DNA of 64,000 nt from an uncultured beta proteobacterium. GTDB taxonomy: Bacteria; Pseudomonadota; Gammaproteobacteria; Burkholderiales; Burkholderiaceae. Both the position numbers and the translations under genes were made by a program. The notes beneath the pieces were generated by a model, which saw nothing but the letters and a program-made list of their open reading frames with translations, made no database searches and was not told the DNA's origin. Below, piece after piece: positions 1-64,000 of this stretch (the first letter of the stretch is position 1; every line of letters starts with the position of its first letter). The DNA lies in contig CAIQHU010000179.1 in NCBI GenBank assembly GCA_903871735.1, positions 124,001 through 188,000 of the forward strand, written 5' to 3'.

Positions 1-1019
1 AATAAGTTACTGAGAGCTGATAAGACTGCTCCGACCATGAGCATGCGTAATACACCAAAGCGAACGGTAAGACCCCCACCAATAAATGCACCAATTAATG
101 TCATCAACACACCATATATTTTGGAAACAGTTGCAACTTCATCTTTGGTATATCCCATATCTACGTAAAAGGGATTTGCCATAATCCCCATCACCACATC
201 ACTAATTCGGTAAACAGCAATGAGACTTAAAATTAAAATAGCGTGCCAACGATAACGTCGTATAAACTCCGCAAATGGCTCTACAAAAAACTCCTGTAAC
301 CAACGCTTCGGACCTAATGATCGATGTAAAACCGCAAGCCGTTTTTCTGGAGAAAAAAATACTGTAATCACTCCGACAAACATAGACATTGCCATACACA
401 AATATGCAAATTGCCACGCCCTAGCCTCATATATCCCACTCATCTCTAATTGAGAACGCGCAGCAATCCATAAGACGCCAGCACCAGCCCAAATCATTGC
501 TAAACGATAGCCCGTTTGATAGGCCGCAACCAACACGCCTTGGTGATCAACTTCTGCAGATTCAATCCGGTACGCATCTAAGGCGATGTCTTGCGTGGCC
601 GATCCAAAGGCCACGAATAAAGCACACCAAACCAAATAATTTAACTGAGCTATTGGATCAATCAAAGACATACCAATTAAGCCAGCAACGATCATTGCTT
701 GTCCAAATAATAACCAAGCTCTTCTTCTACCAAAGTAGTTTGTAAAAAAGGGAATCGGCAATCGATCGACTAATGGTGACCATAACCATTTAAAACCATA
801 AATCAGGCCAATCCAGGACAAAAAGCCAATCGTACTTCGTTCTATGCCCGCTTCACGTAACCAAAATCCTAAAGTACCAAGCACAAGGAGTAATGGCAAG
901 CCAGCCGAAAAACCTAAAAAAAACATGCGACATGTTCGAATTTCTGTATAGGACTTAAAAATTTCGAGCCAAGTGCTTTTTTTAGCTTGGCTTGGTGAGT
1001 TATGGCCAACCGGTACCAT
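1..1019 (-). CDS. ampG: AmpG-like muropeptide MFS permease, partial (C-terminus beyond window)
   Basis: Reading the minus strand from the ATG at 1019 gives an open frame running off the left edge (about 339 residues). It begins with a short polar N-terminus, then many hydrophobic helices. The early segment GFSAGLPLLLVLGTLGFWLR and the following WIGLIYGFKWLWSPLVDR match the AmpG family, inner-membrane importers of anhydromuropeptides for cell-wall recycling. The charged cytoplasmic stretch after GRRRAW is typical of MFS loop 2-3. The gene starts 5 bp downstream of the metW stop and may be read with it. The family call is firm. The substrate is inferred from the family. Confidence 0.85.
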   Translation of the reverse strand, partial: MVPVGHNSPSQAKKSTWLEIFKSYTEIRTCRMFFLGFSAGLPLLLVLGTLGFWLREAGIERSTIGFLSWIGLIYGFKWLWSPLVDRLPIPFFTNYFGRRRAWLLFGQAMIVAGLIGMSLIDPIAQLNYLVWCALFVAFGSATQDIALDAYRIESAEVDHQGVLVAAYQTGYRLAMIWAGAGVLWIAARSQLEMSGIYEARAWQFAYLCMAMSMFVGVITVFFSPEKRLAVLHRSLGPKRWLQEFFVEPFAEFIRRYRWHAILILSLIAVYRISDVVMGIMANPFYVDMGYTKDEVATVSKIYGVLMTLIGAFIGGGLTVRFGVLRMLMVGAVLSALSNL

Positions 1020-1024
1020 ATTCT

Positions 1025-1618
1025 TTAGGTACGCCCAACTCGATAGATTGCTAGACTGCCAAATAGATTAGCACCCCATTTGACTTCTTGACTGTCATGT
1101 AAAACTACACGGTCAAGTATCCGAATACCGATTTTGCTTGCTAAAGACTCAAAGTCCTTAATCGTTAAAACTCGGACATTGGGGGTGTTGTACCAATCGT
1201 AAGGCAAGGATTTAGACACAGGCATATGGCCCATAAAAACGGCCACGCGATGTGACCAGTGCGCAAAGTTTGGAAAAGAAACAACACATTCTTTACCAAC
1301 CCGAACGACCTCTCGCAAGATAGCTTCAGTCTGATGAATCGTTTGCAATGTTTGCGAGAGAACTACGGTATCAAAACTTTGATCTTCAAAAAGTGCGAGT
1401 CCACCCTCCAAGTCCTGCTGAATCACATCTAAATCTTTGGCTACACAGGCTAAGACTTGCTCATCCGAGATTTCAACGCCATATGTTTTAACTTGTTTGG
1501 CGCGGCGTATGTACTCTAAAAATACACCGTCACCACACCCCAAGTCTAAAAGAGTTGAATTCGGCTTAACCCAATTTGCAATTGCAGAAAAATCAGCCCG
1601 AATAGCCTCAAAGCTCAA
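1025..1618 (-). CDS. metW: Methionine biosynthesis protein MetW (SAM-methyltransferase fold)
   Basis: 197 residues with a class I SAM-binding motif [15 protein letters not shown] near the N-terminus. MetW is the usual partner of MetX in homoserine acylation in proteobacteria. I use the TTG start at 1618: TTGA overlaps the metX TGA stop, and AGGAG lies about 7 bases upstream inside the metX 3' end. Translational coupling with metX is therefore likely. No in-frame ATG gives a better start without losing the conserved N-terminus. Confidence 0.92.
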
Positions 1619-2748
1619 TTACATTCTCCTTGCATCTTGACAAAATATGACTGGATTAGTGCATGGTACCTTGCATCATCTAGTAAAAATGCATCGTGCC
1701 CATGCGGCGCATCAATCTCTGCATAAGCTACACGATGTTTATTATCTAGTAAGGCCTTGACAATTTCTCGACTTCGCTCTGGTGCAAAACGCCAATCGGT
1801 AGAAAAACTAATCACCAAAAAATTCGCTTGCATATGAGCAAAAGCCTTTGAAAGGTCATTCTTAAAGTCCATCGCAGGGTCAAAGTAGTCCAGTGCTCTA
1901 GTTATCAGTAAATAGGTATTCGCGTCGAAATAATCTGCAAATTTGTCACCTTGATAACGTAAATAGCTTTCTACTTCAAATTCCGTATCAAAACTAAATT
2001 GATAATCTTGCTTAGCACCTGTTGGTCGACGTAATACGCGCCCAAATTTTTCGGCCATATCATCATTGGATAAATACGTAATATGACCAATCATCCTAGC
2101 TACCCGTAAACCACTTTTGGGGACAACGGCATGGGCATAAAAATTCCCTTGATGAAAGTCTGGGTCACTCATAATAGCATTGCGAGCAATTTCGTTAAAG
2201 GCAATATTCTGCGCTGACAAATTCGCCGAAGAGGCAATCACGATGCAATGCCCGACGCGCTCTGGGAACATCATTCCCCAAGCGATTGCTTGCATCCCAC
2301 CTAGGCTGCCCCCCATAACTGCTGCAAATTTCTGTACCCCAAAGTAATCGGCCACATAAGATTGTGAAAGCACCCAGTCTTCTACAGTCAAAATCGGAAA
2401 ATTGGCTCCATAAGGAATACCTGTTGCTGGATCGGGACTCATGGGGCCCGTAGAGCCAAAACAAGATCCTAAATTATTAATTCCGATGACAAAAAAATGG
2501 TTTGTATCAACCGGCTTACCAGGCCCAACCATGTTATCCCACCAACCTGTCTGGCCACTATCGTTCACCCCTGCAACATGATGCGAAGCATTTAAGGCAT
2601 GACAAATTAATACGGCATTTGATTTTTTGGCATTGAGGATTCCGTATGTTTCAACTTTTAAAGTATAGGGGCCAAAATGTGCGCCACTCTTTAAGGGCAG
2701 AGCTTTTGTAAATTCGAGTGAGTACAACTTGGTTTGCAAACTACTCAT
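1615..2748 (-). CDS. metX: Homoserine O-acyltransferase MetX
   Basis: 377 residues, alpha/beta-hydrolase fold. The nucleophile elbow GGSLGGMQA places the catalytic Ser at about residue 148. The C-terminal STDWRFAP and APHGHDAF segments hold the expected Asp and His. It activates homoserine as an O-acyl ester, the first committed step of methionine synthesis. Whether the donor is acetyl- or succinyl-CoA cannot be told from the sequence alone. The ATG overlaps the slmA stop (ATGA) and its own TGA overlaps metW, so slmA-metX-metW form one coupled unit. Confidence 0.94.
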
Positions 2749-3395
2749 GCAAAAAGAAGTACCTTCAAGGATGCTGGTGCGTTATCAAGCGGAGATTTGG
2801 TAAATCCACTACGAGCAAAACGATGCCAACGACCGATAACAACTGCCATAATTAAAGCTGAACGTTGACCTATATCTTCAGTCGCCCAATTGCTCTGGTG
2901 CTGTGTTTGCAAAATCCGAAAAGACTGTTTAAGTGAGGCTTCAACGCGTTCTAACACTTGGTTGATGCGTTCTTGCAACCTGGCGTCTTCTTGAAATAAT
3001 GAGTCCCCCAACAAGACTCGCGTCATCCCTGGATTTTTTTCCGAAAAGGCTAAAAGCATCATAGTAATCTCATAAATTTGCTTTTGCCCATCATCTTCTT
3101 TAGCAATAATTTGATTAATTAAGCCAAAAATACTCTGCTCAATGAAGGCAATTAAACCATCAAACATTTGCGCTTTACTCGCAAAATGTCGATATAAAGC
3201 CGCCTCTGAAACTTGAATCTTCGCAGCTAATGCTGCCGTGGTAACTCTTTCCCCTCGGGGGTTCTCAAGCATTTCAGCTAAGGCTTGCAGAATTTGAACG
3301 CGTCTCTCCCCAGGCTTTGGCCTCTTTCGCGCTGGAACAGATTGCTCACTTCCAACTGGTAGAGGGCTGCTTGTTGAAGAGTTATCTGAATTCAT
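2745..3395 (-). CDS. slmA: TetR-family nucleoid occlusion factor SlmA
   Basis: 216 residues. A basic N-terminal tail ([20 protein letters not shown]) leads into a TetR helix-turn-helix ([20 protein letters not shown]). That motif and the following [19 protein letters not shown] are typical of SlmA, which binds DNA and FtsZ and blocks septum formation over the nucleoid. The gene lies 4 bp from the argB stop and overlaps metX, so it sits in an operon with amino-acid genes. It could instead act as a local regulator, but the sequence fits SlmA better than a generic TetR repressor. Confidence 0.85.
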
Positions 3396-3399
3396 ATAA

Positions 3400-4302
3400 T
3401 TAATTTGAACGAATCATCGTACCAAAAGCTTGTTCAGTTAGAATTTCTAATAATAAAGAATGTTCTATCCTACCATCAATAATATGTACTGAATGAACCC
3501 CACTTCTTGCAGCATCTAAGGCTGATGATATTTTTGGTAACATGCCGCCTGATATCGTACCATCTGCAAATAACCGATCAATTTCCTGAGCTGATAAATC
3601 CGTGAGTAATTCACCCTCACGATTCATTACGCCAGGGATATTTGTCATCATGACTAGCTTTTCGGCATTTAAAATCTCGGCCATTTTCCCAGCCACTAAA
3701 TCCGCATTAATGTTATAGGCTCGCCCGTCCTCACCAAAGCCAATGGGAGAAATAACAGGGATAAACGCATCGTCCTGCAAGGCTTTGACTACAGCAGGAT
3801 TAATAGAGCTAATTTCACCTACAAAACCTAAATCAATCGATTTGGAGGCATCATTTCGATCAGTCATTAACATTTTTTTTGCTTTAATTAACCCGCCATC
3901 CTTGCCGGTTAATCCAACAGCTTGGCCACCAAACTGGTTAATCATCATCACGATATCTTGCTGAACCTCACCACCTAATACCCACTCGACGACTTCCATC
4001 GTCTCATCATCGGTTACGCGCATGCCTTGTACAAAAGTTCCTTCTTTACCGATTTTCCTTAAAGCGTCATCTATTTGGGGTCCGCCACCATGCACCACAA
4101 CCGGATTCATACCAACGAGTTTTAAAAGAATCACATCCCGCGCAAAACTTTCTTTTAAGCGCTCTTCAATCATCGCGTTTCCACCATACTTAATCACGAT
4201 TGTCTTACCATGATACTGACGAATATACGGTAATGCCTCAGCAAGTATTTCTGCTTTTAAGGCCGGCGCAATATCGCCAAGACTGAGGTCTTTATGTTCC
4301 AT
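3400..4302 (-). CDS. argB: N-acetylglutamate kinase
   Basis: 300 residues, amino-acid kinase family. [10 protein letters not shown] near residue 36 is the phosphate-binding Lys/Gly motif and [13 protein letters not shown] the substrate loop. [15 protein letters not shown] carries the conserved ATP-site Asp and Lys. The enzyme catalyses the second step of arginine synthesis (N-acetylglutamate to the 5-phosphate) in the cytosol. It heads the argB-slmA-metX-metW run, and the ~210 bp between it and dksA presumably holds its promoter. Confidence 0.96.
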
Positions 4303-4512
4303 GGTTATTTAAATAGGATGTAAATTAATAAAAGAAGATGTCTTTACAGATATTCCAAGTTTTCGCAGAATATTGCTAATATACTCTCCCATACTCAACA
4401 ATTCATTAGTATTTTCAATTTTTAATTGGAATTAGAAAACGTGGTGGTCTATCTACAACGTCAAAGCGTCTTTAAATCATTAACAAATACTAGAAGAAAA
4501 CGCTTTTCTTGT

Positions 4513-5250
4513 TTAGTCCCCAAAAAGTTTCTGTCTTAACTCCCTACGCTCCTGAGCCTCAAGGGAAAGATTTGCGGTTGGCCTAGCCAATAAACGCGCC
4601 ACACCAATTGCTTCACCCGTCTCCTCACACCAACCATAATCTCCAGATTCAATGCGAGCCAAGGCTTGTTCGACTTTTTTCAAAAGCTTGCGTTCGCGAT
4701 CCCGCGTTCTTAACTCAAGGGCGTGTTCTTCTTCAATAGTTGCCCGGTCCGCAGGGTCCGGTACCAAAATATTATCGCGCAGATTTTCAGTTGTTGTATC
4801 AGCATTTTTCAAAATGTCTTCACGTAATCTTGCCAATTTTTCCTTAAAAAAGTCTAACTGAGATTTACTCATATAGTCTTTTTCTGACATTTTTACTAAT
4901 ACCGCTTCAGTAATCAATTCTGAGGATGTTGAGGCAGTTGACTTCTTTTCTTTGGTAATCATCAATTTGTTTGTTGCATTCTTCTTAGTTGCTGTGCTAG
5001 CCGATACTTTGGCTACCACGATTGGTTTAATTTTTTCAGCCGGTGTGGTCTGAACTACTTTTTTTGCCTTTACCGCAGGCGATACTTGAGTTACTGACTT
5101 TGCCTTAGTTACAGGCCCTACCTTAGCCGCAGGCATTGCCCTTATCGCGGACTTGGCTTTTACTATTGGTAAAGCCTTTACCACAGGCTTTACCCCGGTA
5201 GCCTTGGCTAAGCCAGTTTTTTTAATGTTCTTTTTCGCCACTGTAACCAT
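4513..5250 (-). CDS. dksA: RNA polymerase-binding factor DksA with long Ala/Lys/Pro N-terminal extension
   Basis: 245 residues against roughly 150 in E. coli. The first ~115 are low-complexity Ala/Lys/Val/Pro (repeats of the type VKAKSVTQVSPAVKAKK), very basic and probably disordered. The rest is a standard DksA: coiled coil with tip DPADRATIEEE and a C-terminal globular part. The zinc finger is reduced to C208-EE-T211 and S229-LE-A232 in place of CxxC...CxxC, so Zn cannot bind in the usual way. This cysteine-poor form is, as I recall, common in Burkholderiales. AGGAG about 8 bases before the ATG supports the start. The role is the ppGpp-dependent stringent response. Confidence 0.93.
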   Translation of the reverse strand: MVTVAKKNIKKTGLAKATGVKPVVKALPIVKAKSAIRAMPAAKVGPVTKAKSVTQVSPAVKAKKVVQTTPAEKIKPIVVAKVSASTATKKNATNKLMITKEKKSTASTSSELITEAVLVKMSEKDYMSKSQLDFFKEKLARLREDILKNADTTTENLRDNILVPDPADRATIEEEHALELRTRDRERKLLKKVEQALARIESGDYGWCEETGEAIGVARLLARPTANLSLEAQERRELRQKLFGD

Positions 5251-5369
5251 ATTTGTATCTCCTGTGTAATTTACACACTTTTTATTACTCTACAATTTTT
5301 ATTCCCGAATCATTCCTAACTTGTAACTTTGACAAAATTTAAAGGCAAATTGTAACTTCACTTGGTAGA

Positions 5370-6407
5370 CTACACCAAACACCCCTCTAATCCCATCAAA
5401 AGTGTATCTTTTGGCAAATCAGTCCCAATAAAAACAATCTTTGTTTGCTTTTGCTCAGTAGCAGCCCATGGGCCCGCCATATCACTTCCCATCATTTCAT
5501 GAACACCTTGCAAAACCACCTTACGATTAGACCCCTTGATGTATAAAACTCCCTTATATCTCATGAGTTTAGGGCCAAAAACGCTCAGAATGCCACCTAA
5601 AAAGTCTTCTAACTTCTTATGCTCAAAAGGTCGCTCACTTCTAAATACAAATGACTGAATTTTATCGGTATGGCCGTGGTGATGCGCATGTCCATGATGG
5701 TGGTCATGATGCTCATGACCATGATCGTGGCCGCAGTCATCGTGGTTATCTTGGGCTAAAAAATGCGGGTCAATATCTAATTTTGCGTTCAAATTAAATC
5801 CATGCAGGTCAAAAACCTCATCTAAATTAACAACACCTTGTTGAATTTCTTTAATGGGCGCTTTGGGATTCATATGAATTAAGCGATTTCTTAATGCACT
5901 ACGCGTTTTTTCATCCACCACATCCGTCTTCGTAATAAAAATCTGATCAGCAAACCCGACTTGTGCTTGCGCCTCTTCATGCTCACTTAACTGGGCGTCT
6001 CCATGCTTGGCATCTACTAAAGTAACTATGGCGTCTAATACATAATGATCAGCGACATCATCATCCATAAAAAAAGTTTGGGCAACCGGCCCTGGATTTG
6101 CAATCCCCGTTGTCTCTATCACAACCCGCTCAAATTGAATCGTTTTACTCTTGCGCTGATCCCAGAGCTGCTTTAACGCTTCTACTAAGTCGCCACGAAT
6201 AGTGCAGCAAACACAACCATTACTCATTTGAACAATTTGCTCATTACTCTCTTGGATCAAAATTTCATTATCAATATTTTCTTCGCCAAACTCATTTTCA
6301 ATGACGGCAATTTTCTTCCCGTGATTAGTCGTTAAGATGTGTTTAAGTAAGGTGGTTTTTCCACTGCCTAAAAAGCCAGTGAGAATTGTTACCGGAATCA
6401 GTGCCAT
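5370..6407 (-). CDS. CobW/P47K-family GTPase (metal chaperone)
   Basis: 345 residues. Walker A GFLGSGKTT is at 11-19 and the family metal site C65-V-C67-C68 lies in NGCVCCTIRGDL, followed by a G-domain ITKTDVV motif. Around residues 220-248 is a His/Asp/Glu-rich tract (GHEHHDHHHGHAHHHGH) between the G domain and the CobW C-terminal domain. Members deliver Zn or other transition metals to client proteins using GTP. The His tract suggests Zn, Ni or Co handling but does not settle which metal. It is flanked by dksA and rlmI on the same strand. Confidence 0.88.
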   Translation of the reverse strand: MALIPVTILTGFLGSGKTTLLKHILTTNHGKKIAVIENEFGEENIDNEILIQESNEQIVQMSNGCVCCTIRGDLVEALKQLWDQRKSKTIQFERVVIETTGIANPGPVAQTFFMDDDVADHYVLDAIVTLVDAKHGDAQLSEHEEAQAQVGFADQIFITKTDVVDEKTRSALRNRLIHMNPKAPIKEIQQGVVNLDEVFDLHGFNLNAKLDIDPHFLAQDNHDDCGHDHGHEHHDHHHGHAHHHGHTDKIQSFVFRSERPFEHKKLEDFLGGILSVFGPKLMRYKGVLYIKGSNRKVVLQGVHEMMGSDMAGPWAATEQKQTKIVFIGTDLPKDTLLMGLEGCLV

Positions 6408-6476
6408 ATGTTTACCTAATTAAAATTACTTCACTTTGCTTCAACATGATCAAATATAACAATCTTCTTCAGAATC

Positions 6477-7682
6477 CTATATTCTTTCTAACATCAAGCC
6501 CTTCAAATAGTTCCCTTCAGGGAAACTAGATAATTTAGGGTGGTCTAGCCCCGAAGTCAAGCGCTTTAGTACTCGAAATCCCAGCTTTGGGTCTTTTTTA
6601 TGGGTTGCAGCCTCTTGGGCAGCCAAAAAGACCGTTTGATCAAATAATTCGAGGTCCATTGCGCCTGAACATGAAAAAGTCAGCAATAAGCCATTCGGAC
6701 GCAACATTTGCATAGCCGATCGATTGATTTCCTTATAAGCCTTTTTGGCGCGCAACAAATGCTGCGCTGAGGGGGCAAATTTTGGCGGGTCTAAAATAAT
6801 CATATCAAACTGCTCACCCCCCTCACGGTACTTTTTTAGCAAGTCAAATGCGTCCTCATCGACCCATTTAGCTTTAGATGGGTCTAAATGATTTAAGGCG
6901 AGTTGACGGCTAGCGATTGCTAAGGCATCACCTGAAGAGTCTACTGAAATAACCTCACTCGCACCACCTTGAAGAGCAGCTAATGAAAAACCCCCGGTAT
7001 AACAAAACATGTTTAGAACTCGTAATCCTGAGGATAACTTCGCCACCTCTAGGCGATTATCCCGCTGATCAATATAAAAGCCCGTCTTATGTCCCTTCGT
7101 CGGATCAATTAAATACTGAATTTGATTTTCTTGAACAATTAATTCTGTATCAGTTAACTCGCCCTTTAAAACCCCACTCGCCAAGCTAAGCCCCTCTCGC
7201 TCACGCACTGCCGCATCAGATCTTTCATAGATACAATGGCAAGCAGTCTGATCCTCCAAAATTTGGACAATGGCTTCTTTCCAAAATTCGACCCCGGCAC
7301 TTAAAAATTGACAGACTAAAGTCTGGTTGTACTGATCAACAATGAGCCCTGGCAGGCCATCTGCCTCTCCAAAAATCAAGCGGATAGCGCTAGTCTGAAC
7401 AACCCATTTTTTTCGGTGTGCTAGTGCAATTGCTATTTTTCTTTTGAAAAAAGCATGATCAATCGGCTCATTTTCATCCCATGACCAAATTCTGGCGCGA
7501 ATCTGTGACATCGGGCTATAGGCTGCACGGCCAATAAACCGTCCACTATCACTCTTTACAGTGACTGTCGAACCCGAAGTAATCTTTCCTTCATAACCAA
7601 CCACGGCGCTAGCAAATATCCAAGGGTGATGATTCATTGGTGAGCGCTCTTTACCAGCGCCAAGAATAATAGTGGCTTGCAT
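6477..7682 (-). CDS. rlmI: RlmI-type 23S rRNA cytosine-C5 methyltransferase
   Basis: 401 residues. The N-terminal PUA-like part (KERSPMNHHPWIFASAV) is followed by a Rossmann methyltransferase with SAM loop MFCYTGGFSLAAL and catalytic-region LDPPKFAPS, then TFSCSGAM. This layout matches RlmI, the m5C1962 methyltransferase of 23S rRNA, including the typical length near 400. The gene is 5 bp from xerC and is probably the last of the gatCAB-DUF484-xerC run. The exact target base is inferred from the family. Confidence 0.9.
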   Translation of the reverse strand: MQATIILGAGKERSPMNHHPWIFASAVVGYEGKITSGSTVTVKSDSGRFIGRAAYSPMSQIRARIWSWDENEPIDHAFFKRKIAIALAHRKKWVVQTSAIRLIFGEADGLPGLIVDQYNQTLVCQFLSAGVEFWKEAIVQILEDQTACHCIYERSDAAVREREGLSLASGVLKGELTDTELIVQENQIQYLIDPTKGHKTGFYIDQRDNRLEVAKLSSGLRVLNMFCYTGGFSLAALQGGASEVISVDSSGDALAIASRQLALNHLDPSKAKWVDEDAFDLLKKYREGGEQFDMIILDPPKFAPSAQHLLRAKKAYKEINRSAMQMLRPNGLLLTFSCSGAMDLELFDQTVFLAAQEAATHKKDPKLGFRVLKRLTSGLDHPKLSSFPEGNYLKGLMLERI

Positions 7683-7687
7683 CTGTC

Positions 7688-8695
7688 TTATATCTTTTCT
7701 GCTTTAGCACGCGGATGCGCCATATCGTAGACCTGTGCGAGGTGTTGAAAATCTAATGCGGTATAAATTTGAGTGCTCCCAATACTTACATGTCCAAGCA
7801 TCTCCTGCACGGCTCTTAAATCATGGGATGATTGCAGTACATGACTCGCAAAACTATGCCTTAACATGTGTGGATGTACATGCACTGGTAAGCCAGAGCG
7901 CAATGCTAATTGTTTTAATCTGGCCTGTACAGTCCTTGGCGATAGCCTAGTCAACTTTTCGTTAATAAATAATGGTCCGTCAGAGGCCTTTAATTGCTCT
8001 TGGCGACAGTCGCGCCAAAGTACTAAAGCACGCATCGCCTCTTTTCCTATTGGCACTATGCGGCGCTTATTACCTTTACCCAAGACAGTAACTTCTGCAC
8101 TAGCCCAGTCTACCCAACCCGATGAGTCCTTTGCATAGGCTTGTGTCTGAAAATAATTAATCCCTAATATTTCTGAAAGCCGGAGTCCAGATGAGTAAAG
8201 TAACTCAATCATCGCGTGGTCGCGCTGAAGTATCCAAGAGGCTTTACCATTATTGCTATCATCGATTACCGACTTACAGGACGCTTCTTGCTTAGCACGC
8301 TCCATAAGAACCTGAGCATATTCCACACTTAATGCCTTAGGAAGTGATTTTGCTTTTTTGGGTGGACGAAGACCGTGCACAGGATTTAACAGCATCGTAT
8401 AACTAAATAACCTAGGCCCTTCCAATACCAGCCACTCAAAGAATGTTCGCCAGGATGAAATCATTCTAGCTAAAGACCTCGCTGATAATCCGTTCGCATG
8501 TAACTTACTAACCCAAACCCTGATATGGTGTCCTTGAACAAGATCCCAACTGATGTTGTTCAGACTTATAAAATTATGCAGCTTGATTAAATCCTGTTGG
8601 TAAGCTTTTAGTGTGTGCGGTGAGAACTGTCGAATACAGCGCAATTCCTCTAAAAAAAGTGCTACTTCCTTACTTAGTTGAACATCCATTCGCAT
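7688..8695 (-). CDS. xerC: Tyrosine recombinase XerC
   Basis: 335 residues. It has an N-terminal SAM-like core-binding domain (FSPHTLKAYQQDL) and a catalytic domain. The catalytic set is visible: Arg in SSGLRLSEILG, Lys in GKGNKRRIVP, His/Arg in HMLRHSFASH, His in LGHVSIGSTQ and Tyr in IYTALD. XerC with XerD resolves chromosome dimers at dif. An insert of about 25 residues rich in Ser/Asn (near SVIDDSNNGKASW) makes it somewhat longer than E. coli XerC (298). The start ATG overlaps the DUF484 stop by one base. Confidence 0.93.
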   Translation of the reverse strand: MRMDVQLSKEVALFLEELRCIRQFSPHTLKAYQQDLIKLHNFISLNNISWDLVQGHHIRVWVSKLHANGLSARSLARMISSWRTFFEWLVLEGPRLFSYTMLLNPVHGLRPPKKAKSLPKALSVEYAQVLMERAKQEASCKSVIDDSNNGKASWILQRDHAMIELLYSSGLRLSEILGINYFQTQAYAKDSSGWVDWASAEVTVLGKGNKRRIVPIGKEAMRALVLWRDCRQEQLKASDGPLFINEKLTRLSPRTVQARLKQLALRSGLPVHVHPHMLRHSFASHVLQSSHDLRAVQEMLGHVSIGSTQIYTALDFQHLAQVYDMAHPRAKAEKI

Positions 8696-9339
8696 TAATC
8701 AACCTGGAAACGACTTAATGCGGCAGCAGCTAAATTACCTAATTGCTCTAAATAAACAAGGCCCATCTCCGGTAAAAACTTTTCTTTATCCGCACTAAGC
8801 ATCAGAACTACTCCAAGAGTTCGACCATTATGTCGAAGTAGTAATGCTGCAAAACTGCCATCAGTTAGGTCACGGTGATGCGATAAAAATAATGGCTCCA
8901 CATCATGCGCTCCGCAGTAAATACCTTTTTGAAGCTTTTCTATATCAAATGAGCTTAAATGATCAACCGAAACAAACTTGACCTGGCCAATTTCAAATAA
9001 TTCATTTAAACCCTCTGTAATTCTTGCGCATGTTTGCTCTTCATCTTTAGTAGCCAATAAACCCTCTAGCCACTGAACCATGAGGGATTGCGTCTTGTCA
9101 TTTTCAGAACCAAACCGCAACATATCTGAAAGTCGTCGATTTAAGTCTCTATTTTGATTTCGTAAAACGTGCATCTGCTTTTCTTGTAAAGAAACAGCAC
9201 GGCCGCTATGTGAGTTGGCTAATTCCATTTGCGTGAGTAATTCTGCGTGCCGCTCAAAAAAACCTGGTGTACTTAATAACCACTGCGCGACTAATTGCTC
9301 TCTTTCAACTTGCGACGCATCTAACTCTAGGCTGGACAT
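8695..9339 (-). CDS. DUF484 family protein (GAF-like)
   Basis: 214 residues. The N-terminal QWLLSTPGFFERHAELL is the DUF484 hallmark. A short coiled coil (LQEKQMHVLRNQNRDLNRRL) and a GAF-like C-terminal half follow. It is classically encoded just upstream of xerC, as here, with a one-base stop/start overlap, so the two are coupled. The molecular function is unknown. Its position suggests a link to XerC, which is inference only. Confidence 0.85.
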   Translation of the reverse strand: MSSLELDASQVEREQLVAQWLLSTPGFFERHAELLTQMELANSHSGRAVSLQEKQMHVLRNQNRDLNRRLSDMLRFGSENDKTQSLMVQWLEGLLATKDEEQTCARITEGLNELFEIGQVKFVSVDHLSSFDIEKLQKGIYCGAHDVEPLFLSHHRDLTDGSFAALLLRHNGRTLGVVLMLSADKEKFLPEMGLVYLEQLGNLAAAALSRFQVD

Positions 9340-9350
9340 ATCAAATCTCT

Positions 9351-10838
9351 TTAGGTTGGGGTAAGTTTTTGTTTGAGAAGCGCGTTGACTTGAGCTGGGT
9401 TAGCCTTACCTTTGGAGGCCTTCATAATCTGACCAACTAAAGCATTAAACGCTTTTTCTTTGCCGCTGCGATACTCTTCGACTGATTTTGTATTCGCCAA
9501 TAATACTTCATCAATAATTATTTCAATTGCACCAGTATCACTAATTTGCCTTAAGCCCTCTTGATCGATAACCTGATCAACGACGCCTTCTAATTGCAAT
9601 GGCTCTTTTTGCCCACGCTCCCATAAAAGCGTAAATATTTCTTTTGCAATCTTATTAGAAATCGTGCCATCTTGTACCCTTTTTAATAACTCAGCTAAAT
9701 GTACTGGCAGAACCGGCGATTGCCAAGCCCTGAGCGCATCTCGGTTAAGTGCAAAAGCAAAATCACCTGTCATTAAATTAGCCGCTGCCTTCACCATGGA
9801 TTGATCAATTTTTTCGATTAATTCCATAAAAAACTCTGCTGTCTCTCGATCCTGCGTTAGTAGAGTTGCATCATAGCTACTCAAACCATGAGCTGTCTGC
9901 CACTGCCCCCTTAGCTTTGCCGGTAATGGTGGCATTGAATCTTGAATTTGAGCAATCCACTCTTTAGAAATATTTACAGGTAATAGATCTGGATCTGGAA
10001 AATACCGATAATCCTGCGCATCCTCCTTACTTCGCATGCTGCGCGTCTCACCTCGATCTGGGTCATATAGGCGAGTTTCTTGCTTGACGATACCGCCATC
10101 TTCGATTAATTCGATTTGGCGGCGTACCTCAAATTGAATAGCCTCTTCTAAAAATTTAAACGAATTCAAATTTTTAATCTCGCAACGCGTGCCAAATGTG
10201 ATTTCTCCTTTATACCTCACCGAGACATTTGCGTCACATCGAAACGATCCCTCTTGCATATTCCCATCACAAATACCAAGCCACATAACTAAGGCATGCA
10301 ACTGTTTGGCATAAGCGACCGCCTCGGCAGCACTTCGCATGACGGGTTCGGTAACAATTTCTAATAAGGGCGTACCGGCTCTATTTAAATCAATACCACT
10401 AGACAGCTCACCATGTGGGCCCGCAAAATCTTCATGCAATGACTTTCCGGCATCTTCTTCTAAATGCGCCCGAGTTAATACAACCTCTTTTTCTTGGCCA
10501 TTGACATCTATTCGTAAAGAACCGCCCACCACGACTGGCAAATCCATTTGGCTAATTTGATATCCCTTGGGCAAATCTGGATAAAAGTAATTTTTACGGG
10601 CAAATACACTCACAGGGGCAATCTTTGATCCTAAAGCTAAACCTAACCGGATTGCGTGACTAACTACCTCTCTGTTTAATACTGGCAAGGTGCCAGGTAA
10701 GGCTAAATCTACCGCACAAGCTTGCACATTAGGTGATGCTCCAAATGCAATACTCGCGCCACTAAATATTTTTGACTTCGTTAAGAGCTGCGCATGCGTC
10801 TCTAGCCCAATGACCACCTCCCACTCACGCTGAGTCAT
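9351..10838 (-). CDS. gatB: Aspartyl/glutamyl-tRNA amidotransferase subunit B
   Basis: 495 residues, full family length. It starts with [11 protein letters not shown] and contains the cradle-domain motifs [14 protein letters not shown] and EEDAGKS, followed by the helical and tail (YqeY-like) domains ending in ALLKQKLTP. It binds the misacylated Glu-tRNAGln or Asp-tRNAAsn and phosphorylates the side chain. Its start overlaps the gatA stop by ATGA. Confidence 0.97.
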
Positions 10839-12357
10839 GAGACTTCTCCATTACTTGCGGGTGGAGCCAAAATCGGGGATTGCTGTAAGTGCCAATTACT
10901 TGCTTGCTGAAAAAAGTCGGCTATCTGTAACATGCGCGCTTCCGAAAAGTAATTTCCGATAATTTGCAAACCAATCGGCATCTTACTGGTACTGCATCCA
11001 CAGGGGATACTCATCGCTGGCAAGCCCGCAAGATTAGGACTTAAGGTGTAAATATCCTCCAAATACATTTGAACTGGATCACTCGACTTTTCCGAGAACT
11101 TCCATGCCACTCCAGGGGCAACTGGCCCCATCAATACATCACACTCTAAAAACGTATTCTGAAAATCTTGGGCAATAATTCGACGTATTTTTTGTGCTTG
11201 TAAATAATAGGCGTCGTAATAACCTTGAGAAAGTACATAAGTGCCAATTAAAATTCGTCGTTTTACTTCTGCCCCAAAACCTTCTGCACGCGAGCGTTCG
11301 TACATTTGAGCTAAATTCTTATAATCTGCAGAACGGTGGCCATACCTTACACCGTCATATCGGCTTAAATTACTCGAAGCCTCGGCAGGCGCTAATACAT
11401 AATAGGTTGGTATGGATAACTCTGTTTTTGGTAAAGACACATCTACGCAAACCGCCCCTAAGTCCTCAAACGCTCGCAGGGCATTCTCTACTGCCGTCCT
11501 GACCTCACCATCTAATCCATCTGAAAAATATTCCTTTGGGACCCCAATACGTAAACCTTGAAGTGGTTTATCAACCAGATTGTTTTTATCTAACCAAGGT
11601 TTTCCTAAGTACCTACAATAATCTTCATTGTCTTTTTCTAAAGAACTGGAGTCTTTAGGATCGTGTCCAGCAATCGCATTCATGATTAAAGAGCAATCTT
11701 TAGCATTTTTACCCATCGGACCAGCCTGATCTAGAGAAGATGCATAAGCAATCATGCCGTATCTCGAAACCCTGCCATATGTTGGCTTAAGCCCAGTTAG
11801 CCCGCAAAAAGCTGCTGGTTGTCGGATCGATCCGCCCGTATCTGTGCCAGTTGCAATTGGGGCTAAGCCCGCTGCAACAGCTGCTGCCGATCCTCCTGAA
11901 GACCCACCGGGTACACGCTCCAAATTCCAGGGATTCAAAGTCGGGCCATAGGCCGAGTTTTCGTTGGAAGATCCCATCGCAAACTCGTCCATATTTGTCT
12001 TTCCTAAACTCACCATCCCAGCACCATCTAAACCAAGCCTCTCTAAAACAGTTGCGTCAAATGGACTCGAATAGTTAGCTAAGATTTTCGATCCGGCGGT
12101 TGATTTCCAAACTTTGGTGACAAACACGTCTTTGTGAGCAATTGGAATCCCAGTCAAAGGACCACCTTTGCCTTCCCGAATTAATAAATCAGCTTGCCGG
12201 GCTTGCGCCATAGAGGTTTCGGGCTGAACATCTAAAAATGCATTTAAGTGCTTCAATTGACTAATTCGCTCTAAGAAAAACGATGTCAAACCAACACTAT
12301 CAATCAATCCTTGCTGAAGGGAATTTTGTAATTGCGTTAAGTTTTGTAGATGCCAAT

Positions 12358-12361
<4 letters not shown>
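10835..12361 (-). CDS. gatA: Aspartyl/glutamyl-tRNA amidotransferase subunit A
   Basis: 508 residues, amidase-signature family. The Ser-cisSer-Lys triad is in place: Lys in [10 protein letters not shown], cis-Ser in [14 protein letters not shown], nucleophile Ser in [16 protein letters not shown]. GatA releases ammonia from glutamine and feeds it to GatB. The start overlaps the gatC stop (ATGA) and the stop overlaps gatB, so gatC-gatA-gatB are translationally coupled. Confidence 0.97.
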
Positions 12362-13770
<1,409 letters not shown>

Positions 13771-13802
13771 GTTCACACCCCCTTTAAATTTAGAGGTGTA
13801 CA

Positions 13803-14702
13803 TTGTTTCAGAGCCCACCTGCTTTATTTAACCAAGGCGCGCCGCTTTTAAAATTAAGTGTATTTGTTTCACTTTGCTTGCTCCTGATTATTGCTGATTA
13901 TCAATTTCGGGCAACAGAGCAAATCCGTGCCACCCTCCAAATTGTTTTATACCCTATTCAAATTGCTTTAAGTCAGCCTGGAAAGTTAATCGATACTGCC
14001 TCAGATAATTTGCGCTCTCTATCGACAATGAAAGCTGTTATCGAACAACAAACAATCCAAATTCAAAATCTTTCTTTACTTTCTAACCATGCAGAACATT
14101 TAGAAATTGAAAATGCCAATTTAAGAAAACTGCTCGCTTTACAACAACAAGTGGCATTTAAAACCCTTGCTACAGAAATTATCTATAAGCCTAGTAACTG
14201 GGCCTCACAAAAAATTGTGATCAACCGCGGTTTAGCTGATGGCGTCAATGTAGGAATGCCTGTTGCTAGTGATACGGGCATTATTGGTCAAATTATTCGG
14301 GTCTTTCAATATTCTGCTGAAGTCTCTCTAATCGAGGAGAGAGACTCGGCTATACCCGTGCTAGTATCTCGGAACGGGGTACGAGGCGCACTATTTGGAA
14401 TGGGCCGTGCAGAGCCATTAGACCTTCGGTTTATCAACTCAATTGGTGATTTAGATGTAGGCGACTATCTAACTACATCTGGCATTGATGGCACTTACCC
14501 GGCTGGATTTCCGGTTGCGATTATTACGAAAATTGATCGCTCCGAAACAGCTGGGACTTTTATATCATGCCGCCCTATTGCAAATTTAAATCGCTTTCGG
14601 CATTTAATGGTTCTACTCTATCAACCTTCGTCCTCAGCGCCGAATCCAATCATTCCTGATTCAGTCAAAAACAAAAAGAACGCTAAGTGGGGTGCTAAGT
14701 GA
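13803..14702 (+). CDS. mreC: Rod-shape-determining protein MreC
   Basis: 299 residues. One transmembrane helix near residues 17-35, a coiled coil around 60-105, then the double beta-barrel domain with VNVGMPVASDTGIIGQI and DYLTTSGIDGTYPAGFP. MreC is a bitopic periplasmic scaffold linking MreB to PBP2 and RodA. The start is a TTG with AGAGGTG about 6 bases upstream. No ATG lies nearby upstream of the membrane helix. Confidence 0.93.
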   Translation: MFQSPPALFNQGAPLLKLSVFVSLCLLLIIADYQFRATEQIRATLQIVLYPIQIALSQPGKLIDTASDNLRSLSTMKAVIEQQTIQIQNLSLLSNHAEHLEIENANLRKLLALQQQVAFKTLATEIIYKPSNWASQKIVINRGLADGVNVGMPVASDTGIIGQIIRVFQYSAEVSLIEERDSAIPVLVSRNGVRGALFGMGRAEPLDLRFINSIGDLDVGDYLTTSGIDGTYPAGFPVAIITKIDRSETAGTFISCRPIANLNRFRHLMVLLYQPSSSAPNPIIPDSVKNKKNAKWGAK

Positions 14703-15199
14703 AGCCCTTGCTAAATAATATGAGTTCTTATCGGGGAATTTTTCTGTCCCTGTTCATCGCTTTCATTTTAAATATGACTCCTTTACGAAGTAACCCGCTC
14801 CTGCCAGATTTTGTCTTAATTGTGCTCGTTTTCTGGATCTTATATTTTCCTGAAACTGTTAACCTATTAACCGCCTTCTTACTTGGGCTATTTATGGATG
14901 TGCAGTCGTCCAATCTCTTAGGAATTAATGCCTTAGGATATATTATTGCTGGCTTTTTAATAGTCTTTTGGAATCGTCGCATCCTTAGTGCATCTCCTAT
15001 CTGGCAAGTAATTACTATTTTTCAAGTAGTGCTTTTGGTCCATATCTCTATCGCGATAACCATGTGGATGCTAGTTCCAAGTTTTGTATTTTCTTTTTTA
15101 GATATCTTTTTACCGGCCACCTTCGAAGCACTTCTTTGGCCACTAATTAAGCGCCTACTAGTGAATCAAGGGCCTTTTATCTCCAGAAATAAACCATAA
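14699..15199 (+). CDS. mreD: Rod-shape-determining protein MreD
   Basis: 166 residues, almost entirely hydrophobic, with five or six predicted membrane helices and the MreD-like NPLLPDFVLIVLVFWIL and FLLGLFMDVQSSNLLG. The GTG at 14699 overlaps the mreC TGA (GTGA). An ATG at 14720 is an alternative start seven codons in. It is a membrane component of the elongasome. Confidence 0.9.
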   Translation: MKPLLNNMSSYRGIFLSLFIAFILNMTPLRSNPLLPDFVLIVLVFWILYFPETVNLLTAFLLGLFMDVQSSNLLGINALGYIIAGFLIVFWNRRILSASPIWQVITIFQVVLLVHISIAITMWMLVPSFVFSFLDIFLPATFEALLWPLIKRLLVNQGPFISRNKP

Positions 15200-15221
15200 T
15201 GATGGCGTTTATTTAATTCCC

Positions 15222-17135
15222 ATGGTTGGAAATAGCGACTCTTCCCCTCTTGAACAGTTTCAACAACGGATAAAAATTGCCTTATGGATTGTTATTTGTT
15301 GCCTTTTAGTTCTGTTTTGTCGTTTTTTTTGGTTGCAAGTCGTTCAACATAAAAAATATTCGACCGCCTCAGAAAGTAACCGTATTGCTATTATCACCAC
15401 TCCGGCACCTAGAGGAATTATTACTGATCGCAATGGCATCGTAATCGCGAAAAATTTTCCTTCCTTTTCTTTAGAAGTTACTCAAACTGGGATAGTTATG
15501 CCAATCCCTGATCTCATTCAAGAATTAGATCAGGTTGTCAAAATTCCAGCGCGTGATCGACAACAGTTCTTACGTGCAATACAAAATTCCAAAAAAACGG
15601 AAAGTATCCCCATTCGTAATTTTTTAAATGATGAAGAAGTTGCGCGGTTTCTTGCACGTCGATATGCTTTTCCTGGAGTTGAAATTCAAGTACGCTATTT
15701 TCGAGAATACCCCTATCAAGAATTAGGCTCGCATCTATTGGGTTATACCGGAAAAGTTTCTCTCAAAGATCGTGAAAAATTGGCCGCAGAAATTGAAGAA
15801 AATCCTGACGAAATTCAGGGGGATGAATTACGAAATATGCGCGTTAAAGGTATCCAACATGTCGGTAAAATTGGGATTGAGCAAAGTTACGAAAAGCAAT
15901 TACGAGGTACAGTTGGCTTTAGTGAGGTAGAAATTACAGCAGGTGGTCGAGTAGTCCGCAACCTTTCATACACCCCTTCTGCACCAGGCTCTAATCTGAC
16001 TTTAGCAGTTGATATTAAGGCGCAATTTTTAATTGAACAACTCTATGAAAAACGTCGAGGGGCCGCTGTCGTCATCGAAGTAGCTACAGGCGATATTATT
16101 GCCTTTGTCTCTTTGCCCACGTTTAACCCAAATGCTTTTGTAGATGGAATTGATGCAGATCTTTGGAAAAAGTTAAATGAATCTCTTGAAAAACCCCTTT
16201 TTAATAGGCCCTTAAAAGGTACTTACCCGCCAGGGTCTACTTACAAGCCTTTTATGGCATTGGCAGCTTTGGAAGGCAAATATCGAACCCCCTCGCAAGC
16301 AATTAATGATCCTGGCTTTTTTAAATATGGTGGCAATGTTTTTAGAGATGATGCCAAAAATGGTCATGGCGTCGTGAATATGTTTACGTCTATTGCTGCT
16401 TCTTGCGATACCTATTACTATATTTTGGCTCGTGACATGGGCGTTGATGCAATTCATGATTTCATGAAACCATTTGGTTTTGGTCAAATCACGGGTATTG
16501 ATATGCAAGGTGAAGTAAAAGGTATTCTCCCTTCTAAAGAGTGGAAAAAAAATTACTTTAAGGACCCTAAAAAAGGCAAATGGATTGAAGGTGAAACTAT
16601 TTCGATTGGCATTGGTCAGGGCTATAACAGTTTTAGTATTTTGCAACTTGCCCAAGCTACTGCAATCTTAGCAAACCGTGGAGTTATTATGCGGCCTCAC
16701 TTAGTAAAGTTAATAGAGGATCCTTTAACCCATGAAAAAATCCTCACTGTACCCTCCGAGAGTGGGGTCATTAATTTAAAAAAAGAGCATATTGATACAG
16801 TTACAGAGGGAATGATTGGTGTGAACAAAATAGGAACTGGAAGTGTTCCTTTTGCGGGGGTATCTTATCCGGTCGCTGGCAAAACCGGCACGGCACAAGT
16901 CTACAGCTTGGCAGGCAAGACTTATAACGCAGCAGCAATTTCGGAATTTAAACGCGATCATGCTTTATATATGGGTTTTGTGCCAGCGGATAAACCAAAA
17001 TATGCCATGGCGATCGTGGTTGAAAATGCTGGCTTTGGAGCAACGGCTGCAGCTCCAATTGTGCGTCAAACTTTTGATTACTTAATTTTAGGTAAATGGC
17101 CTAGAGGAGTTCCTGCTTGGAAAACCGTCCCTTAA
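15222..17135 (+). CDS. mrdA: Peptidoglycan D,D-transpeptidase PBP2 (MrdA)
   Basis: 637 residues. N-terminal membrane anchor, then a PBP dimerisation domain beginning TPAPRGIITDRNGIVIA. The transpeptidase domain has the active-site SxxK in PPGSTYKPF, the second motif in AASCDTYYY (SxD in place of the commoner SxN, usual for PBP2) and KTGTAQV. It cross-links glycan strands during lateral wall growth together with RodA. Its last 19 bases overlap rodA. Confidence 0.96.
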   Translation: MVGNSDSSPLEQFQQRIKIALWIVICCLLVLFCRFFWLQVVQHKKYSTASESNRIAIITTPAPRGIITDRNGIVIAKNFPSFSLEVTQTGIVMPIPDLIQELDQVVKIPARDRQQFLRAIQNSKKTESIPIRNFLNDEEVARFLARRYAFPGVEIQVRYFREYPYQELGSHLLGYTGKVSLKDREKLAAEIEENPDEIQGDELRNMRVKGIQHVGKIGIEQSYEKQLRGTVGFSEVEITAGGRVVRNLSYTPSAPGSNLTLAVDIKAQFLIEQLYEKRRGAAVVIEVATGDIIAFVSLPTFNPNAFVDGIDADLWKKLNESLEKPLFNRPLKGTYPPGSTYKPFMALAALEGKYRTPSQAINDPGFFKYGGNVFRDDAKNGHGVVNMFTSIAASCDTYYYILARDMGVDAIHDFMKPFGFGQITGIDMQGEVKGILPSKEWKKNYFKDPKKGKWIEGETISIGIGQGYNSFSILQLAQATAILANRGVIMRPHLVKLIEDPLTHEKILTVPSESGVINLKKEHIDTVTEGMIGVNKIGTGSVPFAGVSYPVAGKTGTAQVYSLAGKTYNAAAISEFKRDHALYMGFVPADKPKYAMAIVVENAGFGATAAAPIVRQTFDYLILGKWPRGVPAWKTVP

Positions 17136-18259
17136 TTAAGCGTTTTCGATTTTTATGGGCTGGTTTAGACCCCAGCCTGAGTATTATATTAATTGGACTT
17201 GTAGTTGTTGGGAATATTATTTTTCTATCTGCGAGTTCTGGAACAGTAGTTACTTGGGTTGAACAAGCTCGAAACTTACTCTTAGCTCTAGTCATTATGT
17301 GGGTTACGTCTCGTATTCCAGTCAAATGGTTAGAAAAAATTGCGGTTTGGGTTTATACGATTGGTATTATTTTATTAATTGCTGTCGCCCTATTTGGACT
17401 GATCAAAAAAGGTGCAAGGCGTTGGTTAAACATTGGGGTTGTTATTCAACCTTCAGAGATCATGAAAATTGCGATGCCTCTGATGCTCGCTTGGTATTTT
17501 CAAAAACGTGAAGAGACTATGCGCTTTTTCGACTTTATCGTCGCCTTTATCTTTCTTCTACTACCTACGATTCTCATTGCTAGACAGCCAGACTTAGGAA
17601 CTGCTATTTTAGTTTTTGCAGCAGGTTTTTATGTCATTCTACTAGCAGGTTTTCCCATCAAATTTGTATTACCCTTTTTTATCATTGGGATCATTGGGAT
17701 TATTTTAATGATCATTTTTGCAGATCAAATCTGTGCGCGAAATGTGAGCTGGCCTATTTTAAAAAGTTACCAGCAACATCGCGTCTGTACTCTACTAGAC
17801 CCGTTTTCAGACCCCCTTGGAAAAGGATTCCATACTATTCAATCGATGATTGCTATAGGCTCAGGTGGTTTTTTTGGTAAGGGTTGGAAGAATGGTACGC
17901 AAACCCATCTAGATTTTATTCCTGAAAAACATACAGATTTTATATTTGCTGTTTTCTCAGAGGAGTTCGGGTTAATCGGTAATACTTTGTTACTTATTTT
18001 GTTTTTATTATTAATACAGCGCGGCTTACAAATATCCGCTGGAGCACCAAATTTATTTACTAGATTACTAGGGGGTTCAATTACTTTGATTTTCTTCACC
18101 TACGCTTTTGTCAATATGGCAATGGTCAGCGGTCTATTGCCAGTTGTTGGCGTTCCGCTGCCTTTTATTAGTTATGGCGGTACGGCACTAACGACACTAG
18201 GCCTAGGAGTTGGTTTATTGATGAGTATTCATCGGCATCGACGACTCGTGCAAACTTAA
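17117..18259 (+). CDS. rodA: SEDS peptidoglycan glycosyltransferase RodA (MrdB)
   Basis: 380 residues with ten or so membrane helices. SEDS landmarks are RWLNIGVVIQPSEIMKIA, ARQPDLGTAIL and PEKHTDFIFAVFSEEFGLIG, including the catalytic-loop Asp. It polymerises lipid II for the elongasome. The TTG start at 17117 lies inside the mrdA 3' end, with AGAGGAG about 7 bases before it, which implies translational coupling. Last gene of the cluster; a terminator follows. Confidence 0.95.
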   Translation: MENRPLIKRFRFLWAGLDPSLSIILIGLVVVGNIIFLSASSGTVVTWVEQARNLLLALVIMWVTSRIPVKWLEKIAVWVYTIGIILLIAVALFGLIKKGARRWLNIGVVIQPSEIMKIAMPLMLAWYFQKREETMRFFDFIVAFIFLLLPTILIARQPDLGTAILVFAAGFYVILLAGFPIKFVLPFFIIGIIGIILMIIFADQICARNVSWPILKSYQQHRVCTLLDPFSDPLGKGFHTIQSMIAIGSGGFFGKGWKNGTQTHLDFIPEKHTDFIFAVFSEEFGLIGNTLLLILFLLLIQRGLQISAGAPNLFTRLLGGSITLIFFTYAFVNMAMVSGLLPVVGVPLPFISYGGTALTTLGLGVGLLMSIHRHRRLVQT

Positions 18260-18299
18260 TCAGGAGTATTCTATAGACGCCTAATATGCGGGCGCCATA

Positions 18300-18332
18300 A
18301 AAAATCCTCGACAAATTACATCGAGGATTTTT
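18300..18332. terminator. Bidirectional Rho-independent terminator between rodA and hupB
   Basis: A perfect inverted repeat with arm AAAATCCTCGA and loop CAAATTACA. It is flanked by an A-run on the left and a T-run on the right, so it can end transcription of rodA from the left and hupB from the right. Confidence 0.9.
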
Positions 18333-18350
18333 ATCGAATTTCTTTAAATA

Positions 18351-18635
18351 TTACTTCTTACGCTTATTCACGCTATCTTTAAAAGCCTTACCAGCTGAAA
18401 ACTTCACTGTCTTAGAAGCTGCAATCTTAATCGCTTCTCCAGTCTTCGGGTTACGTCCAACACGCGCTGCACGCTTGCCTGAACTAAATGTACCAAAGCC
18501 AATCAACTGCACGTTATCACCTTTAGTAACAGCCTTTTTAATTGTCTCCAAAGTTGCGTTTAATGCGTGCTCTGCTTTCGCCTTAGACAACTCTGATTCG
18601 TCAGCAATAGCTGCAACGAGTTCTGCTTTATTCAA
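18351..18635 (-). CDS. hupB: HU-family DNA-binding protein
   Basis: 94 residues. [21 protein letters not shown] begins the HU fold. [22 protein letters not shown] is the DNA-binding arm region, and the end is lysine-rich. The start is TTG, placed six bases after AAGGAGC; the protein then begins MNKAEL as in other HU proteins. HU compacts the nucleoid as a dimer. Upstream (to about 18900) I see only AT-rich promoter-like sequence. Confidence 0.95.
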
Positions 18636-18902
18636 ATTATGCTCCTTAAGAAAAAAAATACCTCAAATTAAATGTAATTAGCGAAAAAGACGCTAATCAT
18701 ATTTTAACCATGTTTGGCGCCCTTTGGCTATAGTTTATTTAAGGAAAACCCTTATTTATATTACCTCTAGGGTTGGCTGCACCATTTTAGCTCTTAATTT
18801 GATGCATTCTAGAGTCACTCATTCCAAATAGACGACTTCCTAGGTTTGTCAATGAATACACAGATCATTTAAATGGAAATTTAATTGGTTTGGGTCTTGC
18901 AG

Positions 18903-19355
18903 TTACTTCGCATCTGGTGTTAAAGGGTTTTCTTTTGGAGCTAGTGGATTGTTATCCCTTTGAATTGTAATGTTTTCTGGAACTGCTTTTATATGGGTTA
19001 CGTAATACTCGGTTTCAGCAAAACAAGTTGTAGGCACTCCTATATGCTGGTTGTAATCAATTTCTACCCGCTTACCAATATTACTATTAATTAATTTTGC
19101 TAATTCTGGATCACGTACAGAAAATTGAAATTTCTCTTGATTACCCATAAAGGCTCCCGTTACTAACTCCCCCTCCCAGGTCTTACAAACCCAACCCCGA
19201 TAGGAAAATTTTTGTAAAAATCCTGCTCGGCTTCCCTTCGAATAGGAATAACTTAATGTGATCCATGTATATAGAGCCAATAGTCCTAAAAGAATCAAAA
19301 AGAAAATAATTAGTTTTAAAAAAACTTTTCTCGTACTCATCAAAACAGCCCTCAT
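18903..19355 (-). CDS. Membrane-anchored protein of unknown function
   Basis: 150 residues. One hydrophobic helix (FLKLIIFFLILLGLLALYTW) near the N-terminus, then a soluble domain, presumably periplasmic, with SYSKGSRAGFLQKFSYRGW and CKTWEGELV. The ending is Pro/Asn-rich. Comparable single-pass proteins sit near dsbB or hup genes in other Burkholderiales; I recall no function. A start at MSTRKVF, six codons in, is equally likely. It runs divergently from dsbB. Confidence 0.7.
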   Translation of the reverse strand: MRAVLMSTRKVFLKLIIFFLILLGLLALYTWITLSYSYSKGSRAGFLQKFSYRGWVCKTWEGELVTGAFMGNQEKFQFSVRDPELAKLINSNIGKRVEIDYNQHIGVPTTCFAETEYYVTHIKAVPENITIQRDNNPLAPKENPLTPDAK

Positions 19356-19430
19356 TTGGAGTTTTTTAAAATGGTTCTCTCAACTCCACCTTCGCAGTAG
19401 CCAAGTTAGATGCCCTAGTAAGCATTTTCT

Positions 19431-19979
19431 ATGATAATGCATGTTATGTTACCAATAAAAGCATCCCAAAGATTGGTCTATCTTTTGATAGGCTTTCTCT
19501 GCTTTCTCTTTTTAGGAGTAGCACTTTATCTACAACATGTTGGCTGGAATGGCGTACTTTATCCCCCATGCCCCCTTTGTATACTCCAACGTATCGGCTT
19601 TTTAGGAGTGGGACTTTTTTGCATTATCGGATCGATAGTTACACCTTTAAAAAAAGTTTCTTACGGCCTAGCTGGCCTTTTTACTGTTGGCGGGTTAAGT
19701 GCTGCCATCCGACAACTTTGGGTTATTGCATACCCCAAAGCTTCCTGCGGCCTTGATCCCTTAGAGACTTTTATCAATCAATTCCAGATTGTCCAACAAC
19801 TACCTTTCTTTTTTCAAGCCGATGGTCTTTGTAGTACCACCCTACCGCCAATACTTGGGCTATCCATTCCAATTTGGTCTCTTCTTGGATTTATTTCATT
19901 TGGATTACTATTCATCACTCTTTTTTTTAAGAGCATGCGCCAGAATACACTTAAAAAGACATTGTCTAATCATCCATAG
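19431..19979 (+). CDS. dsbB: Disulfide bond formation protein DsbB
   Basis: 182 residues with four membrane helices. The first periplasmic loop has C47-PL-C50 in PPCPLCILQR and the second has a Cys pair in KASCGLDPL...QADGLCST, the full DsbB set. It reoxidises DsbA and passes electrons to ubiquinone. Three in-frame ATGs (19431, 19437, 19446) compete for the start. Its 3' end overlaps the convergent DUF2721 gene by 14 bases. Confidence 0.93.
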   Translation: MIMHVMLPIKASQRLVYLLIGFLCFLFLGVALYLQHVGWNGVLYPPCPLCILQRIGFLGVGLFCIIGSIVTPLKKVSYGLAGLFTVGGLSAAIRQLWVIAYPKASCGLDPLETFINQFQIVQQLPFFFQADGLCSTTLPPILGLSIPIWSLLGFISFGLLFITLFFKSMRQNTLKKTLSNHP

Positions 19980-20454
19980 ACTTTTTAGGTAGACGCATTC
20001 TGACTGAATAGGACGCGATTAATACCTCAATTAGTAAGAAAATTAATGCTAAAACAAAACTAACTACACCACCCACAAAAGTGTAGAGCACAATCGTAGG
20101 ATTGGTTAATTTACCATCGGATGTTTCTCCAAGAAATAGCTCTAAGATTGTCAGCGCAATTTGAATAGCGCAAAGCACTAAGAAAACCATCGATGTATTC
20201 ACTAGAAGCGCGCGCTGTGAGAGCTTGACTAGTTCTTCATCATATAATTTTCTAATACTTGGTTTAATCGGCTGAGTTGACTCGTATAAGATTTCTACTT
20301 GTAAGGCTCGAGAGCGGTCAATTACTCTTGCAAGCCGTTGTGTTAGTGCACCAATCATGCCCGCTACTGCAGTTAATAAAAATACCGGTGCTACAGCCAA
20401 CTGGATTGTCTCACTTAATAAAATTGGATTTAAATTAGACATGCCTATTTTCAC
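19966..20454 (-). CDS. DUF2721 family membrane protein
   Basis: 162 residues. ETIQLAVAPVFLLTAVAGMI and LTQRLARVIDRSRAL are the DUF2721 signature. Two more membrane helices follow a charged middle segment. The function of the family is unknown. Convergent with dsbB, overlapping its last codons. Divergent from prfC across about 240 bp in which I see no gene. Confidence 0.85.
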   Translation of the reverse strand: MKIGMSNLNPILLSETIQLAVAPVFLLTAVAGMIGALTQRLARVIDRSRALQVEILYESTQPIKPSIRKLYDEELVKLSQRALLVNTSMVFLVLCAIQIALTILELFLGETSDGKLTNPTIVLYTFVGGVVSFVLALIFLLIEVLIASYSVRMRLPKKSMDD

Positions 20455-20696
20455 TTCCGTTCATAAATGGCTTATAAAAGGCTTTTTATAAGGCTGATGG
20501 CTAATCTCTAGTTTAATCTGATAATCTGCACATGACACGTATTTTTTGTATTCAGCAACGCGGAGTTCGAGTAGTCATTGACAGATTTACCGCATTTTTA
20601 CTTCTTTCCAATATAAGAGCCCTATAATCTTTTCTTTCAGTATAGATTTAGTTTTTAGTCTAGCCTATATTTTGCATGGAACTAGTAGCGCATTGA

Positions 20697-22331
20697 ATGA
20701 TGACCAACCCACCCTCAAACCCAATTATCCAAAAAGAAGTCTCTAGGCGACGAAGCTTCGCAATTATCTCCCATCCAGATGCTGGCAAAACTACGCTGAC
20801 GGAAAAACTTCTACTGTATGCTGGCGCCATCCAAATTGCCGGCAGTGTCAAAGCCCGAAAAGCAAGTCGTCATGCAACCTCTGATTGGATGGAAATTGAA
20901 AAGCAACGCGGCATTTCCGTTGCCAGCTCCGTAATGCAAATGGAATACCGTGATTGCATTATTAATCTTCTAGACACACCCGGACACCAAGACTTTTCAG
21001 AAGACACCTACCGAGTTCTCACAGCTGTTGATTCCGCTTTAATGGTGATCGATGCTGCTAATGGTGTTGAAGCACAAACAAAACGCTTAATCGAAGTTTG
21101 TAGAGCACGCCATACTCCCATGATCACGTTTATTAATAAAATGGATCGTGAAGTTAAACGTCCATTAGATTTAATTGACGAGATTGAAACAGCCCTTGGA
21201 ATGTCTGTAGTCCCCATGACATGGCCTGTGGGAATGGGAAAATCTTTTGCTGGAGTGATCGATATTGCAAGCTCACAAATGCGTCTTTTTAAAGCTGGTG
21301 AAGACCGAATTGGTAACCAACCGAATACCTCTATTTCGATTCATGATACGACTCTTGCAAACAAACTTGGGGATAGCCTGCAAACTGCCTTATCTGAAGT
21401 TGAACTCGTCCAAGGAGCTATGCCCAGTTTTGATCAGGTGGCTTTTCTAGCCGGCAAACAATCGCCTGTTTTTTTTGGCTCCGCAATTAATAATTTTGGC
21501 GTACAGGAAATTCTGAATACTTTAGTCGAATTGGCCCCGGCCCCCAAATCGCGTCAAACATTACAACGTGAAGTCCTGCCATCCGAAAAAAACTTCTCAG
21601 CAGTCGTCTTTAAAATTCAAGCGAATATGGATCCTGCCCATCGAGATCGGGTAGCATTTTTACGAATCTGCTCTGGATACTTTGAGAGGGGAATGCGTTT
21701 GAAAATTTCTCGTAATGGAAAAGAAATCCGAACAAATAATGCCCTATCTTTTCTTTCCCAACGGCGTGACATCTTAGATGAAGCTTTTCCAGGAGATATT
21801 ATCGGTATTCCAAATCATGGACTTTTACAACTTGGTGATACATTGACAGAGGGCGAAAAGCTACAATTTACTGGGTTGCCTTTTTTTGCGCCAGAAATTT
21901 TTAAAATGGTAGAAACTGCTGACCCACTTCGAACGAAACAACTTCGTGATGGACTCATGCAACTCGGAGAAGAAGGTGCAATTCAAGTATTTAAACCCCT
22001 CATTGGTGGTCAAATGTTACTTGGCGCATTTGGACAATTACAATTTGAAGTAGTTGCTCATCGTCTAAAAAGCGAATACAACGCTGAAGTTAGGCTACTG
22101 CCTGCTAGATACTCGATTTCAAGGTGGGTTAGTTCTACAAATCCCTTGGTCTTAAAAAAGTTTATCCAAGAAAACTCTCACCGTATTAGTGAAGATGTTG
22201 TTGGTGCCCCAGTTTTTTTAGCGGCGCACAAGTCAGAACTTGATGTTGCTCAACAACTTTGGAAAGAAGTAGAGTTTCATGCCCTCAGAGAACATGCTGG
22301 ACTCGTTTTCCAGAAAGACCTCATTCATTAA
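20697..22331 (+). CDS. prfC: Peptide chain release factor 3
   Basis: 544 residues, translational GTPase. G1 SHPDAGKTTLTEKL, G3 LLDTPGHQDFSEDTYR and G4 NKMDRE are all intact, followed by EF-Tu-like domain 2 and the RF3 C-terminal domain. RF3 recycles RF1/RF2 after termination. It starts at tandem ATG codons. A Bug-gene remnant on the other strand abuts its stop codon. Confidence 0.96.
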   Translation: MMTNPPSNPIIQKEVSRRRSFAIISHPDAGKTTLTEKLLLYAGAIQIAGSVKARKASRHATSDWMEIEKQRGISVASSVMQMEYRDCIINLLDTPGHQDFSEDTYRVLTAVDSALMVIDAANGVEAQTKRLIEVCRARHTPMITFINKMDREVKRPLDLIDEIETALGMSVVPMTWPVGMGKSFAGVIDIASSQMRLFKAGEDRIGNQPNTSISIHDTTLANKLGDSLQTALSEVELVQGAMPSFDQVAFLAGKQSPVFFGSAINNFGVQEILNTLVELAPAPKSRQTLQREVLPSEKNFSAVVFKIQANMDPAHRDRVAFLRICSGYFERGMRLKISRNGKEIRTNNALSFLSQRRDILDEAFPGDIIGIPNHGLLQLGDTLTEGEKLQFTGLPFFAPEIFKMVETADPLRTKQLRDGLMQLGEEGAIQVFKPLIGGQMLLGAFGQLQFEVVAHRLKSEYNAEVRLLPARYSISRWVSSTNPLVLKKFIQENSHRISEDVVGAPVFLAAHKSELDVAQQLWKEVEFHALREHAGLVFQKDLIH

Positions 22332-22451
22332 TTCCGTACCAATATTTCCCCCAGCTCCCCCGCCAGTATCATAAGGAACAATGAAATTAATCGGTTTATT
22401 CGGATAATCAGCCTGTGCGTCCACCTTTTGTAAGCTAAAACTAAGAGCTAG
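22332..22451 (-). pseudogene. Remnant of a Bug/TctC-type receptor gene (5' part only)
   Basis: On the minus strand a ~40-codon stretch reads as the end of a signal peptide (LALSFSLQ) followed by DAQADYPNKPINFIVPYDTG and GGGAGG, the usual mature N-terminus of Bug receptors. It is closed upstream by an in-frame stop and lost downstream where it meets the prfC stop codon. It is therefore a truncated copy, probably left by a deletion next to prfC. Confidence 0.75.
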
Positions 22452-22572
22452 CTAACTACAGCGTAGTGACTCAAGAAAAATGAGTATGATTATTTAGGCA
22501 TAATAAGCTTTATATTTTTTAATATCGTACCATTTTCCCATCCCATCATCTTTTTCAAGCGGAATTATTACT

Positions 22573-23574
22573 ATGTTTTTTGAATTTTTTAGCAGTTATC
22601 AAAAAAGTAATTTGCGGTTTTTCTTCATCCTATTTTTAAGTTTTTTGGTTACTCATTTAGCCTTAGCAATACCCGTTGACTATCCAAATAAGCCGGTAAA
22701 AATAATAGTCCCTGTTGCACCTGGGGGTGGTGTTGATCTAGTTGCTCGGACCATTGCTGACCGACTCACAAAGGCTTTAGGTCAGAGCTTTATCGTCGAA
22801 AATCAAAGTGGTGGTGGCGGTGCAATTGGCTCACAAACAGTCGCTAGAGCTTCCTCGGATGGGTATACGCTATTACTTTCTTATGTGGGCACCCATGGTA
22901 CTAACCCGGCCGTTCGAAAACTGCCTTATGATGCACAAAAAGACTTTACCCATATCGCGATGATTGGTGGTACGCCTAATGTTTTAGTGGTTCATCCAAG
23001 CGTGAATACTAAAAATCTCAAAGAATTTCTCGATTATGCAAAAAGTAATTCAGATAAGATGACGTATGGCTCTGGTGGTCAAGGGACTCTTACCCACTTG
23101 GCAATGGAGCAGTTAAAAATTCAAGGGCATTTTATGAGTACCCACGCCCCTTATCGTGGAATTGGACTAGCTCTGACGGATCTGATGGGGGGGCAAACCC
23201 TTTCGATGCTTCCTGGACTCGCCGCCGCTTTGCCGCATATTAAGTCAGGAAAAGTAAAGCCAATTGTTGTAACTGGCTTAAAGCGGCACCCATTATTGCC
23301 TGATATCCCAACCTTCAAGGAACTTGGTTACGAGGGTTTTGATGGTATCCAGTGGTATGGCATTTCCGGGCCTGCGCAAATACCAGATAAAATAAGAAGT
23401 CTTTTAAATATGGAGATCAATAAAGCGATTCGTAATCCCGAATTAAAAGACCGATTATCGGCCGAGGCTATCGAACCAATGCCTATGTCTTCTGATCAAT
23501 ACACTTTGTATATTAAAAATGACATTGCCCGCTGGACACGCGTGGCAACCGAGAGAAAAATTCAACTAGACTAA
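22573..23574 (+). CDS. Bug family tripartite tricarboxylate transporter substrate-binding protein
   Basis: 333 residues. Signal peptide to about residue 35 (ending HLALA), then DYPNKPVKIIVPVAPGGG, YGSGGQGTLTHLAMEQL and THAPYRGIGLALTDLMGGQ, all typical of Bug/TctC periplasmic receptors. The ligand is usually a small carboxylate or aromatic acid and cannot be read from sequence. No tctA/tctB permease genes are in the window. The MmgE/PrpD gene begins 7 bp downstream, so the two are likely co-transcribed and may concern one substrate. Confidence 0.92.
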   Translation: MFFEFFSSYQKSNLRFFFILFLSFLVTHLALAIPVDYPNKPVKIIVPVAPGGGVDLVARTIADRLTKALGQSFIVENQSGGGGAIGSQTVARASSDGYTLLLSYVGTHGTNPAVRKLPYDAQKDFTHIAMIGGTPNVLVVHPSVNTKNLKEFLDYAKSNSDKMTYGSGGQGTLTHLAMEQLKIQGHFMSTHAPYRGIGLALTDLMGGQTLSMLPGLAAALPHIKSGKVKPIVVTGLKRHPLLPDIPTFKELGYEGFDGIQWYGISGPAQIPDKIRSLLNMEINKAIRNPELKDRLSAEAIEPMPMSSDQYTLYIKNDIARWTRVATERKIQLD

Positions 23575-23581
23575 TTTAATT

Positions 23582-24961
23582 ATGGCAATCAACACAAAAG
23601 TAGAAGCAGACCACAATGCCCCTGAAATTACTAAAATACTTGCAGAGTTTGTGGCAAACCATCCCTCGAATGGCTGGCACCCATCTGTTGACCATGAAGC
23701 ACACCGAACTTTTTTAAACTGGCTGGGCTGTGGCATTGGTGCTTGCCAACATGAAAGCGTAATTGCTTCAATTGCTGCTATGCAAGAGTTTAGTCCAGCT
23801 CAACAAGCTAGTCTGCTAGGGAGAATTGAGCGCATTGACATGGCAGGTGCTGCTTTAATCAATGGGATTAGCTCGCATACTTTTGACTTTGATGACACCC
23901 ATCTCAAAACGATTATCCACCCTGCTGGGCCCGTCGCATCTGCCCTTTTAGCTTTGGCAGAACATACCCAAGCATCTGGTCGGCAGGTTCTAGATGCCCT
24001 CATTTTAGGCATTGATGTAGCTTGCCGTATTGGTAATGCGATGTACCCCAATCATTATGATCGTGGTTGGCATATTACTGGTTCGACTGGCTCTGTTGGA
24101 GCTGCTGCAGCCTGCGCTAGACTGCTAGGCCTCAATGTCATACAAACCCAAATGGCTATTGGTATTGCTGCCTCTCAACCCATCGGTTTTAGAGAGCAGT
24201 TTGGCACGATGACGAAGCCATTTCATCCTGGTGGTGCGGCGCGAGCTGGTCTGACTTCAGCTTTATTAGCTAAGCATGGATTTACGGCAAGTCCCACAGC
24301 TCTAGAGGCACCCCGAGGCATGATCCAATCTATTTCTACTAAATTTGACTGGTCAGAAATCACTACTGAACTTGGTCAACGCTTTGAGATTTCTTTTAAT
24401 ACCTATAAACCATTTGCTTGTGGAATTGTGATTCATCCAAGTATTGACGCTTGCGTACAACTTCGCAATCAAGGGGTCACCGTTGACAATCTTGAGAGAC
24501 TAGAATTAAGAGTACATTCACTGGTATTAGAGTTAACGGGTAAGAAAACTCCTCGTGACGGACTAGAGGGAAAATTTAGTGTTTATCACGGCTGCGCCGC
24601 AGGAATTGTTTTTGGCTGTGCGGCTGAGGATGAGTTTCATGATGACATCGTCAATCGCCCAGATATGGTTGCACTAAGAGCTAAAGTACTTGCTACCGTA
24701 GACGATACGATTGATGAAGCCGCTGCCGATGTAACCGCTTATCTGAAAGATGGTCAAAAGCTTCATGTTCGCGTTGAACGTGCCATTGGTTCATTAGAAA
24801 ACCCAATGACCGATAAACACCTAGAAGCGAAGTTTGAGGGTCTATCGAACCCAATTCTTGGGCAAAGCCAAACTAGACAGCTCATTCAAACGTGTTGGGA
24901 TCTTAAAAATCAGCCGCATCTAGAACAACTATTAAAATTAGCTACTAAATCATCTCTTTAA
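23582..24961 (+). CDS. MmgE/PrpD family protein
   Basis: 459 residues. It shows the PrpD-fold features FLNWLGCGIGACQHESV, GISSHTFDFDDTHLKTIIHP and GSTGSVGAAAACARLLGL. The family includes 2-methylcitrate dehydratase, cis-aconitate decarboxylase and many uncharacterised dehydratase-like enzymes. Pairing with a Bug receptor is frequent in Burkholderiales and points to catabolism of an imported carboxylic acid. PrpD proper is unlikely here because no prpB or prpC lies beside it. Confidence 0.88.
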   Translation: MAINTKVEADHNAPEITKILAEFVANHPSNGWHPSVDHEAHRTFLNWLGCGIGACQHESVIASIAAMQEFSPAQQASLLGRIERIDMAGAALINGISSHTFDFDDTHLKTIIHPAGPVASALLALAEHTQASGRQVLDALILGIDVACRIGNAMYPNHYDRGWHITGSTGSVGAAAACARLLGLNVIQTQMAIGIAASQPIGFREQFGTMTKPFHPGGAARAGLTSALLAKHGFTASPTALEAPRGMIQSISTKFDWSEITTELGQRFEISFNTYKPFACGIVIHPSIDACVQLRNQGVTVDNLERLELRVHSLVLELTGKKTPRDGLEGKFSVYHGCAAGIVFGCAAEDEFHDDIVNRPDMVALRAKVLATVDDTIDEAAADVTAYLKDGQKLHVRVERAIGSLENPMTDKHLEAKFEGLSNPILGQSQTRQLIQTCWDLKNQPHLEQLLKLATKSSL

Positions 24962-25212
24962 AAGAGTTGCTAGATAGTTATTTTTTGAAGCCTAATATCA
25001 TTTCGATGACACGCCACAGATAAACATAGATAGGCCTTTATTATTTTTCTTTGAATAATGAGGGGCAGTATTTACCATAGCTAATTGTGCTTACACACGA
25101 CCTTTTAGACCTAAAGAATAAACCGTTAGGACCCCCCAAGCTTTTTCATAAGGGTATTTAATTAGTGTACATATAGCGTATCCGCTAATAACTCTTTTTC
25201 TTTGGTTTCGTC

Positions 25213-26199
25213 TTAATTAGCCTTTAAATTAGCAGCTTTACTAATTCTGCTAGCCACATCCATTTCGGACTTTATAAATTGATTAAACCCTTCTGGGCTC
25301 ATTGGCATAGCTTCTGCACCTAACTTCACAAAACGCTCTTTCACCTCATTATTATTTAATGCTTTTATGACCTCATCGTTGATTCTTTTAACGATTACTG
25401 GGGGAGTCCCTGCTGGCGCAATTAAACCAACCCAAAAAACAAAATCTGAATTTGCAACACCGCTCTCGACGGTCGTTGGAATATTCGGCAAAGCAGAAGA
25501 ACGTTTTGCCGTACTTACCGCTAAAGCTTTTAACTTTCCCCCTTGTATCAAGGGCAGAGCCGTCGAAAGCGGTGCAAAATACCAATCGGCTCTGCCACCA
25601 ATGACGTCAGATATAGCCTCTGGCGTGCCTTTGTAGGGAACGTGTGTGGCTTTAACACTAGCCGCTAAATTAAATTTCTCAGCGTTCATGTGGGTAGCAC
25701 TGCCAATACCTGCTGAAGCAAAATTGAGCTCTCCAGGTTTTTCTTTTGTTGCATTAACTAGGTCTGTAACCGTTTTCCAAGACTTTGAAGGTGATACAAC
25801 TAATACGTTTGGCAGTGCTGCTAAAGGGGTGACACCCGTTAAATCTTTCAATGTGTCATAGGACAAGTTCGTATAAATAAAAGGATTGAGGGCATGACCA
25901 GAGGCCTGAACTAAAAAGTTATAACCATCTGGTTCAGATTTCGCTACTTGGGAAGCAGCTATTGTTCCGCCGGCGCCAGGTTTGTTTTCAATCACAACTT
26001 GCTGCCCTAAACTGGCTGACATTACATCCCCAACCGATCTAGCAATAACGTCCGTACCACTACCCGCAGTAAACGCTACAATAAATTTTATGGGCTTGGT
26101 TGGATAATTTTGTGCCCAAGTCTGTAAATGAACTAAGGTGATGAGACCGACACAAACCCAACGCAGAACATTTTTAATATTTGCATTCTTAACGTACAT
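25213..26199 (-). CDS. Bug family tripartite tricarboxylate transporter substrate-binding protein
   Basis: 328 residues. Signal peptide through HLQTWAQ, mature start NYPTKPIKFIVAFTAGSGTD, then NKPGAGGTIAASQVAKSEPD and ATHVPYKGTPEAISDVIGGR. Separate transcription unit on the minus strand; the ~250 bp between it and the PrpD gene show no gene. The two oxidoreductase genes start upstream of it on the same strand (110 bp gap) and may share the pathway. Confidence 0.92.
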   Translation of the reverse strand: MYVKNANIKNVLRWVCVGLITLVHLQTWAQNYPTKPIKFIVAFTAGSGTDVIARSVGDVMSASLGQQVVIENKPGAGGTIAASQVAKSEPDGYNFLVQASGHALNPFIYTNLSYDTLKDLTGVTPLAALPNVLVVSPSKSWKTVTDLVNATKEKPGELNFASAGIGSATHMNAEKFNLAASVKATHVPYKGTPEAISDVIGGRADWYFAPLSTALPLIQGGKLKALAVSTAKRSSALPNIPTTVESGVANSDFVFWVGLIAPAGTPPVIVKRINDEVIKALNNNEVKERFVKLGAEAMPMSPEGFNQFIKSEMDVASRISKAANLKAN

Positions 26200-26308
26200 A
26201 CTGCCTCCATTATTTATATTAATGTTACAAATTGCTATAAATCAACCCGATACGTTTTGACACATCGCAGCTCTTCCTAACCCGAATGGTTAGACTGAAG
26301 ACGACAAT

Positions 26309-27229
26309 CTAACTCAGCCCATCTGGGATTATTTTATTTTCAGAGGTTAATTCTAACCCCGAATCCTTCGCAACTTCAATTAACAGTGCAGAAAAGTCGA
26401 TATCTCCATAACCCCTACCAACCATTCTAGCAATTGACTCGCGCGTAGCTGCCGCACTTGGCATCACGACCCCATGAGTTTTTGCAGCTGCCATACCTAA
26501 ATCCATATCCTTTAATAATAATTCTGGAGTAAAAGTAACTTGTTCAAAATTGAGATTAGTTAAAACTGGCGTTTTATATCTGGTGTACATGGAACCTAAT
26601 ACTGAATCATTAATACTCTCTAGGAATAAATGTCGAGGTATTCCAGCTTTTTCCGCTAAAACAGTGATTTCGCATAAATTTTGAATGACAACGCCAAACA
26701 TGGTGTTGTGCGCAATCTTCCAAACCCTAGCAAGCTCTCCCTCCCCAATCCACATACATTTTTTTGCCATCGCTTGGAAATATGGCTCGGCAATATTGTA
26801 TAAATCTCTAGGGCCAGAGGACACGACTAGTAACAAACCCGCTTTTGCTACTTTAGCGTTGCCCGAAACTGGCGCACACAAATATCCGATACCTAAAGCC
26901 TCTAACTCTTTACGTACCTCTGCGGAACCTTCCTGAGAAATTGATGAACTATCGACAACCATTTTTGGCTTTGTGGATGTCGTGACTAAACCACCTGGGC
27001 CAAATAAAACCTGTTTGAGATCTTTTGTTGTAGAAACCATCGTGATAACCGTTTCACAATCAGCTAGGTCTAGTACATTGTTAACAACTACTGCACCGTA
27101 CTTTGCTAATGGCTCTGCCTTACTGCGTGTCCGATTCCATACTTCGACCTCATGCCCCGCCTGAAGAAGTCTTTTAACCATTGCTTCACCCATTCGCCCT
27201 AGGCCAATCCAGCCAATTTTCTTACTCAT
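26309..27229 (-). CDS. 3-hydroxyisobutyrate dehydrogenase-like NAD(P)-dependent oxidoreductase
   Basis: 306 residues. N-terminal Rossmann motif IGWIGLGRMGEAMVKRLL, substrate-loop APVSGNAKVAKAGLL and the catalytic Lys in RVWKIAHNTMFG. Members reduce or oxidise beta-hydroxyacids such as 3-hydroxyisobutyrate, tartronate semialdehyde or succinic semialdehyde. Its neighbour 34 bp downstream is a second member of the family, so the pair probably acts in one catabolic route. The substrate is not inferable. Confidence 0.88.
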   Translation of the reverse strand: MSKKIGWIGLGRMGEAMVKRLLQAGHEVEVWNRTRSKAEPLAKYGAVVVNNVLDLADCETVITMVSTTKDLKQVLFGPGGLVTTSTKPKMVVDSSSISQEGSAEVRKELEALGIGYLCAPVSGNAKVAKAGLLLVVSSGPRDLYNIAEPYFQAMAKKCMWIGEGELARVWKIAHNTMFGVVIQNLCEITVLAEKAGIPRHLFLESINDSVLGSMYTRYKTPVLTNLNFEQVTFTPELLLKDMDLGMAAAKTHGVVMPSAAATRESIARMVGRGYGDIDFSALLIEVAKDSGLELTSENKIIPDGLS

Positions 27230-27263
27230 ACCTATTTCCCCGTTTTAGTTCAAATTAATTTAT

Positions 27264-28154
27264 CTAGTTTAGATCAGTTGCCAAATGCGCCCGTCTTTCT
27301 AGTAGTCTGATGACGGTTGCATAATCTAAATCCCCTTCGCCATCTTCGATTACTTGCTGTAACCAATGGTAAGTCATCGTTGTTTGAACAATTGGAGCAG
27401 CTAAATCCGTTGCTGCATCTTTTATTAAAGTTAAATCTTTAAGCATTTGATGGACGGTAAAAGTAGGGCTAAAGTCTCTTGTCTCTAATGAAGAACCTAA
27501 CTGCTCTGATTTTGCCTTAATAATTGGTGAGCCTACAGCACTGTTTGATAGCACTTGCCACATATCAGACCAATCTAAGTTTCCTAACCTACCTAAAGTT
27601 AATGCCTCTGCAAGCATCGCACTGGTTTGGGCTATCAAAAGGTTTACCACTAGCTTCATTAATCTAGCCTGTTCTTGCTCGCCCAAATAATACTGTTTTG
27701 GTCCCCATGATGCCAGCAATGGGAAAACTCTTTCATATATATTTTTGTCTCCAGAAGCCAAAATAGTTAACATGGCAGCCTCTGCCATGTGATTATTTCC
27801 TGAAACTGCTACTCTTAAATAAGGAATATTTTTTTGCTTGAGCTTATTGGCAACTTTTTGTGATGCACTTAATGATATGGTGCTTGTATCTATATAAATA
27901 CTTTTGTCCTGAGCATATTGCTCAACTTGATCAGCAACTATTAAAAAAGCCTCATCATTTGGCAAAGAAGAGAATATGTAATCTGCCCATAAGTAATCAT
28001 CTCTTGTACTGGTTGCTTCTATCAACCCATTTTTAATACCAATTTTTATCCGCTCTAAGTCTTGATCGATTACTTTCACAGTATGACCCTTGGCAGCTAA
28101 ATGTTGAGCCATGGGTAATCCCATTTTTCCGATTCCTATAAACAATATTTTCAT
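27264..28154 (-). CDS. 3-hydroxyisobutyrate dehydrogenase-like NAD(P)-dependent oxidoreductase
   Basis: 296 residues. Rossmann motif ILFIGIGKMGLPMAQHLAA, then RVAVSGNNHMAEAAML and catalytic Lys in RLMKLVVNLLIAQT. It is clearly related to, but diverged from, the preceding family member. The Gly-rich substrate loop differs (SGNNHMAEAA against SGNAKVAKAG), suggesting a different substrate. It lies between the disrupted MFS gene and the other dehydrogenase on the same strand. Confidence 0.87.
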   Translation of the reverse strand: MKILFIGIGKMGLPMAQHLAAKGHTVKVIDQDLERIKIGIKNGLIEATSTRDDYLWADYIFSSLPNDEAFLIVADQVEQYAQDKSIYIDTSTISLSASQKVANKLKQKNIPYLRVAVSGNNHMAEAAMLTILASGDKNIYERVFPLLASWGPKQYYLGEQEQARLMKLVVNLLIAQTSAMLAEALTLGRLGNLDWSDMWQVLSNSAVGSPIIKAKSEQLGSSLETRDFSPTFTVHQMLKDLTLIKDAATDLAAPIVQTTMTYHWLQQVIEDGEGDLDYATVIRLLERRAHLATDLN

Positions 28155-28176
28155 TACTCGCTCCAGTTTTAAATGA

Positions 28177-29570
28177 TCAGTTTAATTTTCGGATAGAGAT
28201 GCCTGCATTACTATCTAACTTATGTAAGATGATCATCCCAATTATTGGAAATATTGCAATAAGTACTAACGCCAACCTAAAATCTGACACGCTCGGCGTT
28301 TCAATGTTCCCACTATGCATCAAACTGACTAAGGTTAATGTCAATGATCCAATCGCTATCCCTAATGCCATACTTAATTGCATTGCCGTACCACTCACTG
28401 AAGATGCTGAACTGATTTTTTCTTTAGGAATATCTGCTAGAGAAAGTGTATTGATCGATGTAAACTGTAAAGATCTGGTTAAACCTCCGCAAAAAAGAAT
28501 CACCACAATTAATCCTATTTGCATATTTTCATTGATACAAGCGCTTAATAAAAATGTAACGACGATCATTGCCCCATTGACCATCATGACTAATTTAAAA
28601 CCATATTTGTTTAAAAGTGGTGTTGTAACAGTTTTCATGGCTAAATTACCTAAGAAAATACTAAGCACAATTAAACCAGCTTTAAATGGATCCATACCCA
28701 ACCCAATTTGCAAAAATAGCGGGATTAAAAATGGCACTGTTGCAATCGCTATACGAAAAAATAAACCTGCCCAGAGTGTTGTAGTAAATGTTGGTATTTT
28801 CAAAAGTGATAGGTCAATCATTGGTGAGGACTTCTTTTCATATGCTTGATTGAGCAATAACCGCTAATTACCCCCAAAACCGTAAAACCTAAAATTTCTA
28901 GTTGACTATCTTTAATATGGCGAGTCAACTCAATAGCATAAATGATGCTGCTTAACGCCACACCTGTAAGTAGAAAACCATAGATATCAAATGGCTTTCG
29001 TATTTTTTCCTTTTTTTCTTCCAACAAAATGAAACTAAAGATAATTCCAATGATCCCAATTGGAATATTTATAAAAAATATCCAGTGCCAAGTTGCGTAA
29101 GTTGTTAGAAATCCTCCTATTGCTGGCCCTACAACCGGTCCAACTAATCCTGGCCACGTAATTAATGAAATTGCTCTGATTAAGCCGTCTTTTTGGGTGT
29201 TTTGAAGTACTATAGCCCGACCAACAGGAACCATTAATGCGCCACCCACCCCTTGTAAGATTCGTGCACAAGTAAAAAAAGTCAAATTTTCACTCAATCC
29301 ACAAAGTATCGAAGCGAATGTAAATAATACGATTGCGAGTATGAATACTTTTTTTGATCCAAATCGATCTGCAACCCAACCGCTTATTGGGATACACGTT
29401 GCTAAAGTTAGTAAATAAGCGGTAATACCTATACCAACATCAACGGGACTCACCCCAAAATCACTGGCCATTTGCGGTAATGCCGTTGTAATAACCGTAC
29501 TATCTAGAGTCTCCATAAAAAATGTGGTCGCTACTAGGTAAATAATCCAATCCACTTTTTTTGATTGCAT
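28177..29570 (-). pseudogene. DHA2-type (EmrB/QacA) MFS transporter, split by a frameshift
   Basis: Two overlapping minus-strand frames make one transporter. The first (29570 to 28818, 250 residues) has LDSTVITTALPQMASDFGV, GWVADRFGSKKVF and helices 1 to about 8, then runs into an unrelated tail and a stop. The second (28857 to 28177) continues with SSPMIDLSLLKIPTFTTTLW and the remaining helices. The join lies between about 28818 and 28857 and needs a one-base shift. Each half is otherwise intact, so the break is recent or is a sequencing/assembly error. A classic programmed slippage heptamer is not obvious. The intact protein would be a proton-coupled drug or solute exporter. Confidence 0.85.
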
Positions 29571-29652
29571 AGTGATAGTTGTGAAATTACTTTTTTATAA
29601 TTGAGGGTTTATTTTAGCCTGCCTAGATGGAGCATCTAAGTACCTTCATTTG

Positions 29653-29994
29653 CTAAGTTTCGTGATATCTATTTTTATATTTTATACGCGGCTTAATGCT
29701 CTTATTTTCCTTTTTTAGAGTGGTGTAGTTATCCACAAGAAAACTAATTAACTCAGCAATCACATGAGCCTGTGGTCGATATATCAAATTACGGCTCTTT
29801 CTTTGGACACAGATTAGTTCAGCTTGTAATAACTCTTTTAGATGAAAACTGAGCGTGGGTGGTGGTATATCTAAACACTCATGAATCTCTTTTGGGCTGA
29901 TGCCATCCTCGTGCTTGACAATCAAACTCAAGATATGGTGGCGGGTTTCTTGTCCTAATGCCAAATGAATATTAACCGCTTCTGTAAATTTCAT
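29653..29994 (-). CDS. ArsR-family winged-helix regulator lacking the metalloid-site cysteines
   Basis: 113 residues. LALGQETRHHILSLIVKHE and the recognition region PPPTLSFHLKELLQAELI are closely similar to the arsR product at 46775-47104. That protein ends its core with a Cys pair (DNCC) and this one has DNYT, with no C-terminal Cys cluster. It thus probably does not sense arsenite. It lies 82 bp upstream of the split MFS gene on the same strand and may regulate it. No clear operator was identified. Confidence 0.85.
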   Translation of the reverse strand: MKFTEAVNIHLALGQETRHHILSLIVKHEDGISPKEIHECLDIPPPTLSFHLKELLQAELICVQRKSRNLIYRPQAHVIAELISFLVDNYTTLKKENKSIKPRIKYKNRYHET

Positions 29995-30577
29995 AATTCC
30001 AATTATATAAAACTATTAATATTTTAGTTGAATATATATCACTCAATTTGTAATATTTTCTAAACTTGATTGAGTTGATTAAAAGCACTACAGAATAATT
30101 TTGTTATATTTCATATAGTTAGATTATTTTAGTGCCGTATCAAGGTGGCAAATGCAGGGGTAAAGTACTTTCATTGATGGCGATTAGAGCATAGGCTAAG
30201 ATTGGGCTGGGTGGTCAATTTTAGCCAATACCTTCAAAGAAATGCAGTTTGAACAAGCTATCCATTCCCGAAAAATTTTTTGTCCTATTAAACAAAAGCA
30301 GAGTATGCTGAAGATCTTAGTAAACATCAAAGCACTTCATGAAAAGAGTAGTCGACATTTTTAAGCGGACTGGGTCACATCAAATTCTTTGGACCTATAT
30401 AGTCAACCTTGGTAATGATGGTACTCACCCAGCAATTAAGGATTTTGAGTCGGAGGCAATGCGACTTGCTATTATTGATAAGCGAGGCCTTGAAAAAAAC
30501 CTCATTGCTAAAGTCCGTGATCAGTAAGCCATTTCACATTAAATAAGATCTGCCGCTTAGCTTATTGAATCAGCTAG
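29995..30577. other. Intergenic, possible coding remnant
   Basis: No convincing gene. The left ~130 bp is very AT-rich and must carry the promoter of the ArsR-type regulator. On the plus strand a 62-codon frame (30339-30527, from MKRVVDIFKR to KVRDQ) and a 40-codon frame just before it (30243) overlap in different frames. Neither has a ribosome binding site. Together they may be a decayed gene, but I recognise no family. Confidence 0.3.
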
Positions 30578-31480
30578 CTAATCGGAAGTGATTGATTGAC
30601 GTTCAATCAACATACTTTTTCCGACCATCACACTAATTACGACTAAAGTAGCAAAAACAATATTTATCCAAGTAATTGCTTCTCCGATCAATAGACTGCC
30701 CGCAACTAATGTTAAAAAAGGTTGGACTAACTGGACTTGTGAAACGCGAGCAATCCCTCCTTTAGCTAAGCCTGCATACCAGAAAAAAAATCCAATATAC
30801 ATAGAAAATAAACCCAAATATACAAAAGCAATCCATACTTGTGCTCCTGCTCGAAGAAAACTTTCCTCAAAATTTAGTACTGTAATTAATCCATTCAGCG
30901 GTAATGAAACAATTAATGCCCAAGAAATAACTAATTTGGGATTAATTCGGCGGGACAATTCAGCACCCTCAGCATAGCCAATTGCTGAAAATATACATGC
31001 TAGAGCTAATAAAAAATCCATCTGACTCAGTTGACCAGAACCTGTAATCAATGCATAAGTCAGAACAAGGCCGGCACCTACAATCGCAGCCATCCAAAAA
31101 CCAATCGATGGTCGCTCTTTAAAACGAATTGCCCCAACAATGGAGGTAACCAAAGGTAATATGCCAATTACAATGGCGCCATGAGATGAGGAACCTTGGT
31201 CAAGGGCAAGTGTTAGTAATAGAGGGAAACCAACAATTACCCCAAGTACGATAATTCCTAATTTTTTTAGTATCTGCGGTTCGGGCATAGGCGCTTTGAT
31301 AGAAATCACATAGATTAGTGCCGCAAGACCCGCTAAAGTAGCGCGCCCAAATGAAATAAAGTATGGATTCAAGGCTTCTAGGGCTATTTTAGTGATTGGC
31401 AGTGTTAGGCTAAACATGGCGACTCCAACCAACCCGATTAGCATTCCCCGCATTTCAACTTTCAAAGTATTCCTTTTCAA
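30578..31480 (-). CDS. EamA/DMT-family transporter
   Basis: 300 residues, ten predicted membrane helices in two EamA repeats. Marks include GVAMFSLTLPITKIALEALNP, SSHGAIVIGILPLVTSI and, in the second half, QVQLVQPFLTLVAGSLLIGE. DMT permeases export amino acids or metabolites or import small solutes; the substrate is unknown. Single-gene unit. A second member lies at 42365-43276. Confidence 0.88.
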   Translation of the reverse strand: MKRNTLKVEMRGMLIGLVGVAMFSLTLPITKIALEALNPYFISFGRATLAGLAALIYVISIKAPMPEPQILKKLGIIVLGVIVGFPLLLTLALDQGSSSHGAIVIGILPLVTSIVGAIRFKERPSIGFWMAAIVGAGLVLTYALITGSGQLSQMDFLLALACIFSAIGYAEGAELSRRINPKLVISWALIVSLPLNGLITVLNFEESFLRAGAQVWIAFVYLGLFSMYIGFFFWYAGLAKGGIARVSQVQLVQPFLTLVAGSLLIGEAITWINIVFATLVVISVMVGKSMLIERQSITSD

Positions 31481-31633
31481 GACAATTTAAACAAATCCGT
31501 ACTTAAAATCAAAGCTTCAACATACTCAACGACAATCTTTAATAAACCATAGATTGATAAGGCTTTATTGTTTTAGGGTTTATGCCTATTGGCTAAGATA
31601 GGGCATCCCTTTTATCTTACTTGCCCGACTGAA

Positions 31634-32050
31634 ATGCCCTCTTCTAAAATACGTTTAGGCCAAATGAAGGCTTGGCAAAAATACTTTTGTATATTTAGTA
31701 TTTATCTTTGTTCATGTTCTGGCTTGGCTTACTTAATATATATTGAGTTAGTATCAGCATACTCTATTAATCAAGCTCGAGTTCTTTTGGTTATTCATGG
31801 GGCATCATCAATCCTATTCACACTTACAGTTGGGTCTATATTAACGATACATGTTTATACGGGTTGGATAGCACATAAAAATATTTGGACTGGCTTGTTA
31901 CAACTTGCTTGCTCCATTTTTATTATTTGTTCTGGACTTTTTCTTTATTATGGTCCGGAATCCTATCGATTAAATATAGTTTTTCTACATTGGTTATTTG
32001 GCATTTTTTTTCTAATCATTTTTTCAATACATCTGATTCCCAAAAAATAG
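31634..32050 (+). CDS. Small four-helix membrane protein with conserved-looking histidines
   Basis: About 138 residues from the ATG at 31634; a TTG at 31589 and an ATG at 31664 are alternatives, and none has a strong ribosome site. Four hydrophobic helices carry His near their ends (VIHGASS, TIHVYTGW, FLHWLFG, FSIHLIPK). This arrangement resembles small cytochrome b-like membrane proteins. Haem binding is only a suggestion. It precedes the Tat-exported Kelch gene by about 135 bp on the same strand. Confidence 0.6.
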   Translation: MPSSKIRLGQMKAWQKYFCIFSIYLCSCSGLAYLIYIELVSAYSINQARVLLVIHGASSILFTLTVGSILTIHVYTGWIAHKNIWTGLLQLACSIFIICSGLFLYYGPESYRLNIVFLHWLFGIFFLIIFSIHLIPKK

Positions 32051-32185
32051 TCCATATTTTCTATCTAGAAATGTTTCCCCGTTACTTATTTAACAAAGCT
32101 TAATTATTTAATTTCGATTATGATTATTTAAATCAAATTGATTCAGAGTACCGTCCAACTCTATAGATTCAACACGGAGAAAAAC

Positions 32186-33259
32186 TTGAATAGGCGAAAT
32201 TTTTTATTGAATAGTGTTGCCGGTATTGCATCTACTTCTGTGTTTGCTCAAATGAACCATCATGGTGATTCTTATGAACGACTAAATCAAGCTGGTTTAA
32301 TTTCTCGCCCTCCCTTAGCTGACACGCAAGCTGTATTTGATAGTCCCGCCCCAAAAGCGATTAATCCTGGTAAGTGGATTACCAGAGCTAGCTTACCCTT
32401 GCCACGAAGCGAAATGGCCTGGGCTACCGAGATGAATGGCCGAATGCACCTCATTGGGGGCTATGGAGAGCAACGTGTAGATCGCTCCTACCATCATATT
32501 TACGATCCCCAAAAAGATATTTGGATCGTTACCACTCCCCTACCTAGTGGAGCCAACCACGTTGGTGTAGCTACTATTGATAAAAAAGTGTATGCAATTG
32601 GTGGCTACATAGAGCAAAACCGAAAACCTCGAGTGGACTGCTATGTTTACTCGGATAGCTTGGACAAGTGGGAACGTATTGCTCCCCTGCCATCTGCAGC
32701 TGGATCTATTGCGTGTGTATCGATAAATAGAGTTCTTCATGCTATCGGTGGCGCTGTAGGTGATACAACCGATACAAAAAAATCTATTGGTACGCATCTA
32801 GTATATGACCCTATTGCTGATCGATGGGAAAAACGCGCCCCAGTGCATACTCCAAGAGATCATGTCGGTGCAGTATCTTACCAAGGGCTAATTCATGTGA
32901 TTGGCGGTCGAGTTGATAATTTTCATACAAACTCTAATCTACATCATGTATACATTCCGCAATCTGATCGATGGGAAGCCCGAAATCCACTTCCAACCGC
33001 AAGATCTGGACACGGCGCTGTAATTTTAGATAATAAAATTTTCGTCATGGGTGGGGAAGGTACAAATCGAGTATTTGGGCAAAATGAAGCCTATGATATC
33101 GCCAAAGATTCCTGGGAACAATATGCCCCGATGCCAACACCTAGGCATGGTTTGGGTGCTGTAGTTCTTGGTAAAAGTATTTATGTCGCAGGTGGTGGCG
33201 CTGTCATGGGGGGTGGCATACAAACATCTATCCACGAAGCATTTACCTTACAAACTTAA
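32186..33259 (+). CDS. Tat-exported Kelch-repeat protein
   Basis: 357 residues from the TTG at 32186, which follows GGAG by six bases. A frame opening 16 codons upstream (32138) adds a non-signal-like prefix. The N-terminus NRRNFLLNSVAGIASTSVFA is a twin-arginine signal. Five or six Kelch blades follow, recognisable by GG plus Y..W spacing (MHLIGGYGEQ, VYAIGGYIEQ, LHAIGGAVGD, IHVIGGRVDN, IFVMGGEGTN, IYVAGGGAVM), enough for a six-bladed propeller. Relatives include periplasmic N-acetylneuraminate epimerase, but the ligand here is unknown. Export by Tat implies folding before transport. Confidence 0.85.
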   Translation: MNRRNFLLNSVAGIASTSVFAQMNHHGDSYERLNQAGLISRPPLADTQAVFDSPAPKAINPGKWITRASLPLPRSEMAWATEMNGRMHLIGGYGEQRVDRSYHHIYDPQKDIWIVTTPLPSGANHVGVATIDKKVYAIGGYIEQNRKPRVDCYVYSDSLDKWERIAPLPSAAGSIACVSINRVLHAIGGAVGDTTDTKKSIGTHLVYDPIADRWEKRAPVHTPRDHVGAVSYQGLIHVIGGRVDNFHTNSNLHHVYIPQSDRWEARNPLPTARSGHGAVILDNKIFVMGGEGTNRVFGQNEAYDIAKDSWEQYAPMPTPRHGLGAVVLGKSIYVAGGGAVMGGGIQTSIHEAFTLQT

Positions 33260-33320
33260 ATCTTTTTTCCGTATTCCATATAAAATTGGGTACATATAAC
33301 TTTTATCTTTATAACACCAT

Positions 33321-34310
33321 ATGAAAATTAATTTTCTATCTTCTTTTTCGAATCCCATATTAGCAATTTTGGCTGTTTTTATGGCAAATCCGATTCATAT
33401 TTTTGCTCAGGAATTCCCACCAAAAAAACCTATTACTATGTATGTGGGATTTGCAGCGGGCGGTGGTACTGACACAGCCGCTCGAATTATTGCAAAAAAA
33501 TTATCCGAAAATATTGGTCAATCCGTGATTGTCGAAAATCGTGCTGGTGCTGGTGGAAATATTGTTCACGCTACCGTAGCTTTTGGACCAATTGATGGCT
33601 CCGTGATTTTACTTGGTTCAATAGGTCCTCTATCGATTGCACCACATCTCATGAAACTCAATTACGATCCCGTCAAAGATTTGGCGCCTGTAACAATGGG
33701 TGTCGCATTTCCAAATATACTCGTTGTGCCCTCGGAGTCATCTATTAAAAATTTAAAAGATTTTATTGATCAGTCGAAGCGCGATCCTGGAAAAATCACC
33801 TTTGCCTCTACTGGCAACGGCTCTGCCTCCCATCTTCAAGGTGAACTTTTAAATGTTCTTGCCAATATTGATACCACCCATATTCCTTATAAAGGTGGTA
33901 GCCCAGCTTTAATTGATGTTTTAGGCGGTAGGGTTAATTGTTATTACTCGACAATTTCGTCTGCTATGCCCCATATTAAAAGTGGTAAATTACGAGCTTT
34001 AGCGGTTACTAGTTCAAAACGATTAGATGCATTACCAAATGTACCTACAATTGCCGAATCAGGTTACCCAAGTTTTGATTCTAGTAATTGGTATGCTTTT
34101 GTGGCCTCTAGCAAAACACCTGATGTTATATTAGAGCGTTGGAATAAAGAGCTTGTAAAAGTTCTTACTGATAAAGATATCTCTAGAGATCTTTTCGAAC
34201 ATGGTCTTTTCCCAATGCCTGGAACACGAGATGATTTAAAAAAATATATAGCGAAAGAATCTCAAGTTTGGAGCAAAATTATTAAGGACAAGCAAATCTC
34301 CTTGGATTAA
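33321..34310 (+). CDS. Bug family tripartite tricarboxylate transporter substrate-binding protein
   Basis: 329 residues. Signal peptide ending IHIFAQ, mature FPPKKPITMYVGFAAGGGTD, then ASTGNGSASHLQGELL and THIPYKGGSPALIDVLGGR. The third intact Bug receptor in the window. It follows the Kelch gene by about 60 bp on the same strand and could be co-transcribed. Confidence 0.92.
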   Translation: MKINFLSSFSNPILAILAVFMANPIHIFAQEFPPKKPITMYVGFAAGGGTDTAARIIAKKLSENIGQSVIVENRAGAGGNIVHATVAFGPIDGSVILLGSIGPLSIAPHLMKLNYDPVKDLAPVTMGVAFPNILVVPSESSIKNLKDFIDQSKRDPGKITFASTGNGSASHLQGELLNVLANIDTTHIPYKGGSPALIDVLGGRVNCYYSTISSAMPHIKSGKLRALAVTSSKRLDALPNVPTIAESGYPSFDSSNWYAFVASSKTPDVILERWNKELVKVLTDKDISRDLFEHGLFPMPGTRDDLKKYIAKESQVWSKIIKDKQISLD

Positions 34311-34373
34311 TTTGGTAGTCATAAACTCTTTTGATTAGACTAATTATTCTGCGCACTTTTACCTTAATTTGAT

Positions 34374-35231
34374 ATGCGCAAACTTTTTTTATTTTTCTTG
34401 ATTCCTTTTACTCTTTTACTCAACTCATGTAGTTCTTTGCAGCTTGCTTATAACCAGAGTGATTTCCTTTTAAAATGGTGGCTGGGTAGTTACATCGATA
34501 GCACTGCTTCTCAGAAAGCCTTTTTAGATCAAGCTGCTCCCAAATTATTAAATAAACATCGTGTTAATGAACTACCGCAAGTTCAAGCTAAACTCATTAA
34601 ATTAAGATCTTTATTTGATCGTCCCATTCGGTTTGAGGATGCCAAATCTATCACCTTAGAGAGTCGAGCAGTTTTTGAATCGTCTATCTTCATTCTTTTA
34701 GATGACGCAGCAACCCTAGCCCTACTTTTAAATCCTAATCAATTATCCAATATAGAAAAAGCTTTCAAAAAAGCTAATTCCCAATATCAATCTGATTATC
34801 TAACCCCATCTTCGCAAGTAAGTTTTGAAAAACGCTTTGATAAATTAGTGGAGCGTACTGAATTTTTTAGTGGTGATTTATCAAAAACACAAAAAATACA
34901 ACTTCAAAGTATTGCTTCTCAGTTTTTTTTCGATAACTCAATAATTTATCAAAATCGATTGCGTAAACAGGCGGATATATTATCTACTCTTAATTTAATT
35001 ATTCAGACTAAACCATCTCATCCGGCGACAAAGGAGATACTAAAAACTCTCTTTTTAGGACTAATCAATGGGCGTACTCCAGACCAAAAGGACTATGAAC
35101 AACTACGGATTGAAAATAGTACCTTGGTGCTTTTAAAGATTACTGAATTATTAAATGACCAACAACTCAAAAAAGTTCAATCGAAAATTAAAAGCCTAGA
35201 GGTTGATGTCAACTCACTAATTGGTTCTTAA
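34374..35231 (+). CDS. DUF6279-type lipoprotein
   Basis: 285 residues. A lipoprotein signal with lipobox LLNSC ends at the Cys near residue 19. The mature start SSLQLAYNQSDFLLKWWLGSYID is the recognisable family motif (YNxxDxLxxWxxxxYxDL-like). The rest is helical and charged. It is an envelope protein of unknown function. It is 64 bp after the Bug gene. Its stop abuts the 3' end of a Bug pseudogene on the other strand. Confidence 0.8.
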   Translation: MRKLFLFFLIPFTLLLNSCSSLQLAYNQSDFLLKWWLGSYIDSTASQKAFLDQAAPKLLNKHRVNELPQVQAKLIKLRSLFDRPIRFEDAKSITLESRAVFESSIFILLDDAATLALLLNPNQLSNIEKAFKKANSQYQSDYLTPSSQVSFEKRFDKLVERTEFFSGDLSKTQKIQLQSIASQFFFDNSIIYQNRLRKQADILSTLNLIIQTKPSHPATKEILKTLFLGLINGRTPDQKDYEQLRIENSTLVLLKITELLNDQQLKKVQSKIKSLEVDVNSLIGS

Positions 35232-35774
35232 TCTATCGGTATTTTTGCTTTGATTATTACTTTAGTCCAACGCTCTTGCTCAAGACGAATATACTTTTAA
35301 AATCGTTTGGTAAGTTTCCAACGACTGTTGGGCCATCTTCTAACATTCCTTTTGATCTCTCTTTTGAATGAATTATTTTTATAATATTTAGTTATAGTCG
35401 CTCTACGATTGCAACAGGTGTTCCAGCAGGCGCCAATAAACCATAGCATTGTGATGTTTCTAATCTCTTATAGCCACTTTCTGAAATTGTAGGTAGATTT
35501 GGTAATATGAGCGATCTTATTCCAGTGCCAACGGCTAGGGGTGTTAAATTATTCCCTTTAATTTGACCGATTAATGATGGTAAGCCCTTAAAGGTTACTT
35601 GTATTTATCCGCCAAATAGGTCTGTCAGCATATTTCCCAATCCTTTATAAGGAATATGAGCTAAATCAATACCGGCTTCTACTAAAAAATACTCGATTGC
35701 TAAATGATTTGCACAGCCATTTCCTCAGAACCATCATTCATCTCTCCAGGGCTCTTTTTAGCCCCTTCTACAAG
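35228..35774 (-). pseudogene. Degenerate Bug/TctC receptor gene, 5'-truncated with several stops and frameshifts
   Basis: Minus-strand fragments line up in order with the C-terminal two thirds of a Bug receptor: LVEGAKKSPGEM, AGIDLAHIPYKGLGNMLTDL (then a stop at the Gln-codon position of the expected GGQ), LPNLPTISESGYKRLE, YGLLAPAGTPVAIVERL, LEDGPTVVGNLPNDFK and finally RLEQERWTKVI with a normal stop at 35228. The N-terminal third is missing. Multiple lesions show it has been dead for some time. It is distinct from the four intact copies. Confidence 0.85.
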
Positions 35775-35820
35775 TTACGCAGCGTTTTTGTTTAAGATAA
35801 AACCTATTTCTGTAATTTAA

Positions 35821-35844
35821 GGGATAATACCTAGGTATAAACCC
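35821..35844. promoter_or_regulatory. 24-bp imperfect palindrome upstream of a small ORF
   Basis: GGGATAATACC followed by TAGGTATAAACCC pairs in 10 of 12 positions around its centre, with a perfect ATACCTAGGTAT core. It lies 65 bp before a 33-codon ORF with a good ribosome site, so it could be a dimeric regulator's operator. No regulator is assigned. Confidence 0.45.
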
Positions 35845-35909
35845 TAATATTTGAATTAATTTTATTTTTAGGATCTTTTTATGATTTTTTTATTCTAAGG
35901 AGTTTTACT

Positions 35910-36011
35910 ATGAGCACAATCAAGCGTATCCTTGCACTACTTTTAGAAGTATTTTTAGAGGCGAAAGATTCTTATCAAAAAAGACGAGCGCATTTCCCCG
36001 TAGGTTCATAA
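35910..36011 (+). CDS. Small 33-residue protein, unknown
   Basis: The ATG at 35910 follows AAGGAG at optimal spacing. The product starts MSTIKRILALLLEVFLEAKD and ends YQKRRAHFPVGS: an amphipathic helix followed by a basic tail. Translation is plausible from the strong ribosome site and the palindrome upstream. There is no recognised family, and a chance ORF cannot be excluded. Confidence 0.5.
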   Translation: MSTIKRILALLLEVFLEAKDSYQKRRAHFPVGS

Positions 36012-36145
36012 CTTCTGAAAAAGGGACTAAGTCACATCGGTAACCAAGTACTTTAGTCTTATTTATTTAAGCTATTTGCTTAGGTTACAAACTGGTGTGA
36101 CCATGCCGACTATATGTAAAAACTCTAGGCCAAAGCTTTCTATAG

Positions 36146-36679
36146 CTATTCTTGGTGCCTTGTAGTGGCGATAATTTTTTCGACGTAAGCAATAATTAAA
36201 GCTGAAATCACGAAGGTTATGTGGATAATTGTCTGCCAAATTAAGGTCTTTTCGTCATAGTTTTCAACATTGATAAAAGTTTTTAATAAATGAACTGAAG
36301 AGATTCCAATGATTGCAGTAGCTAATTTTACTTTTAAAACACCTGCATTGACATGTGATAACCATTCTGGTTCATCTGGGTGATTTTCTAAGCCTAGTCT
36401 AGATACAAAGGTTTCCCATCCCCCCACAATGACCATTATTAATAAATTTGAGATCATCACAACATCAATCAAGCCAAGGACAATCAACATGACTTCGGTC
36501 TCTGTTGGAGTCCTACTCCCCATTAATGAAATCAGGTGAACTAATTCTAGCCAAAACTGCCAAACATAAACACCTTGCGCTACGATAAGGCCAATATAAA
36601 GTGGCGCTTGAAGCCACCGTGACATGAATATCCAACCTGCTATTGCACTTGAATTTTTTTTATTTTGTTTTTCTTGCAT
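36146..36679 (-). CDS. YqhA/TIGR00645 family inner-membrane protein
   Basis: 177 residues with four membrane helices. FMSRWLQAPLYIGLIVAQG, LGLIDVVMISNLLIMVIVGGWE and WLSHVNAGVLKVKLATAIIG are the family blocks. Function unknown; E. coli YqhA is the usual reference. It is a monocistronic minus-strand gene about 75 bp from the DUF6352-type gene stop. Confidence 0.85.
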   Translation of the reverse strand: MQEKQNKKNSSAIAGWIFMSRWLQAPLYIGLIVAQGVYVWQFWLELVHLISLMGSRTPTETEVMLIVLGLIDVVMISNLLIMVIVGGWETFVSRLGLENHPDEPEWLSHVNAGVLKVKLATAIIGISSVHLLKTFINVENYDEKTLIWQTIIHITFVISALIIAYVEKIIATTRHQE

Positions 36680-36754
36680 GTTTTAGACTCAAATGAATAA
36701 AGTTTCGAAGCAGATTTCGTAATTAAAGTTTCTTGAGTAATGTTGCTTTTGAGG

Positions 36755-37771
36755 TTACGAGGCTTTAGCTAAAGGAAGATTAAACAATAAATTTTGGGGT
36801 TTTAATTTTAACTCGTGATTTTCATTTTTGGCAATTGCTAAATATACTGGCTTACCAACCATTTCGGGGCGAATGTCCCTAATATCTAGGAAATCCAGTC
36901 GAAATAGACAAATTATCCGACTCAAATTGGACGGATCCAAAAACTCCTTGTTATACAGTGCGTTTAATATCTCTGTAGCAGCCGCGTCTAAACCTACATG
37001 CCATATCCATTGCGGATCACTAATAGCCTGCAAAGGTGTAATTTTGACCTCTACTCCCAAAAAATGATTTATCCAGCGTTCCAAAATGTCACAAAAATTC
37101 TGAATCGGTTTTTGACCTATGTTCAACGGAATAGCAAAATCAAAATCTTCATCTCTGGTCCAATATATTTCTTCGTTGTCTTCATTCAACACATCAAGAT
37201 CTAATTTACGTGTTAGAAATGAAGGTTTATTTAATAGGTCAATAATGTTATCAAAACCCTCTGTTTGGGCATTTCTATTCACGGTTTCATCATCGGCGGC
37301 CATCACAATGCCGTCTTCCAAAACTGATATTTTTTGGGTACGAAAAAATATTTCGCCGACTCGCCCATCCATGCCTTTTGGCTGATGTCCGAGCAAGTGA
37401 CAGATAAATATTTGTACTAATTGGTTTATAAATAAAGGTGGGACATCTACTCCGTCACCTTTAAATAATCCCATATAAAAACTTTCTAATGATCTTGCTT
37501 CTAGAAGTTTCTTTCTGTATCTAAACCAAATCTGATAATTTGCTAAAACATCTTTATCCTGAATTTGTTGAAGCATTTCCTCAGACACTTCTTGGCGAGG
37601 ATTAATAACTAATTCTTCATGAATTTGTCTTTCTTTTAGACATGACTGCGGTATTAAACTCAATTCTGGTCGAGATAAATACATCCGCAAAAAATCATCT
37701 GTAACAATTAATTGGTTATCTTGATTTACTTGAAGAGTTTTGTATGAGGTGCTCGGCCAGAAATTATGCAT
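36755..37771 (-). CDS. DUF6352-like protein of unknown function
   Basis: 338 residues, soluble, no signal peptide. NFWPSTSYKTLQVNQDNQL, VTDDFLRMYLSRPEL and LLGHQPKGMDGRVGEIFFR recall an uncharacterised Burkholderiales family (DUF6352 as I remember it). The domain runs the whole length. It does not resemble any enzyme I know. Its start is separated from the preceding outer-membrane protein gene by about 90 bp. Confidence 0.7.
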   Translation of the reverse strand: MHNFWPSTSYKTLQVNQDNQLIVTDDFLRMYLSRPELSLIPQSCLKERQIHEELVINPRQEVSEEMLQQIQDKDVLANYQIWFRYRKKLLEARSLESFYMGLFKGDGVDVPPLFINQLVQIFICHLLGHQPKGMDGRVGEIFFRTQKISVLEDGIVMAADDETVNRNAQTEGFDNIIDLLNKPSFLTRKLDLDVLNEDNEEIYWTRDEDFDFAIPLNIGQKPIQNFCDILERWINHFLGVEVKITPLQAISDPQWIWHVGLDAAATEILNALYNKEFLDPSNLSRIICLFRLDFLDIRDIRPEMVGKPVYLAIAKNENHELKLKPQNLLFNLPLAKAS

Positions 37772-37863
37772 AAGTAGTGTTTATAAATATTTATTATCAT
37801 GCATTTTTAAAAATGCATGCTTAGACACCACGTCAGCTGAAAACCTAACCTGTTTTTAATACT

Positions 37864-38586
37864 CTATGGCAAAAATGCTGGCGTAAGTATTCGAATTCCA
37901 ATAGAAATCCATTTATTGTCGCCACCAAAACCAGCTTTATTCCCGTAGGTAAAATCCATCTGAAAACGATTTGGTATAAACCAGTGACGTACCCCCCCCT
38001 GATATAAAGGAGTACTGCGTGTTTCGCCAAAAGATTCTGCCATTGCAAAAGTATTAGTTGTCAATTGATACTCAATTCCTAGACCCCAAGTTCTTAAAAA
38101 TTGATCGTCTAATTGCCTTTTAGTTGCACCAATATTGATGTGCACAAATTGCCTATCATCATTCAGTGACACAGTAAATGGAATATACCCGAAGATATCA
38201 TCAGTCCGCGTAGTTCCAAAAGAACTTGGATGCTTATTTCTTCCTAAAGCAGCCCCAACTGACCAGTTGTTTGGTTGGATTTCACGAAATAATGTTTTAA
38301 ACTGCATAACGCTATCACTGAGGGATGTGCCCTCTTGATTAAAGCCGACTGCCTGGGAACTATTTGTTTTAGCTCCACCAATGGTAAGCTCAAAAAAACC
38401 AAGTGGGTTACAAGCCGGCAATGCCCAATACTCAGTCGTAGAATGATTATTTCTAACCCATGACTCCACTTGACAGGATTTGTCATCGACTATCCTCGCG
38501 TCGTCGGTCATCATTGGCCTTGCGGCATGAGCATTTGACAATAGAATGAACTGCAAAATAGCAATAATATTGATTAAAATAGGCAT
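37864..38586 (-). CDS. Predicted secreted/outer-membrane protein, unknown
   Basis: About 240 residues from the ATG at 38586. A GTG 14 codons upstream adds a polar prefix before the signal peptide and is less likely. The signal peptide ends NAHA. The mature part starts RPMMTDDARIVDDKSCQVES and has alternating polar/hydrophobic strands ending in ILTPAF, as in small beta-barrel proteins. It is a family I have seen in Burkholderiales without an assigned role. Confidence 0.65.
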   Translation of the reverse strand: MPILINIIAILQFILLSNAHAARPMMTDDARIVDDKSCQVESWVRNNHSTTEYWALPACNPLGFFELTIGGAKTNSSQAVGFNQEGTSLSDSVMQFKTLFREIQPNNWSVGAALGRNKHPSSFGTTRTDDIFGYIPFTVSLNDDRQFVHINIGATKRQLDDQFLRTWGLGIEYQLTTNTFAMAESFGETRSTPLYQGGVRHWFIPNRFQMDFTYGNKAGFGGDNKWISIGIRILTPAFLP

Positions 38587-38713
38587 AGTTAATACTACTT
38601 CTTTATTATTACAACTTTGCCGTTTCACTTGAATCGTCTGATAGTGAATTAGTTATGTCCTAATTGCTCCTCTATATAGATCAACTTTTCTCACTTGAAA
38701 CTCTTCAATACTT

Positions 38714-39802
38714 TTAAATTGTGTATAACTGCTTAGACATCCAATCTGCGGTCTGATCTCGGTATCGATACCAAAGATTATTCACAACGTGATTCCCCCC
38801 TGAAATAATTGAGAGTACACAAGGCCCAGAAACTTCCGAGGCCAATAACTGAGCTTGATCAGTAGGTGTTAATCTATCTTTATCTCCTGCAACAATGTAA
38901 ATTGGACAAGTAATATTTTTTGCAATTCCCTTTAATGACATGCGTAAGGCAACTTTTCCGGCCTCTTCTAAATTCGAACTTTTAGTTCTAACGCGAAAGG
39001 CTTCAACATTAATTACAGGCCTTCCCTCAAAACTTGCAGAACGCTGATACGCGCCTGACAGCGCTACGCAAGCTTTTATCCTTTTTTCGAAACAGGCCGC
39101 TCTTGGCGCAAAATGTCCGCCTAATGAAACTCCCCAAATGCCAATACGATTTAAGTCAATATCTGCGCGGGTTTCTAAATAGTCACAAACTGCCTCAACA
39201 GGCTTCTCATACTCTGGACACAAGGGAAAATCATACTCCCCTTCTCCTTGCCCAGGACCATCAAATGCCAAAGTTGCTAATCCTCGCACTAAAAATCGAT
39301 TTTCGTAATCATCCATTTCCTCTTTTGCCGAATCAAGACCCATACACATGATGACTATCGGAGGATTTGTGATACCAATTGGTTTACGTAAATTACCATA
39401 TAAAAATTTACCCTCATAAGGGATCACAACCCTTTCACCAGGGGGTTTTAAGTAAGGAAGAGCTAAATTCCGACACTCCACAGCTTTCATATTTGCTTGA
39501 CGCATTTGTACTAAATCATTAACAAATAAAAACTTTCCGAAGTGATAACAAACTGCAGCCCTTGTCCAATGTTGACTTGCAGAATAGGTAAATCCATCTC
39601 TCAATGCTTCATGTCCCATTGCCTCATGTATGCTGGCTCTTTTTGACCAAGCATCGCACCAGTCGTCCCAATGTTGCAAGCTAGAGGTTACTTCTAGAAA
39701 GTCTGTCATCGGTACGCCATTTGCCACAAAACGTGGTGCCCAATGGGATATGGCTGACTCAATACGTGGGTCTTTTATGATTTCAGGAGATACTTGAGTC
39801 AT
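38714..39802 (-). CDS. Alpha/beta hydrolase (FrsA/dihydroxypseudooxynicotine-hydrolase-like)
   Basis: 362 residues. An N-terminal helical domain (HWTRAAVCYHFGKFLF) precedes an alpha/beta core with nucleophile GIWGVSLGGHFAPR, Asp in VAGDKDRLTP and His in SGGNHVVNN. This layout is that of 2,6-dihydroxypseudooxynicotine hydrolase-like C-C bond hydrolases. Its ATG directly follows the stop of the Bug receptor gene on the same strand, a strong hint that the hydrolase acts on the imported ligand. The substrate itself is unknown. Confidence 0.82.
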   Translation of the reverse strand: MTQVSPEIIKDPRIESAISHWAPRFVANGVPMTDFLEVTSSLQHWDDWCDAWSKRASIHEAMGHEALRDGFTYSASQHWTRAAVCYHFGKFLFVNDLVQMRQANMKAVECRNLALPYLKPPGERVVIPYEGKFLYGNLRKPIGITNPPIVIMCMGLDSAKEEMDDYENRFLVRGLATLAFDGPGQGEGEYDFPLCPEYEKPVEAVCDYLETRADIDLNRIGIWGVSLGGHFAPRAACFEKRIKACVALSGAYQRSASFEGRPVINVEAFRVRTKSSNLEEAGKVALRMSLKGIAKNITCPIYIVAGDKDRLTPTDQAQLLASEVSGPCVLSIISGGNHVVNNLWYRYRDQTADWMSKQLYTI

Positions 39803-40783
39803 TTAATTTGCCTGTATATTTGCGTTTTTAATAATGGGAGTCCAACGTTTTATCTCCGACTTAACAAAATCGTCTAATGATTCTGGCGAAGATGGAATTG
39901 CTTGTATCCCCTGATTTAAAACCATCTCCACTACTTCAGGACGACGCAGGATTTCAGTAATGTCTGAATTTAGTTTTTGTATTACTGCTTTTGGAGTTTT
40001 AGAGGGTGTAAAAAGTCCAAACCATAACTTTGCATCCATTCCAGCTAGCCCAGCCTCTGCAGCACCTGGAACATCTGGCATTCCAGGAAAGCGCTCTTGT
40101 GTAGAGACAACTAAAGCTTTTAATTTGCCAGACTTTAGTTGTGCCGCCGCTGTTACGGGAGACAAAAATGAAACTTGGGTTTCATTCGCAAGAAGTGCTG
40201 TTAGACCAGCACCTGCACTTTTATAAGGGATATGCATCATGTTAATGCCTGACACTTGCTTAAATAGTTCTCCACCCAGGTGACTTATTGAGCCGTTACC
40301 CGCAGAAGAAAAATTTAAATCATTCCTTTTTTTGGCATACTGGATAAATTCTGTTACTGTACCCGCAGAAATACTGGGATGGACCATCATTACTGTAACG
40401 CCAATTGCCACCATTGAAACGCCAGCTAAGTCTTTTACGGGATCATATGGCAAATTAGGATAAAGAACTACTGCACTAACGTTAGGCCCTGCATGACCCA
40501 TTAGCAGGGTATAACCATCCGCCGGTGCTTTAGCAACAATATCAGCTGGTACCGTTCCACCAGCACCTGCGCGACTATCAATAAGGACTGGTTGGCCCCA
40601 TTTTTCTGTTAATTTCTGCCCTAATAAACGCGATAAGTAATCCGCCGTACTTCCTGGTCCTTGCCCAAATATTCGAACGGGTTTTGTCGGGAAATCTTGC
40701 GCAATGATACTTGAGCTAAAGATTACGCTACTAGCAATAATTATTTGTGCTAGCCTACTTATCTGGTACCGTAAATTTGACAT
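39803..40783 (-). CDS. Bug family tripartite tricarboxylate transporter substrate-binding protein
   Basis: 326 residues from the ATG at 40783, which has AGGAG six bases upstream; a frame opening at 40828 adds 15 residues without signal character. The signal peptide ends SSIIAQ. The mature start is DFPTKPVRIFGQGPGSTADY, unusual in lacking the common PxxPGGG loop. FSSAGNGSISHLGGELF and MHIPYKSAGAGLTALLANE follow. The stop abuts the hydrolase ATG. Confidence 0.9.
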   Translation of the reverse strand: MSNLRYQISRLAQIIIASSVIFSSSIIAQDFPTKPVRIFGQGPGSTADYLSRLLGQKLTEKWGQPVLIDSRAGAGGTVPADIVAKAPADGYTLLMGHAGPNVSAVVLYPNLPYDPVKDLAGVSMVAIGVTVMMVHPSISAGTVTEFIQYAKKRNDLNFSSAGNGSISHLGGELFKQVSGINMMHIPYKSAGAGLTALLANETQVSFLSPVTAAAQLKSGKLKALVVSTQERFPGMPDVPGAAEAGLAGMDAKLWFGLFTPSKTPKAVIQKLNSDITEILRRPEVVEMVLNQGIQAIPSSPESLDDFVKSEIKRWTPIIKNANIQAN

Positions 40784-41021
40784 ATTTTCTCCTAGTTTTT
40801 TGTTAATATAATTTTTATTCTTGTACATCTTTTCAATTGCACTAATATGTTTATTGAGAAACAGTCATGCAAATTATTTTTAGAGCCATATACCCACCCA
40901 AAGCACTGAGTGACTAAATTATTATCCATTTATTCTAACATTTTCAAAATCAGTTAATCCTCTACAAATTATTTTGTGTTGTATGTGTAAGTTCAATATT
41001 CTCTGAATATCTTATGCGATA

Positions 41022-41795
41022 TTAAAAATGAAAACCAACTCCCAAGGTAAAGCCACCTAAAGTCGCGTTTTGCAAGGGATTCCCTGATTTCATGTCGTAA
41101 AACAAAGCTCGGTATCCCAAAATTACATCTCCCCATTCGTAATTCTTACCGACTCCCGCAAACGCTTGCCACGTTGTATTCGTATGCCCCCCCTTACCCC
41201 CAAGATCAAAGTAAAAAGGAACAAACCACTTATCATCAATGATGCGCATCCGACCTTTAAAGCCAACTATCGGATCGGTTGTATTAATAGTATTTGAAAA
41301 TTGTCCATTTAGTGCTGCAACTTGAGCATTAACTTGCAGCGTAGCTGTTGTTTCAATATTTCTTACGCCTACTAAAACATCCAAATGCAACTGATCTTCT
41401 TTTATTGTTTGATATGTCACTGCACCGCTCATACTTCGTAAGCTCACTGTAGCTGTTGAACCGAGATCAATTCGGTCTCTCAAAATAGCTCGCTGATTAC
41501 TAAATTTTGCATAGGCAAAATCCCCCAATATACCCCACTCATCTAAATTAGCCTGCACTGCAAACATTGCGGCACCAGACAAGTGACTCAATATATCTGC
41601 TGCGGATATGTCAGCGCCTGTGGTATTGCTTGCCGGAACTGAAAGTCCTGTACTTATACCAGGTACCCAAGCATATGGCACAACAGTATATTTCCACTCA
41701 GAGTCAAAATTCTTAAGAGCGGTAGATTCTGCAAATACTAGATTAAATGATATGCCCCACCAAATATAACAACATAGTTTTATTATTAGTCTCAT
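41022..41795 (-). CDS. Predicted outer-membrane beta-barrel protein
   Basis: 257 residues. Signal peptide to VFAES, then WKYTVVPYAWVPGISTGLSV and a succession of amphipathic strands ending GGFTLGVGFHF, with the terminal Phe expected of barrels recognised by BAM. A strong ribosome site (GAGGAGGT) sits before the ATG. Members of this kind are common and uncharacterised; porin-like or lipid-handling roles are both open. Confidence 0.7.
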   Translation of the reverse strand: MRLIIKLCCYIWWGISFNLVFAESTALKNFDSEWKYTVVPYAWVPGISTGLSVPASNTTGADISAADILSHLSGAAMFAVQANLDEWGILGDFAYAKFSNQRAILRDRIDLGSTATVSLRSMSGAVTYQTIKEDQLHLDVLVGVRNIETTATLQVNAQVAALNGQFSNTINTTDPIVGFKGRMRIIDDKWFVPFYFDLGGKGGHTNTTWQAFAGVGKNYEWGDVILGYRALFYDMKSGNPLQNATLGGFTLGVGFHF

Positions 41796-42162
41796 TAATT
41801 TACCTCCTCAATGTTTTTGTAATTTTGCTCAATTTTTCTAACCGCTTTCTTGCACATGTAATCATAAATGATTTGTCTTAAAGAAGTGCCGGCAACTTCA
41901 TGGGCCCCAATACCCATATCTACTTATAAAAGTTCCGCACAGTAAATTAAAGGCCTGATGTATTTCAATACCACAAAAAGTATCTCTAATTTAAAATCTA
42001 TTAACTTACTATTTATTATTTTTCATATATTGACAATATACCAGACCAATATAGCCGCACCATTGCTGTTGTAACTACACAATTCGTTGTTCATATTGAT
42101 GATGAATAAACGTTAATAGTCTCCTAATTCGGTAGTCTCCTTATTCGGTGATGTATAGACCA
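41796..42162. other. Intergenic region without a recognised gene
   Basis: AT-rich spacer upstream of the barrel-protein gene. It must hold that gene's promoter at its left end. Near 42115-42145 the short motif TAGTCTCCT/ATTCGGT is doubled in tandem. Nothing else was seen before the hairpin element that follows. Confidence 0.4.
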
Positions 42163-42265
42163 AAAAAAGCCATCATAATGACGGCTATAAATAACTACAT
42201 GGAGGGACGAACATGAATCAATAATTATTTTATTTAAATACTTATTACGCTTTGATTTTTTTCTT
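42163..42265 (+). repeat. Hairpin plus ribosome-site plus mini-ORF element, copy A
   Basis: An A-run leads into a small hairpin (AGCCATC / GACGGCT). Then come GGAGG at 42201 and ATGAATCAA at 42213, followed at once by a stop (peptide MNQ) and AT-rich sequence ending in a T-run. The order and much of the sequence are repeated at 62292-62402. Such a module may be a leader RNA with its own tiny ORF or an sRNA. Its function is unknown. Confidence 0.5.
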
Positions 42266-42364
42266 AAAGTATGACTTTTGTACTCGCATGGGTCGTATTT
42301 TGCTTTATGCATATGCCACTATTACTGTTCTTATTTTTTAGATACTCTTTTTAATAAAATGTCC

Positions 42365-43276
42365 CTATGATATTTTATTAAAAAGTAATAGGATTATGAC
42401 TCCTGCAATCATTAGCAAAATTCCCATGCCCTCTTTGTGACTAGTTTTATTGATAAAAACATGTTTTGTCAATAATTGAGCAAATAAAACTTCTATAAGT
42501 CCCAAGGTTCTTACATTTGCTGCAAAGGTTAGTGCAAAGGCAATGAACCACATTTGCGAGGCCATTACACCAAGTAATCCACCCCAAATCGAGGCTTGCC
42601 ATGCTCTAAAACACTTTAAATATAATTGTCTCTGGAAAATAGACATCCATATTCCTAGCAAGGCAACTTGAATACATAAAGCGCACATTAAGGACCAGGT
42701 TGTTCGCAACAAAAGACTATCATCGCCAAGTGATACTAACGCGCCACGAAAAGAAACTGCACTTATAGCAAAAAATCCTCCTGAAATCACACCCATTAAT
42801 ACTGAACTCCATATTTTTTTATCTATTACTTTGTTTTCTTGGCTGGTAGATAGAAGTATGACTCCTAGGCTAGCAATAATAATTGCTATGATTGACATTC
42901 CTGAAAAAGTCTCATTGAGTACGATGGCTCCAAAAATTGCCACCTGTATTGGCTCTGTTTTTGTATAAGCTGTAACCACAACAAAGGAGCCTATTCGCAT
43001 AGCTGCTAGCATGAATGCAGTTGCAATAATTTGTGTACTACTACCGCTGAATATGAATATTAAAAAATCCATATTCATATGGGGTATGTCTGCACCAGTT
43101 ATCCACAAAGTCCCGAGTGCTAATAGAATAGCAAAAGGAAGTCCATAAAGAAATCTGACCTGTGTGGCGCCGATAGTTCCTAATTCCTCGACTAATCTTC
43201 GCTGTATAACATTTCGACCAACCTGAAATGCCGCAGCTAGAATAGTTACTGGTATCCAAATCCAGGCTATATCCAT
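42365..43276 (-). CDS. EamA/DMT-family transporter
   Basis: 303 residues, ten membrane helices. TILAAAFQVGRNVIQRRLVEE, YTKTEPIQVAIFGAIVLNETF and RTLGLIEVLFAQLLTKHVF mark the two EamA repeats. Substrate unknown. A single-gene unit; the ~310 bp to the CBS gene contain no other gene. Confidence 0.87.
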   Translation of the reverse strand: MDIAWIWIPVTILAAAFQVGRNVIQRRLVEELGTIGATQVRFLYGLPFAILLALGTLWITGADIPHMNMDFLIFIFSGSSTQIIATAFMLAAMRIGSFVVVTAYTKTEPIQVAIFGAIVLNETFSGMSIIAIIIASLGVILLSTSQENKVIDKKIWSSVLMGVISGGFFAISAVSFRGALVSLGDDSLLLRTTWSLMCALCIQVALLGIWMSIFQRQLYLKCFRAWQASIWGGLLGVMASQMWFIAFALTFAANVRTLGLIEVLFAQLLTKHVFINKTSHKEGMGILLMIAGVIILLLFNKIS

Positions 43277-43585
43277 TATTTATTGCTATCTTTAAAATAA
43301 TTTGTCTATCAATGTATGGCTTTTTGTTATCAGATCATTACTCTATTGAGGTACTTTACAACCATCCTATTTCACGATAAATTTGAATTCAATTATCTAG
43401 ATTCTAATTTCTAATTTTTTTATAGGTTTTAATAATTTAATGGGGTAATATTTATTATCCACTCATTTCCGAGCATGATAATTTAAAAGTCTACGTTTTT
43501 AATGGCTTTATGTTTCCTTTTCGAAGCCTCTCAAGTATTTTTTCTCGCCTTTCTTTTTTTACTAGTTTAACTGCGGAGGTTGCAA

Positions 43586-44014
43586 ATGATCACAGTAGAA
43601 CAATTTCTTCAATTTAATTCTAGATCTATCTTTAGTTTAAAGCCGGAAAATAAAGTTATAGATTCACTGTTTCTAATGGCTGAAAAAAATATTGGTTGCA
43701 TCCTTATTATGAGTCATGGTCAACTTCTGGGAATTTTTTCAGAGCGAGACTATGCTCGAAAAGTAGTTCTTAAAGGAAAAAATAGTCATGAAACACTTCT
43801 TAGTGAAGTCATGACCCACAAAGTCATTACCATCGATTCCCATACGGGTATAGACAAATGTATGCAAATAATGACTGATCATCATATTCGACACTTACCA
43901 GTAGTTCAAGAAAACAAAGTTCTTGGCTTAATCTCAATTGGTGATGTAGTAAAAGAAATGATCCAGCAACAAAAAACTTTAATCGAAGAATTACAAAAAT
44001 ATATTTCTGGCTAA
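43586..44014 (+). CDS. Tandem CBS-domain protein
   Basis: 142 residues from the ATG at 43586, five bases after GGAGGT (a TTG two codons earlier overlaps that site and is unlikely). Two CBS motifs make a Bateman module: GILSERDY-like LLGIFSERDYARKVVLKGK and HIRHLPVVQENKVLGLISIGD. Such stand-alone modules bind adenine nucleotides and act as energy sensors. It is a paralogue of the protein at 49868-50305. Confidence 0.88.
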   Translation: MITVEQFLQFNSRSIFSLKPENKVIDSLFLMAEKNIGCILIMSHGQLLGIFSERDYARKVVLKGKNSHETLLSEVMTHKVITIDSHTGIDKCMQIMTDHHIRHLPVVQENKVLGLISIGDVVKEMIQQQKTLIEELQKYISG

Positions 44015-44074
44015 CCTGAGCTTCGATCGTTTTCCTAATAACTATTGATTTACATTTTCCTGTTTATTAAAGAC

Positions 44075-44590
44075 TCACCGATTCATCTTACTAAATACGT
44101 CTCGATGGAATACAGGCAAATCAATAGATGGTGGCTCATATCCGGATTGATAAAGCATATCACTTAAGTGACCTCGATGAAATGTTTGATGATTGATAAT
44201 ATGAAGCAAGATATCACTCCTATTCATTTCACCGCTTCCGCCATCTACAAAGTTAAAAAAAACTTTTTCGTTTAGTTCTTGCTCATTTAATGAATTTACA
44301 TATGAAATATACCAATCTCCTATCTCATTTAATTGATGCGAATACTGATCAAGAGTATCTATTATTTGGCTTCGCCTAGAAGTATATCCATGATCTTTTC
44401 CCAATAAATGCCCTTGCCATATCCGATTAATAATATTCATGTGAGCTAAGGTTGGCAAAATGCCGTCAAAGGCAGCTTCACGTATTTTTGTAATTTCGCT
44501 GACAGGTAATTCACCAATAGTTTCCAAAATCCTACTATTTGCCCACTTGCTATAACAAGCAAGTATACGGATATTTTTAATGAACAGCAT
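44075..44590 (-). CDS. DinB-family protein
   Basis: 171 residues. The four-helix DinB fold is indicated by YSKWANSRILETIGEL and the putative metal His triad: His in LAHMNIINR and two in HIINHQTFHRGHL. Members are thiol-dependent transferases or stress proteins of mostly unknown reaction. Stand-alone gene convergent with the CBS gene. Confidence 0.85.
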   Translation of the reverse strand: MLFIKNIRILACYSKWANSRILETIGELPVSEITKIREAAFDGILPTLAHMNIINRIWQGHLLGKDHGYTSRRSQIIDTLDQYSHQLNEIGDWYISYVNSLNEQELNEKVFFNFVDGGSGEMNRSDILLHIINHQTFHRGHLSDMLYQSGYEPPSIDLPVFHRDVFSKMNR

Positions 44591-44744
44591 AATCTACTCT
44601 TTTCTATTGATTAATTTTTAGACTATTAAATATGATTCTGAAGTGTTCAATTAACACACTCTTATCTATCCCCCGCCATAGGGCTCGCTAATTGAGTTAA
44701 TAATTTGAGGACTTTTCTAAGGATGAATTTATTACTCGAACTCG

Positions 44745-45359
44745 TTAGTGAAGGGCATGTTTAATTGCTATTTTTACCAAATCTTGTAATGAGTTAACTT
44801 TTAATTTTTCCATCACGCGGCCTTTGTGTACTTTTACAGTTGCATTTGAAATTTCTAATTCTTTTGCTATTTGTTTGCTTAGTAAGCCATTTATCAAAAA
44901 TCTACACACTTCCTTTTCCCTCTTTGTAAGCGTCTTGTAGGCTTTTACTATTTCTTTTTCTTCCTGTAAAAGCCAATAATTTTTTTCATCTTTTTGTATC
45001 GCCTTTGAAATAACAAGTAGTGAGTTATCTAACTGAAACGGCTTAAAAATAAAATCGACAGCGCCATACTTCATACTATCAACTATTTGTTGTTGATGAC
45101 TATGGCCACTAACAAAAATGATTGGCGTCTTAATACCCCTTAAAATTAACCTCCTTTGAATTTCAATGCCATTGATCTTGGGCATTTCCATATCTAATAG
45201 GATTACTGCGGGCGATCGCTCCCTTAAGTTTTCTAAAAAACTTTCGCCACTTGAAAATTCTTCGACTAAATAACCGTGCTCATTTAATACTCTTGAGATA
45301 GCCTTTCTCATTGATGCATCATCATCAATGAGAAAAATATGTTTATGTTTATTTAACAA
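44745..45359 (-). CDS. FixJ/NarL-type response regulator, apparently orphan
   Basis: 204 residues. REC domain with IDDD near residue 11 and phospho-acceptor D56 in VILLDMEMP, then Lys in FIFKPF. A linker leads to a LuxR-type HTH (LTKREKEVCRFLINGLLSKQ and ISNATVKVHKGRVMEKL). No intact kinase gene is adjacent. A short fragment that reads as a kinase C-terminus lies immediately upstream. The histidine kinase at 51887-53353 is of the type that pairs with FixJ-like regulators. Confidence 0.88.
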   Translation of the reverse strand: MLNKHKHIFLIDDDASMRKAISRVLNEHGYLVEEFSSGESFLENLRERSPAVILLDMEMPKINGIEIQRRLILRGIKTPIIFVSGHSHQQQIVDSMKYGAVDFIFKPFQLDNSLLVISKAIQKDEKNYWLLQEEKEIVKAYKTLTKREKEVCRFLINGLLSKQIAKELEISNATVKVHKGRVMEKLKVNSLQDLVKIAIKHALH

Positions 45360-45485
45360 TTGTTCTTAGTGGGCAGTTTATATGTTTTATCAATTTTGCT
45401 GTTATTTTAAAATCCTTCCGCTTAATCTAACATATCCACGCGAAATTCTTGCCCTTAATTGCCAAAATTTTTAATCCTCAAGTTT

Positions 45486-45551
45486 TTATTCCGTTTGTAA
45501 TGTCGTACTTGACCATTGAATTTCAAATCTTGTCCCTCCTCCTACAGTACC
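45486..45551 (-). pseudogene. Possible C-terminal remnant of a histidine kinase gene
   Basis: The minus strand reads GTVGGGTRFEIQWSSTTL and then a stop. This resembles the last beta strand of a HATPase domain (G-G-T-x-F-x-I/V-x-W/L). It is preceded by an in-frame stop and lies 127 bp upstream of the response-regulator start, where a cognate kinase would be expected. It is short, so the match could be chance. Confidence 0.4.
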
Positions 45552-45636
45552 CTATAGTTCATATGCGAATCGTTAGGTAGAAATAAAAAAGCTACCTAAA
45601 GTTCCTTTGGTGGCTTTGGCCAAAGCGAGAATGGTA

Positions 45637-46302
45637 TCAGGGCACCTTATCTTTATGTAAAAATGTTATTGAACGACAAAACAATATAACCATAACGGTT
45701 GCCGCTAATACTTCAGCAAGTATAAATCCTAAAACATCATATGGAGCAATACCAACAAATGTGTTGGTAAAACTTCTTGCTAAAGCCACAGCTGGATTAG
45801 CAAAGAATGTTGAAGAAGTAAACCAGTATCCTGCTGTAACGGTTAGGGCAACAAGCATTGGAACTTTCTCTTTTGCTTCTTGATCACCAATACGAATTAC
45901 TAAGAGTAATACTAATGTTGATATAAATTCACTTGCCCAAATCCCCACCCCTGTTCTCACCTTAGATGATTCTTGGATGATAGGCAAACTAAACATTAAA
46001 TGAGTCAACAATATTCCAGTAATAGCTCCAGTAAATTGACAAGCCCAGTAGCCAAGCATCTTTTTCAATTCTAGATTACCTAATTTCCAAAACATGAAAG
46101 TCACAACAGGATTGAAATGAGCTCCAGAAATTGGCCCTAACAGCACAATCAAAACATATAGTCCTGCACCAGTAGCAATGCTATTTCCTAAAAGAGCCAC
46201 TGCGGCATTACCTGCCCCCAATGTCTCGCCCATAATGCCCGAACCTGTAACGATAGCCAAAAGTAAAGCGGTACCAATCAATTCACTCACATAACTTCTC
46301 AT
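45637..46302 (-). CDS. Aquaporin-family channel of the ars cluster (AqpS-like)
   Basis: 221 residues, six membrane helices. The two half-helix motifs are HFNPVVTF and FANPAVALARSF; NPV in place of the first NPA and the delayed Arg are what I recall of ars-linked MIP channels. It overlaps the arsC stop (ATGA). In Sinorhizobium the equivalent AqpS lets arsenite out after ArsC reduction. Here it is the only candidate exit route in the cluster. The function is inferred from context. Confidence 0.85.
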   Translation of the reverse strand: MRSYVSELIGTALLLAIVTGSGIMGETLGAGNAAVALLGNSIATGAGLYVLIVLLGPISGAHFNPVVTFMFWKLGNLELKKMLGYWACQFTGAITGILLTHLMFSLPIIQESSKVRTGVGIWASEFISTLVLLLVIRIGDQEAKEKVPMLVALTVTAGYWFTSSTFFANPAVALARSFTNTFVGIAPYDVLGFILAEVLAATVMVILFCRSITFLHKDKVP

Positions 46303-46778
46303 ATTTTTGTATGAATCTCTTTTAGGCTCATTGAATCTAATGAATCTAAAGGCATCGACGCAAGAAGATCAATCCGCTTTTTAAGTCCATTCATGACGCT
46401 AATAAAAGCAGCCTTCTTTTCTAAATCATTCCCCTTTACTTGCGATGGGTCAGGAAAACCCCAATGAGCAGTAGCTGGTTTGCCTGGCCAATATGGACAA
46501 ACTTCACCTGCAGCGTTATCACATACCGTCACAATAAAATCCATTTGAGGGGCATCCGGCAAACCATACTCATCCCATGACTTAGAGCGTAATTTATTTT
46601 CATCATAGCCCATCCCTAATGCCAATTCTCTAGCAATCGGGTTAATAGAAGTTCCGGGCGTAGAGCCTGCTGAATAGCCAACAAATTTTCCACTTGGGTG
46701 AGTAGAAGCTAATGCTTCGCCTAATACCGAACGAGCAGAATTATGCGTACACAGAAATAGAATGTTGTATTGTTTCAT
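46299..46778 (-). CDS. arsC: Arsenate reductase, low-molecular-weight phosphatase type
   Basis: 159 residues. The P-loop C10-THNSA-R16 (CX5R) stands right after the first strand ILFLC, and DFIVTVCDNAAGEVCPYWPG carries the second Cys pair. It converts arsenate to arsenite using thiols. It overlaps arsR upstream and the aquaporin gene downstream by four bases each, so the three are a coupled operon. Confidence 0.9.
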   Translation of the reverse strand: MKQYNILFLCTHNSARSVLGEALASTHPSGKFVGYSAGSTPGTSINPIARELALGMGYDENKLRSKSWDEYGLPDAPQMDFIVTVCDNAAGEVCPYWPGKPATAHWGFPDPSQVKGNDLEKKAAFISVMNGLKKRIDLLASMPLDSLDSMSLKEIHTKI

Positions 46779-47104
46779 TTGACTTTTGCTTTCTGAAAGG
46801 TTTTAGTGGGGATACAGGATTTACCTCCACAACAGTTATCTAATAGAAAATCACTTAATTTTTGAACATGTTCGGCGTTAGGACGGTAGATCAAATTCCG
46901 ACCCTGCCGTACGACCAATAATAATTCTGCATCAACCAAATCTTTTAAATGAAAACTCAGCGTAGCATTTGGAATACCAAGTGTTTCAATAATCTCACTT
47001 GGCGTTAAACCCGTATCTCCTCGCTGAACAATGAGACGGAATACATTCAGGCGAGTTTCTTGGCCAAGTGCGAGGAAAGCAGAAATAGCATTATCATTAT
47101 CCAT
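46775..47104 (-). CDS. arsR: Arsenical-resistance repressor ArsR (C-terminal Cys-site type)
   Basis: 109 residues, winged helix (FLALGQETRLNVFRLIVQR; IPNATLSFHLKDLVDAEL). It lacks the classic ELCVC motif. Instead the C-terminus has C91-C92 and C97 in DNCCGGKSC, like the C-terminal As(III) site of Acidithiobacillus ArsR. It presumably represses its own operon and arsH, releasing on arsenite binding. The divergent arsH start is 93 bp away. Confidence 0.9.
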   Translation of the reverse strand: MDNDNAISAFLALGQETRLNVFRLIVQRGDTGLTPSEIIETLGIPNATLSFHLKDLVDAELLLVVRQGRNLIYRPNAEHVQKLSDFLLDNCCGGKSCIPTKTFQKAKVK

Positions 47105-47126
47105 ATTTCTAATTATATGGAAATAT

Positions 47127-47144
47127 ATTTCATTTTGATGAAAT
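47127..47144. promoter_or_regulatory. Putative ArsR operator between arsR and arsH
   Basis: A perfect seven-base inverted repeat ATTTCAT-TTTG-ATGAAAT lies midway between the divergent starts. Size and place fit an operator controlling both directions. A second, looser repeat sits just beside the arsR ATG. Confidence 0.6.
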
Positions 47145-47197
47145 CTCGTATCTACTTGATAATTACAATACAGCTACTTTTTTATTAATATGCATTT

Positions 47198-47902
47198 ATG
47201 ACCGAACTTCCTAATATCGATAATCAACTTTTTAATAAGCCAAGTCTTGATGAATTTCAAAGTAACTCGTTCCAAAATCATCCGCCAAAGATATTGCTTT
47301 TATATGGCTCGCTCAGAGATAGGTCCTTTAGTCGCCTTTTGGCTGAAGAAGCCCAAAGGATATTAAAAGCGATGGGCTGTGAAACACGGTTTTTTAATCC
47401 CCACGGATTACCGCAAGTAGATGATGCCCCTGAAACACACCCTAAGGTAGTAGAACTAAGGGAACTCGTTCAATGGGCCGAAGGAATGGTTTGGAGTAGT
47501 CCCGAGCGTCATGGTGCAATGACTGGACTTATTAAATCTCAAATCGATTGGATACCTTTAAGCATTGGCGCTATTCGACCTTCTCAAGGTAAGACTTTAG
47601 CTTTATTACAAGTAAGTGGTGGTTCCCAATCCTTTAATGCTGTAAATCAAATGAGAATCCTAGGAAGATGGATGAGGATGATCGTGATTCCTAATCAATC
47701 ATCCGTTCCTAAAGCATTTTTAGAATTTGACGACAGCAATCGAATGAAGCCCTCGGCAAACTATGATCGTGTAGTTGACGTAATGGAAGAATTAGTTAAA
47801 TTTACTTTATTGACTCGATCTTTTTCTACTTATCTGACCGATCGCTATAGTGAGCGAAAAGAGAGTTCCGAGGAGTTGTCCCAGCGGGTAAACCAAAGGT
47901 GA
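47198..47902 (+). CDS. arsH: ArsH-type NADPH-dependent FMN reductase
   Basis: 234 residues. Flavodoxin-like FMN site [20 protein letters not shown], then [23 protein letters not shown], the ArsH hallmark, and [15 protein letters not shown]. ArsH oxidises trivalent methylated or aromatic arsenicals. Divergent from arsR across the operator. Its last bases adjoin a palindrome of the R2 type. Confidence 0.93.
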
Positions 47903-47913
47903 GTTTGATTACT

Positions 47914-47932
47914 TTATCGTTTTAAACGATAA
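47914..47932. repeat. 19-bp palindrome (R2-head type) after arsH
   Basis: TTATCGTTT-T-AAACGATAA is a perfect nine-base inverted repeat around one base. A near-identical palindrome heads the R2 repeat at 53358. Here it stands alone, 12 bases after the arsH stop and 14 bases before a small ORF. Confidence 0.7.
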
Positions 47933-47945
47933 CAGGAGCATAGTG

Positions 47946-48083
47946 ATGTCAATTGATGCGCAACCTGCCAGCCCCCAAGTTTTTAAAGTTGAACTTATTT
48001 ATGATCACTTTTGGGTTCTCATCTGCAATGTACTCTGCAGCACAATAATTACCATGCAAAATAAATTAAAAATAGGTAATTAA
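47946..48083 (+). CDS. Small 45-residue ORF, unknown
   Basis: It starts at an ATG about 9 bases after AGGAG. The product runs MSIDAQPASPQVFKVELIYD ... NKLKIGN with a hydrophobic centre (FWVLICNVLC). The VELIYD segment followed by CNV recalls the first strand and Cys motif of thioredoxin-like small proteins, but the rest does not fit; it may be a decayed fragment. The 140 bp from here to the K+ channel gene show no gene. Confidence 0.35.
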   Translation: MSIDAQPASPQVFKVELIYDHFWVLICNVLCSTIITMQNKLKIGN

Positions 48084-48224
48084 AATTGTGTTGTTCAAAA
48101 GCCCTATTTTTTCGGAACTTTAGGAACTTTTCCTAAAAACTTCAAAATGCAAGGAAAAAGGCCCAGAAGTGACCTTATCAAATGAATTTTTCGCTAAAAT
48201 AATACGATTTAGCCACGCAAGTAT

Positions 48225-49481
48225 ATGAATATCTCTATTAGCCAATCCTCGCCAATCCGACTTTATCCACGTCAGATTGCCTATTACTTACTCAATAACA
48301 ACCTTCCAGCCTACGACAGTAACTTTAGTTTAGCCGTTCGGATTGCCAACCAATACGGAAAAATAAGCAAGTTAATAGCGCATATCATTATTGTGGCAAC
48401 TCTCTCCATGGCCATCTTTCGAATTTTAGATAATCAACTTTGGGATTTAACCGGTCTTCCTAACCTTGCAAAAACTCTCCTTATCCTATTGTTATCTATT
48501 TTTACTATGGAATATCTTGGGCGACTTTGGTCTGCCCCGGAAAATTGTACTGACTTACCAGAAGAAGTCGATGATTTCAGAGATTACGTAGCCGATCACT
48601 CCTATCGCATCTATTATGTAATTTCATTTTTGGGAATTATTGATCTTCTAGTCATCCTCAGCATTCTTCACAACATCATCAGTGGGGACATCAATTCCTG
48701 GCCAAATTATGTGGTAATTTTGGGACTATTCAAATTAAGTCGCTATATCCCCGGATTTGAAATTGTTGGCGCGGTAGTAAAAAAGGAGCGACAAATCTTG
48801 ATGGCCTCATTGCTCTCTCTGGGATTTTTAGTTGTTATTTTGTCAACCGCTCTTTATTTGGCAGAACGCAATGTCCAACCAGAAGTTTTCAAAAATATTC
48901 CCACGGCTTTATGGTGGGGTATCGTTACCATGACCACTACCGGCTATGGCGACATAACTCCCATAACCCCAGTCGGGCGAATAGTAGGTGGGGTAGCCAT
49001 GTTAGGCGGTATTGCCATGCTGGCAATACCTGCAGGTATTTTGGCGAGTGGGTTTGCCGCAGAAATAAGACATCGCGAGCAAATCAATAATTGGCAAATC
49101 ATCTCCAATTTGGAGTTATTCAAAGATCTTGACAGTAGTTGTATAGCTGATATTACGCGTCACTTAAGATCATTAGTTCTACCAAAAAATACGGTTGTAT
49201 TTAAGAAAAACTCCGCGCCCGATGCAATTTATTTTATTGCCGATGGTGCGGTTGAAGTACAAATTCATCCTAGACCCACCTCGACCATTACCTTGCAAAA
49301 AGGGGATGTGTTTGGTGAGACCGGTTTATTAGAGAATCGCAAACGCAACGCTACCATCAAAACGATCCGCGCTACGCGTTTAATGGCTTTAGATTTACAA
49401 GACTTTCATCGCTTAGCCAACGATCACGCTTCTTTAAAGAAAAAAGTTGAATTCATTAACTTGTCCCGAAAAACCACTTAA
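48225..49481 (+). CDS. Potassium channel with C-terminal cyclic-nucleotide-binding domain
   Basis: 418 residues. Six helices (four-helix sensor-like part to ~185, pore pair ~195-280), selectivity filter TTTGYGD at 237-243, then a CNB domain (~295-410) with GAVEVQIH and FGETGLLENRKRNATI. The phosphate-binding cassette FGETGLL...RNA has the usual Gly-Glu and Arg positions, so cAMP or cGMP binding is plausible. The overall plan is like MlotiK1. A tRNA-derived repeat begins two bases after its stop. Confidence 0.9.
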   Translation: MNISISQSSPIRLYPRQIAYYLLNNNLPAYDSNFSLAVRIANQYGKISKLIAHIIIVATLSMAIFRILDNQLWDLTGLPNLAKTLLILLLSIFTMEYLGRLWSAPENCTDLPEEVDDFRDYVADHSYRIYYVISFLGIIDLLVILSILHNIISGDINSWPNYVVILGLFKLSRYIPGFEIVGAVVKKERQILMASLLSLGFLVVILSTALYLAERNVQPEVFKNIPTALWWGIVTMTTTGYGDITPITPVGRIVGGVAMLGGIAMLAIPAGILASGFAAEIRHREQINNWQIISNLELFKDLDSSCIADITRHLRSLVLPKNTVVFKKNSAPDAIYFIADGAVEVQIHPRPTSTITLQKGDVFGETGLLENRKRNATIKTIRATRLMALDLQDFHRLANDHASLKKKVEFINLSRKTT

Positions 49482-49482
49482 T

Positions 49483-49543
49483 TGCTGTGGTTCGCGGCTT
49501 AATCAAACCATCAACACAAGGATTTTCAATCCTGCTTCTAGAC
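49483..49543 (-). repeat. R1 copy 0: degenerate tRNA-Phe 3' half, best anticodon arm
   Basis: On the minus strand CAGGATTGAAAATCC followed by TTGTGTTGATGG reproduces the anticodon stem-loop (anticodon GAA) and variable region of bacterial tRNA-Phe. A degraded T arm and acceptor end follow (GGTTTGATTAAGCCGCGAACCACA). The 5' half is absent, so it is not a working tRNA gene. This copy identifies the parent of all R1 repeats. Confidence 0.75.
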
Positions 49544-49745
49544 TACTTTCAGCTAAAATTTAATTTTTTATATGCGGTGGCGCAATCTCGTGCATAGAGA
49601 ATTATTAGGCGTTGAGTAGCTTCTACCCATTTATCTAGCATTGACTCTGTTTTGTCACTAACCAGTTAGGTTAAAACCGAGTTTGGCATAATCTTTCACC
49701 TAAAGATTACTTTGCATACATTCTATACAAACACGGCTGAATACC

Positions 49746-49842
49746 AAAAGAAAATTCCCCGCACAAAGCAGGGCATTATTTGATTTTAGTAGCCCAGGGC
49801 TGCATCGACCAGAACCTAAGATGCCTACTTCGTAATCGCAAT
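49746..49842 (-). repeat. R1 copy 1: tRNA-Phe 3'-half remnant plus hairpin
   Basis: On the minus strand a degraded T arm/acceptor (GATGCAGCCCTGGGCTACTA) is followed by AAAATCAAATAATGCCCTGC and a GC-rich hairpin with a T-run, a terminator-like arrangement. It lies 26 bases beyond the stop of the CBS gene, whose transcript would read into it in the tRNA sense. Confidence 0.7.
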
Positions 49843-49867
49843 CTCAATCATTTCTTTTCTATAAAGG

Positions 49868-50305
49868 TCAAACGCCATGACCTCTGATATAAGTCTCCAA
49901 AAACTTAATCTGATTATCTTGATGTTCCATAATGCTTTTCACAATATCGCCTACTGAAATAACTCCAATTACTTTATTTTTTTCTACGACGGGTAAATGC
50001 CTAATATGTTTGTGAACCATAATAGCCATACATTCTTCCAAAGAGTTAGTAAGTGATATTGTGAGTGGCTTGGCGGTCATAATTTTTGAGACCACTGTTT
50101 GCTTTGCATTGCTATTTGGTAGCAATACCTTAATGGCGCAATCTCCTTGAGAAACAATTCCCACTAATACTCCATCATCAATGACCAGGACTGATCTGAC
50201 GCGGTTATCACGCATCAATAACAAAGCAACTTCTACAGAATCAGATGATCTTACAGAGAAGATAGTATTGGTTTTTTGATCTATACATTGTTTCACAGTG
50301 GTCAT
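49868..50305 (-). CDS. Tandem CBS-domain protein
   Basis: 145 residues. CBS1 has LVGIVSQGDCAIKVLLPN and CBS2 HIRHLPVVEKNKVIGVISVGD. It is clearly paralogous to the protein at 43586-44014 (same length and identical HIRHLPVV), but CBS1 has QGDCA where the other has ERDYA. Probably a nucleotide sensor. The R1 repeat downstream likely terminates its transcript. Confidence 0.88.
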   Translation of the reverse strand: MTTVKQCIDQKTNTIFSVRSSDSVEVALLLMRDNRVRSVLVIDDGVLVGIVSQGDCAIKVLLPNSNAKQTVVSKIMTAKPLTISLTNSLEECMAIMVHKHIRHLPVVEKNKVIGVISVGDIVKSIMEHQDNQIKFLETYIRGHGV

Positions 50306-50520
50306 AACAATCTCCTAATCTTTACAAATTATAACTTCTAATAACAACCAAGTCCGAGGACACCCATACGCCAAGAGCTGATAAACTCCTCGATCAAAAC
50401 CTCCTGCTACCGGCGCTTGAATTATTGGTAAGTTAGGTCGGGAAACTAAAATACGGTAAAGGCATAGTAGTATTATTTATTTTTTGATATTCTAAATCTT
50501 TCTAATTCAACTTATTTTCC

Positions 50521-50841
50521 TTGAATATTTTCTGGATATCCCTCTTATTGGCAGGTTTTTTGGAGATTGGTTGGCCGCTTGGCTTAAAACTCGCCGATCT
50601 CCCCAATATGAAAATATGGGGAATAGTTGTGGCACTTATTAGCATGGCACTAAGCGGTCTACTACTTTGGTTTTCGCTTAAGGAAATTCCGATTGGAACG
50701 GCCTATGCTGTATGGACTTCTATTGGAGCTGTTGGTACGTTTACTATTGGTGTTCTAGTTTTTGGTGACCCCAATATTCCGCTCCGCTGGCTGGGTGTTG
50801 CCTTCATCCTGCTTGGAGTAATTTTGCTAAAGATGGGATAA
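50521..50841 (+). CDS. sugE: SMR-family SugE/Gdx guanidinium exporter
   Basis: 106 residues, four helices. LLLAGFLEIGWPLGLKLAD carries the membrane-embedded Glu of SMR proteins, and GTAYAVWTSIGAVGTFTIG is the Gdx/SugE subtype signature. It exchanges guanidinium for protons. The TTG start has no clear ribosome site. I looked for a guanidine riboswitch in the 215 bp upstream and did not find a convincing one. Confidence 0.9.
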   Translation: MNIFWISLLLAGFLEIGWPLGLKLADLPNMKIWGIVVALISMALSGLLLWFSLKEIPIGTAYAVWTSIGAVGTFTIGVLVFGDPNIPLRWLGVAFILLGVILLKMG

Positions 50842-50850
50842 GACGAGCTC

Positions 50851-51045
50851 AAGGAAAATGCCCCGCATCTCGCAGGGCATTATTTTGATTTTTGGTGGCC
50901 CGAGGCGGAATCGACTAGAGCTATGGACCATAATCCTATTGAATGTTTCTCGCCCTTACCCCCCTGAATAAAGGGAAACATCTTTTTTACCCATAATTGC
51001 CATCCCACCAGGATTTCAACTCCATTGCTAGACTCGACTTCGAAA
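50851..51045 (-). repeat. R1 copy 2: tRNA-Phe 3'-half remnant plus hairpin, interrupted
   Basis: Plus-strand order: hairpin AATGCCCCGC/GCAGGGCATT, then TTTTGATTTT, then TGGTGGCCCGAGGCGGAATC (reverse complement of a tRNA-Phe acceptor end and T arm). About 75 bases later comes a piece resembling the anticodon arm (ACCAGGATTTCAACTCC). The hairpin begins ten bases after the sugE stop and can end that transcript too. Confidence 0.75.
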
Positions 51046-51351
51046 CATCTATAGTTTTTTAATCAACTTTAAGTTAGGAAAATTTACAGGCGTTGTTAGA
51101 TAAATATCAAAATATTCCGTCGCATCAGTTTTGGGATCCTCCCAAAACTTTTTTTTACTAATTTCAGTTTTAAAATGGGGAATAGGTTTAATTGTTTATC
51201 TTTATTTACCATCGAAGCATATGGGAGTTTTCGAGCCTTGGTGAAGCCATAGTCATTACGCGCAGTTCTACCTTTAATTAAACTGGTTATGCCATTTTAA
51301 ATATACATGCGAACTTAATTCTTCCCAAGGGGCTGACAACTTGCACCCATC
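51046..51351 (-). other. Intergenic with a probable coding remnant
   Basis: Minus-strand positions 51180 to 51049 form an open stretch reading PHFKTEISKKKFWEDPKTDA, then EYFDIYLTTPVNFPN and LKLIKKL with a stop. No start codon or ribosome site precedes it, so it looks like the 3' end of a lost gene. It may belong with the truncated ORF at 51352. The family was not recognised. Confidence 0.35.
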
Positions 51352-51555
51352 TTATAACAACAATCCAGCCGAAAGAACAACACTTACATCATGATGAACA
51401 TTTTTATAATCTCTGCCTAAAGATACTGCTAAAGATTTAACATTTGTTTCCTTTACTTCAACTCCCTTAGACGCCTGATTCCAAACATTTGTAAAGCGAA
51501 TGGCCATATCTTGAAAACTTCCAACATGGGCTTGAACTTTAGTCGAATTTTTCAT
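51352..51555 (-). CDS. Short HTH protein, probably truncated antitoxin-like regulator
   Basis: 67 residues. The N-terminal VGSFQDMAIRFTNVWNQASKG and the helix-turn-helix VKSLAVSLGRDYKNVHHDV are those of the MarR-like antitoxin-type regulators whose HTH reads LGRDxKNVHRDV. Family members are about 100-130 residues; the segment joining the two parts and everything after the recognition helix are missing here. No toxin gene is adjacent. It is likely a decayed remnant, possibly still expressed. Confidence 0.5.
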   Translation of the reverse strand: MKNSTKVQAHVGSFQDMAIRFTNVWNQASKGVEVKETNVKSLAVSLGRDYKNVHHDVSVVLSAGLLL

Positions 51556-51886
51556 GTTTAATCGTTTCTATGTTAGGTAAGTTTAGTCGGCTTAGGATAT
51601 TTCCAAATCACCATTTCTACAATCAAACCACTAGGGAAAAGTATTGTCTCGTAGAAGATTCTTTTAGCACTCATATGGACTTTGTAGTCATACTTTAATA
51701 TGGTGTCATTAACCATTTTAATAGTGGATAATTTGAATAAAATCTTCACGATTTAAACTCATCAAATATTTTCTGACCTTTCTTCTTGGCAGAAGTAATA
51801 ACAACAGAGTGCATAAAGAACCTAAATAGTATTTGTGCTATTAGTAGCCTTCCGAATAGTTTTAAGTTAATTCGCTTTAGAGCTAG
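51556..51886. other. Intergenic region, nothing recognised
   Basis: AT-rich sequence between the truncated HTH gene and the 3' end of the histidine kinase gene. I found no ORF with a ribosome site, no strong hairpin with a T-run, and no repeat copy. Confidence 0.4.
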
Positions 51887-53353
51887 CTAGCGGGGGAATT
51901 TCACAACAAACTTAGCGCCTTCACCATGAGCTTCCTCATAATGAATCGAGCCACCATTTCTAGTGACAATGTGCTTACAAAGCCATAGCCCTAGCCCCAT
52001 GCCGGCTTGTCTAGTTGAGCTCAATAACTCAAAGAGGTGAGGTTTAAATTCATGGTGAACCCCTGTACCATTGTCTGAAACAGTTAAGTGAGCTGATACT
52101 CCAGAACTAATAGCTTCAATAGTAATTACGCGTTGGAGCTTTCCCGAATTTGCTAAAGCCTGCGCGGCGTTATTTACCAAGTTCAATATCACTTGTTCAA
52201 TTTCCGCTGGATTGACCTTAATTACTAAATCATCATCTACTCGAAGTTGAATTTGGATATTCTTAGATTTAAGTTCTGGTTTAACAATGTCTAAAACTTG
52301 AGATATTAAATCACCCAATTGAATTTTTTCGGCATTGGTTTCTCCTTCTGTAAATATTGACCTTAGCGATTTGACAATCGTAGTCGCCCTCTTATTGTCA
52401 TCTTCTAGAGAGTCTAAGATTTCTTTTCCCAACTCTGGAGTAAGAGCACCTTTTTCTAATTTCATTTTTAAAAATTGGATATTGAGATTAGTTGCTCCAA
52501 GAGGTTGATTGAGTTCGTGGGCAATTGATGCCGATAAAGCACCCGTAGCCGCAGTTTTGTTGGCTTTCATCAGACCATAGATGAGGCGCTCTTTTTCTTT
52601 TAAAAGCTCAGTAATTTTTTCATTCTCTTCTTTAGTAACCTTTAAGGCATTGGCAATTTGATTTTCTTTTCTAATTTGTTTTTCTAAATAAAAACTGCCC
52701 AGGGCCACATAGACTAATATCGTACTGCCATATCCAATCCATAAAAGAGTTAAAGCTAGAGCATCTTGGGCATATAAAAAGAAATTGGTTTGGGTACTTC
52801 CAATCAACACCCAAAGTGTTCTACAAGTTTCTCCTAGCAAAGTAAATGCTGTTAAAAAAATCAGCCATCTCACAACTAGAGTTCGGTCTACTTGGTAATA
52901 CTTTCTCAACTCCCAAATTTGCCATATCAAAAACAATTCTTGAGTAATTGTTATTAATGCTACACGTTGCTTAAAGGTTTCTGGTATTACTCTCAAGTAG
53001 TCATAAAAAAAGAATATAAAGACTGGAATGAGAGATAAAAGCAAAGCTTGATTCTTGGTGAATGGTCGTTGATTCCAAGAGCGGTATAAAAATATGAGAA
53101 GAAAAACCGAAATAATAAATGATGTATTTGCTATTGTGAGAAAAAACTTATGCGTCCACAAGGCAATACCAAAGCTTAAAGAGGACAGAGAAAAAATCCC
53201 TACGCTTAAGGGCCAATAAATGCTAAATCCACTTGCCTTATTAGCTCGATACTGATACACAGCACTTAAAAATAATCCTAGGCCAATTAAGGCAAAAGCG
53301 ATAAAAAAGATTTGGTTGGCTAATTCCATTAGCCAAATAGTACTAGAGATCAT
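51887..53353 (-). CDS. Sensor histidine kinase with seven-helix membrane sensor
   Basis: 488 residues from the ATG at 53353 (a TTG two codons earlier is possible). Seven or so membrane helices up to ~225, a coiled coil (RKENQIANALK...EKITELLKEKERL), HisKA with H279 in SASIAHELNQPLGATNLN, and HATPase with NLVNNAAQALAN, DNGTG and GMGLGLWLC. The H-box is of the FixL/DctB class. No regulator gene adjoins it. The start codon lies four bases from the R2 palindrome, so its promoter must lie in or beyond the repeat. Confidence 0.9.
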   Translation of the reverse strand: MISSTIWLMELANQIFFIAFALIGLGLFLSAVYQYRANKASGFSIYWPLSVGIFSLSSLSFGIALWTHKFFLTIANTSFIISVFLLIFLYRSWNQRPFTKNQALLLSLIPVFIFFFYDYLRVIPETFKQRVALITITQELFLIWQIWELRKYYQVDRTLVVRWLIFLTAFTLLGETCRTLWVLIGSTQTNFFLYAQDALALTLLWIGYGSTILVYVALGSFYLEKQIRKENQIANALKVTKEENEKITELLKEKERLIYGLMKANKTAATGALSASIAHELNQPLGATNLNIQFLKMKLEKGALTPELGKEILDSLEDDNKRATTIVKSLRSIFTEGETNAEKIQLGDLISQVLDIVKPELKSKNIQIQLRVDDDLVIKVNPAEIEQVILNLVNNAAQALANSGKLQRVITIEAISSGVSAHLTVSDNGTGVHHEFKPHLFELLSSTRQAGMGLGLWLCKHIVTRNGGSIHYEEAHGEGAKFVVKFPR

Positions 53354-53357
53354 TAAC

Positions 53358-53441
53358 AATGTCGTTTAAAACGACATTTCATGACGCAGATATCAACCGT
53401 TGCAACTAGAAGCTGAGCCTGAACACGACCACCCCTATAGT
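53358..53441. repeat. R2 repeat, copy a (with intact palindrome head)
   Basis: A perfect ten-base inverted repeat AATGTCGTTT-A-AAACGACATT (53358-53378) is followed by TCATGACGCAGATATCAACC, GTTGCAACTAG and CTGAACACGACCACCCCTATAGT. The body recurs at 60910 and 62099. The palindrome alone recurs after arsH and, with mismatches, at 57531. Confidence 0.75.
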
Positions 53442-53554
53442 CAAATGGTGGGGGAGGATCTTCCTTCCCCACTTGAACGGCTAGAACGCCGCACTTAGAC
53501 AACAAGTGCTGACTTTACGAAGGAAAACCATCAATTACTTGATAAACCAATAGA

Positions 53555-53640
53555 AATACAAACAGCCATCGAAAGGTGACTGTTTGGATTCTTGGTGGCC
53601 CATTGCAGAATCGACTAGGGCTCAGGATCTCAATTCTATG
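53555..53640 (-). repeat. R1 copy 3: tRNA-Phe 3'-half remnant plus hairpin
   Basis: Plus-strand order: hairpin CAAACAGCCATC-GAAA-GGTGACTGTTTG, GATTC, then TTGGTGGCCCATTGCAGAAT (acceptor/T arm) and CTCAGGATCTCAATTCTATG (degraded anticodon arm). The hairpin sequence differs from other copies while the tRNA part is shared. Confidence 0.7.
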
Positions 53641-54060
53641 GCGTTTTATTTGGACTTCTTATTTGCACAACCGTAATCTATGTATAAGCCATTTGGAGCT
53701 CTACAATTAGAATACAACGGGACGTGGTCATGAACCACGTTAGGCAATCTTCTTTTTTCAGGAATTAAATTGGTCTTGATTAAAAGGCTTGCCTGCAGCA
53801 AATACCAATACCTATTGAGCTAGCGGCAAAAACAAAAAATTGTAAATTGCTTTCATAGTCCTACAATTAGATTTGAGTAGTGAGAAAATTAAAGATTCTT
53901 GAAATTAAGCCCGTTTAGATAGTTTCAAGCGGTCGCCCTAAGAATCTCAGCACCAAGTATTTGAATATTTAATATCTTGTAAAATAGTAGCACTTTCTTT
54001 ACTTGTGGTTTTCTAGCTGTTTCATGAGAACTTTTACTAAAATACTAATAAGGTCTAAAA
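53641..54060. other. Intergenic upstream of the ABC-transporter operon
   Basis: A hairpin ACGTGGT-CATGA-ACCACGT (53722-53740) is followed by TAGGCAATCTTC and a T-run, possibly a terminator on the plus strand. On the minus strand 53850-53760 reads like the start of a small secreted protein (MKAIYNFLFLPLAQ, stop, then VLVFAAGKPFNQDQF), a likely dead fragment. The last ~100 bp must hold the operon promoter; no operator was evident. Confidence 0.35.
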
Positions 54061-54921
54061 ATGCAGAAACACAGTTTTATTAAATCTTTCTTTGCTTTTG
54101 CTCTTGTTGCGATAACTTCTGTTATTCAAGCTCAGCAAGTACTGCGTGTAACAACGATTCCTGAAGAAGCTGCAACAGAACAAATTAGAAAATTTGGTCC
54201 ACTGAGTCAGTATTTAGAGAAAAACCTTGGAATGAAAATTGAATTTACGCCTGTAACTGACTATCCGGCTGCAGTAGAAGCGTTGGTGAACAAGCAAGTT
54301 GATTTGGTTTGGTTTGGTGGCTTTACTTATGTTCAAGCCCAAATCAGATCAGGTGGAAAAATCATCCCTATTGCACAACGAGAAGAAGATACAAAGTTTC
54401 GCTCCGTCTTCATTACCCAAAAGAACTCAGGTATTACTAAGTTGACTGATTTAAAAGATAAGCAAGTCAGCTTTGGATCACAATCAAGCACCTCAGGACA
54501 CCTAATGCCACGCACCTATCTTTTAGAGGCTGGCCTCAATCCTGAAGCAGACTTTAAACGCATCGCCTATTCTGGCGCTCACGATGCAACAATTGCCTCT
54601 GTTGTGAGTGGTCGAGTAGATGCTGCAGCTCTTGACATCACCGTGTGGAATAAGTTTGTTTCTGAAAATAAAGTTGATACTAGCAAGGTAGATGTTTTCT
54701 ATACTACGCCTCCTTTTTTCAATTACAACTGGTCAGTTCATGCTGATATGCCAACCGTATTACGTGACAAGATTACAAAGGCTTTAATAGCTTTAAATAT
54801 GAATACGCCTGAAGGTAAGGAAATCCTTACCTTAAATCGTGCCACTAAATACATACTTACAAAGCCCGAGAATTACAAAGGTCTTGAGACAGCAGGCAAG
54901 AGTGCAGGTTTAATCAAGTAA
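54061..54921 (+). CDS. PhnD-like periplasmic binding protein (phosphonate/putative selenate ABC transporter)
   Basis: 286 residues. Signal peptide ending VIQAQ, then VLRVTTIPEEAATEQIRKFG, TPVTDYPAAVEALVNKQVDL, WFGGFTYVQAQIRSGGK and QSSTSGHLMPRTYLLEAGL. The family is PhnD-like; the TIPEEA and WFGGFT blocks resemble the subgroup annotated as putative selenate receptors. The oxyanion bound is not decidable here. First gene of a four-gene operon with one ATPase and two permeases. Confidence 0.87.
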   Translation: MQKHSFIKSFFAFALVAITSVIQAQQVLRVTTIPEEAATEQIRKFGPLSQYLEKNLGMKIEFTPVTDYPAAVEALVNKQVDLVWFGGFTYVQAQIRSGGKIIPIAQREEDTKFRSVFITQKNSGITKLTDLKDKQVSFGSQSSTSGHLMPRTYLLEAGLNPEADFKRIAYSGAHDATIASVVSGRVDAAALDITVWNKFVSENKVDTSKVDVFYTTPPFFNYNWSVHADMPTVLRDKITKALIALNMNTPEGKEILTLNRATKYILTKPENYKGLETAGKSAGLIK

Positions 54922-55764
54922 GTGAATTTAGATTTAAGAAAAATTGTTGCCAAACCTCCCTCAAATCAGAGGGAAACTTCTTTTCGACTGAAAGATATTT
55001 CACTTGATATTCAATCAGGTGAACATCTTGCAATTATTGGTCCATCTGGCTCAGGTAAAACAACACTCTTACAAGTAATAGCAGCAGCACTGAAACCAAT
55101 TTCTGGTGAATTAAATCTTAATGGTACTAACCCATGGGACTTATCAGTGAGTCAGTTGCAAGAATTACGCTCTAAATTATTTTATGCGCCACAGATACCT
55201 CCCCTACCGCCAAGACAAAGAGTTGTCACCACGCTAAGCTCTAGTCGTTTAACAGGGATGACTCTTGCTACAAGTCTTTTAAACCTGATTTATCCACAAC
55301 ATACCAAAGATGCAATGTCTGCCCTTGATTTATTTGATCTCCAAGAGAAAATTTGGAAAAGGGTTGATCACCTTTCTGGTGGAGAGCGCCAAAGAGTCGG
55401 ATTAGCTAGAGTTTTGATGAGTAGTGCAGAATTGTGGTTAGTTGACGAGCCGCTATCAGCCCTTGATCCTAAAAGATCTAAACAAGCTATTAGTACCTTA
55501 ATTACAGAGGCTAACAAAAGAGGAGCAACTTTAATTGTTACCCTCCACCAGATCGAAGTAGCAACTGGCAAATTCCCAAGAGTAATAGGTCTTAAAGATG
55601 GTTCTTTAGAATTTGATCTTGCAGCAGAGCTTGTTACAAAAAATATATTGCATGAGTTGTATGCAGACCATGAAGATGAACTGAATAGCTTTTCTACTTC
55701 CCAAGTGAATATTGTCGAGAATCTAGAAATACCAAAGACTTCAAATATCTGCAGACCTCAATAA
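54922..55764 (+). CDS. ABC transporter ATP-binding subunit (PhnC-like)
   Basis: 280 residues. Walker A GPSGSGKTT at 40-48, signature LSGGERQRVG, Walker B LWLVDEPLSALD and the H-loop His in VTLHQIE. It energises the transporter with the receptor and permeases around it. The GTG start immediately follows the receptor stop. It ends with a ~25-residue tail beyond the usual PhnC length. Confidence 0.88.
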   Translation: MNLDLRKIVAKPPSNQRETSFRLKDISLDIQSGEHLAIIGPSGSGKTTLLQVIAAALKPISGELNLNGTNPWDLSVSQLQELRSKLFYAPQIPPLPPRQRVVTTLSSSRLTGMTLATSLLNLIYPQHTKDAMSALDLFDLQEKIWKRVDHLSGGERQRVGLARVLMSSAELWLVDEPLSALDPKRSKQAISTLITEANKRGATLIVTLHQIEVATGKFPRVIGLKDGSLEFDLAAELVTKNILHELYADHEDELNSFSTSQVNIVENLEIPKTSNICRPQ

Positions 55765-56594
55765 TGTCTAGCGTGATTGCCCCTCAATTAAGAGATCCTG
55801 CGTGGTTTTCTCGTATCAGGTTTGGAGTGTTAGGTATCACTCTTTTAATACCGGCACTAGTTGCAACTGAATTTAAGCCCTGGCTGATATTTGAAGAACA
55901 AAACTTAAAAATTACACTTAAGTTTTTAGGGGACTTTTTCCCACCAAGCTTAGATCCCTCATTTTTGAAGATGATTGCTCTGGAGGCCTGGAAAACAATT
56001 GCTATTGCAACAGTTGGTATATTTCTGGCATTAATTCTCGCTATTCCGATGACTCTAATGAGTACAAGTGTTTTATCAATCTCCAGCCTCTCTGGAAAAA
56101 TGAATTTATTGCCTTTTGCACTGAGGCAGACCATCCGTTTGATTTTGATCTTTATGCGCAGTATTCCTGAATTAATCTGGGCGCTTGTATTTGTGCGTGT
56201 CGTTGGCTTGGGTCCTGCAGCTGGAGTTCTTGCCATTGCTTTGACATATGCAGGTATGCTGGGTAAGATTTATGGGGAGATTCTTGAAAGCGGCAACACT
56301 GATTCGAGTGAATGCTTGCTTCGCAATGGTGCTGGTAGACTACAAACTTTCTTCTACGCGGTCTTACCTCAAAACCTTAGTGAATTAACAAGCTATACGG
56401 TCTACCGCTGGGAGTGCGCGATCCGATCATCTGCCGTATTAGGATTTGTTGGTGCCGGTGGACTAGGCCAGCAAATGGATAACTCCATGCGCATGTTCAA
56501 TGGATCTGAAGTTTCAACAATTCTAATTATATTTATGATCCTTGTCGCTTTATCTGATTCGTTTAGCAATTTACTACGTAAACAGATTGCCTAA
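55764..56594 (+). CDS. ABC transporter permease (PhnE-like), first copy
   Basis: 276 residues, about six membrane helices. RSIPELIWALVFVRVVGLGP and YGEILESGNTDSSECLLRNG (EAA-type coupling loop) are PhnE features, followed by FVGAGGLGQQMDNSMRMF. The ATG overlaps the ATPase stop by one base. It is paired with a second, related permease, so the channel is probably a heterodimer. Confidence 0.88.
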   Translation: MSSVIAPQLRDPAWFSRIRFGVLGITLLIPALVATEFKPWLIFEEQNLKITLKFLGDFFPPSLDPSFLKMIALEAWKTIAIATVGIFLALILAIPMTLMSTSVLSISSLSGKMNLLPFALRQTIRLILIFMRSIPELIWALVFVRVVGLGPAAGVLAIALTYAGMLGKIYGEILESGNTDSSECLLRNGAGRLQTFFYAVLPQNLSELTSYTVYRWECAIRSSAVLGFVGAGGLGQQMDNSMRMFNGSEVSTILIIFMILVALSDSFSNLLRKQIA

Positions 56595-56595
56595 T

Positions 56596-57387
56596 ATGTT
56601 GAGAAAAGAAATTCAATCAAGGTTAAACAATTACTTCCTAATACTTGGGGTTCTTGGCATCACTATACTCAGCTTTTGGTCGCTTGATCTTCAGTTATCA
56701 AGACTTTTCTCAATGAGAAGCTTTCAATTGATGGCCAAGTTTTTTAATGAACTTTTATCTCCAAATTTAAGTTCGATATTTTTATCAAAAATTCTTGTTG
56801 CCTCACTAGAAACAATTGCTATGTCAGCGGTTGGTACATTAGTTGCTGCAGTGCTTGGCATCCTGCTAGCTCTACCTGCAAGCAAGACTAACCCAAATGA
56901 CCCAGCTATTTTAAGAAGTCCGGCCAGATGGTTATTGAATGCTCTTCGATCCATACCGGAGTTGGTATGGGCTGCTCTATTATTGATTTCTGTTGGTCTT
57001 GGACCTTTTGCTGGTACCCTGGCATTAGGTTTGCATACTACTGGCGTTCTTGGAAGATTGTTTGCAGAATCTATTGAAAATACGAATACTCACGCAAGTG
57101 AATCTTTAAGATTTATAGGCGTTAGCGAATTAAGAATATTCTTATATGCAACACTTCCAACCGTACTTCCTCAATTGATCTCATACACGCTTTACCGTTG
57201 GGAAAATAATATTCGTGCAGCAGCAATACTAGGTGTTGTTGGTGGTGGCGGGTTAGGACAAATGCTAGCCTTCCACATGGGTCTGTTTCAAATGGAAGAA
57301 GCCAGTACTATATTGATATCGATGATTGGACTAGTCGTTATGGTTGACAGCCTGTCTTATTGGCTACGAAAATCAATCGAACGTTAA
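56596..57387 (+). CDS. ABC transporter permease (PhnE-like), second copy
   Basis: 263 residues from the ATG at 56596, one base after the previous stop; an upstream opening at 56542 lies inside the other permease and adds no family sequence. RSIPELVWAALLLISVGLGP, FAESIENTNTHASESLRFIG and GVVGGGGLGQMLAFHMGLF parallel the first permease, showing an old duplication. End of the operon. A tRNA-like scrap and R2/R1 repeats follow. Confidence 0.88.
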   Translation: MLRKEIQSRLNNYFLILGVLGITILSFWSLDLQLSRLFSMRSFQLMAKFFNELLSPNLSSIFLSKILVASLETIAMSAVGTLVAAVLGILLALPASKTNPNDPAILRSPARWLLNALRSIPELVWAALLLISVGLGPFAGTLALGLHTTGVLGRLFAESIENTNTHASESLRFIGVSELRIFLYATLPTVLPQLISYTLYRWENNIRAAAILGVVGGGGLGQMLAFHMGLFQMEEASTILISMIGLVVMVDSLSYWLRKSIER

Positions 57388-57530
57388 GTTGGTTCTCTTC
57401 GATATCTTGGCTTGCCAAGCACGATTCGAACTCGCGGCCGACGCCTCATAAGTGCCCAACCCTCAATAGATTCAAAGTTTCTTGTTGGATAAAGGCTGCC
57501 AATCAAAAGATAGCGAACTCACTAAAGTAC
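57388..57530. other. Intergenic with a tRNA-like fragment
   Basis: At about 57416-57450 the minus strand has GGCCGCGAGTTCGAATCGTG, a good T-arm with the TTCGAATC loop, preceded by TTATGAGGCGTC. No complete cloverleaf could be folded, so this is a scrap of a tRNA gene different from tRNA-Phe. Confidence 0.4.
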
Positions 57531-57570
57531 TTATCGTTTAAAACAACATCAACCATCACTGGGATATCTA
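57531..57570. repeat. R2-type fragment (palindrome head, degenerate)
   Basis: TTATCGTTT-A-AAACAACAT differs by one base from the combination of the two intact palindromes and is followed by CAACCATCACTGGGATATC, which has only loose similarity to the R2 body. It lies 80 bp before R1 copy 4. Confidence 0.5.
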
Positions 57571-57650
57571 AATGATTTGTCCTTTTAAAGAATGCCCCTT
57601 GGTGGGAATATCCGAGGTCAATGGTACCTAATCCTGCCAAGCCTTAAAAA

Positions 57651-57745
57651 GAAAATAGCCCAACAAGTGGGCTATTTTGATTCTTGATGGCCCGGGGCGG
57701 AATAGACCAAAGCTTGAAGATGCTTCATCCTATTTCTATCTTTCC
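57651..57745 (-). repeat. R1 copy 4: tRNA-Phe 3'-half remnant plus strong terminator hairpin
   Basis: A perfect eleven-base stem AAAATAGCCCA-ACAAG-TGGGCTATTTT (57652-57678) is followed on the plus strand by GATTCTTGATGGCCCGGGGC and GGAATAGACCAAAGC (acceptor end and T arm in reverse). In the minus-strand sense it stands directly after the stop of the gene at 57753, so that gene's mRNA would carry the tRNA piece and then the terminator. Confidence 0.8.
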
Positions 57746-57752
57746 CAGTGGA

Positions 57753-58346
57753 CTACTTCTTGGGAGTAGTTACTTCGATCGCAATGATCTCGGTAACCAA
57801 GGCCTCAATTTGTGTGCCCACCTTTACGTTTTTGAGTACTTTAGGGTCTTTTACCTTAATCTCCAAAGTGCGCGTTGCGCCACTAACTGTAAGCGTGCCT
57901 TTTTTCTCATCAATGGCGGTTACATCTGCAACGATAGTTACTTGGCGTTCAATTGCTGCTGCAGGTTTGTCGCCCAGTTTTGCGGTCACAGCTTTCTCAG
58001 TTTCGATGCGCTCCCGAATCTCTGCTTTTGCTGGCTTCTTAATATCAGCAACTAAAATCTCTAGGTGTGTAAGGGTCACGATATCGCCCACTTTAATTTG
58101 GTTTAAGTTCTTAACCTCATCGCCCAAAGTAATTTTAAACTCGTTGCCATTGGGACCAACAATAACTACTTGACGAGTTTTTTGGTCAACGGATTTAAAC
58201 TTACCTTGGAACTGAACGCCCTCGGCAACTTTTAGCGCGCTTGGGGCAATTTCTACAGCAACTACGGCTTGTGGCTTGTTTTGGGCAATGACAGCGCTAC
58301 TGCCCATCAGCAATACGGCTGCGCTTGCTAGTGCAATTTTTTTCAT
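57753..58346 (-). CDS. Periplasmic protein with two tandem beta-rich repeats
   Basis: 197 residues. Signal peptide MKKIALASAAVLLMGSSAVIAQ. Repeat 1 (about 45-100) has FKSVDQKTRQVVIVGPNGNE and NLNQIKVGDIV; repeat 2 (about 135-190) has VTAIDEKKGTLTVSGATRTL and VLKNVKVGTQIEAL. Each looks like a small beta barrel of the kind common in secreted proteobacterial proteins of unknown role. GC content and codon use appear higher than in the neighbours. Flanked on both sides by R1 repeats. Confidence 0.8.
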   Translation of the reverse strand: MKKIALASAAVLLMGSSAVIAQNKPQAVVAVEIAPSALKVAEGVQFQGKFKSVDQKTRQVVIVGPNGNEFKITLGDEVKNLNQIKVGDIVTLTHLEILVADIKKPAKAEIRERIETEKAVTAKLGDKPAAAIERQVTIVADVTAIDEKKGTLTVSGATRTLEIKVKDPKVLKNVKVGTQIEALVTEIIAIEVTTPKK

Positions 58347-58473
58347 ATAGGATCTTTCGAATAGTTGTACAACAAAAATATCTCGATTGAGAATAACATT
58401 TTAATGATAACGGCTTAAGTTTGAGTTGTTCTTACCAATAAATCAGCCAGATCGAAATCCTATCGGCGATACA

Positions 58474-58564
58474 AAAAAGAAAATACCTCACACAAAGCAG
58501 GGCACTATTTGATGTTGGTGACCCGGGGTGGAGTCGACCACGGCCTAGGATATTGATTCTATCT
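58474..58564 (-). repeat. R1 copy 5: tRNA-Phe 3'-half remnant plus hairpin
   Basis: Plus-strand order: GAAAATACCCTCACACAAAG-type imperfect hairpin, TTTGATG, TTGGTGACCCGGGGTGGAGT (acceptor/T arm) and CTAGGATATTGATTCTAT (degraded anticodon arm). It ends at the very stop codon of the SbtA-like gene. Confidence 0.75.
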
Positions 58565-59519
58565 AGTAAGTTAGCCCAACAATATAGGTATAAAGTGGAA
58601 TTCCTAAGATGATATTGAAAGGGAATGTAATGCCTAATGACATCCCCATATACAAAGCAGGATTTACCTCAGGAAGTGCGTGTCTTAATACAGCTGGCAC
58701 GGCAATATAAGAAGCGCTCGCGGCAAGTACCATCAATAAAATAGTATCGCCCATTGGCAAACCTAACAATTTACAAAGCCCCAATGCGATAGAAGCGTGT
58801 ACCAGTGGAGCGCCAATCGCATAAAAAAAAGTGATTGGTGGTTTTCCTTTTAATCCCTCAAAGTTCTTAGCCGCCATCAAGCCCATATCGAGCAGAAAGA
58901 AAGCAAGCATTCCTTTGAATAAATCGATTGAAAATGGAGCCATTATTTTTTGCCCACTTTCACCACTTACTAAACCAACGATCATAGAGCCCAACAATAA
59001 AAGCTGTGCACCATCAGTAAATGATTCGTGAAAAATCTTTGACATTACTACGGACTGTTTTGAATTTGTTGTTGATGTCCTCGCTTTATTTACTAATAAG
59101 ATTGCCAAGATAATTGCGGGAGACTCCATAAGAGCCATTGCGGCAGCCATATGTCCGCCAAACTCAATACCATTTTGATCAAGTGCTTGCGTCGCGGTAA
59201 TAAAAGTAACTGCGCTTACCGAACCGTAGGTAGCCGAAATAGCAGCCGCATCATAGTTATTGAGTTTGGTTCTTAAAAACAAATAACCGATCAAAGGAAT
59301 GATGATTGCCAAAAATACTGCCAAGCCAAGCGCCAGAGCAATCTCTGTAGTAAATCCTGATTTTTGGAGCGCAAAGCCACCCTTTAAACCCAGAGCCATC
59401 AAGAGATATAGGGATAAAAATCTAGCTATAGGCTGAGGAACCTCTAGGTTAGATTTCACAGCGCCAGCAAAAGCACCAAATACAAAAAAGAGAATTGCTG
59501 GGTCTAAAAAATTACTCAT
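58563..59519 (-). CDS. SbtA-like sodium-dependent bicarbonate transporter family permease
   Basis: 318 residues, about ten membrane helices in two inverted halves. LFFVFGAFAGAVKSNLEVPQ at the start, SATYGSVSAVTFITATQAL in the first half and the corresponding AASASYIAVPAVLRHALPE in the second are the DUF897/SbtA marks. Cyanobacterial SbtA imports bicarbonate with Na+. A heterotroph may use it for anaplerotic CO2 fixation. No SbtB-like regulator is next to it. Confidence 0.87.
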   Translation of the reverse strand: MSNFLDPAILFFVFGAFAGAVKSNLEVPQPIARFLSLYLLMALGLKGGFALQKSGFTTEIALALGLAVFLAIIIPLIGYLFLRTKLNNYDAAAISATYGSVSAVTFITATQALDQNGIEFGGHMAAAMALMESPAIILAILLVNKARTSTTNSKQSVVMSKIFHESFTDGAQLLLLGSMIVGLVSGESGQKIMAPFSIDLFKGMLAFFLLDMGLMAAKNFEGLKGKPPITFFYAIGAPLVHASIALGLCKLLGLPMGDTILLMVLAASASYIAVPAVLRHALPEVNPALYMGMSLGITFPFNIILGIPLYTYIVGLTY

Positions 59520-59739
59520 ATCTACTGTATCCTAGGTATTTAGAAAATTATTGTCTTATCACCACATAGCCTGATAAGTGTATGTAGGCCCATGATTTTG
59601 GATGCCTGCAGTAGAATTGAAATACAAATGTGCATTTAAAACGACTGCCACGAAGGCGGGAACGTAAAAGTTACTTGATGTTAAAGAAAGTTTCTTAATA
59701 AGGATATCCAAGAGAAATGGTGCCAAACCAAAACCAACG

Positions 59740-59907
59740 CTAGTTACTCTTATTAATTTTAGGTTGATAGCCTAGACAAGCTATGCTGGTATTTACTAAA
59801 ACTTGAACTTCTGGAGTGGTCTTTGATTTAATTTCATACAACTTACAGCTATATGGAAACTTCTTATCCCAGGTTATATAGAAAAATTTACATGCTTTAC
59901 AATTCAT
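59740..59907 (-). CDS. Small Cys-containing protein of an uncharacterised family
   Basis: 55 residues from the ATG at 59907, which has GGAG six bases upstream; a longer reading from 59925 lacks this. MNCKACKFFYITWDKKFPYS then CKLYEIKSKTTPEV has Cys at 3, 6, 21 and 44. I recall small bacterial proteins of the form CxxCxxFyvTWDxxfPygCk..g.kSk, function unknown, possibly metal-binding. Here the usual final part (C-x-x-F) is altered to CLGYQP. Confidence 0.65.
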   Translation of the reverse strand: MNCKACKFFYITWDKKFPYSCKLYEIKSKTTPEVQVLVNTSIACLGYQPKINKSN

Positions 59908-59940
59908 TAAATACTCCAATATCAATTGATTGGCAACTTA

Positions 59941-60024
59941 AATAATTGCCTCACATAAAGCAGGGTATTATTAATTTTGTGGCCAGGGAAAGATACGGAC
60001 AAGGCCTAGGATGTCAGATTTTGC
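59941..60024 (-). repeat. R1 copy 6: tRNA-Phe 3'-half remnant plus hairpin (strongly degraded)
   Basis: Plus-strand order: GCCTCACATAAAGCAGGGTA, TTATTAATTTTGTGGCCAGGG, then CAAGGCCTAGGATGTCAGAT. Comparison with copies 1 and 5 shows the same order of hairpin, T-rich spacer, acceptor/T arm and anticodon arm. It ends at the stop codon of the winged-helix gene. Confidence 0.6.
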
Positions 60025-60378
60025 CTAACTATTTCTCATAGCCTTCTCGAGACATGCAGATATATGCTCATATTGCTTTAAGGCTTTTGCTGTGGGCGTG
60101 ACAAACTTCTTACGGCCATCGGTCTTATCTTCATTTAGCTTGACATAGCCCATCGCGACTAAATTCTTAATGCGCCCATGAAGTGTGGCTTGTGAACCAA
60201 GCTTAGTTAGGGAGATTAAATCACCGACTAATAGACCTTCGCCTTCGGAAGCGGCCAAGGTAATTTTATTGAGAAGTTGCTCTTCGATTACGTTTATCTT
60301 TTTGCCAGGATTAATTTGATCTAGGTTATCCAAGTATTTCAAAAATCGAATGTAAGCGTAGGGTTTAATAGGTTTCAT
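60025..60378 (-). CDS. Winged-helix (MarR-like) transcriptional regulator
   Basis: 117 residues. EEQLLNKITLAASEGEGLLV, SLTKLGSQATLHGRIKNLVA (recognition helix) and GYVKLNEDKTDGRKKFVTPT (wing) fit a MarR/PadR-like fold. Target unknown. Its ATG overlaps the stop (ATGA) of a decayed small ORF upstream, so it was once the second gene of a pair. Confidence 0.78.
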   Translation of the reverse strand: MKPIKPYAYIRFLKYLDNLDQINPGKKINVIEEQLLNKITLAASEGEGLLVGDLISLTKLGSQATLHGRIKNLVAMGYVKLNEDKTDGRKKFVTPTAKALKQYEHISACLEKAMRNS

Positions 60379-60493
60379 TGCTGCCCCTTATAACTAGCTT
60401 CAACATCAGCAAATTGATCTTTAGCAATGGCTGAACCTTTTGGAGTTGCCCCTTTAAAACTAACAAGGATGTAACAAAAAAAAGTTTTTTCAT
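60375..60493 (-). pseudogene. Frameshifted small secreted-protein gene upstream of the winged-helix gene
   Basis: From the ATG at 60493 the minus strand reads MKKLFFVTSLLV, a signal-peptide start; after a frame change within or near a run of eight T the sequence continues FKGATPKGSAIAKDQFADVE, ASYKGQQ and a stop that overlaps the next ATG. The length (119 bases) is not a multiple of three. Weak but coherent. Confidence 0.35.
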
Positions 60494-60909
60494 TCTAACT
60501 TGCCTTATTAAGCATTTCAATTAAGTTTCATTACGTTGTTTAAGTCTTATTCGACAACTCTTTTAATTGTAAAAAATTATTTGTAACTTTTTACAGTTCC
60601 AATATAGAGTTAGTTATATTCTCAATAAATCAGAAGTTAATTGATTATTATTCTGTTTTTTACTGAATATTTAATTAAAATAATTTTTATCAAGAGAACA
60701 AGGGTGTGTTGAAAGTACTCGCTATCTATCGAATACTTTGGTCGCTTAGACAATTTCTACCCTCTCATCTCAAGCGGGCATTCCATAATGACGATAATAC
60801 GAAATCTATTTAAAAGGGTAACTTTTATCAACTTACGGTATCAACTTAGTATGAAGTTTTTAACGAAATCGGCCAACGCAATCGATTCATCATTTCCCAT
60901 TATGAAAAA
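60494..60909. other. Intergenic region, nothing recognised
   Basis: Very AT-rich in its first half. I saw no ORF with a ribosome site and no hairpin with a T-run before the R2 copy that begins at 60910. Confidence 0.4.
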
Positions 60910-60970
60910 TCCTTTACAAGGACATTGAATGACGCAGAGTTCTACCGTTACGTAACTAGGCACTGTCTCC
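60910..60970. repeat. R2 repeat, copy b
   Basis: TCCTTTACAAGGA takes the place of the palindrome head, followed by CATTGAATGACGCAGAG, CTACCGTTACGTAACTAG and CACTGTCTCC. The block ATGACGCAGA plus ACCGTT..AACTAG is shared with copy a at the same spacing. The central GTTACGTAAC is itself palindromic. Confidence 0.65.
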
Positions 60971-61029
60971 GAAAAAAGCCATATCAACTGTCGAGACGGT
61001 AGGACAGGATTACTCATTCTCGAAAACCA

Positions 61030-61061
61030 AGCGTCTAATACTTAGACGCTGAAGTTTTTTT
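61030..61061 (+). terminator. Rho-independent terminator, plus strand, without an obvious gene
   Basis: A perfect nine-base stem AGCGTCTAA-TAC-TTAGACGCT is followed by GAAG and seven T. No plus-strand gene lies within 1 kb upstream, so it may end a small RNA, a read-through from R2, or a decayed transcription unit. Confidence 0.75.
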
Positions 61062-61187
61062 GATTGGACTCGCCAGTCGAATATGTTTAGAGCCGTAAAC
61101 AAGATTTGGTATCCTGAATGCCAAGCTTAACCATACTTTCCATTGTTTACTATAGATAGGATATTGAACTGTTTTAATGTCACTGGG

Positions 61188-61250
61188 TTCTTGATGGCCC
61201 GGGGGCAGAATCGAACAGGGAGTCAGAAATTCTTATCCTAATTCTAATTC
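61188..61250 (-). repeat. R1 copy 7: tRNA-Phe 3'-half remnant
   Basis: TTCTTGATGGCCCGGGGGCA then GAATCGAACAGGGAG is the best-preserved T-arm end (GAATCGAAC). A degraded anticodon arm follows (CAGAAATTCTTATCC). The hairpin part is not clear in this copy. It lies just upstream of the manganese riboswitch leader. Confidence 0.7.
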
Positions 61251-61303
61251 TTTCGTTTAAAAAGATAAACTCAAGATTCATAAAAAAGTCTTATAAATGT
61301 TGA

Positions 61304-61309
61304 TATAAT
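61304..61309 (+). promoter_or_regulatory. Probable -10 box of the riboswitch leader
   Basis: A consensus TATAAT ends nine bases before the conserved start of the riboswitch aptamer (CACTAGGGAG). No good -35 is seen at the normal spacing. Confidence 0.5.
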
Positions 61310-61315
61310 TCATAT

Positions 61316-61483
61316 GTCACTAGGGAGTAGCCGCTCTTTTCTAAAGAAGATGGCTTACATCAACATACTTAAGCTTAGGCTTATGGTGTAAGCGGTTTAA
61401 TACTTGGCAAGACTTTTGACTACATACACTTACTTAGGCTGTGGGTGGTTTGTAGTCATTTGTTTATGTCACAGCCTAGAGGA
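61316..61483 (+). promoter_or_regulatory. yybP-ykoY manganese riboswitch leader
   Basis: The conserved loops are present in order: GGGAGTAGCC (61323-61332), the arm GCTTACATC...GGTGTAAGC with ACATCAACATACTT, and GGCAAGAC before the closing segment. Downstream, TGACTACA (61417) can pair with TGTAGTCA (61451), while TAGGCTGTG (61435) can pair with CACAGCCTA (61470), the latter ending against the ribosome site GAGGA. These are two alternative folds suited to translational control. Mn(II) binding is known for the class, and it precedes a Mn exporter gene here. Confidence 0.9.
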
Positions 61484-61492
61484 CTTGGCCAC

Positions 61493-62065
61493 ATGCATTC
61501 CCTTCTGATCTCCACTGGAGTTGTGGCACTTGCTGAAATGGGTGATAAAACCCAATTGCTGGCCTTTATTCTTGCCGCACGCTTTAAAAAACCTATACCC
61601 ATTGTTCTTGGCATCCTTGCAGCAACCATCATCAATCACAGCTTAGCGGGTGCTTTAGGTGCTTGGATTACTTCTATAGTGAACCCTGAAATGTTTCGCT
61701 GGGTTCTAGGCGCATCTTTTATTGGTATGGCAATTTGGACATTAATTCCTGACAAGATTGAAGAGGAAGAAACCCAAGTTGCTAATCACTTGGGTGTATT
61801 TGGAGCAACCTTTATTACCTTCTTTTTGGCTGAGATGGGTGACAAGACGCAATTGGCCACTATTGCCTTAGCGGCTCACTATACGACTCCTTTTATTGTT
61901 GTTGTGGGTACTACATTGGGTATGTTGATTGCTGATATACCAGCGGTATTTGTTGGTAATCAGTTTTCAAAAAAAATCTCCATGAAATTAGTCCACTCAA
62001 TCGCCGCCGGCATCTTCGCAGTAATGGGTGTGCTGACACTCTTTGGAATTGATAAATTACTTTGA
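61493..62065 (+). CDS. UPF0016/Gdt1-family manganese exporter
   Basis: 190 residues from the ATG at 61493; an opening at 61445 lies within the riboswitch leader and is rejected. Six helices in two repeats, each with the ExGDKTQ motif (LAEMGDKTQLLAF and LAEMGDKTQLATI). The family includes yeast Gdt1, human TMEM165 and bacterial Mn exporters such as MneA. The riboswitch upstream supports Mn efflux as its job. Confidence 0.92.
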   Translation: MHSLLISTGVVALAEMGDKTQLLAFILAARFKKPIPIVLGILAATIINHSLAGALGAWITSIVNPEMFRWVLGASFIGMAIWTLIPDKIEEEETQVANHLGVFGATFITFFLAEMGDKTQLATIALAAHYTTPFIVVVGTTLGMLIADIPAVFVGNQFSKKISMKLVHSIAAGIFAVMGVLTLFGIDKLL

Positions 62066-62098
62066 TTGTGAAAATAAACTTTCACATTTCACAAACTG

Positions 62099-62190
62099 TG
62101 CTTTACAAAGACAAATCAACTCACGGGTATCAATCGTTACTTAACTAGACACGGATCCTGAACAAGGCCACTTTTATAGTGAGGACGCTT
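62099..62190. repeat. R2 repeat, copy c
   Basis: TGCTTTACAAAGACAAATC (head), CACGGGTATCAATCGTTAC, TTAACTAGACACGGATCCTG and AACAAGGCCACTTTTATAGT match copies a and b in order. It continues with GAGGACGCTTAATCAAACTC and then TTAAAACGACAC, which is half of the R2 palindrome, so a second unit may have begun here. Confidence 0.7.
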
Positions 62191-62291
62191 AATCAAACTC
62201 GCTTAAAACGACACCTAATCCATACATGGATGAATAAAACCCTCATCCTAAACCCTCCTCTTAAAGGATGTTTCATAAAACGTGCCCCATT
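62191..62291. other. Intergenic spacer with palindrome halves
   Basis: Contains CTTAAAACGACA (62203) and CCTCTTAAAGGATGTTTCAT (62256), both resembling the R2 head followed by its TTTCAT step. Probably fragments of further R2 units. No gene. Confidence 0.35.
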
Positions 62292-62402
62292 CTCAAAAAA
62301 AAGCCACCCGAATGAGAGGTGGCTTTCTGAAATACATATGGAGGAAAAACAAATGAATCAAACTACATTTTTATTTTAATACTTAAGTACATTGATTTTT
62401 TA
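62292..62402 (+). repeat. Hairpin plus ribosome-site plus mini-ORF element, copy B
   Basis: An A-run and a perfect nine-base stem AAAGCCACC / GGTGGCTTT (62300-62326) are followed by GGAGG (62340) and, eight bases on, an ORF at 62353-62379 encoding MNQTTFLF. An AT-rich tail ends in a T-run. It is the same arrangement as at 42163. The strong ribosome site suggests the octapeptide or the site itself matters. Confidence 0.55.
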
Positions 62403-62572
62403 GTATATGCATTAGTTTGGTGCGAGCCATCTCAAATTGGTGCCTAATAAAAGCCAGTCTATAACAAGAGTACCTGAATCCTGATCGACAGATTGAGTCT
62501 ATAGAAAGTGATTAACTACGCCAATATCTAGCTAGAGATACCTAGCCTGGATCGAGGATTTTGATAGCGCAT
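62403..62572. other. Intergenic spacer before the apt 3' end
   Basis: No gene, repeat or terminator hairpin with a clear T-run was recognised here. Confidence 0.35.
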
Positions 62573-63091
62573 TTAGATTTGGATTAATGACTTCAATGGT
62601 ATGTTTTCTTTAGCTAATTTATTGTTACCCATCAACTCAGTAATTTCTAATAAAACTAATGTGCCTACAACATTCGCCCCCGCCTTCCTGACCAAGTTTG
62701 CGGCCGCAACCAGCGTTCCTCCCGTAGCCAAGACATCATCCATTAGCAATACCTTTGAGTCATTAGGTAATATATCTTGTTGAATCTGTAAAGAGTCAGT
62801 GCCGTATTCCAATCCATAGCTTTCTGAATATACTTTTCTTGGTAACTTATTAGGCTTACGAGCTAAAACTAATCCTTTTTTAGATGCTTGGGCAAGTGCT
62901 GTGGCAAAAATAAAGCCCCTAGACTCTATGCCTAACACGTAATCAAAGTCATAAAAATTGCTAAGATCATACAATTGATCTATTGCGTATGTAAACGCTC
63001 TATGATCGGCAAGTAGTGGTGAAATATCTTTGAACATAATTCCCGGTTTTGGAAAGTCGGGAACTGTTGGTAAATAATCTAATATATTCAT
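62573..63091 (-). CDS. apt: Adenine phosphoribosyltransferase
   Basis: 172 residues. The start DYLPTVPDFPKPGIMFKDISPLL and the PRPP loop VLLMDDVLATGGTLVAAANL are diagnostic. It converts adenine and PRPP to AMP. Placed five bases from the divergent nucleosidase gene, whose product releases adenine, so the two act in sequence in adenine salvage. No ribosome site precedes its ATG. Confidence 0.95.
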   Translation of the reverse strand: MNILDYLPTVPDFPKPGIMFKDISPLLADHRAFTYAIDQLYDLSNFYDFDYVLGIESRGFIFATALAQASKKGLVLARKPNKLPRKVYSESYGLEYGTDSLQIQQDILPNDSKVLLMDDVLATGGTLVAAANLVRKAGANVVGTLVLLEITELMGNNKLAKENIPLKSLIQI

Positions 63092-63096
63092 GACTT

Positions 63097-63669
63097 ATGA
63101 AAAATTCTTTAGTTGTAATTGTGGCGCTTGAAGACGAACTTAATACTGACAACATATCTTCTCATATTCCAGTAATCTATTCAGGAATAGGCAAAGTGAA
63201 TGCTTCAATTGCTACATTCAGAGCAATAAAGGAATACAACCCTGATTTAATTATCAATTTCGGTACAGTTGGAAAAATTACCCCAAGCCTTTCTGGCTTA
63301 ATTCAAATTGGCTCTGTCATACAAAGAGATATGATTGCTGAGCCCTTAGCACCAAGAGGATCTGTCCCGTTTTCTAAAAGACCGAATAAATTTGTCTCCA
63401 TTTCAAATGGTCATATTTGTGGGACTGGCGATAGCTTTGTAACCCAACAAGATGTTTGGCTAACTCAAAATGGGGTTGATGTAGTGGATATGGAGCTTTT
63501 TGCCATCGCCTCAGTTGCTTATGAACATAAAATTGACTGGATCTCCTACAAATTTATATCTGATGATGCCAATGAATCTTCTGGCCAAGAATGGTCAAAA
63601 AAAGTCAATCAAGGGCAAAAGTTATTTGTTGAAAAATTACACGCTTACCTAATTAGCCGGAATCTCTGA
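63097..63669 (+). CDS. mtnN: 5'-methylthioadenosine/S-adenosylhomocysteine nucleosidase-like protein
   Basis: 190 residues, shorter than the ~230 of E. coli MtnN. VVIVALEDEL, IYSGIGKVNASIATFRAI, VVDMELFAIASVAYEH (ribose-contact Met-Glu) and KFISDDANESS (catalytic Asp) are in the right order. It would split MTA or SAH, freeing adenine for Apt next door. The first strand begins at residue 5, so the start cannot be far off. No ribosome site is visible. Confidence 0.83.
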   Translation: MKNSLVVIVALEDELNTDNISSHIPVIYSGIGKVNASIATFRAIKEYNPDLIINFGTVGKITPSLSGLIQIGSVIQRDMIAEPLAPRGSVPFSKRPNKFVSISNGHICGTGDSFVTQQDVWLTQNGVDVVDMELFAIASVAYEHKIDWISYKFISDDANESSGQEWSKKVNQGQKLFVEKLHAYLISRNL

Positions 63670-63745
63670 AGACAGGGAACCCTTCATATAAACTAATGCT
63701 TGAGCTTATCAATGATGATATCAATTTGTCCTTTTAAAAGACGTT

Positions 63746-63997
63746 TCAAGCCTTAGTTACCCCGCGTATGACCACTCCTATAGCAAAAACTGTCAAGCAT
63801 AAAACAATAAAAATAAAAAAAGTTATGAAAGCTTTACCAAATAAAGTTTTTAAAGCCTTGTCTAATCCCCAAAAAAAAGAAATCTGGTCATCGCCAAATG
63901 GAGATGAAATGCTTTTCTTAAATTCCGATTTTAAAGTTGGCGGAGTAGAAACTTTCAAGTGTGGCCCCGAAGGTGCTTTGGATTTTAGGGGATCCAT
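63746..63997 (-). CDS. Small C-terminally membrane-anchored protein, possibly partial
   Basis: 83 residues from the ATG at 63997, three bases from the window edge; the true start may lie outside. A polar, Ser/Pro/Lys-rich N-terminal half (SKAPSGPHLKVSTPPTLK) precedes one long hydrophobic helix (FITFFIFIVLCLTVFAIGVV) and a short basic tail. Family not recognised. Confidence 0.55.
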   Translation of the reverse strand: MDPLKSKAPSGPHLKVSTPPTLKSEFKKSISSPFGDDQISFFWGLDKALKTLFGKAFITFFIFIVLCLTVFAIGVVIRGVTKA

Positions 63998-64000
63998 TTA

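What the first reader, a model, noticed from the sequence alone, without database searches (positions are those of the whole stretch)
49483..61250. Family of at least eight tRNA-Phe 3'-half repeats, all in one orientation, most with a terminator hairpin
Seen: eight places (49483, 49746, 50851, 53555, 57651, 58474, 59941, 61188) share TGGTGGCCCGGGGCGGAATC-like sequence, the reverse complement of a tRNA-Phe acceptor end and T arm, usually followed by a degraded anticodon arm. The copy at 49483 keeps GGATTGAAAATCC with anticodon GAA. Six copies also share, on the CCA side, a T-rich spacer and a GC hairpin. Known: integrative elements often use tRNA 3' ends as attachment sites and leave partial copies behind. 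Inferred: serial insertion (island accretion) at one tRNA-Phe gene; since the remnants are minus-strand, the intact gene should lie to the right of 61.3 kb. No integrase was found among the intervening genes, which is unusual for simple islands.
Basis: partly seen in the sequence, partly recalled or inferred. Interest (0 to 1): 0.85.

Follow-up and report, generated by a model that had tools for sequence, protein, structure and literature searches.

The report
Gene-cassette array at tRNA-Phe gene
In this freshwater bacterium and its relatives, small cassettes of one or a few genes appear to have been added one after another behind a single essential tRNA gene, each bringing a replacement tRNA end and a likely stop signal but no visible enzyme to move itself, much as integrons collect genes but with a tRNA gene as the docking site.

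Summary
The repeats are real: 8 of 8 places in the window, plus four beyond its end on the same contig, all one orientation. The genus is Polynucleobacter. The window's own assembly lacks its native tRNA-Phe gene. In 38 of 38 genus-mate loci fetched the intact gene sits at the predicted end; 34 have displaced copies behind it. Copies decay with distance from the gene (within-array permutation p=0.0002), as serial insertion predicts. The 'degraded anticodon arm' is, in most copies, a conserved ~24-bp element-side arm, so each repeat reads as a recombination site [terminator-like hairpin – tRNA T-loop to CCA – arm]. Intervals with this arm (121 of 200, plus 53 unclassified) are short (medians 1.1 and 0.9 kb) and gave no hit with two recombinase profiles. 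A second class (26 of 200, homology to the anticodon loop) is larger; 7 carry two recombinases. Single cassettes recur between species in different neighbourhoods, usually more alike than a flanking core gene (24 of 28 non-independent pairs). Best reading: a recombinase-less cassette array at tRNA-Phe, moved by a recombinase acting in trans. The enzyme is unidentified; excision was not testable. New variant of tRNA-targeted accretion.

The parts
49487..49544 (-). Leftmost copy: tRNA-Phe 3' half including the anticodon arm (GGATTGAAAATCC in the sense direction), T arm and acceptor end degraded
   Evidence: local alignment score 33 against shuffle maximum 15
49746..49831 (-). Site 2: terminator-like hairpin, degraded tRNA-Phe T-loop-to-CCA core (5 mismatches), element arm
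   Evidence: profile E 1.5e-6
49868..50305 (-). Cassette gene: CBS-domain protein
   Evidence: Pfam CBS 3.5e-25, two stretches; 81% and 79% identical proteins in a type-1 interval of G017 and an unclassified one of G058
50521..50841 (+). Gene in the same interval: small multidrug resistance (SMR) family protein
   Evidence: Pfam Multi_Drug_Res 2.2e-18
50851..50935 (-). Site 3: terminator-like hairpin, core with 1 mismatch, arm
   Evidence: profile E 2.3e-10
51887..53359 (-). Cassette gene: sensor histidine kinase
   Evidence: Pfam HATPase_c and HisKA; relatives in an unclassified interval of G058 (84%) and a type-1 interval of G080 (73%)
53555..53640 (-). Site 4: hairpin, core with 4 mismatches, arm
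   Evidence: profile E 4.1e-9
54061..57387 (+). Cassette operon: phosphonate-type ABC transporter (binding protein, ATPase, two further proteins taken to be permeases)
   Evidence: Pfam Phosphonate-bd 1.3e-70, ABC_tran 4.4e-31; ORFs; the two permeases were not scanned (inference from the operon)
57651..57735 (-). Site 5: hairpin, core with 2 mismatches, arm
   Evidence: profile E 3.8e-13
57753..58346 (-). Cassette gene, no Pfam family at E 0.001
58474..58565 (-). Site 6: hairpin, core with 3 mismatches, arm
   Evidence: profile E 1e-8
58563..59519 (-). Cassette gene: sodium-dependent bicarbonate transporter (Sbt_1 family)
   Evidence: Pfam Sbt_1 1.4e-110; 92% identical proteins in type-1 intervals of G076 and G106
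59941..60025 (-). Site 7: degraded hairpin and core; only the arm is recognised by the profile
   Evidence: profile E 0.048, the weakest of the eight; sequence
60025..60378 (-). Cassette gene: winged-helix (MarR-like) regulator
   Evidence: Pfam HTH_27 1e-5 above its cut-off, MarR_2 just below its cut-off
61186..61241 (-). Site 8: core with an inserted base, arm; no clear hairpin
   Evidence: profile E 6.1e-7

Best explanation
A tandem array of small mobile gene cassettes added one after another at a single tRNA-Phe gene. Each cassette carries, at the end that joins the tRNA gene, the tRNA sequence from the T loop to CCA followed by its own terminator-like hairpin, and at the other end a ~24-bp arm. 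A site-specific recombinase exchanges strands in or beside the T loop (TTCGATT): the newcomer rebuilds the essential tRNA gene and gives it a new terminator, and the old 3' end is pushed downstream with the newcomer's arm attached. Repeated rounds leave the row of [hairpin – core – arm] units. The cassettes lack a recognisable recombinase and so must be moved in trans; the likeliest suppliers are elements of the second class, which encode two tyrosine recombinases, or other transient elements. Shown: structure, polarity, decay order, shared cassettes in different contexts, one single-cassette presence/absence. Inferred: T-loop strand exchange, a trans-acting recombinase, circular intermediates, terminator function.
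For: Intact tRNA-Phe at the predicted end in 38 of 38 genus-mate loci, 34 of which hold displaced copies. Mismatch to the core rises with rank from the tRNA: 200 copies, 0 of 5,000 within-array permutations as extreme, p=0.0002; pooled Spearman 0.19. Conserved arm: 0.16-1.63 bits at each of 24 positions, at most 0.22 after, n=139. 212 of 238 copies (200 displaced and 38 intact genes) fold at -8 kcal/mol or lower in the 45 nt after CCA, against 41 of 238 shuffled and 100 of 304 random 45-mers from the same loci; at the intact gene the hairpin falls in five named sequence classes and two others among species. No hit of either recombinase profile in 174 type-1 or unclassified intervals, but both in 7 of 26 second-class intervals; an eighth recombinase-bearing interval, in G013 and outside the counted set, is also second class. 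26 interval families with two or more members, 75 members. Cassette identity above a flanking core gene in 24 of 28 pairs, medians 89.5% and 76.8%. 1 of 24 adjacent family pairs conserved. At a second, non-tRNA locus G106 has one 484-bp cassette plus one repeat copy that G030 lacks. Longest cassette ORF in the tRNA direction in 98 of 123 non-redundant intervals.
Against: No recombinase was tied to the small cassettes. In 20 genomes searched with PF00589, only two Xer-like proteins are common to all (read off); that model misses some copies of the large recombinase, so the survey is incomplete. The native tRNA-Phe of this genome is not in the assembly. No circular or excised form was observed. 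Hairpin class agrees in 65 of 97 same-family pairs across genomes and in 263 of 637 same-genome pairs of different families (6,108 of 19,165 for neither), so hairpins have also been exchanged and part of the mixing may be homologous recombination. Decay with rank is modest. The sorting of copies uses my own rules; 53 of 200 intervals stayed unclassified, matches at 4-5 mismatches may include chance ones, and some arrays reach beyond the fetched stretch (G013, G072). The 28 identity pairs are not independent (10 come from one family).
Confidence: 0.7

Rival explanations
1. Ordinary island accretion: each interval is the remnant of a normal integrase-bearing island that lost its integrase by deletion.
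For: Recombinase-bearing elements do sit in the same arrays (7 of 26 second-class intervals); tRNA-targeted accretion is well known.
Against: 174 intervals without a recombinase hit, many flanked by intact cores; the same cassette recurs at almost the same length in several species (947-953 bp in seven), so the short form itself spreads; the arm differs from that of the recombinase-bearing class.
Confidence: 0.13
2. Cassettes are moved mainly by homologous recombination between the ~100-bp repeat units (after DNA uptake or transduction), with no site-specific recombinase today.
For: Hairpins differ between members of one family; in the G106/G030 comparison the hairpin at the end of the shared neighbouring cassette differs too; strong homologous recombination in P. 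asymbioticus is reported (PMC5644125, passages seen).
Against: Decay ordered from the tRNA points to insertion at the tRNA end; a conserved arm with a sharp 24-bp limit is not needed for homologous recombination.
Confidence: 0.13
3. A dispersed tRNA-derived repeat (MITE- or SINE-like) that scattered copies.
For: Many copies per genome and some outside the tRNA-Phe locus.
Against: Copies at the tRNA-Phe locus lie in one orientation, downstream of one gene, with an ordered decay.
Confidence: 0.02
4. A true integron with unusual attC sites.
For: Mostly co-oriented small cassettes, toxin-antitoxin cassettes and a shared gene pool resemble integron arrays.
Against: No recombinase hit in the small-cassette intervals and none common to 20 genomes except two Xer-like ones; repeats are tRNA 3' ends beside an intact tRNA gene; integron core motifs were not recognised by eye (motifs recalled).
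Confidence: 0.02

Closest known systems
tRNA/tmRNA-targeted island accretion and cis-mobilizable elements, e.g. Dehalococcoides ssrA islands (PMC3146451, passages seen)
   Same: Rows of islands bounded by direct repeats of the 3' end of one tRNA-like gene; 15 of the 31 islands in that paper lack the integration module
   Different: There the integrase is a serine recombinase on 16 islands; here most intervals are about 1 kb and have a conserved arm of their own, and none of 174 gave a recombinase hit
Additive flexible genomic islands: fGI-2 of 'Ca. Methylopumilus' (PMC10872708, passages seen) and the concept as stated for Alteromonas (PMC5217437, passages seen)
   Different: No element-side arm, self-supplied hairpin or single-cassette exchange between species at the repeats was described in the passages I saw; Methylopumilus islands are given as 330 bp-42 kb
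Genomic islands of Polynucleobacter asymbioticus (PMC5644125, passages seen, citing Hoetzinger 2017, which is not held)
   Same: Exchange of islands between Polynucleobacter species is already reported there and attributed mainly to illegitimate recombination, possibly through phages
   Different: 'tRNA', 'integrase' and 'repeat' do not occur in that paper's main text; the 2017 island paper itself was not seen and may describe parts of this locus
Tycheposons (only the description in PMC10872708 was seen; the original paper was not read)
   Same: tRNA-associated cargo elements in aquatic bacteria with a tyrosine recombinase
   Different: Described as 4-200 kb and recombinase-bearing; the small cassettes here are neither
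Chromosomal integrons (recalled)
   Same: Shared pool of small, mostly co-oriented cassettes including toxin-antitoxin genes
   Different: Docking site is a tRNA gene; no integron integrase or attC-type site recognised (not tested with a profile)

Membership tests
tRNA-targeted island accretion / cis-mobilizable elements | Direct repeats of a tRNA 3' end downstream of the intact gene, one orientation | tested here: met
   38 of 38 genus-mate loci hold the intact gene at the end of the locus, 34 with displaced copies; not testable in the window's own assembly
tRNA-targeted island accretion / cis-mobilizable elements | Older remnants farther from the gene | tested here: met
   within-array permutation p=0.0002, modest effect
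tRNA-targeted island accretion / cis-mobilizable elements | Recombinase in the element, or one that mobilises it in trans | tested here: inconclusive
   no profile hit in 174 small intervals; two recombinases in 7 of 26 second-class intervals; action in trans not shown
tRNA-targeted island accretion / cis-mobilizable elements | Excision as a circle | not testable with these tools
   needs reads or PCR
Integron | IntI integrase next to the array | tested here: inconclusive
   no tyrosine recombinase common to 20 genomes other than two Xer-like ones; no IntI-specific model was run
Integron | attC sites and attI | not tested
   only looked at by eye against recalled motifs
Tycheposon | Large (4-200 kb) element with a tyrosine recombinase | tested here: not met
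   small cassettes: medians 1.1 and 0.9 kb, no recombinase hit; size limits from PMC10872708 passages. Second-class elements were not tested for membership

The most novel reading that the evidence does not exclude
An integron-like system built on an essential tRNA gene: a genus-wide pool of recombinase-free one- to few-gene cassettes with a dedicated site, each supplying the replacement 3' end and terminator of tRNA-Phe, mobilised in trans by unrelated visiting elements and passed between species as single cassettes.
Probability: 0.4. Interest if true: 0.78.

Novelty: new variant of a known kind. Interest (0 to 1): 0.62.

Why it matters
It would give freshwater bacteria of this genus a way to trade single adaptive genes (bicarbonate transport, phosphonate uptake, toxin-antitoxin pairs) between species at one locus, and it raises a testable question: which recombinase moves cassettes that carry none. 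It also suggests why each element brings a terminator-like hairpin: insertion separates an essential tRNA gene from its own.

Tried and rejected
Minihelix idea: in the sense direction arm and core could pair as GGCCC...GGGCC with a CCA end. In the 71 exact-core copies of one group, substitutions that keep a G-U pair (29 of 213 cells) are no commoner than those that break it (20 of 142), so no sign of selection on a folded RNA. Two further stem positions were fixed by how that group was chosen.

Phage carriage: the exact small-cassette site gave 0 hits in viral contigs (exact pattern only), and of 18 stretches matching peptide patterns of the small recombinase none was confirmed. Distant relatives of that recombinase exist in phage (89 records) and plasmid records (1,020), all under 60% identity, which decides nothing.

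Recombinase among cassette genes: five Pfam scans of 124 longest ORFs showed no integrase or transposase among the families printed. The lists were cut at 25 families (12 of 12, 25 of 33, 25 of 27, 25 of 47, 25 of 33 shown), so weaker matches could be missed. Second ORFs (55 listed) were not scanned as a set. An empty-site search for the second G106 locus in G030 found nothing, which shows nothing.

A possible counter-example was checked: in G013 both recombinases lie left of the first counted copy. The copy bounding that interval is second class, in line with the rule.

The single 3-mismatch hits TGGTGCC(C/T)CGGGGCGGACT(T/C)GA occur about once per genome away from the array and are probably another tRNA gene (not tested), so counts at up to 3 mismatches can run one too high per genome.

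Literature: Hoetzinger 2017 (AEM), Williams 2002 and PMC7936036 were not held. Searches (lists of 20 of 81, 20 of 587, 15 of 2,158 and 2 of 2 papers) showed no paper whose title or abstract start describes this array; some searches were wider. This covers only the held open library.
Full report
What is there. Eight places between 49.48 and 61.24 kb hold the reverse complement of the tRNA-Phe 3' end, all in the same orientation. Seven are found by a profile trained only on other species, one of them weakly (60000, E 0.048); the eighth, 49487-49544, is a 3' half that still includes the anticodon arm. Four further copies lie beyond the window on the same contig. Over seven contigs of this assembly there are 25 profile hits at E up to 0.1, in one orientation within each contig (I turned the contigs, so only within-contig agreement counts). 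The genus is Polynucleobacter: contig lengths of relatives G010, G012, G033, G058, G059, G070, G079 and G113 equal those of named Polynucleobacter records that hold the site. The window's genome itself is unnamed.

Where the gene is. The native tRNA-Phe was not found in this assembly; the only tRNA-Phe found, on contig C186, looks foreign. In the genus sample, 107 of 121 genomes have the gene by a 69-nt pattern at up to 3 mismatches (one, G109, twice) and 117 of 121 have at least one copy of the 22-mer, the intact gene included. I fetched the locus from 38 genus-mates, chosen mostly among closed or well-assembled genomes. The intact gene was found in 38 of 38. No copy in the same orientation at up to 5-6 mismatches lay beyond it; the stretch seen beyond ran from 118 bases (G011) to 21 kb, and one 6-mismatch match in the other orientation turned up in G058 (L104). 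Thirty-four loci have displaced copies; G103, G031, G120 and G060 show none there.

Two classes of unit. Cut at copies with up to 5 mismatches, the 38 loci give 200 intervals: 121 with the type-1 arm (median 1,112 bp), 53 that my rule did not classify and that look mostly like altered type-1 arms (median 865 bp), and 26 of a second type whose homology to the tRNA runs to the anticodon loop (median 4,796 bp). Some arrays reach further left than was fetched (G013, G072). Among 139 copies not of the second type with up to 2 mismatches, the arm carries 0.16 to 1.63 bits at each of 24 positions and then at most 0.22. Arm and core form an imperfect inverted repeat about the T loop, and arms differ in having GACCA or GAACCA beside it, which I read as strand exchange in or next to the T loop. 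That is inference.

Order and mobility. Excluding the gene itself, mismatch rises with rank from the gene (200 copies; 0 of 5,000 permutations within arrays as extreme; pooled Spearman 0.19, p 0.008). There are 26 families of two or more similar intervals (75 members; 125 singletons); one family lies within one genome and two are second class. Examples are a 947-953-bp cassette in seven genomes and a 645-677-bp cassette in eight. Of 24 adjacent pairs of shared families one is kept in a second genome. With looser grouping, neighbours found again in another array are next to each other in the same order 24 times and in reverse order 19 times of 163 (inflated by one large merged family). In 25 of 38 loci the yardstick response-regulator gene was found; in the 28 family pairs where both genomes had it, cassette identity is higher in 24 (medians 89.5% and 76.8%; Wilcoxon p 2.8e-6, which treats pairs as independent although 10 come from one family). 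Of the four exceptions two differ by under 3 points (one family), and two involve closer relatives (core 96.5% and 88.2%), one of them second class. In one pair the cassette is 100% identical over 478 bp while the core gene is 74.5%. At a second, non-tRNA locus G106 and G030 (core gene 96.5% identical) differ by one 484-bp cassette with one extra repeat copy. This is the clearest case of a single-cassette difference, but the copies in G030 are decayed and the hairpin at the far end of the neighbouring cassette differs too, so a larger replacement is not excluded.

Terminators. In the 45 nt following the tRNA 3' end, 212 of 238 copies (200 displaced, 38 intact genes) fold at -8 kcal/mol or lower, against 41 of 238 shuffles and 100 of 304 random 45-mers from the same loci. 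Regular expressions of mine sort them into six sequence classes plus 23 others. At the intact gene the classes are A 22, B 8, E 3, D 2, F 1, other 2. So the hairpin behind an essential tRNA gene differs between species, as expected if each newcomer brings one. Members of one family can differ in class (65 of 97 pairs alike), so hairpins are also exchanged separately. That they terminate transcription was not tested.

Recombinases. In the 20 genomes searched, PF00589 finds two proteins in all that I take for the host Xer pair (by score, length and conservation; label not tested) and otherwise a varying set; G023, G106, G011 and G090 have one more each. The model missed the large recombinase of G025 at E 0.001, so it does not see everything. 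A profile of the ~190-aa recombinase hits seven second-class intervals and none of the other 174; the same holds for a ~420-aa recombinase in those seven, which matches PHROG integrases. Outside the counted intervals the pair also occurs in G013, in an interval bounded by a second-class copy, and on the 5' side of the gene in several genomes (small: G017, G070, G078, G090, G120; large: G017, G033, G059 in two pieces, G078, G090, G120). The window's own genome has seven PF00589 hits, one of them in the window (7742-8227) and none in the array.

Cargo. In the window: CBS protein, SMR transporter, histidine kinase, phosphonate-type ABC transporter, bicarbonate transporter, MarR-like regulator. 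In the relatives: bicarbonate transporters, carbonic anhydrases, patatins, lipid A acyltransferase, BrnT and Phd/YoeB-like toxin-antitoxin genes and others (lists capped at 25 families). The longest ORF runs in the tRNA direction in 98 of 123 non-redundant intervals with one of 80 aa or more.

Range. The exact small-cassette site was found in 14 of 299 genomes of the family sample (1 of 25 genera) and 5 of 399 of the order sample (1 of 158 genera), always this genus. An exact pattern misses many real copies, so these are lower bounds. Of 78 stretches in species genomes, 53 carry Polynucleobacter in the record title; the other 25 are 12 'uncultured beta proteobacterium', 8 Burkholderiaceae and 1 Burkholderiales MAGs, 2 Alcaligenaceae MAGs, 1 record titled actinobacterium, and the isolate Zwartia panacis. 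Zwartia and the two Alcaligenaceae MAGs show two to four copies each, so the system is probably not confined to one genus; misbinning of the MAGs was not tested.

Verdict. The accretion reading stands for the genus and very probably for the window. The arm, the hairpins, the size of the cassettes and the absence of a recognised recombinase make it a distinct variant of tRNA-targeted accretion. That islands pass between Polynucleobacter species is already in print (PMC5644125, passages); the locus, site and cassettes described here were not seen in the papers I could search. The moving enzyme is not identified.

Noticed in passing
window 61310-61486: Manganese (yybP-ykoY) riboswitch directly before a GDT1-family cation transporter gene (61445-62065), beside the last site in the window.
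   Followed up: no
window 45637-47902: Four genes that look like aquaporin, ArsC, ArsR and ArsH (by eye, no family search) and whose products are 82-90% identical to those of one 2,457-bp type-1 interval of G015; no site was recognised around them here, so the array may once have reached further left.
   Followed up: partly
L097 (G017), L090 (G117), L100 (G103): Copies of the 5' half of tRNA-Phe lie 10.1, 2.5 and 1.9 kb upstream of the intact gene (0, 0 and 6 mismatches), as if elements restoring the 5' half had inserted on the other side; in G017 both recombinases lie between.
   Followed up: partly
L106, L107 (G106), L233 (G058), L234 (G009): Groups of copies at non-tRNA loci whose last copy is a tRNA-Phe half ending at or near the anticodon loop, suggesting that array pieces moved to secondary sites; in L233 both recombinases lie beyond it.
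   Followed up: partly
L091:10260-14904: A recurring module of small recombinase, an unknown protein, a clamp-loader-like ATPase and a large recombinase in second-class elements.
   Followed up: partly
G000:C186 (L069) 5978-6052: A tRNA-Phe gene without encoded CCA on a small contig of this assembly, probably contamination.
   Followed up: no
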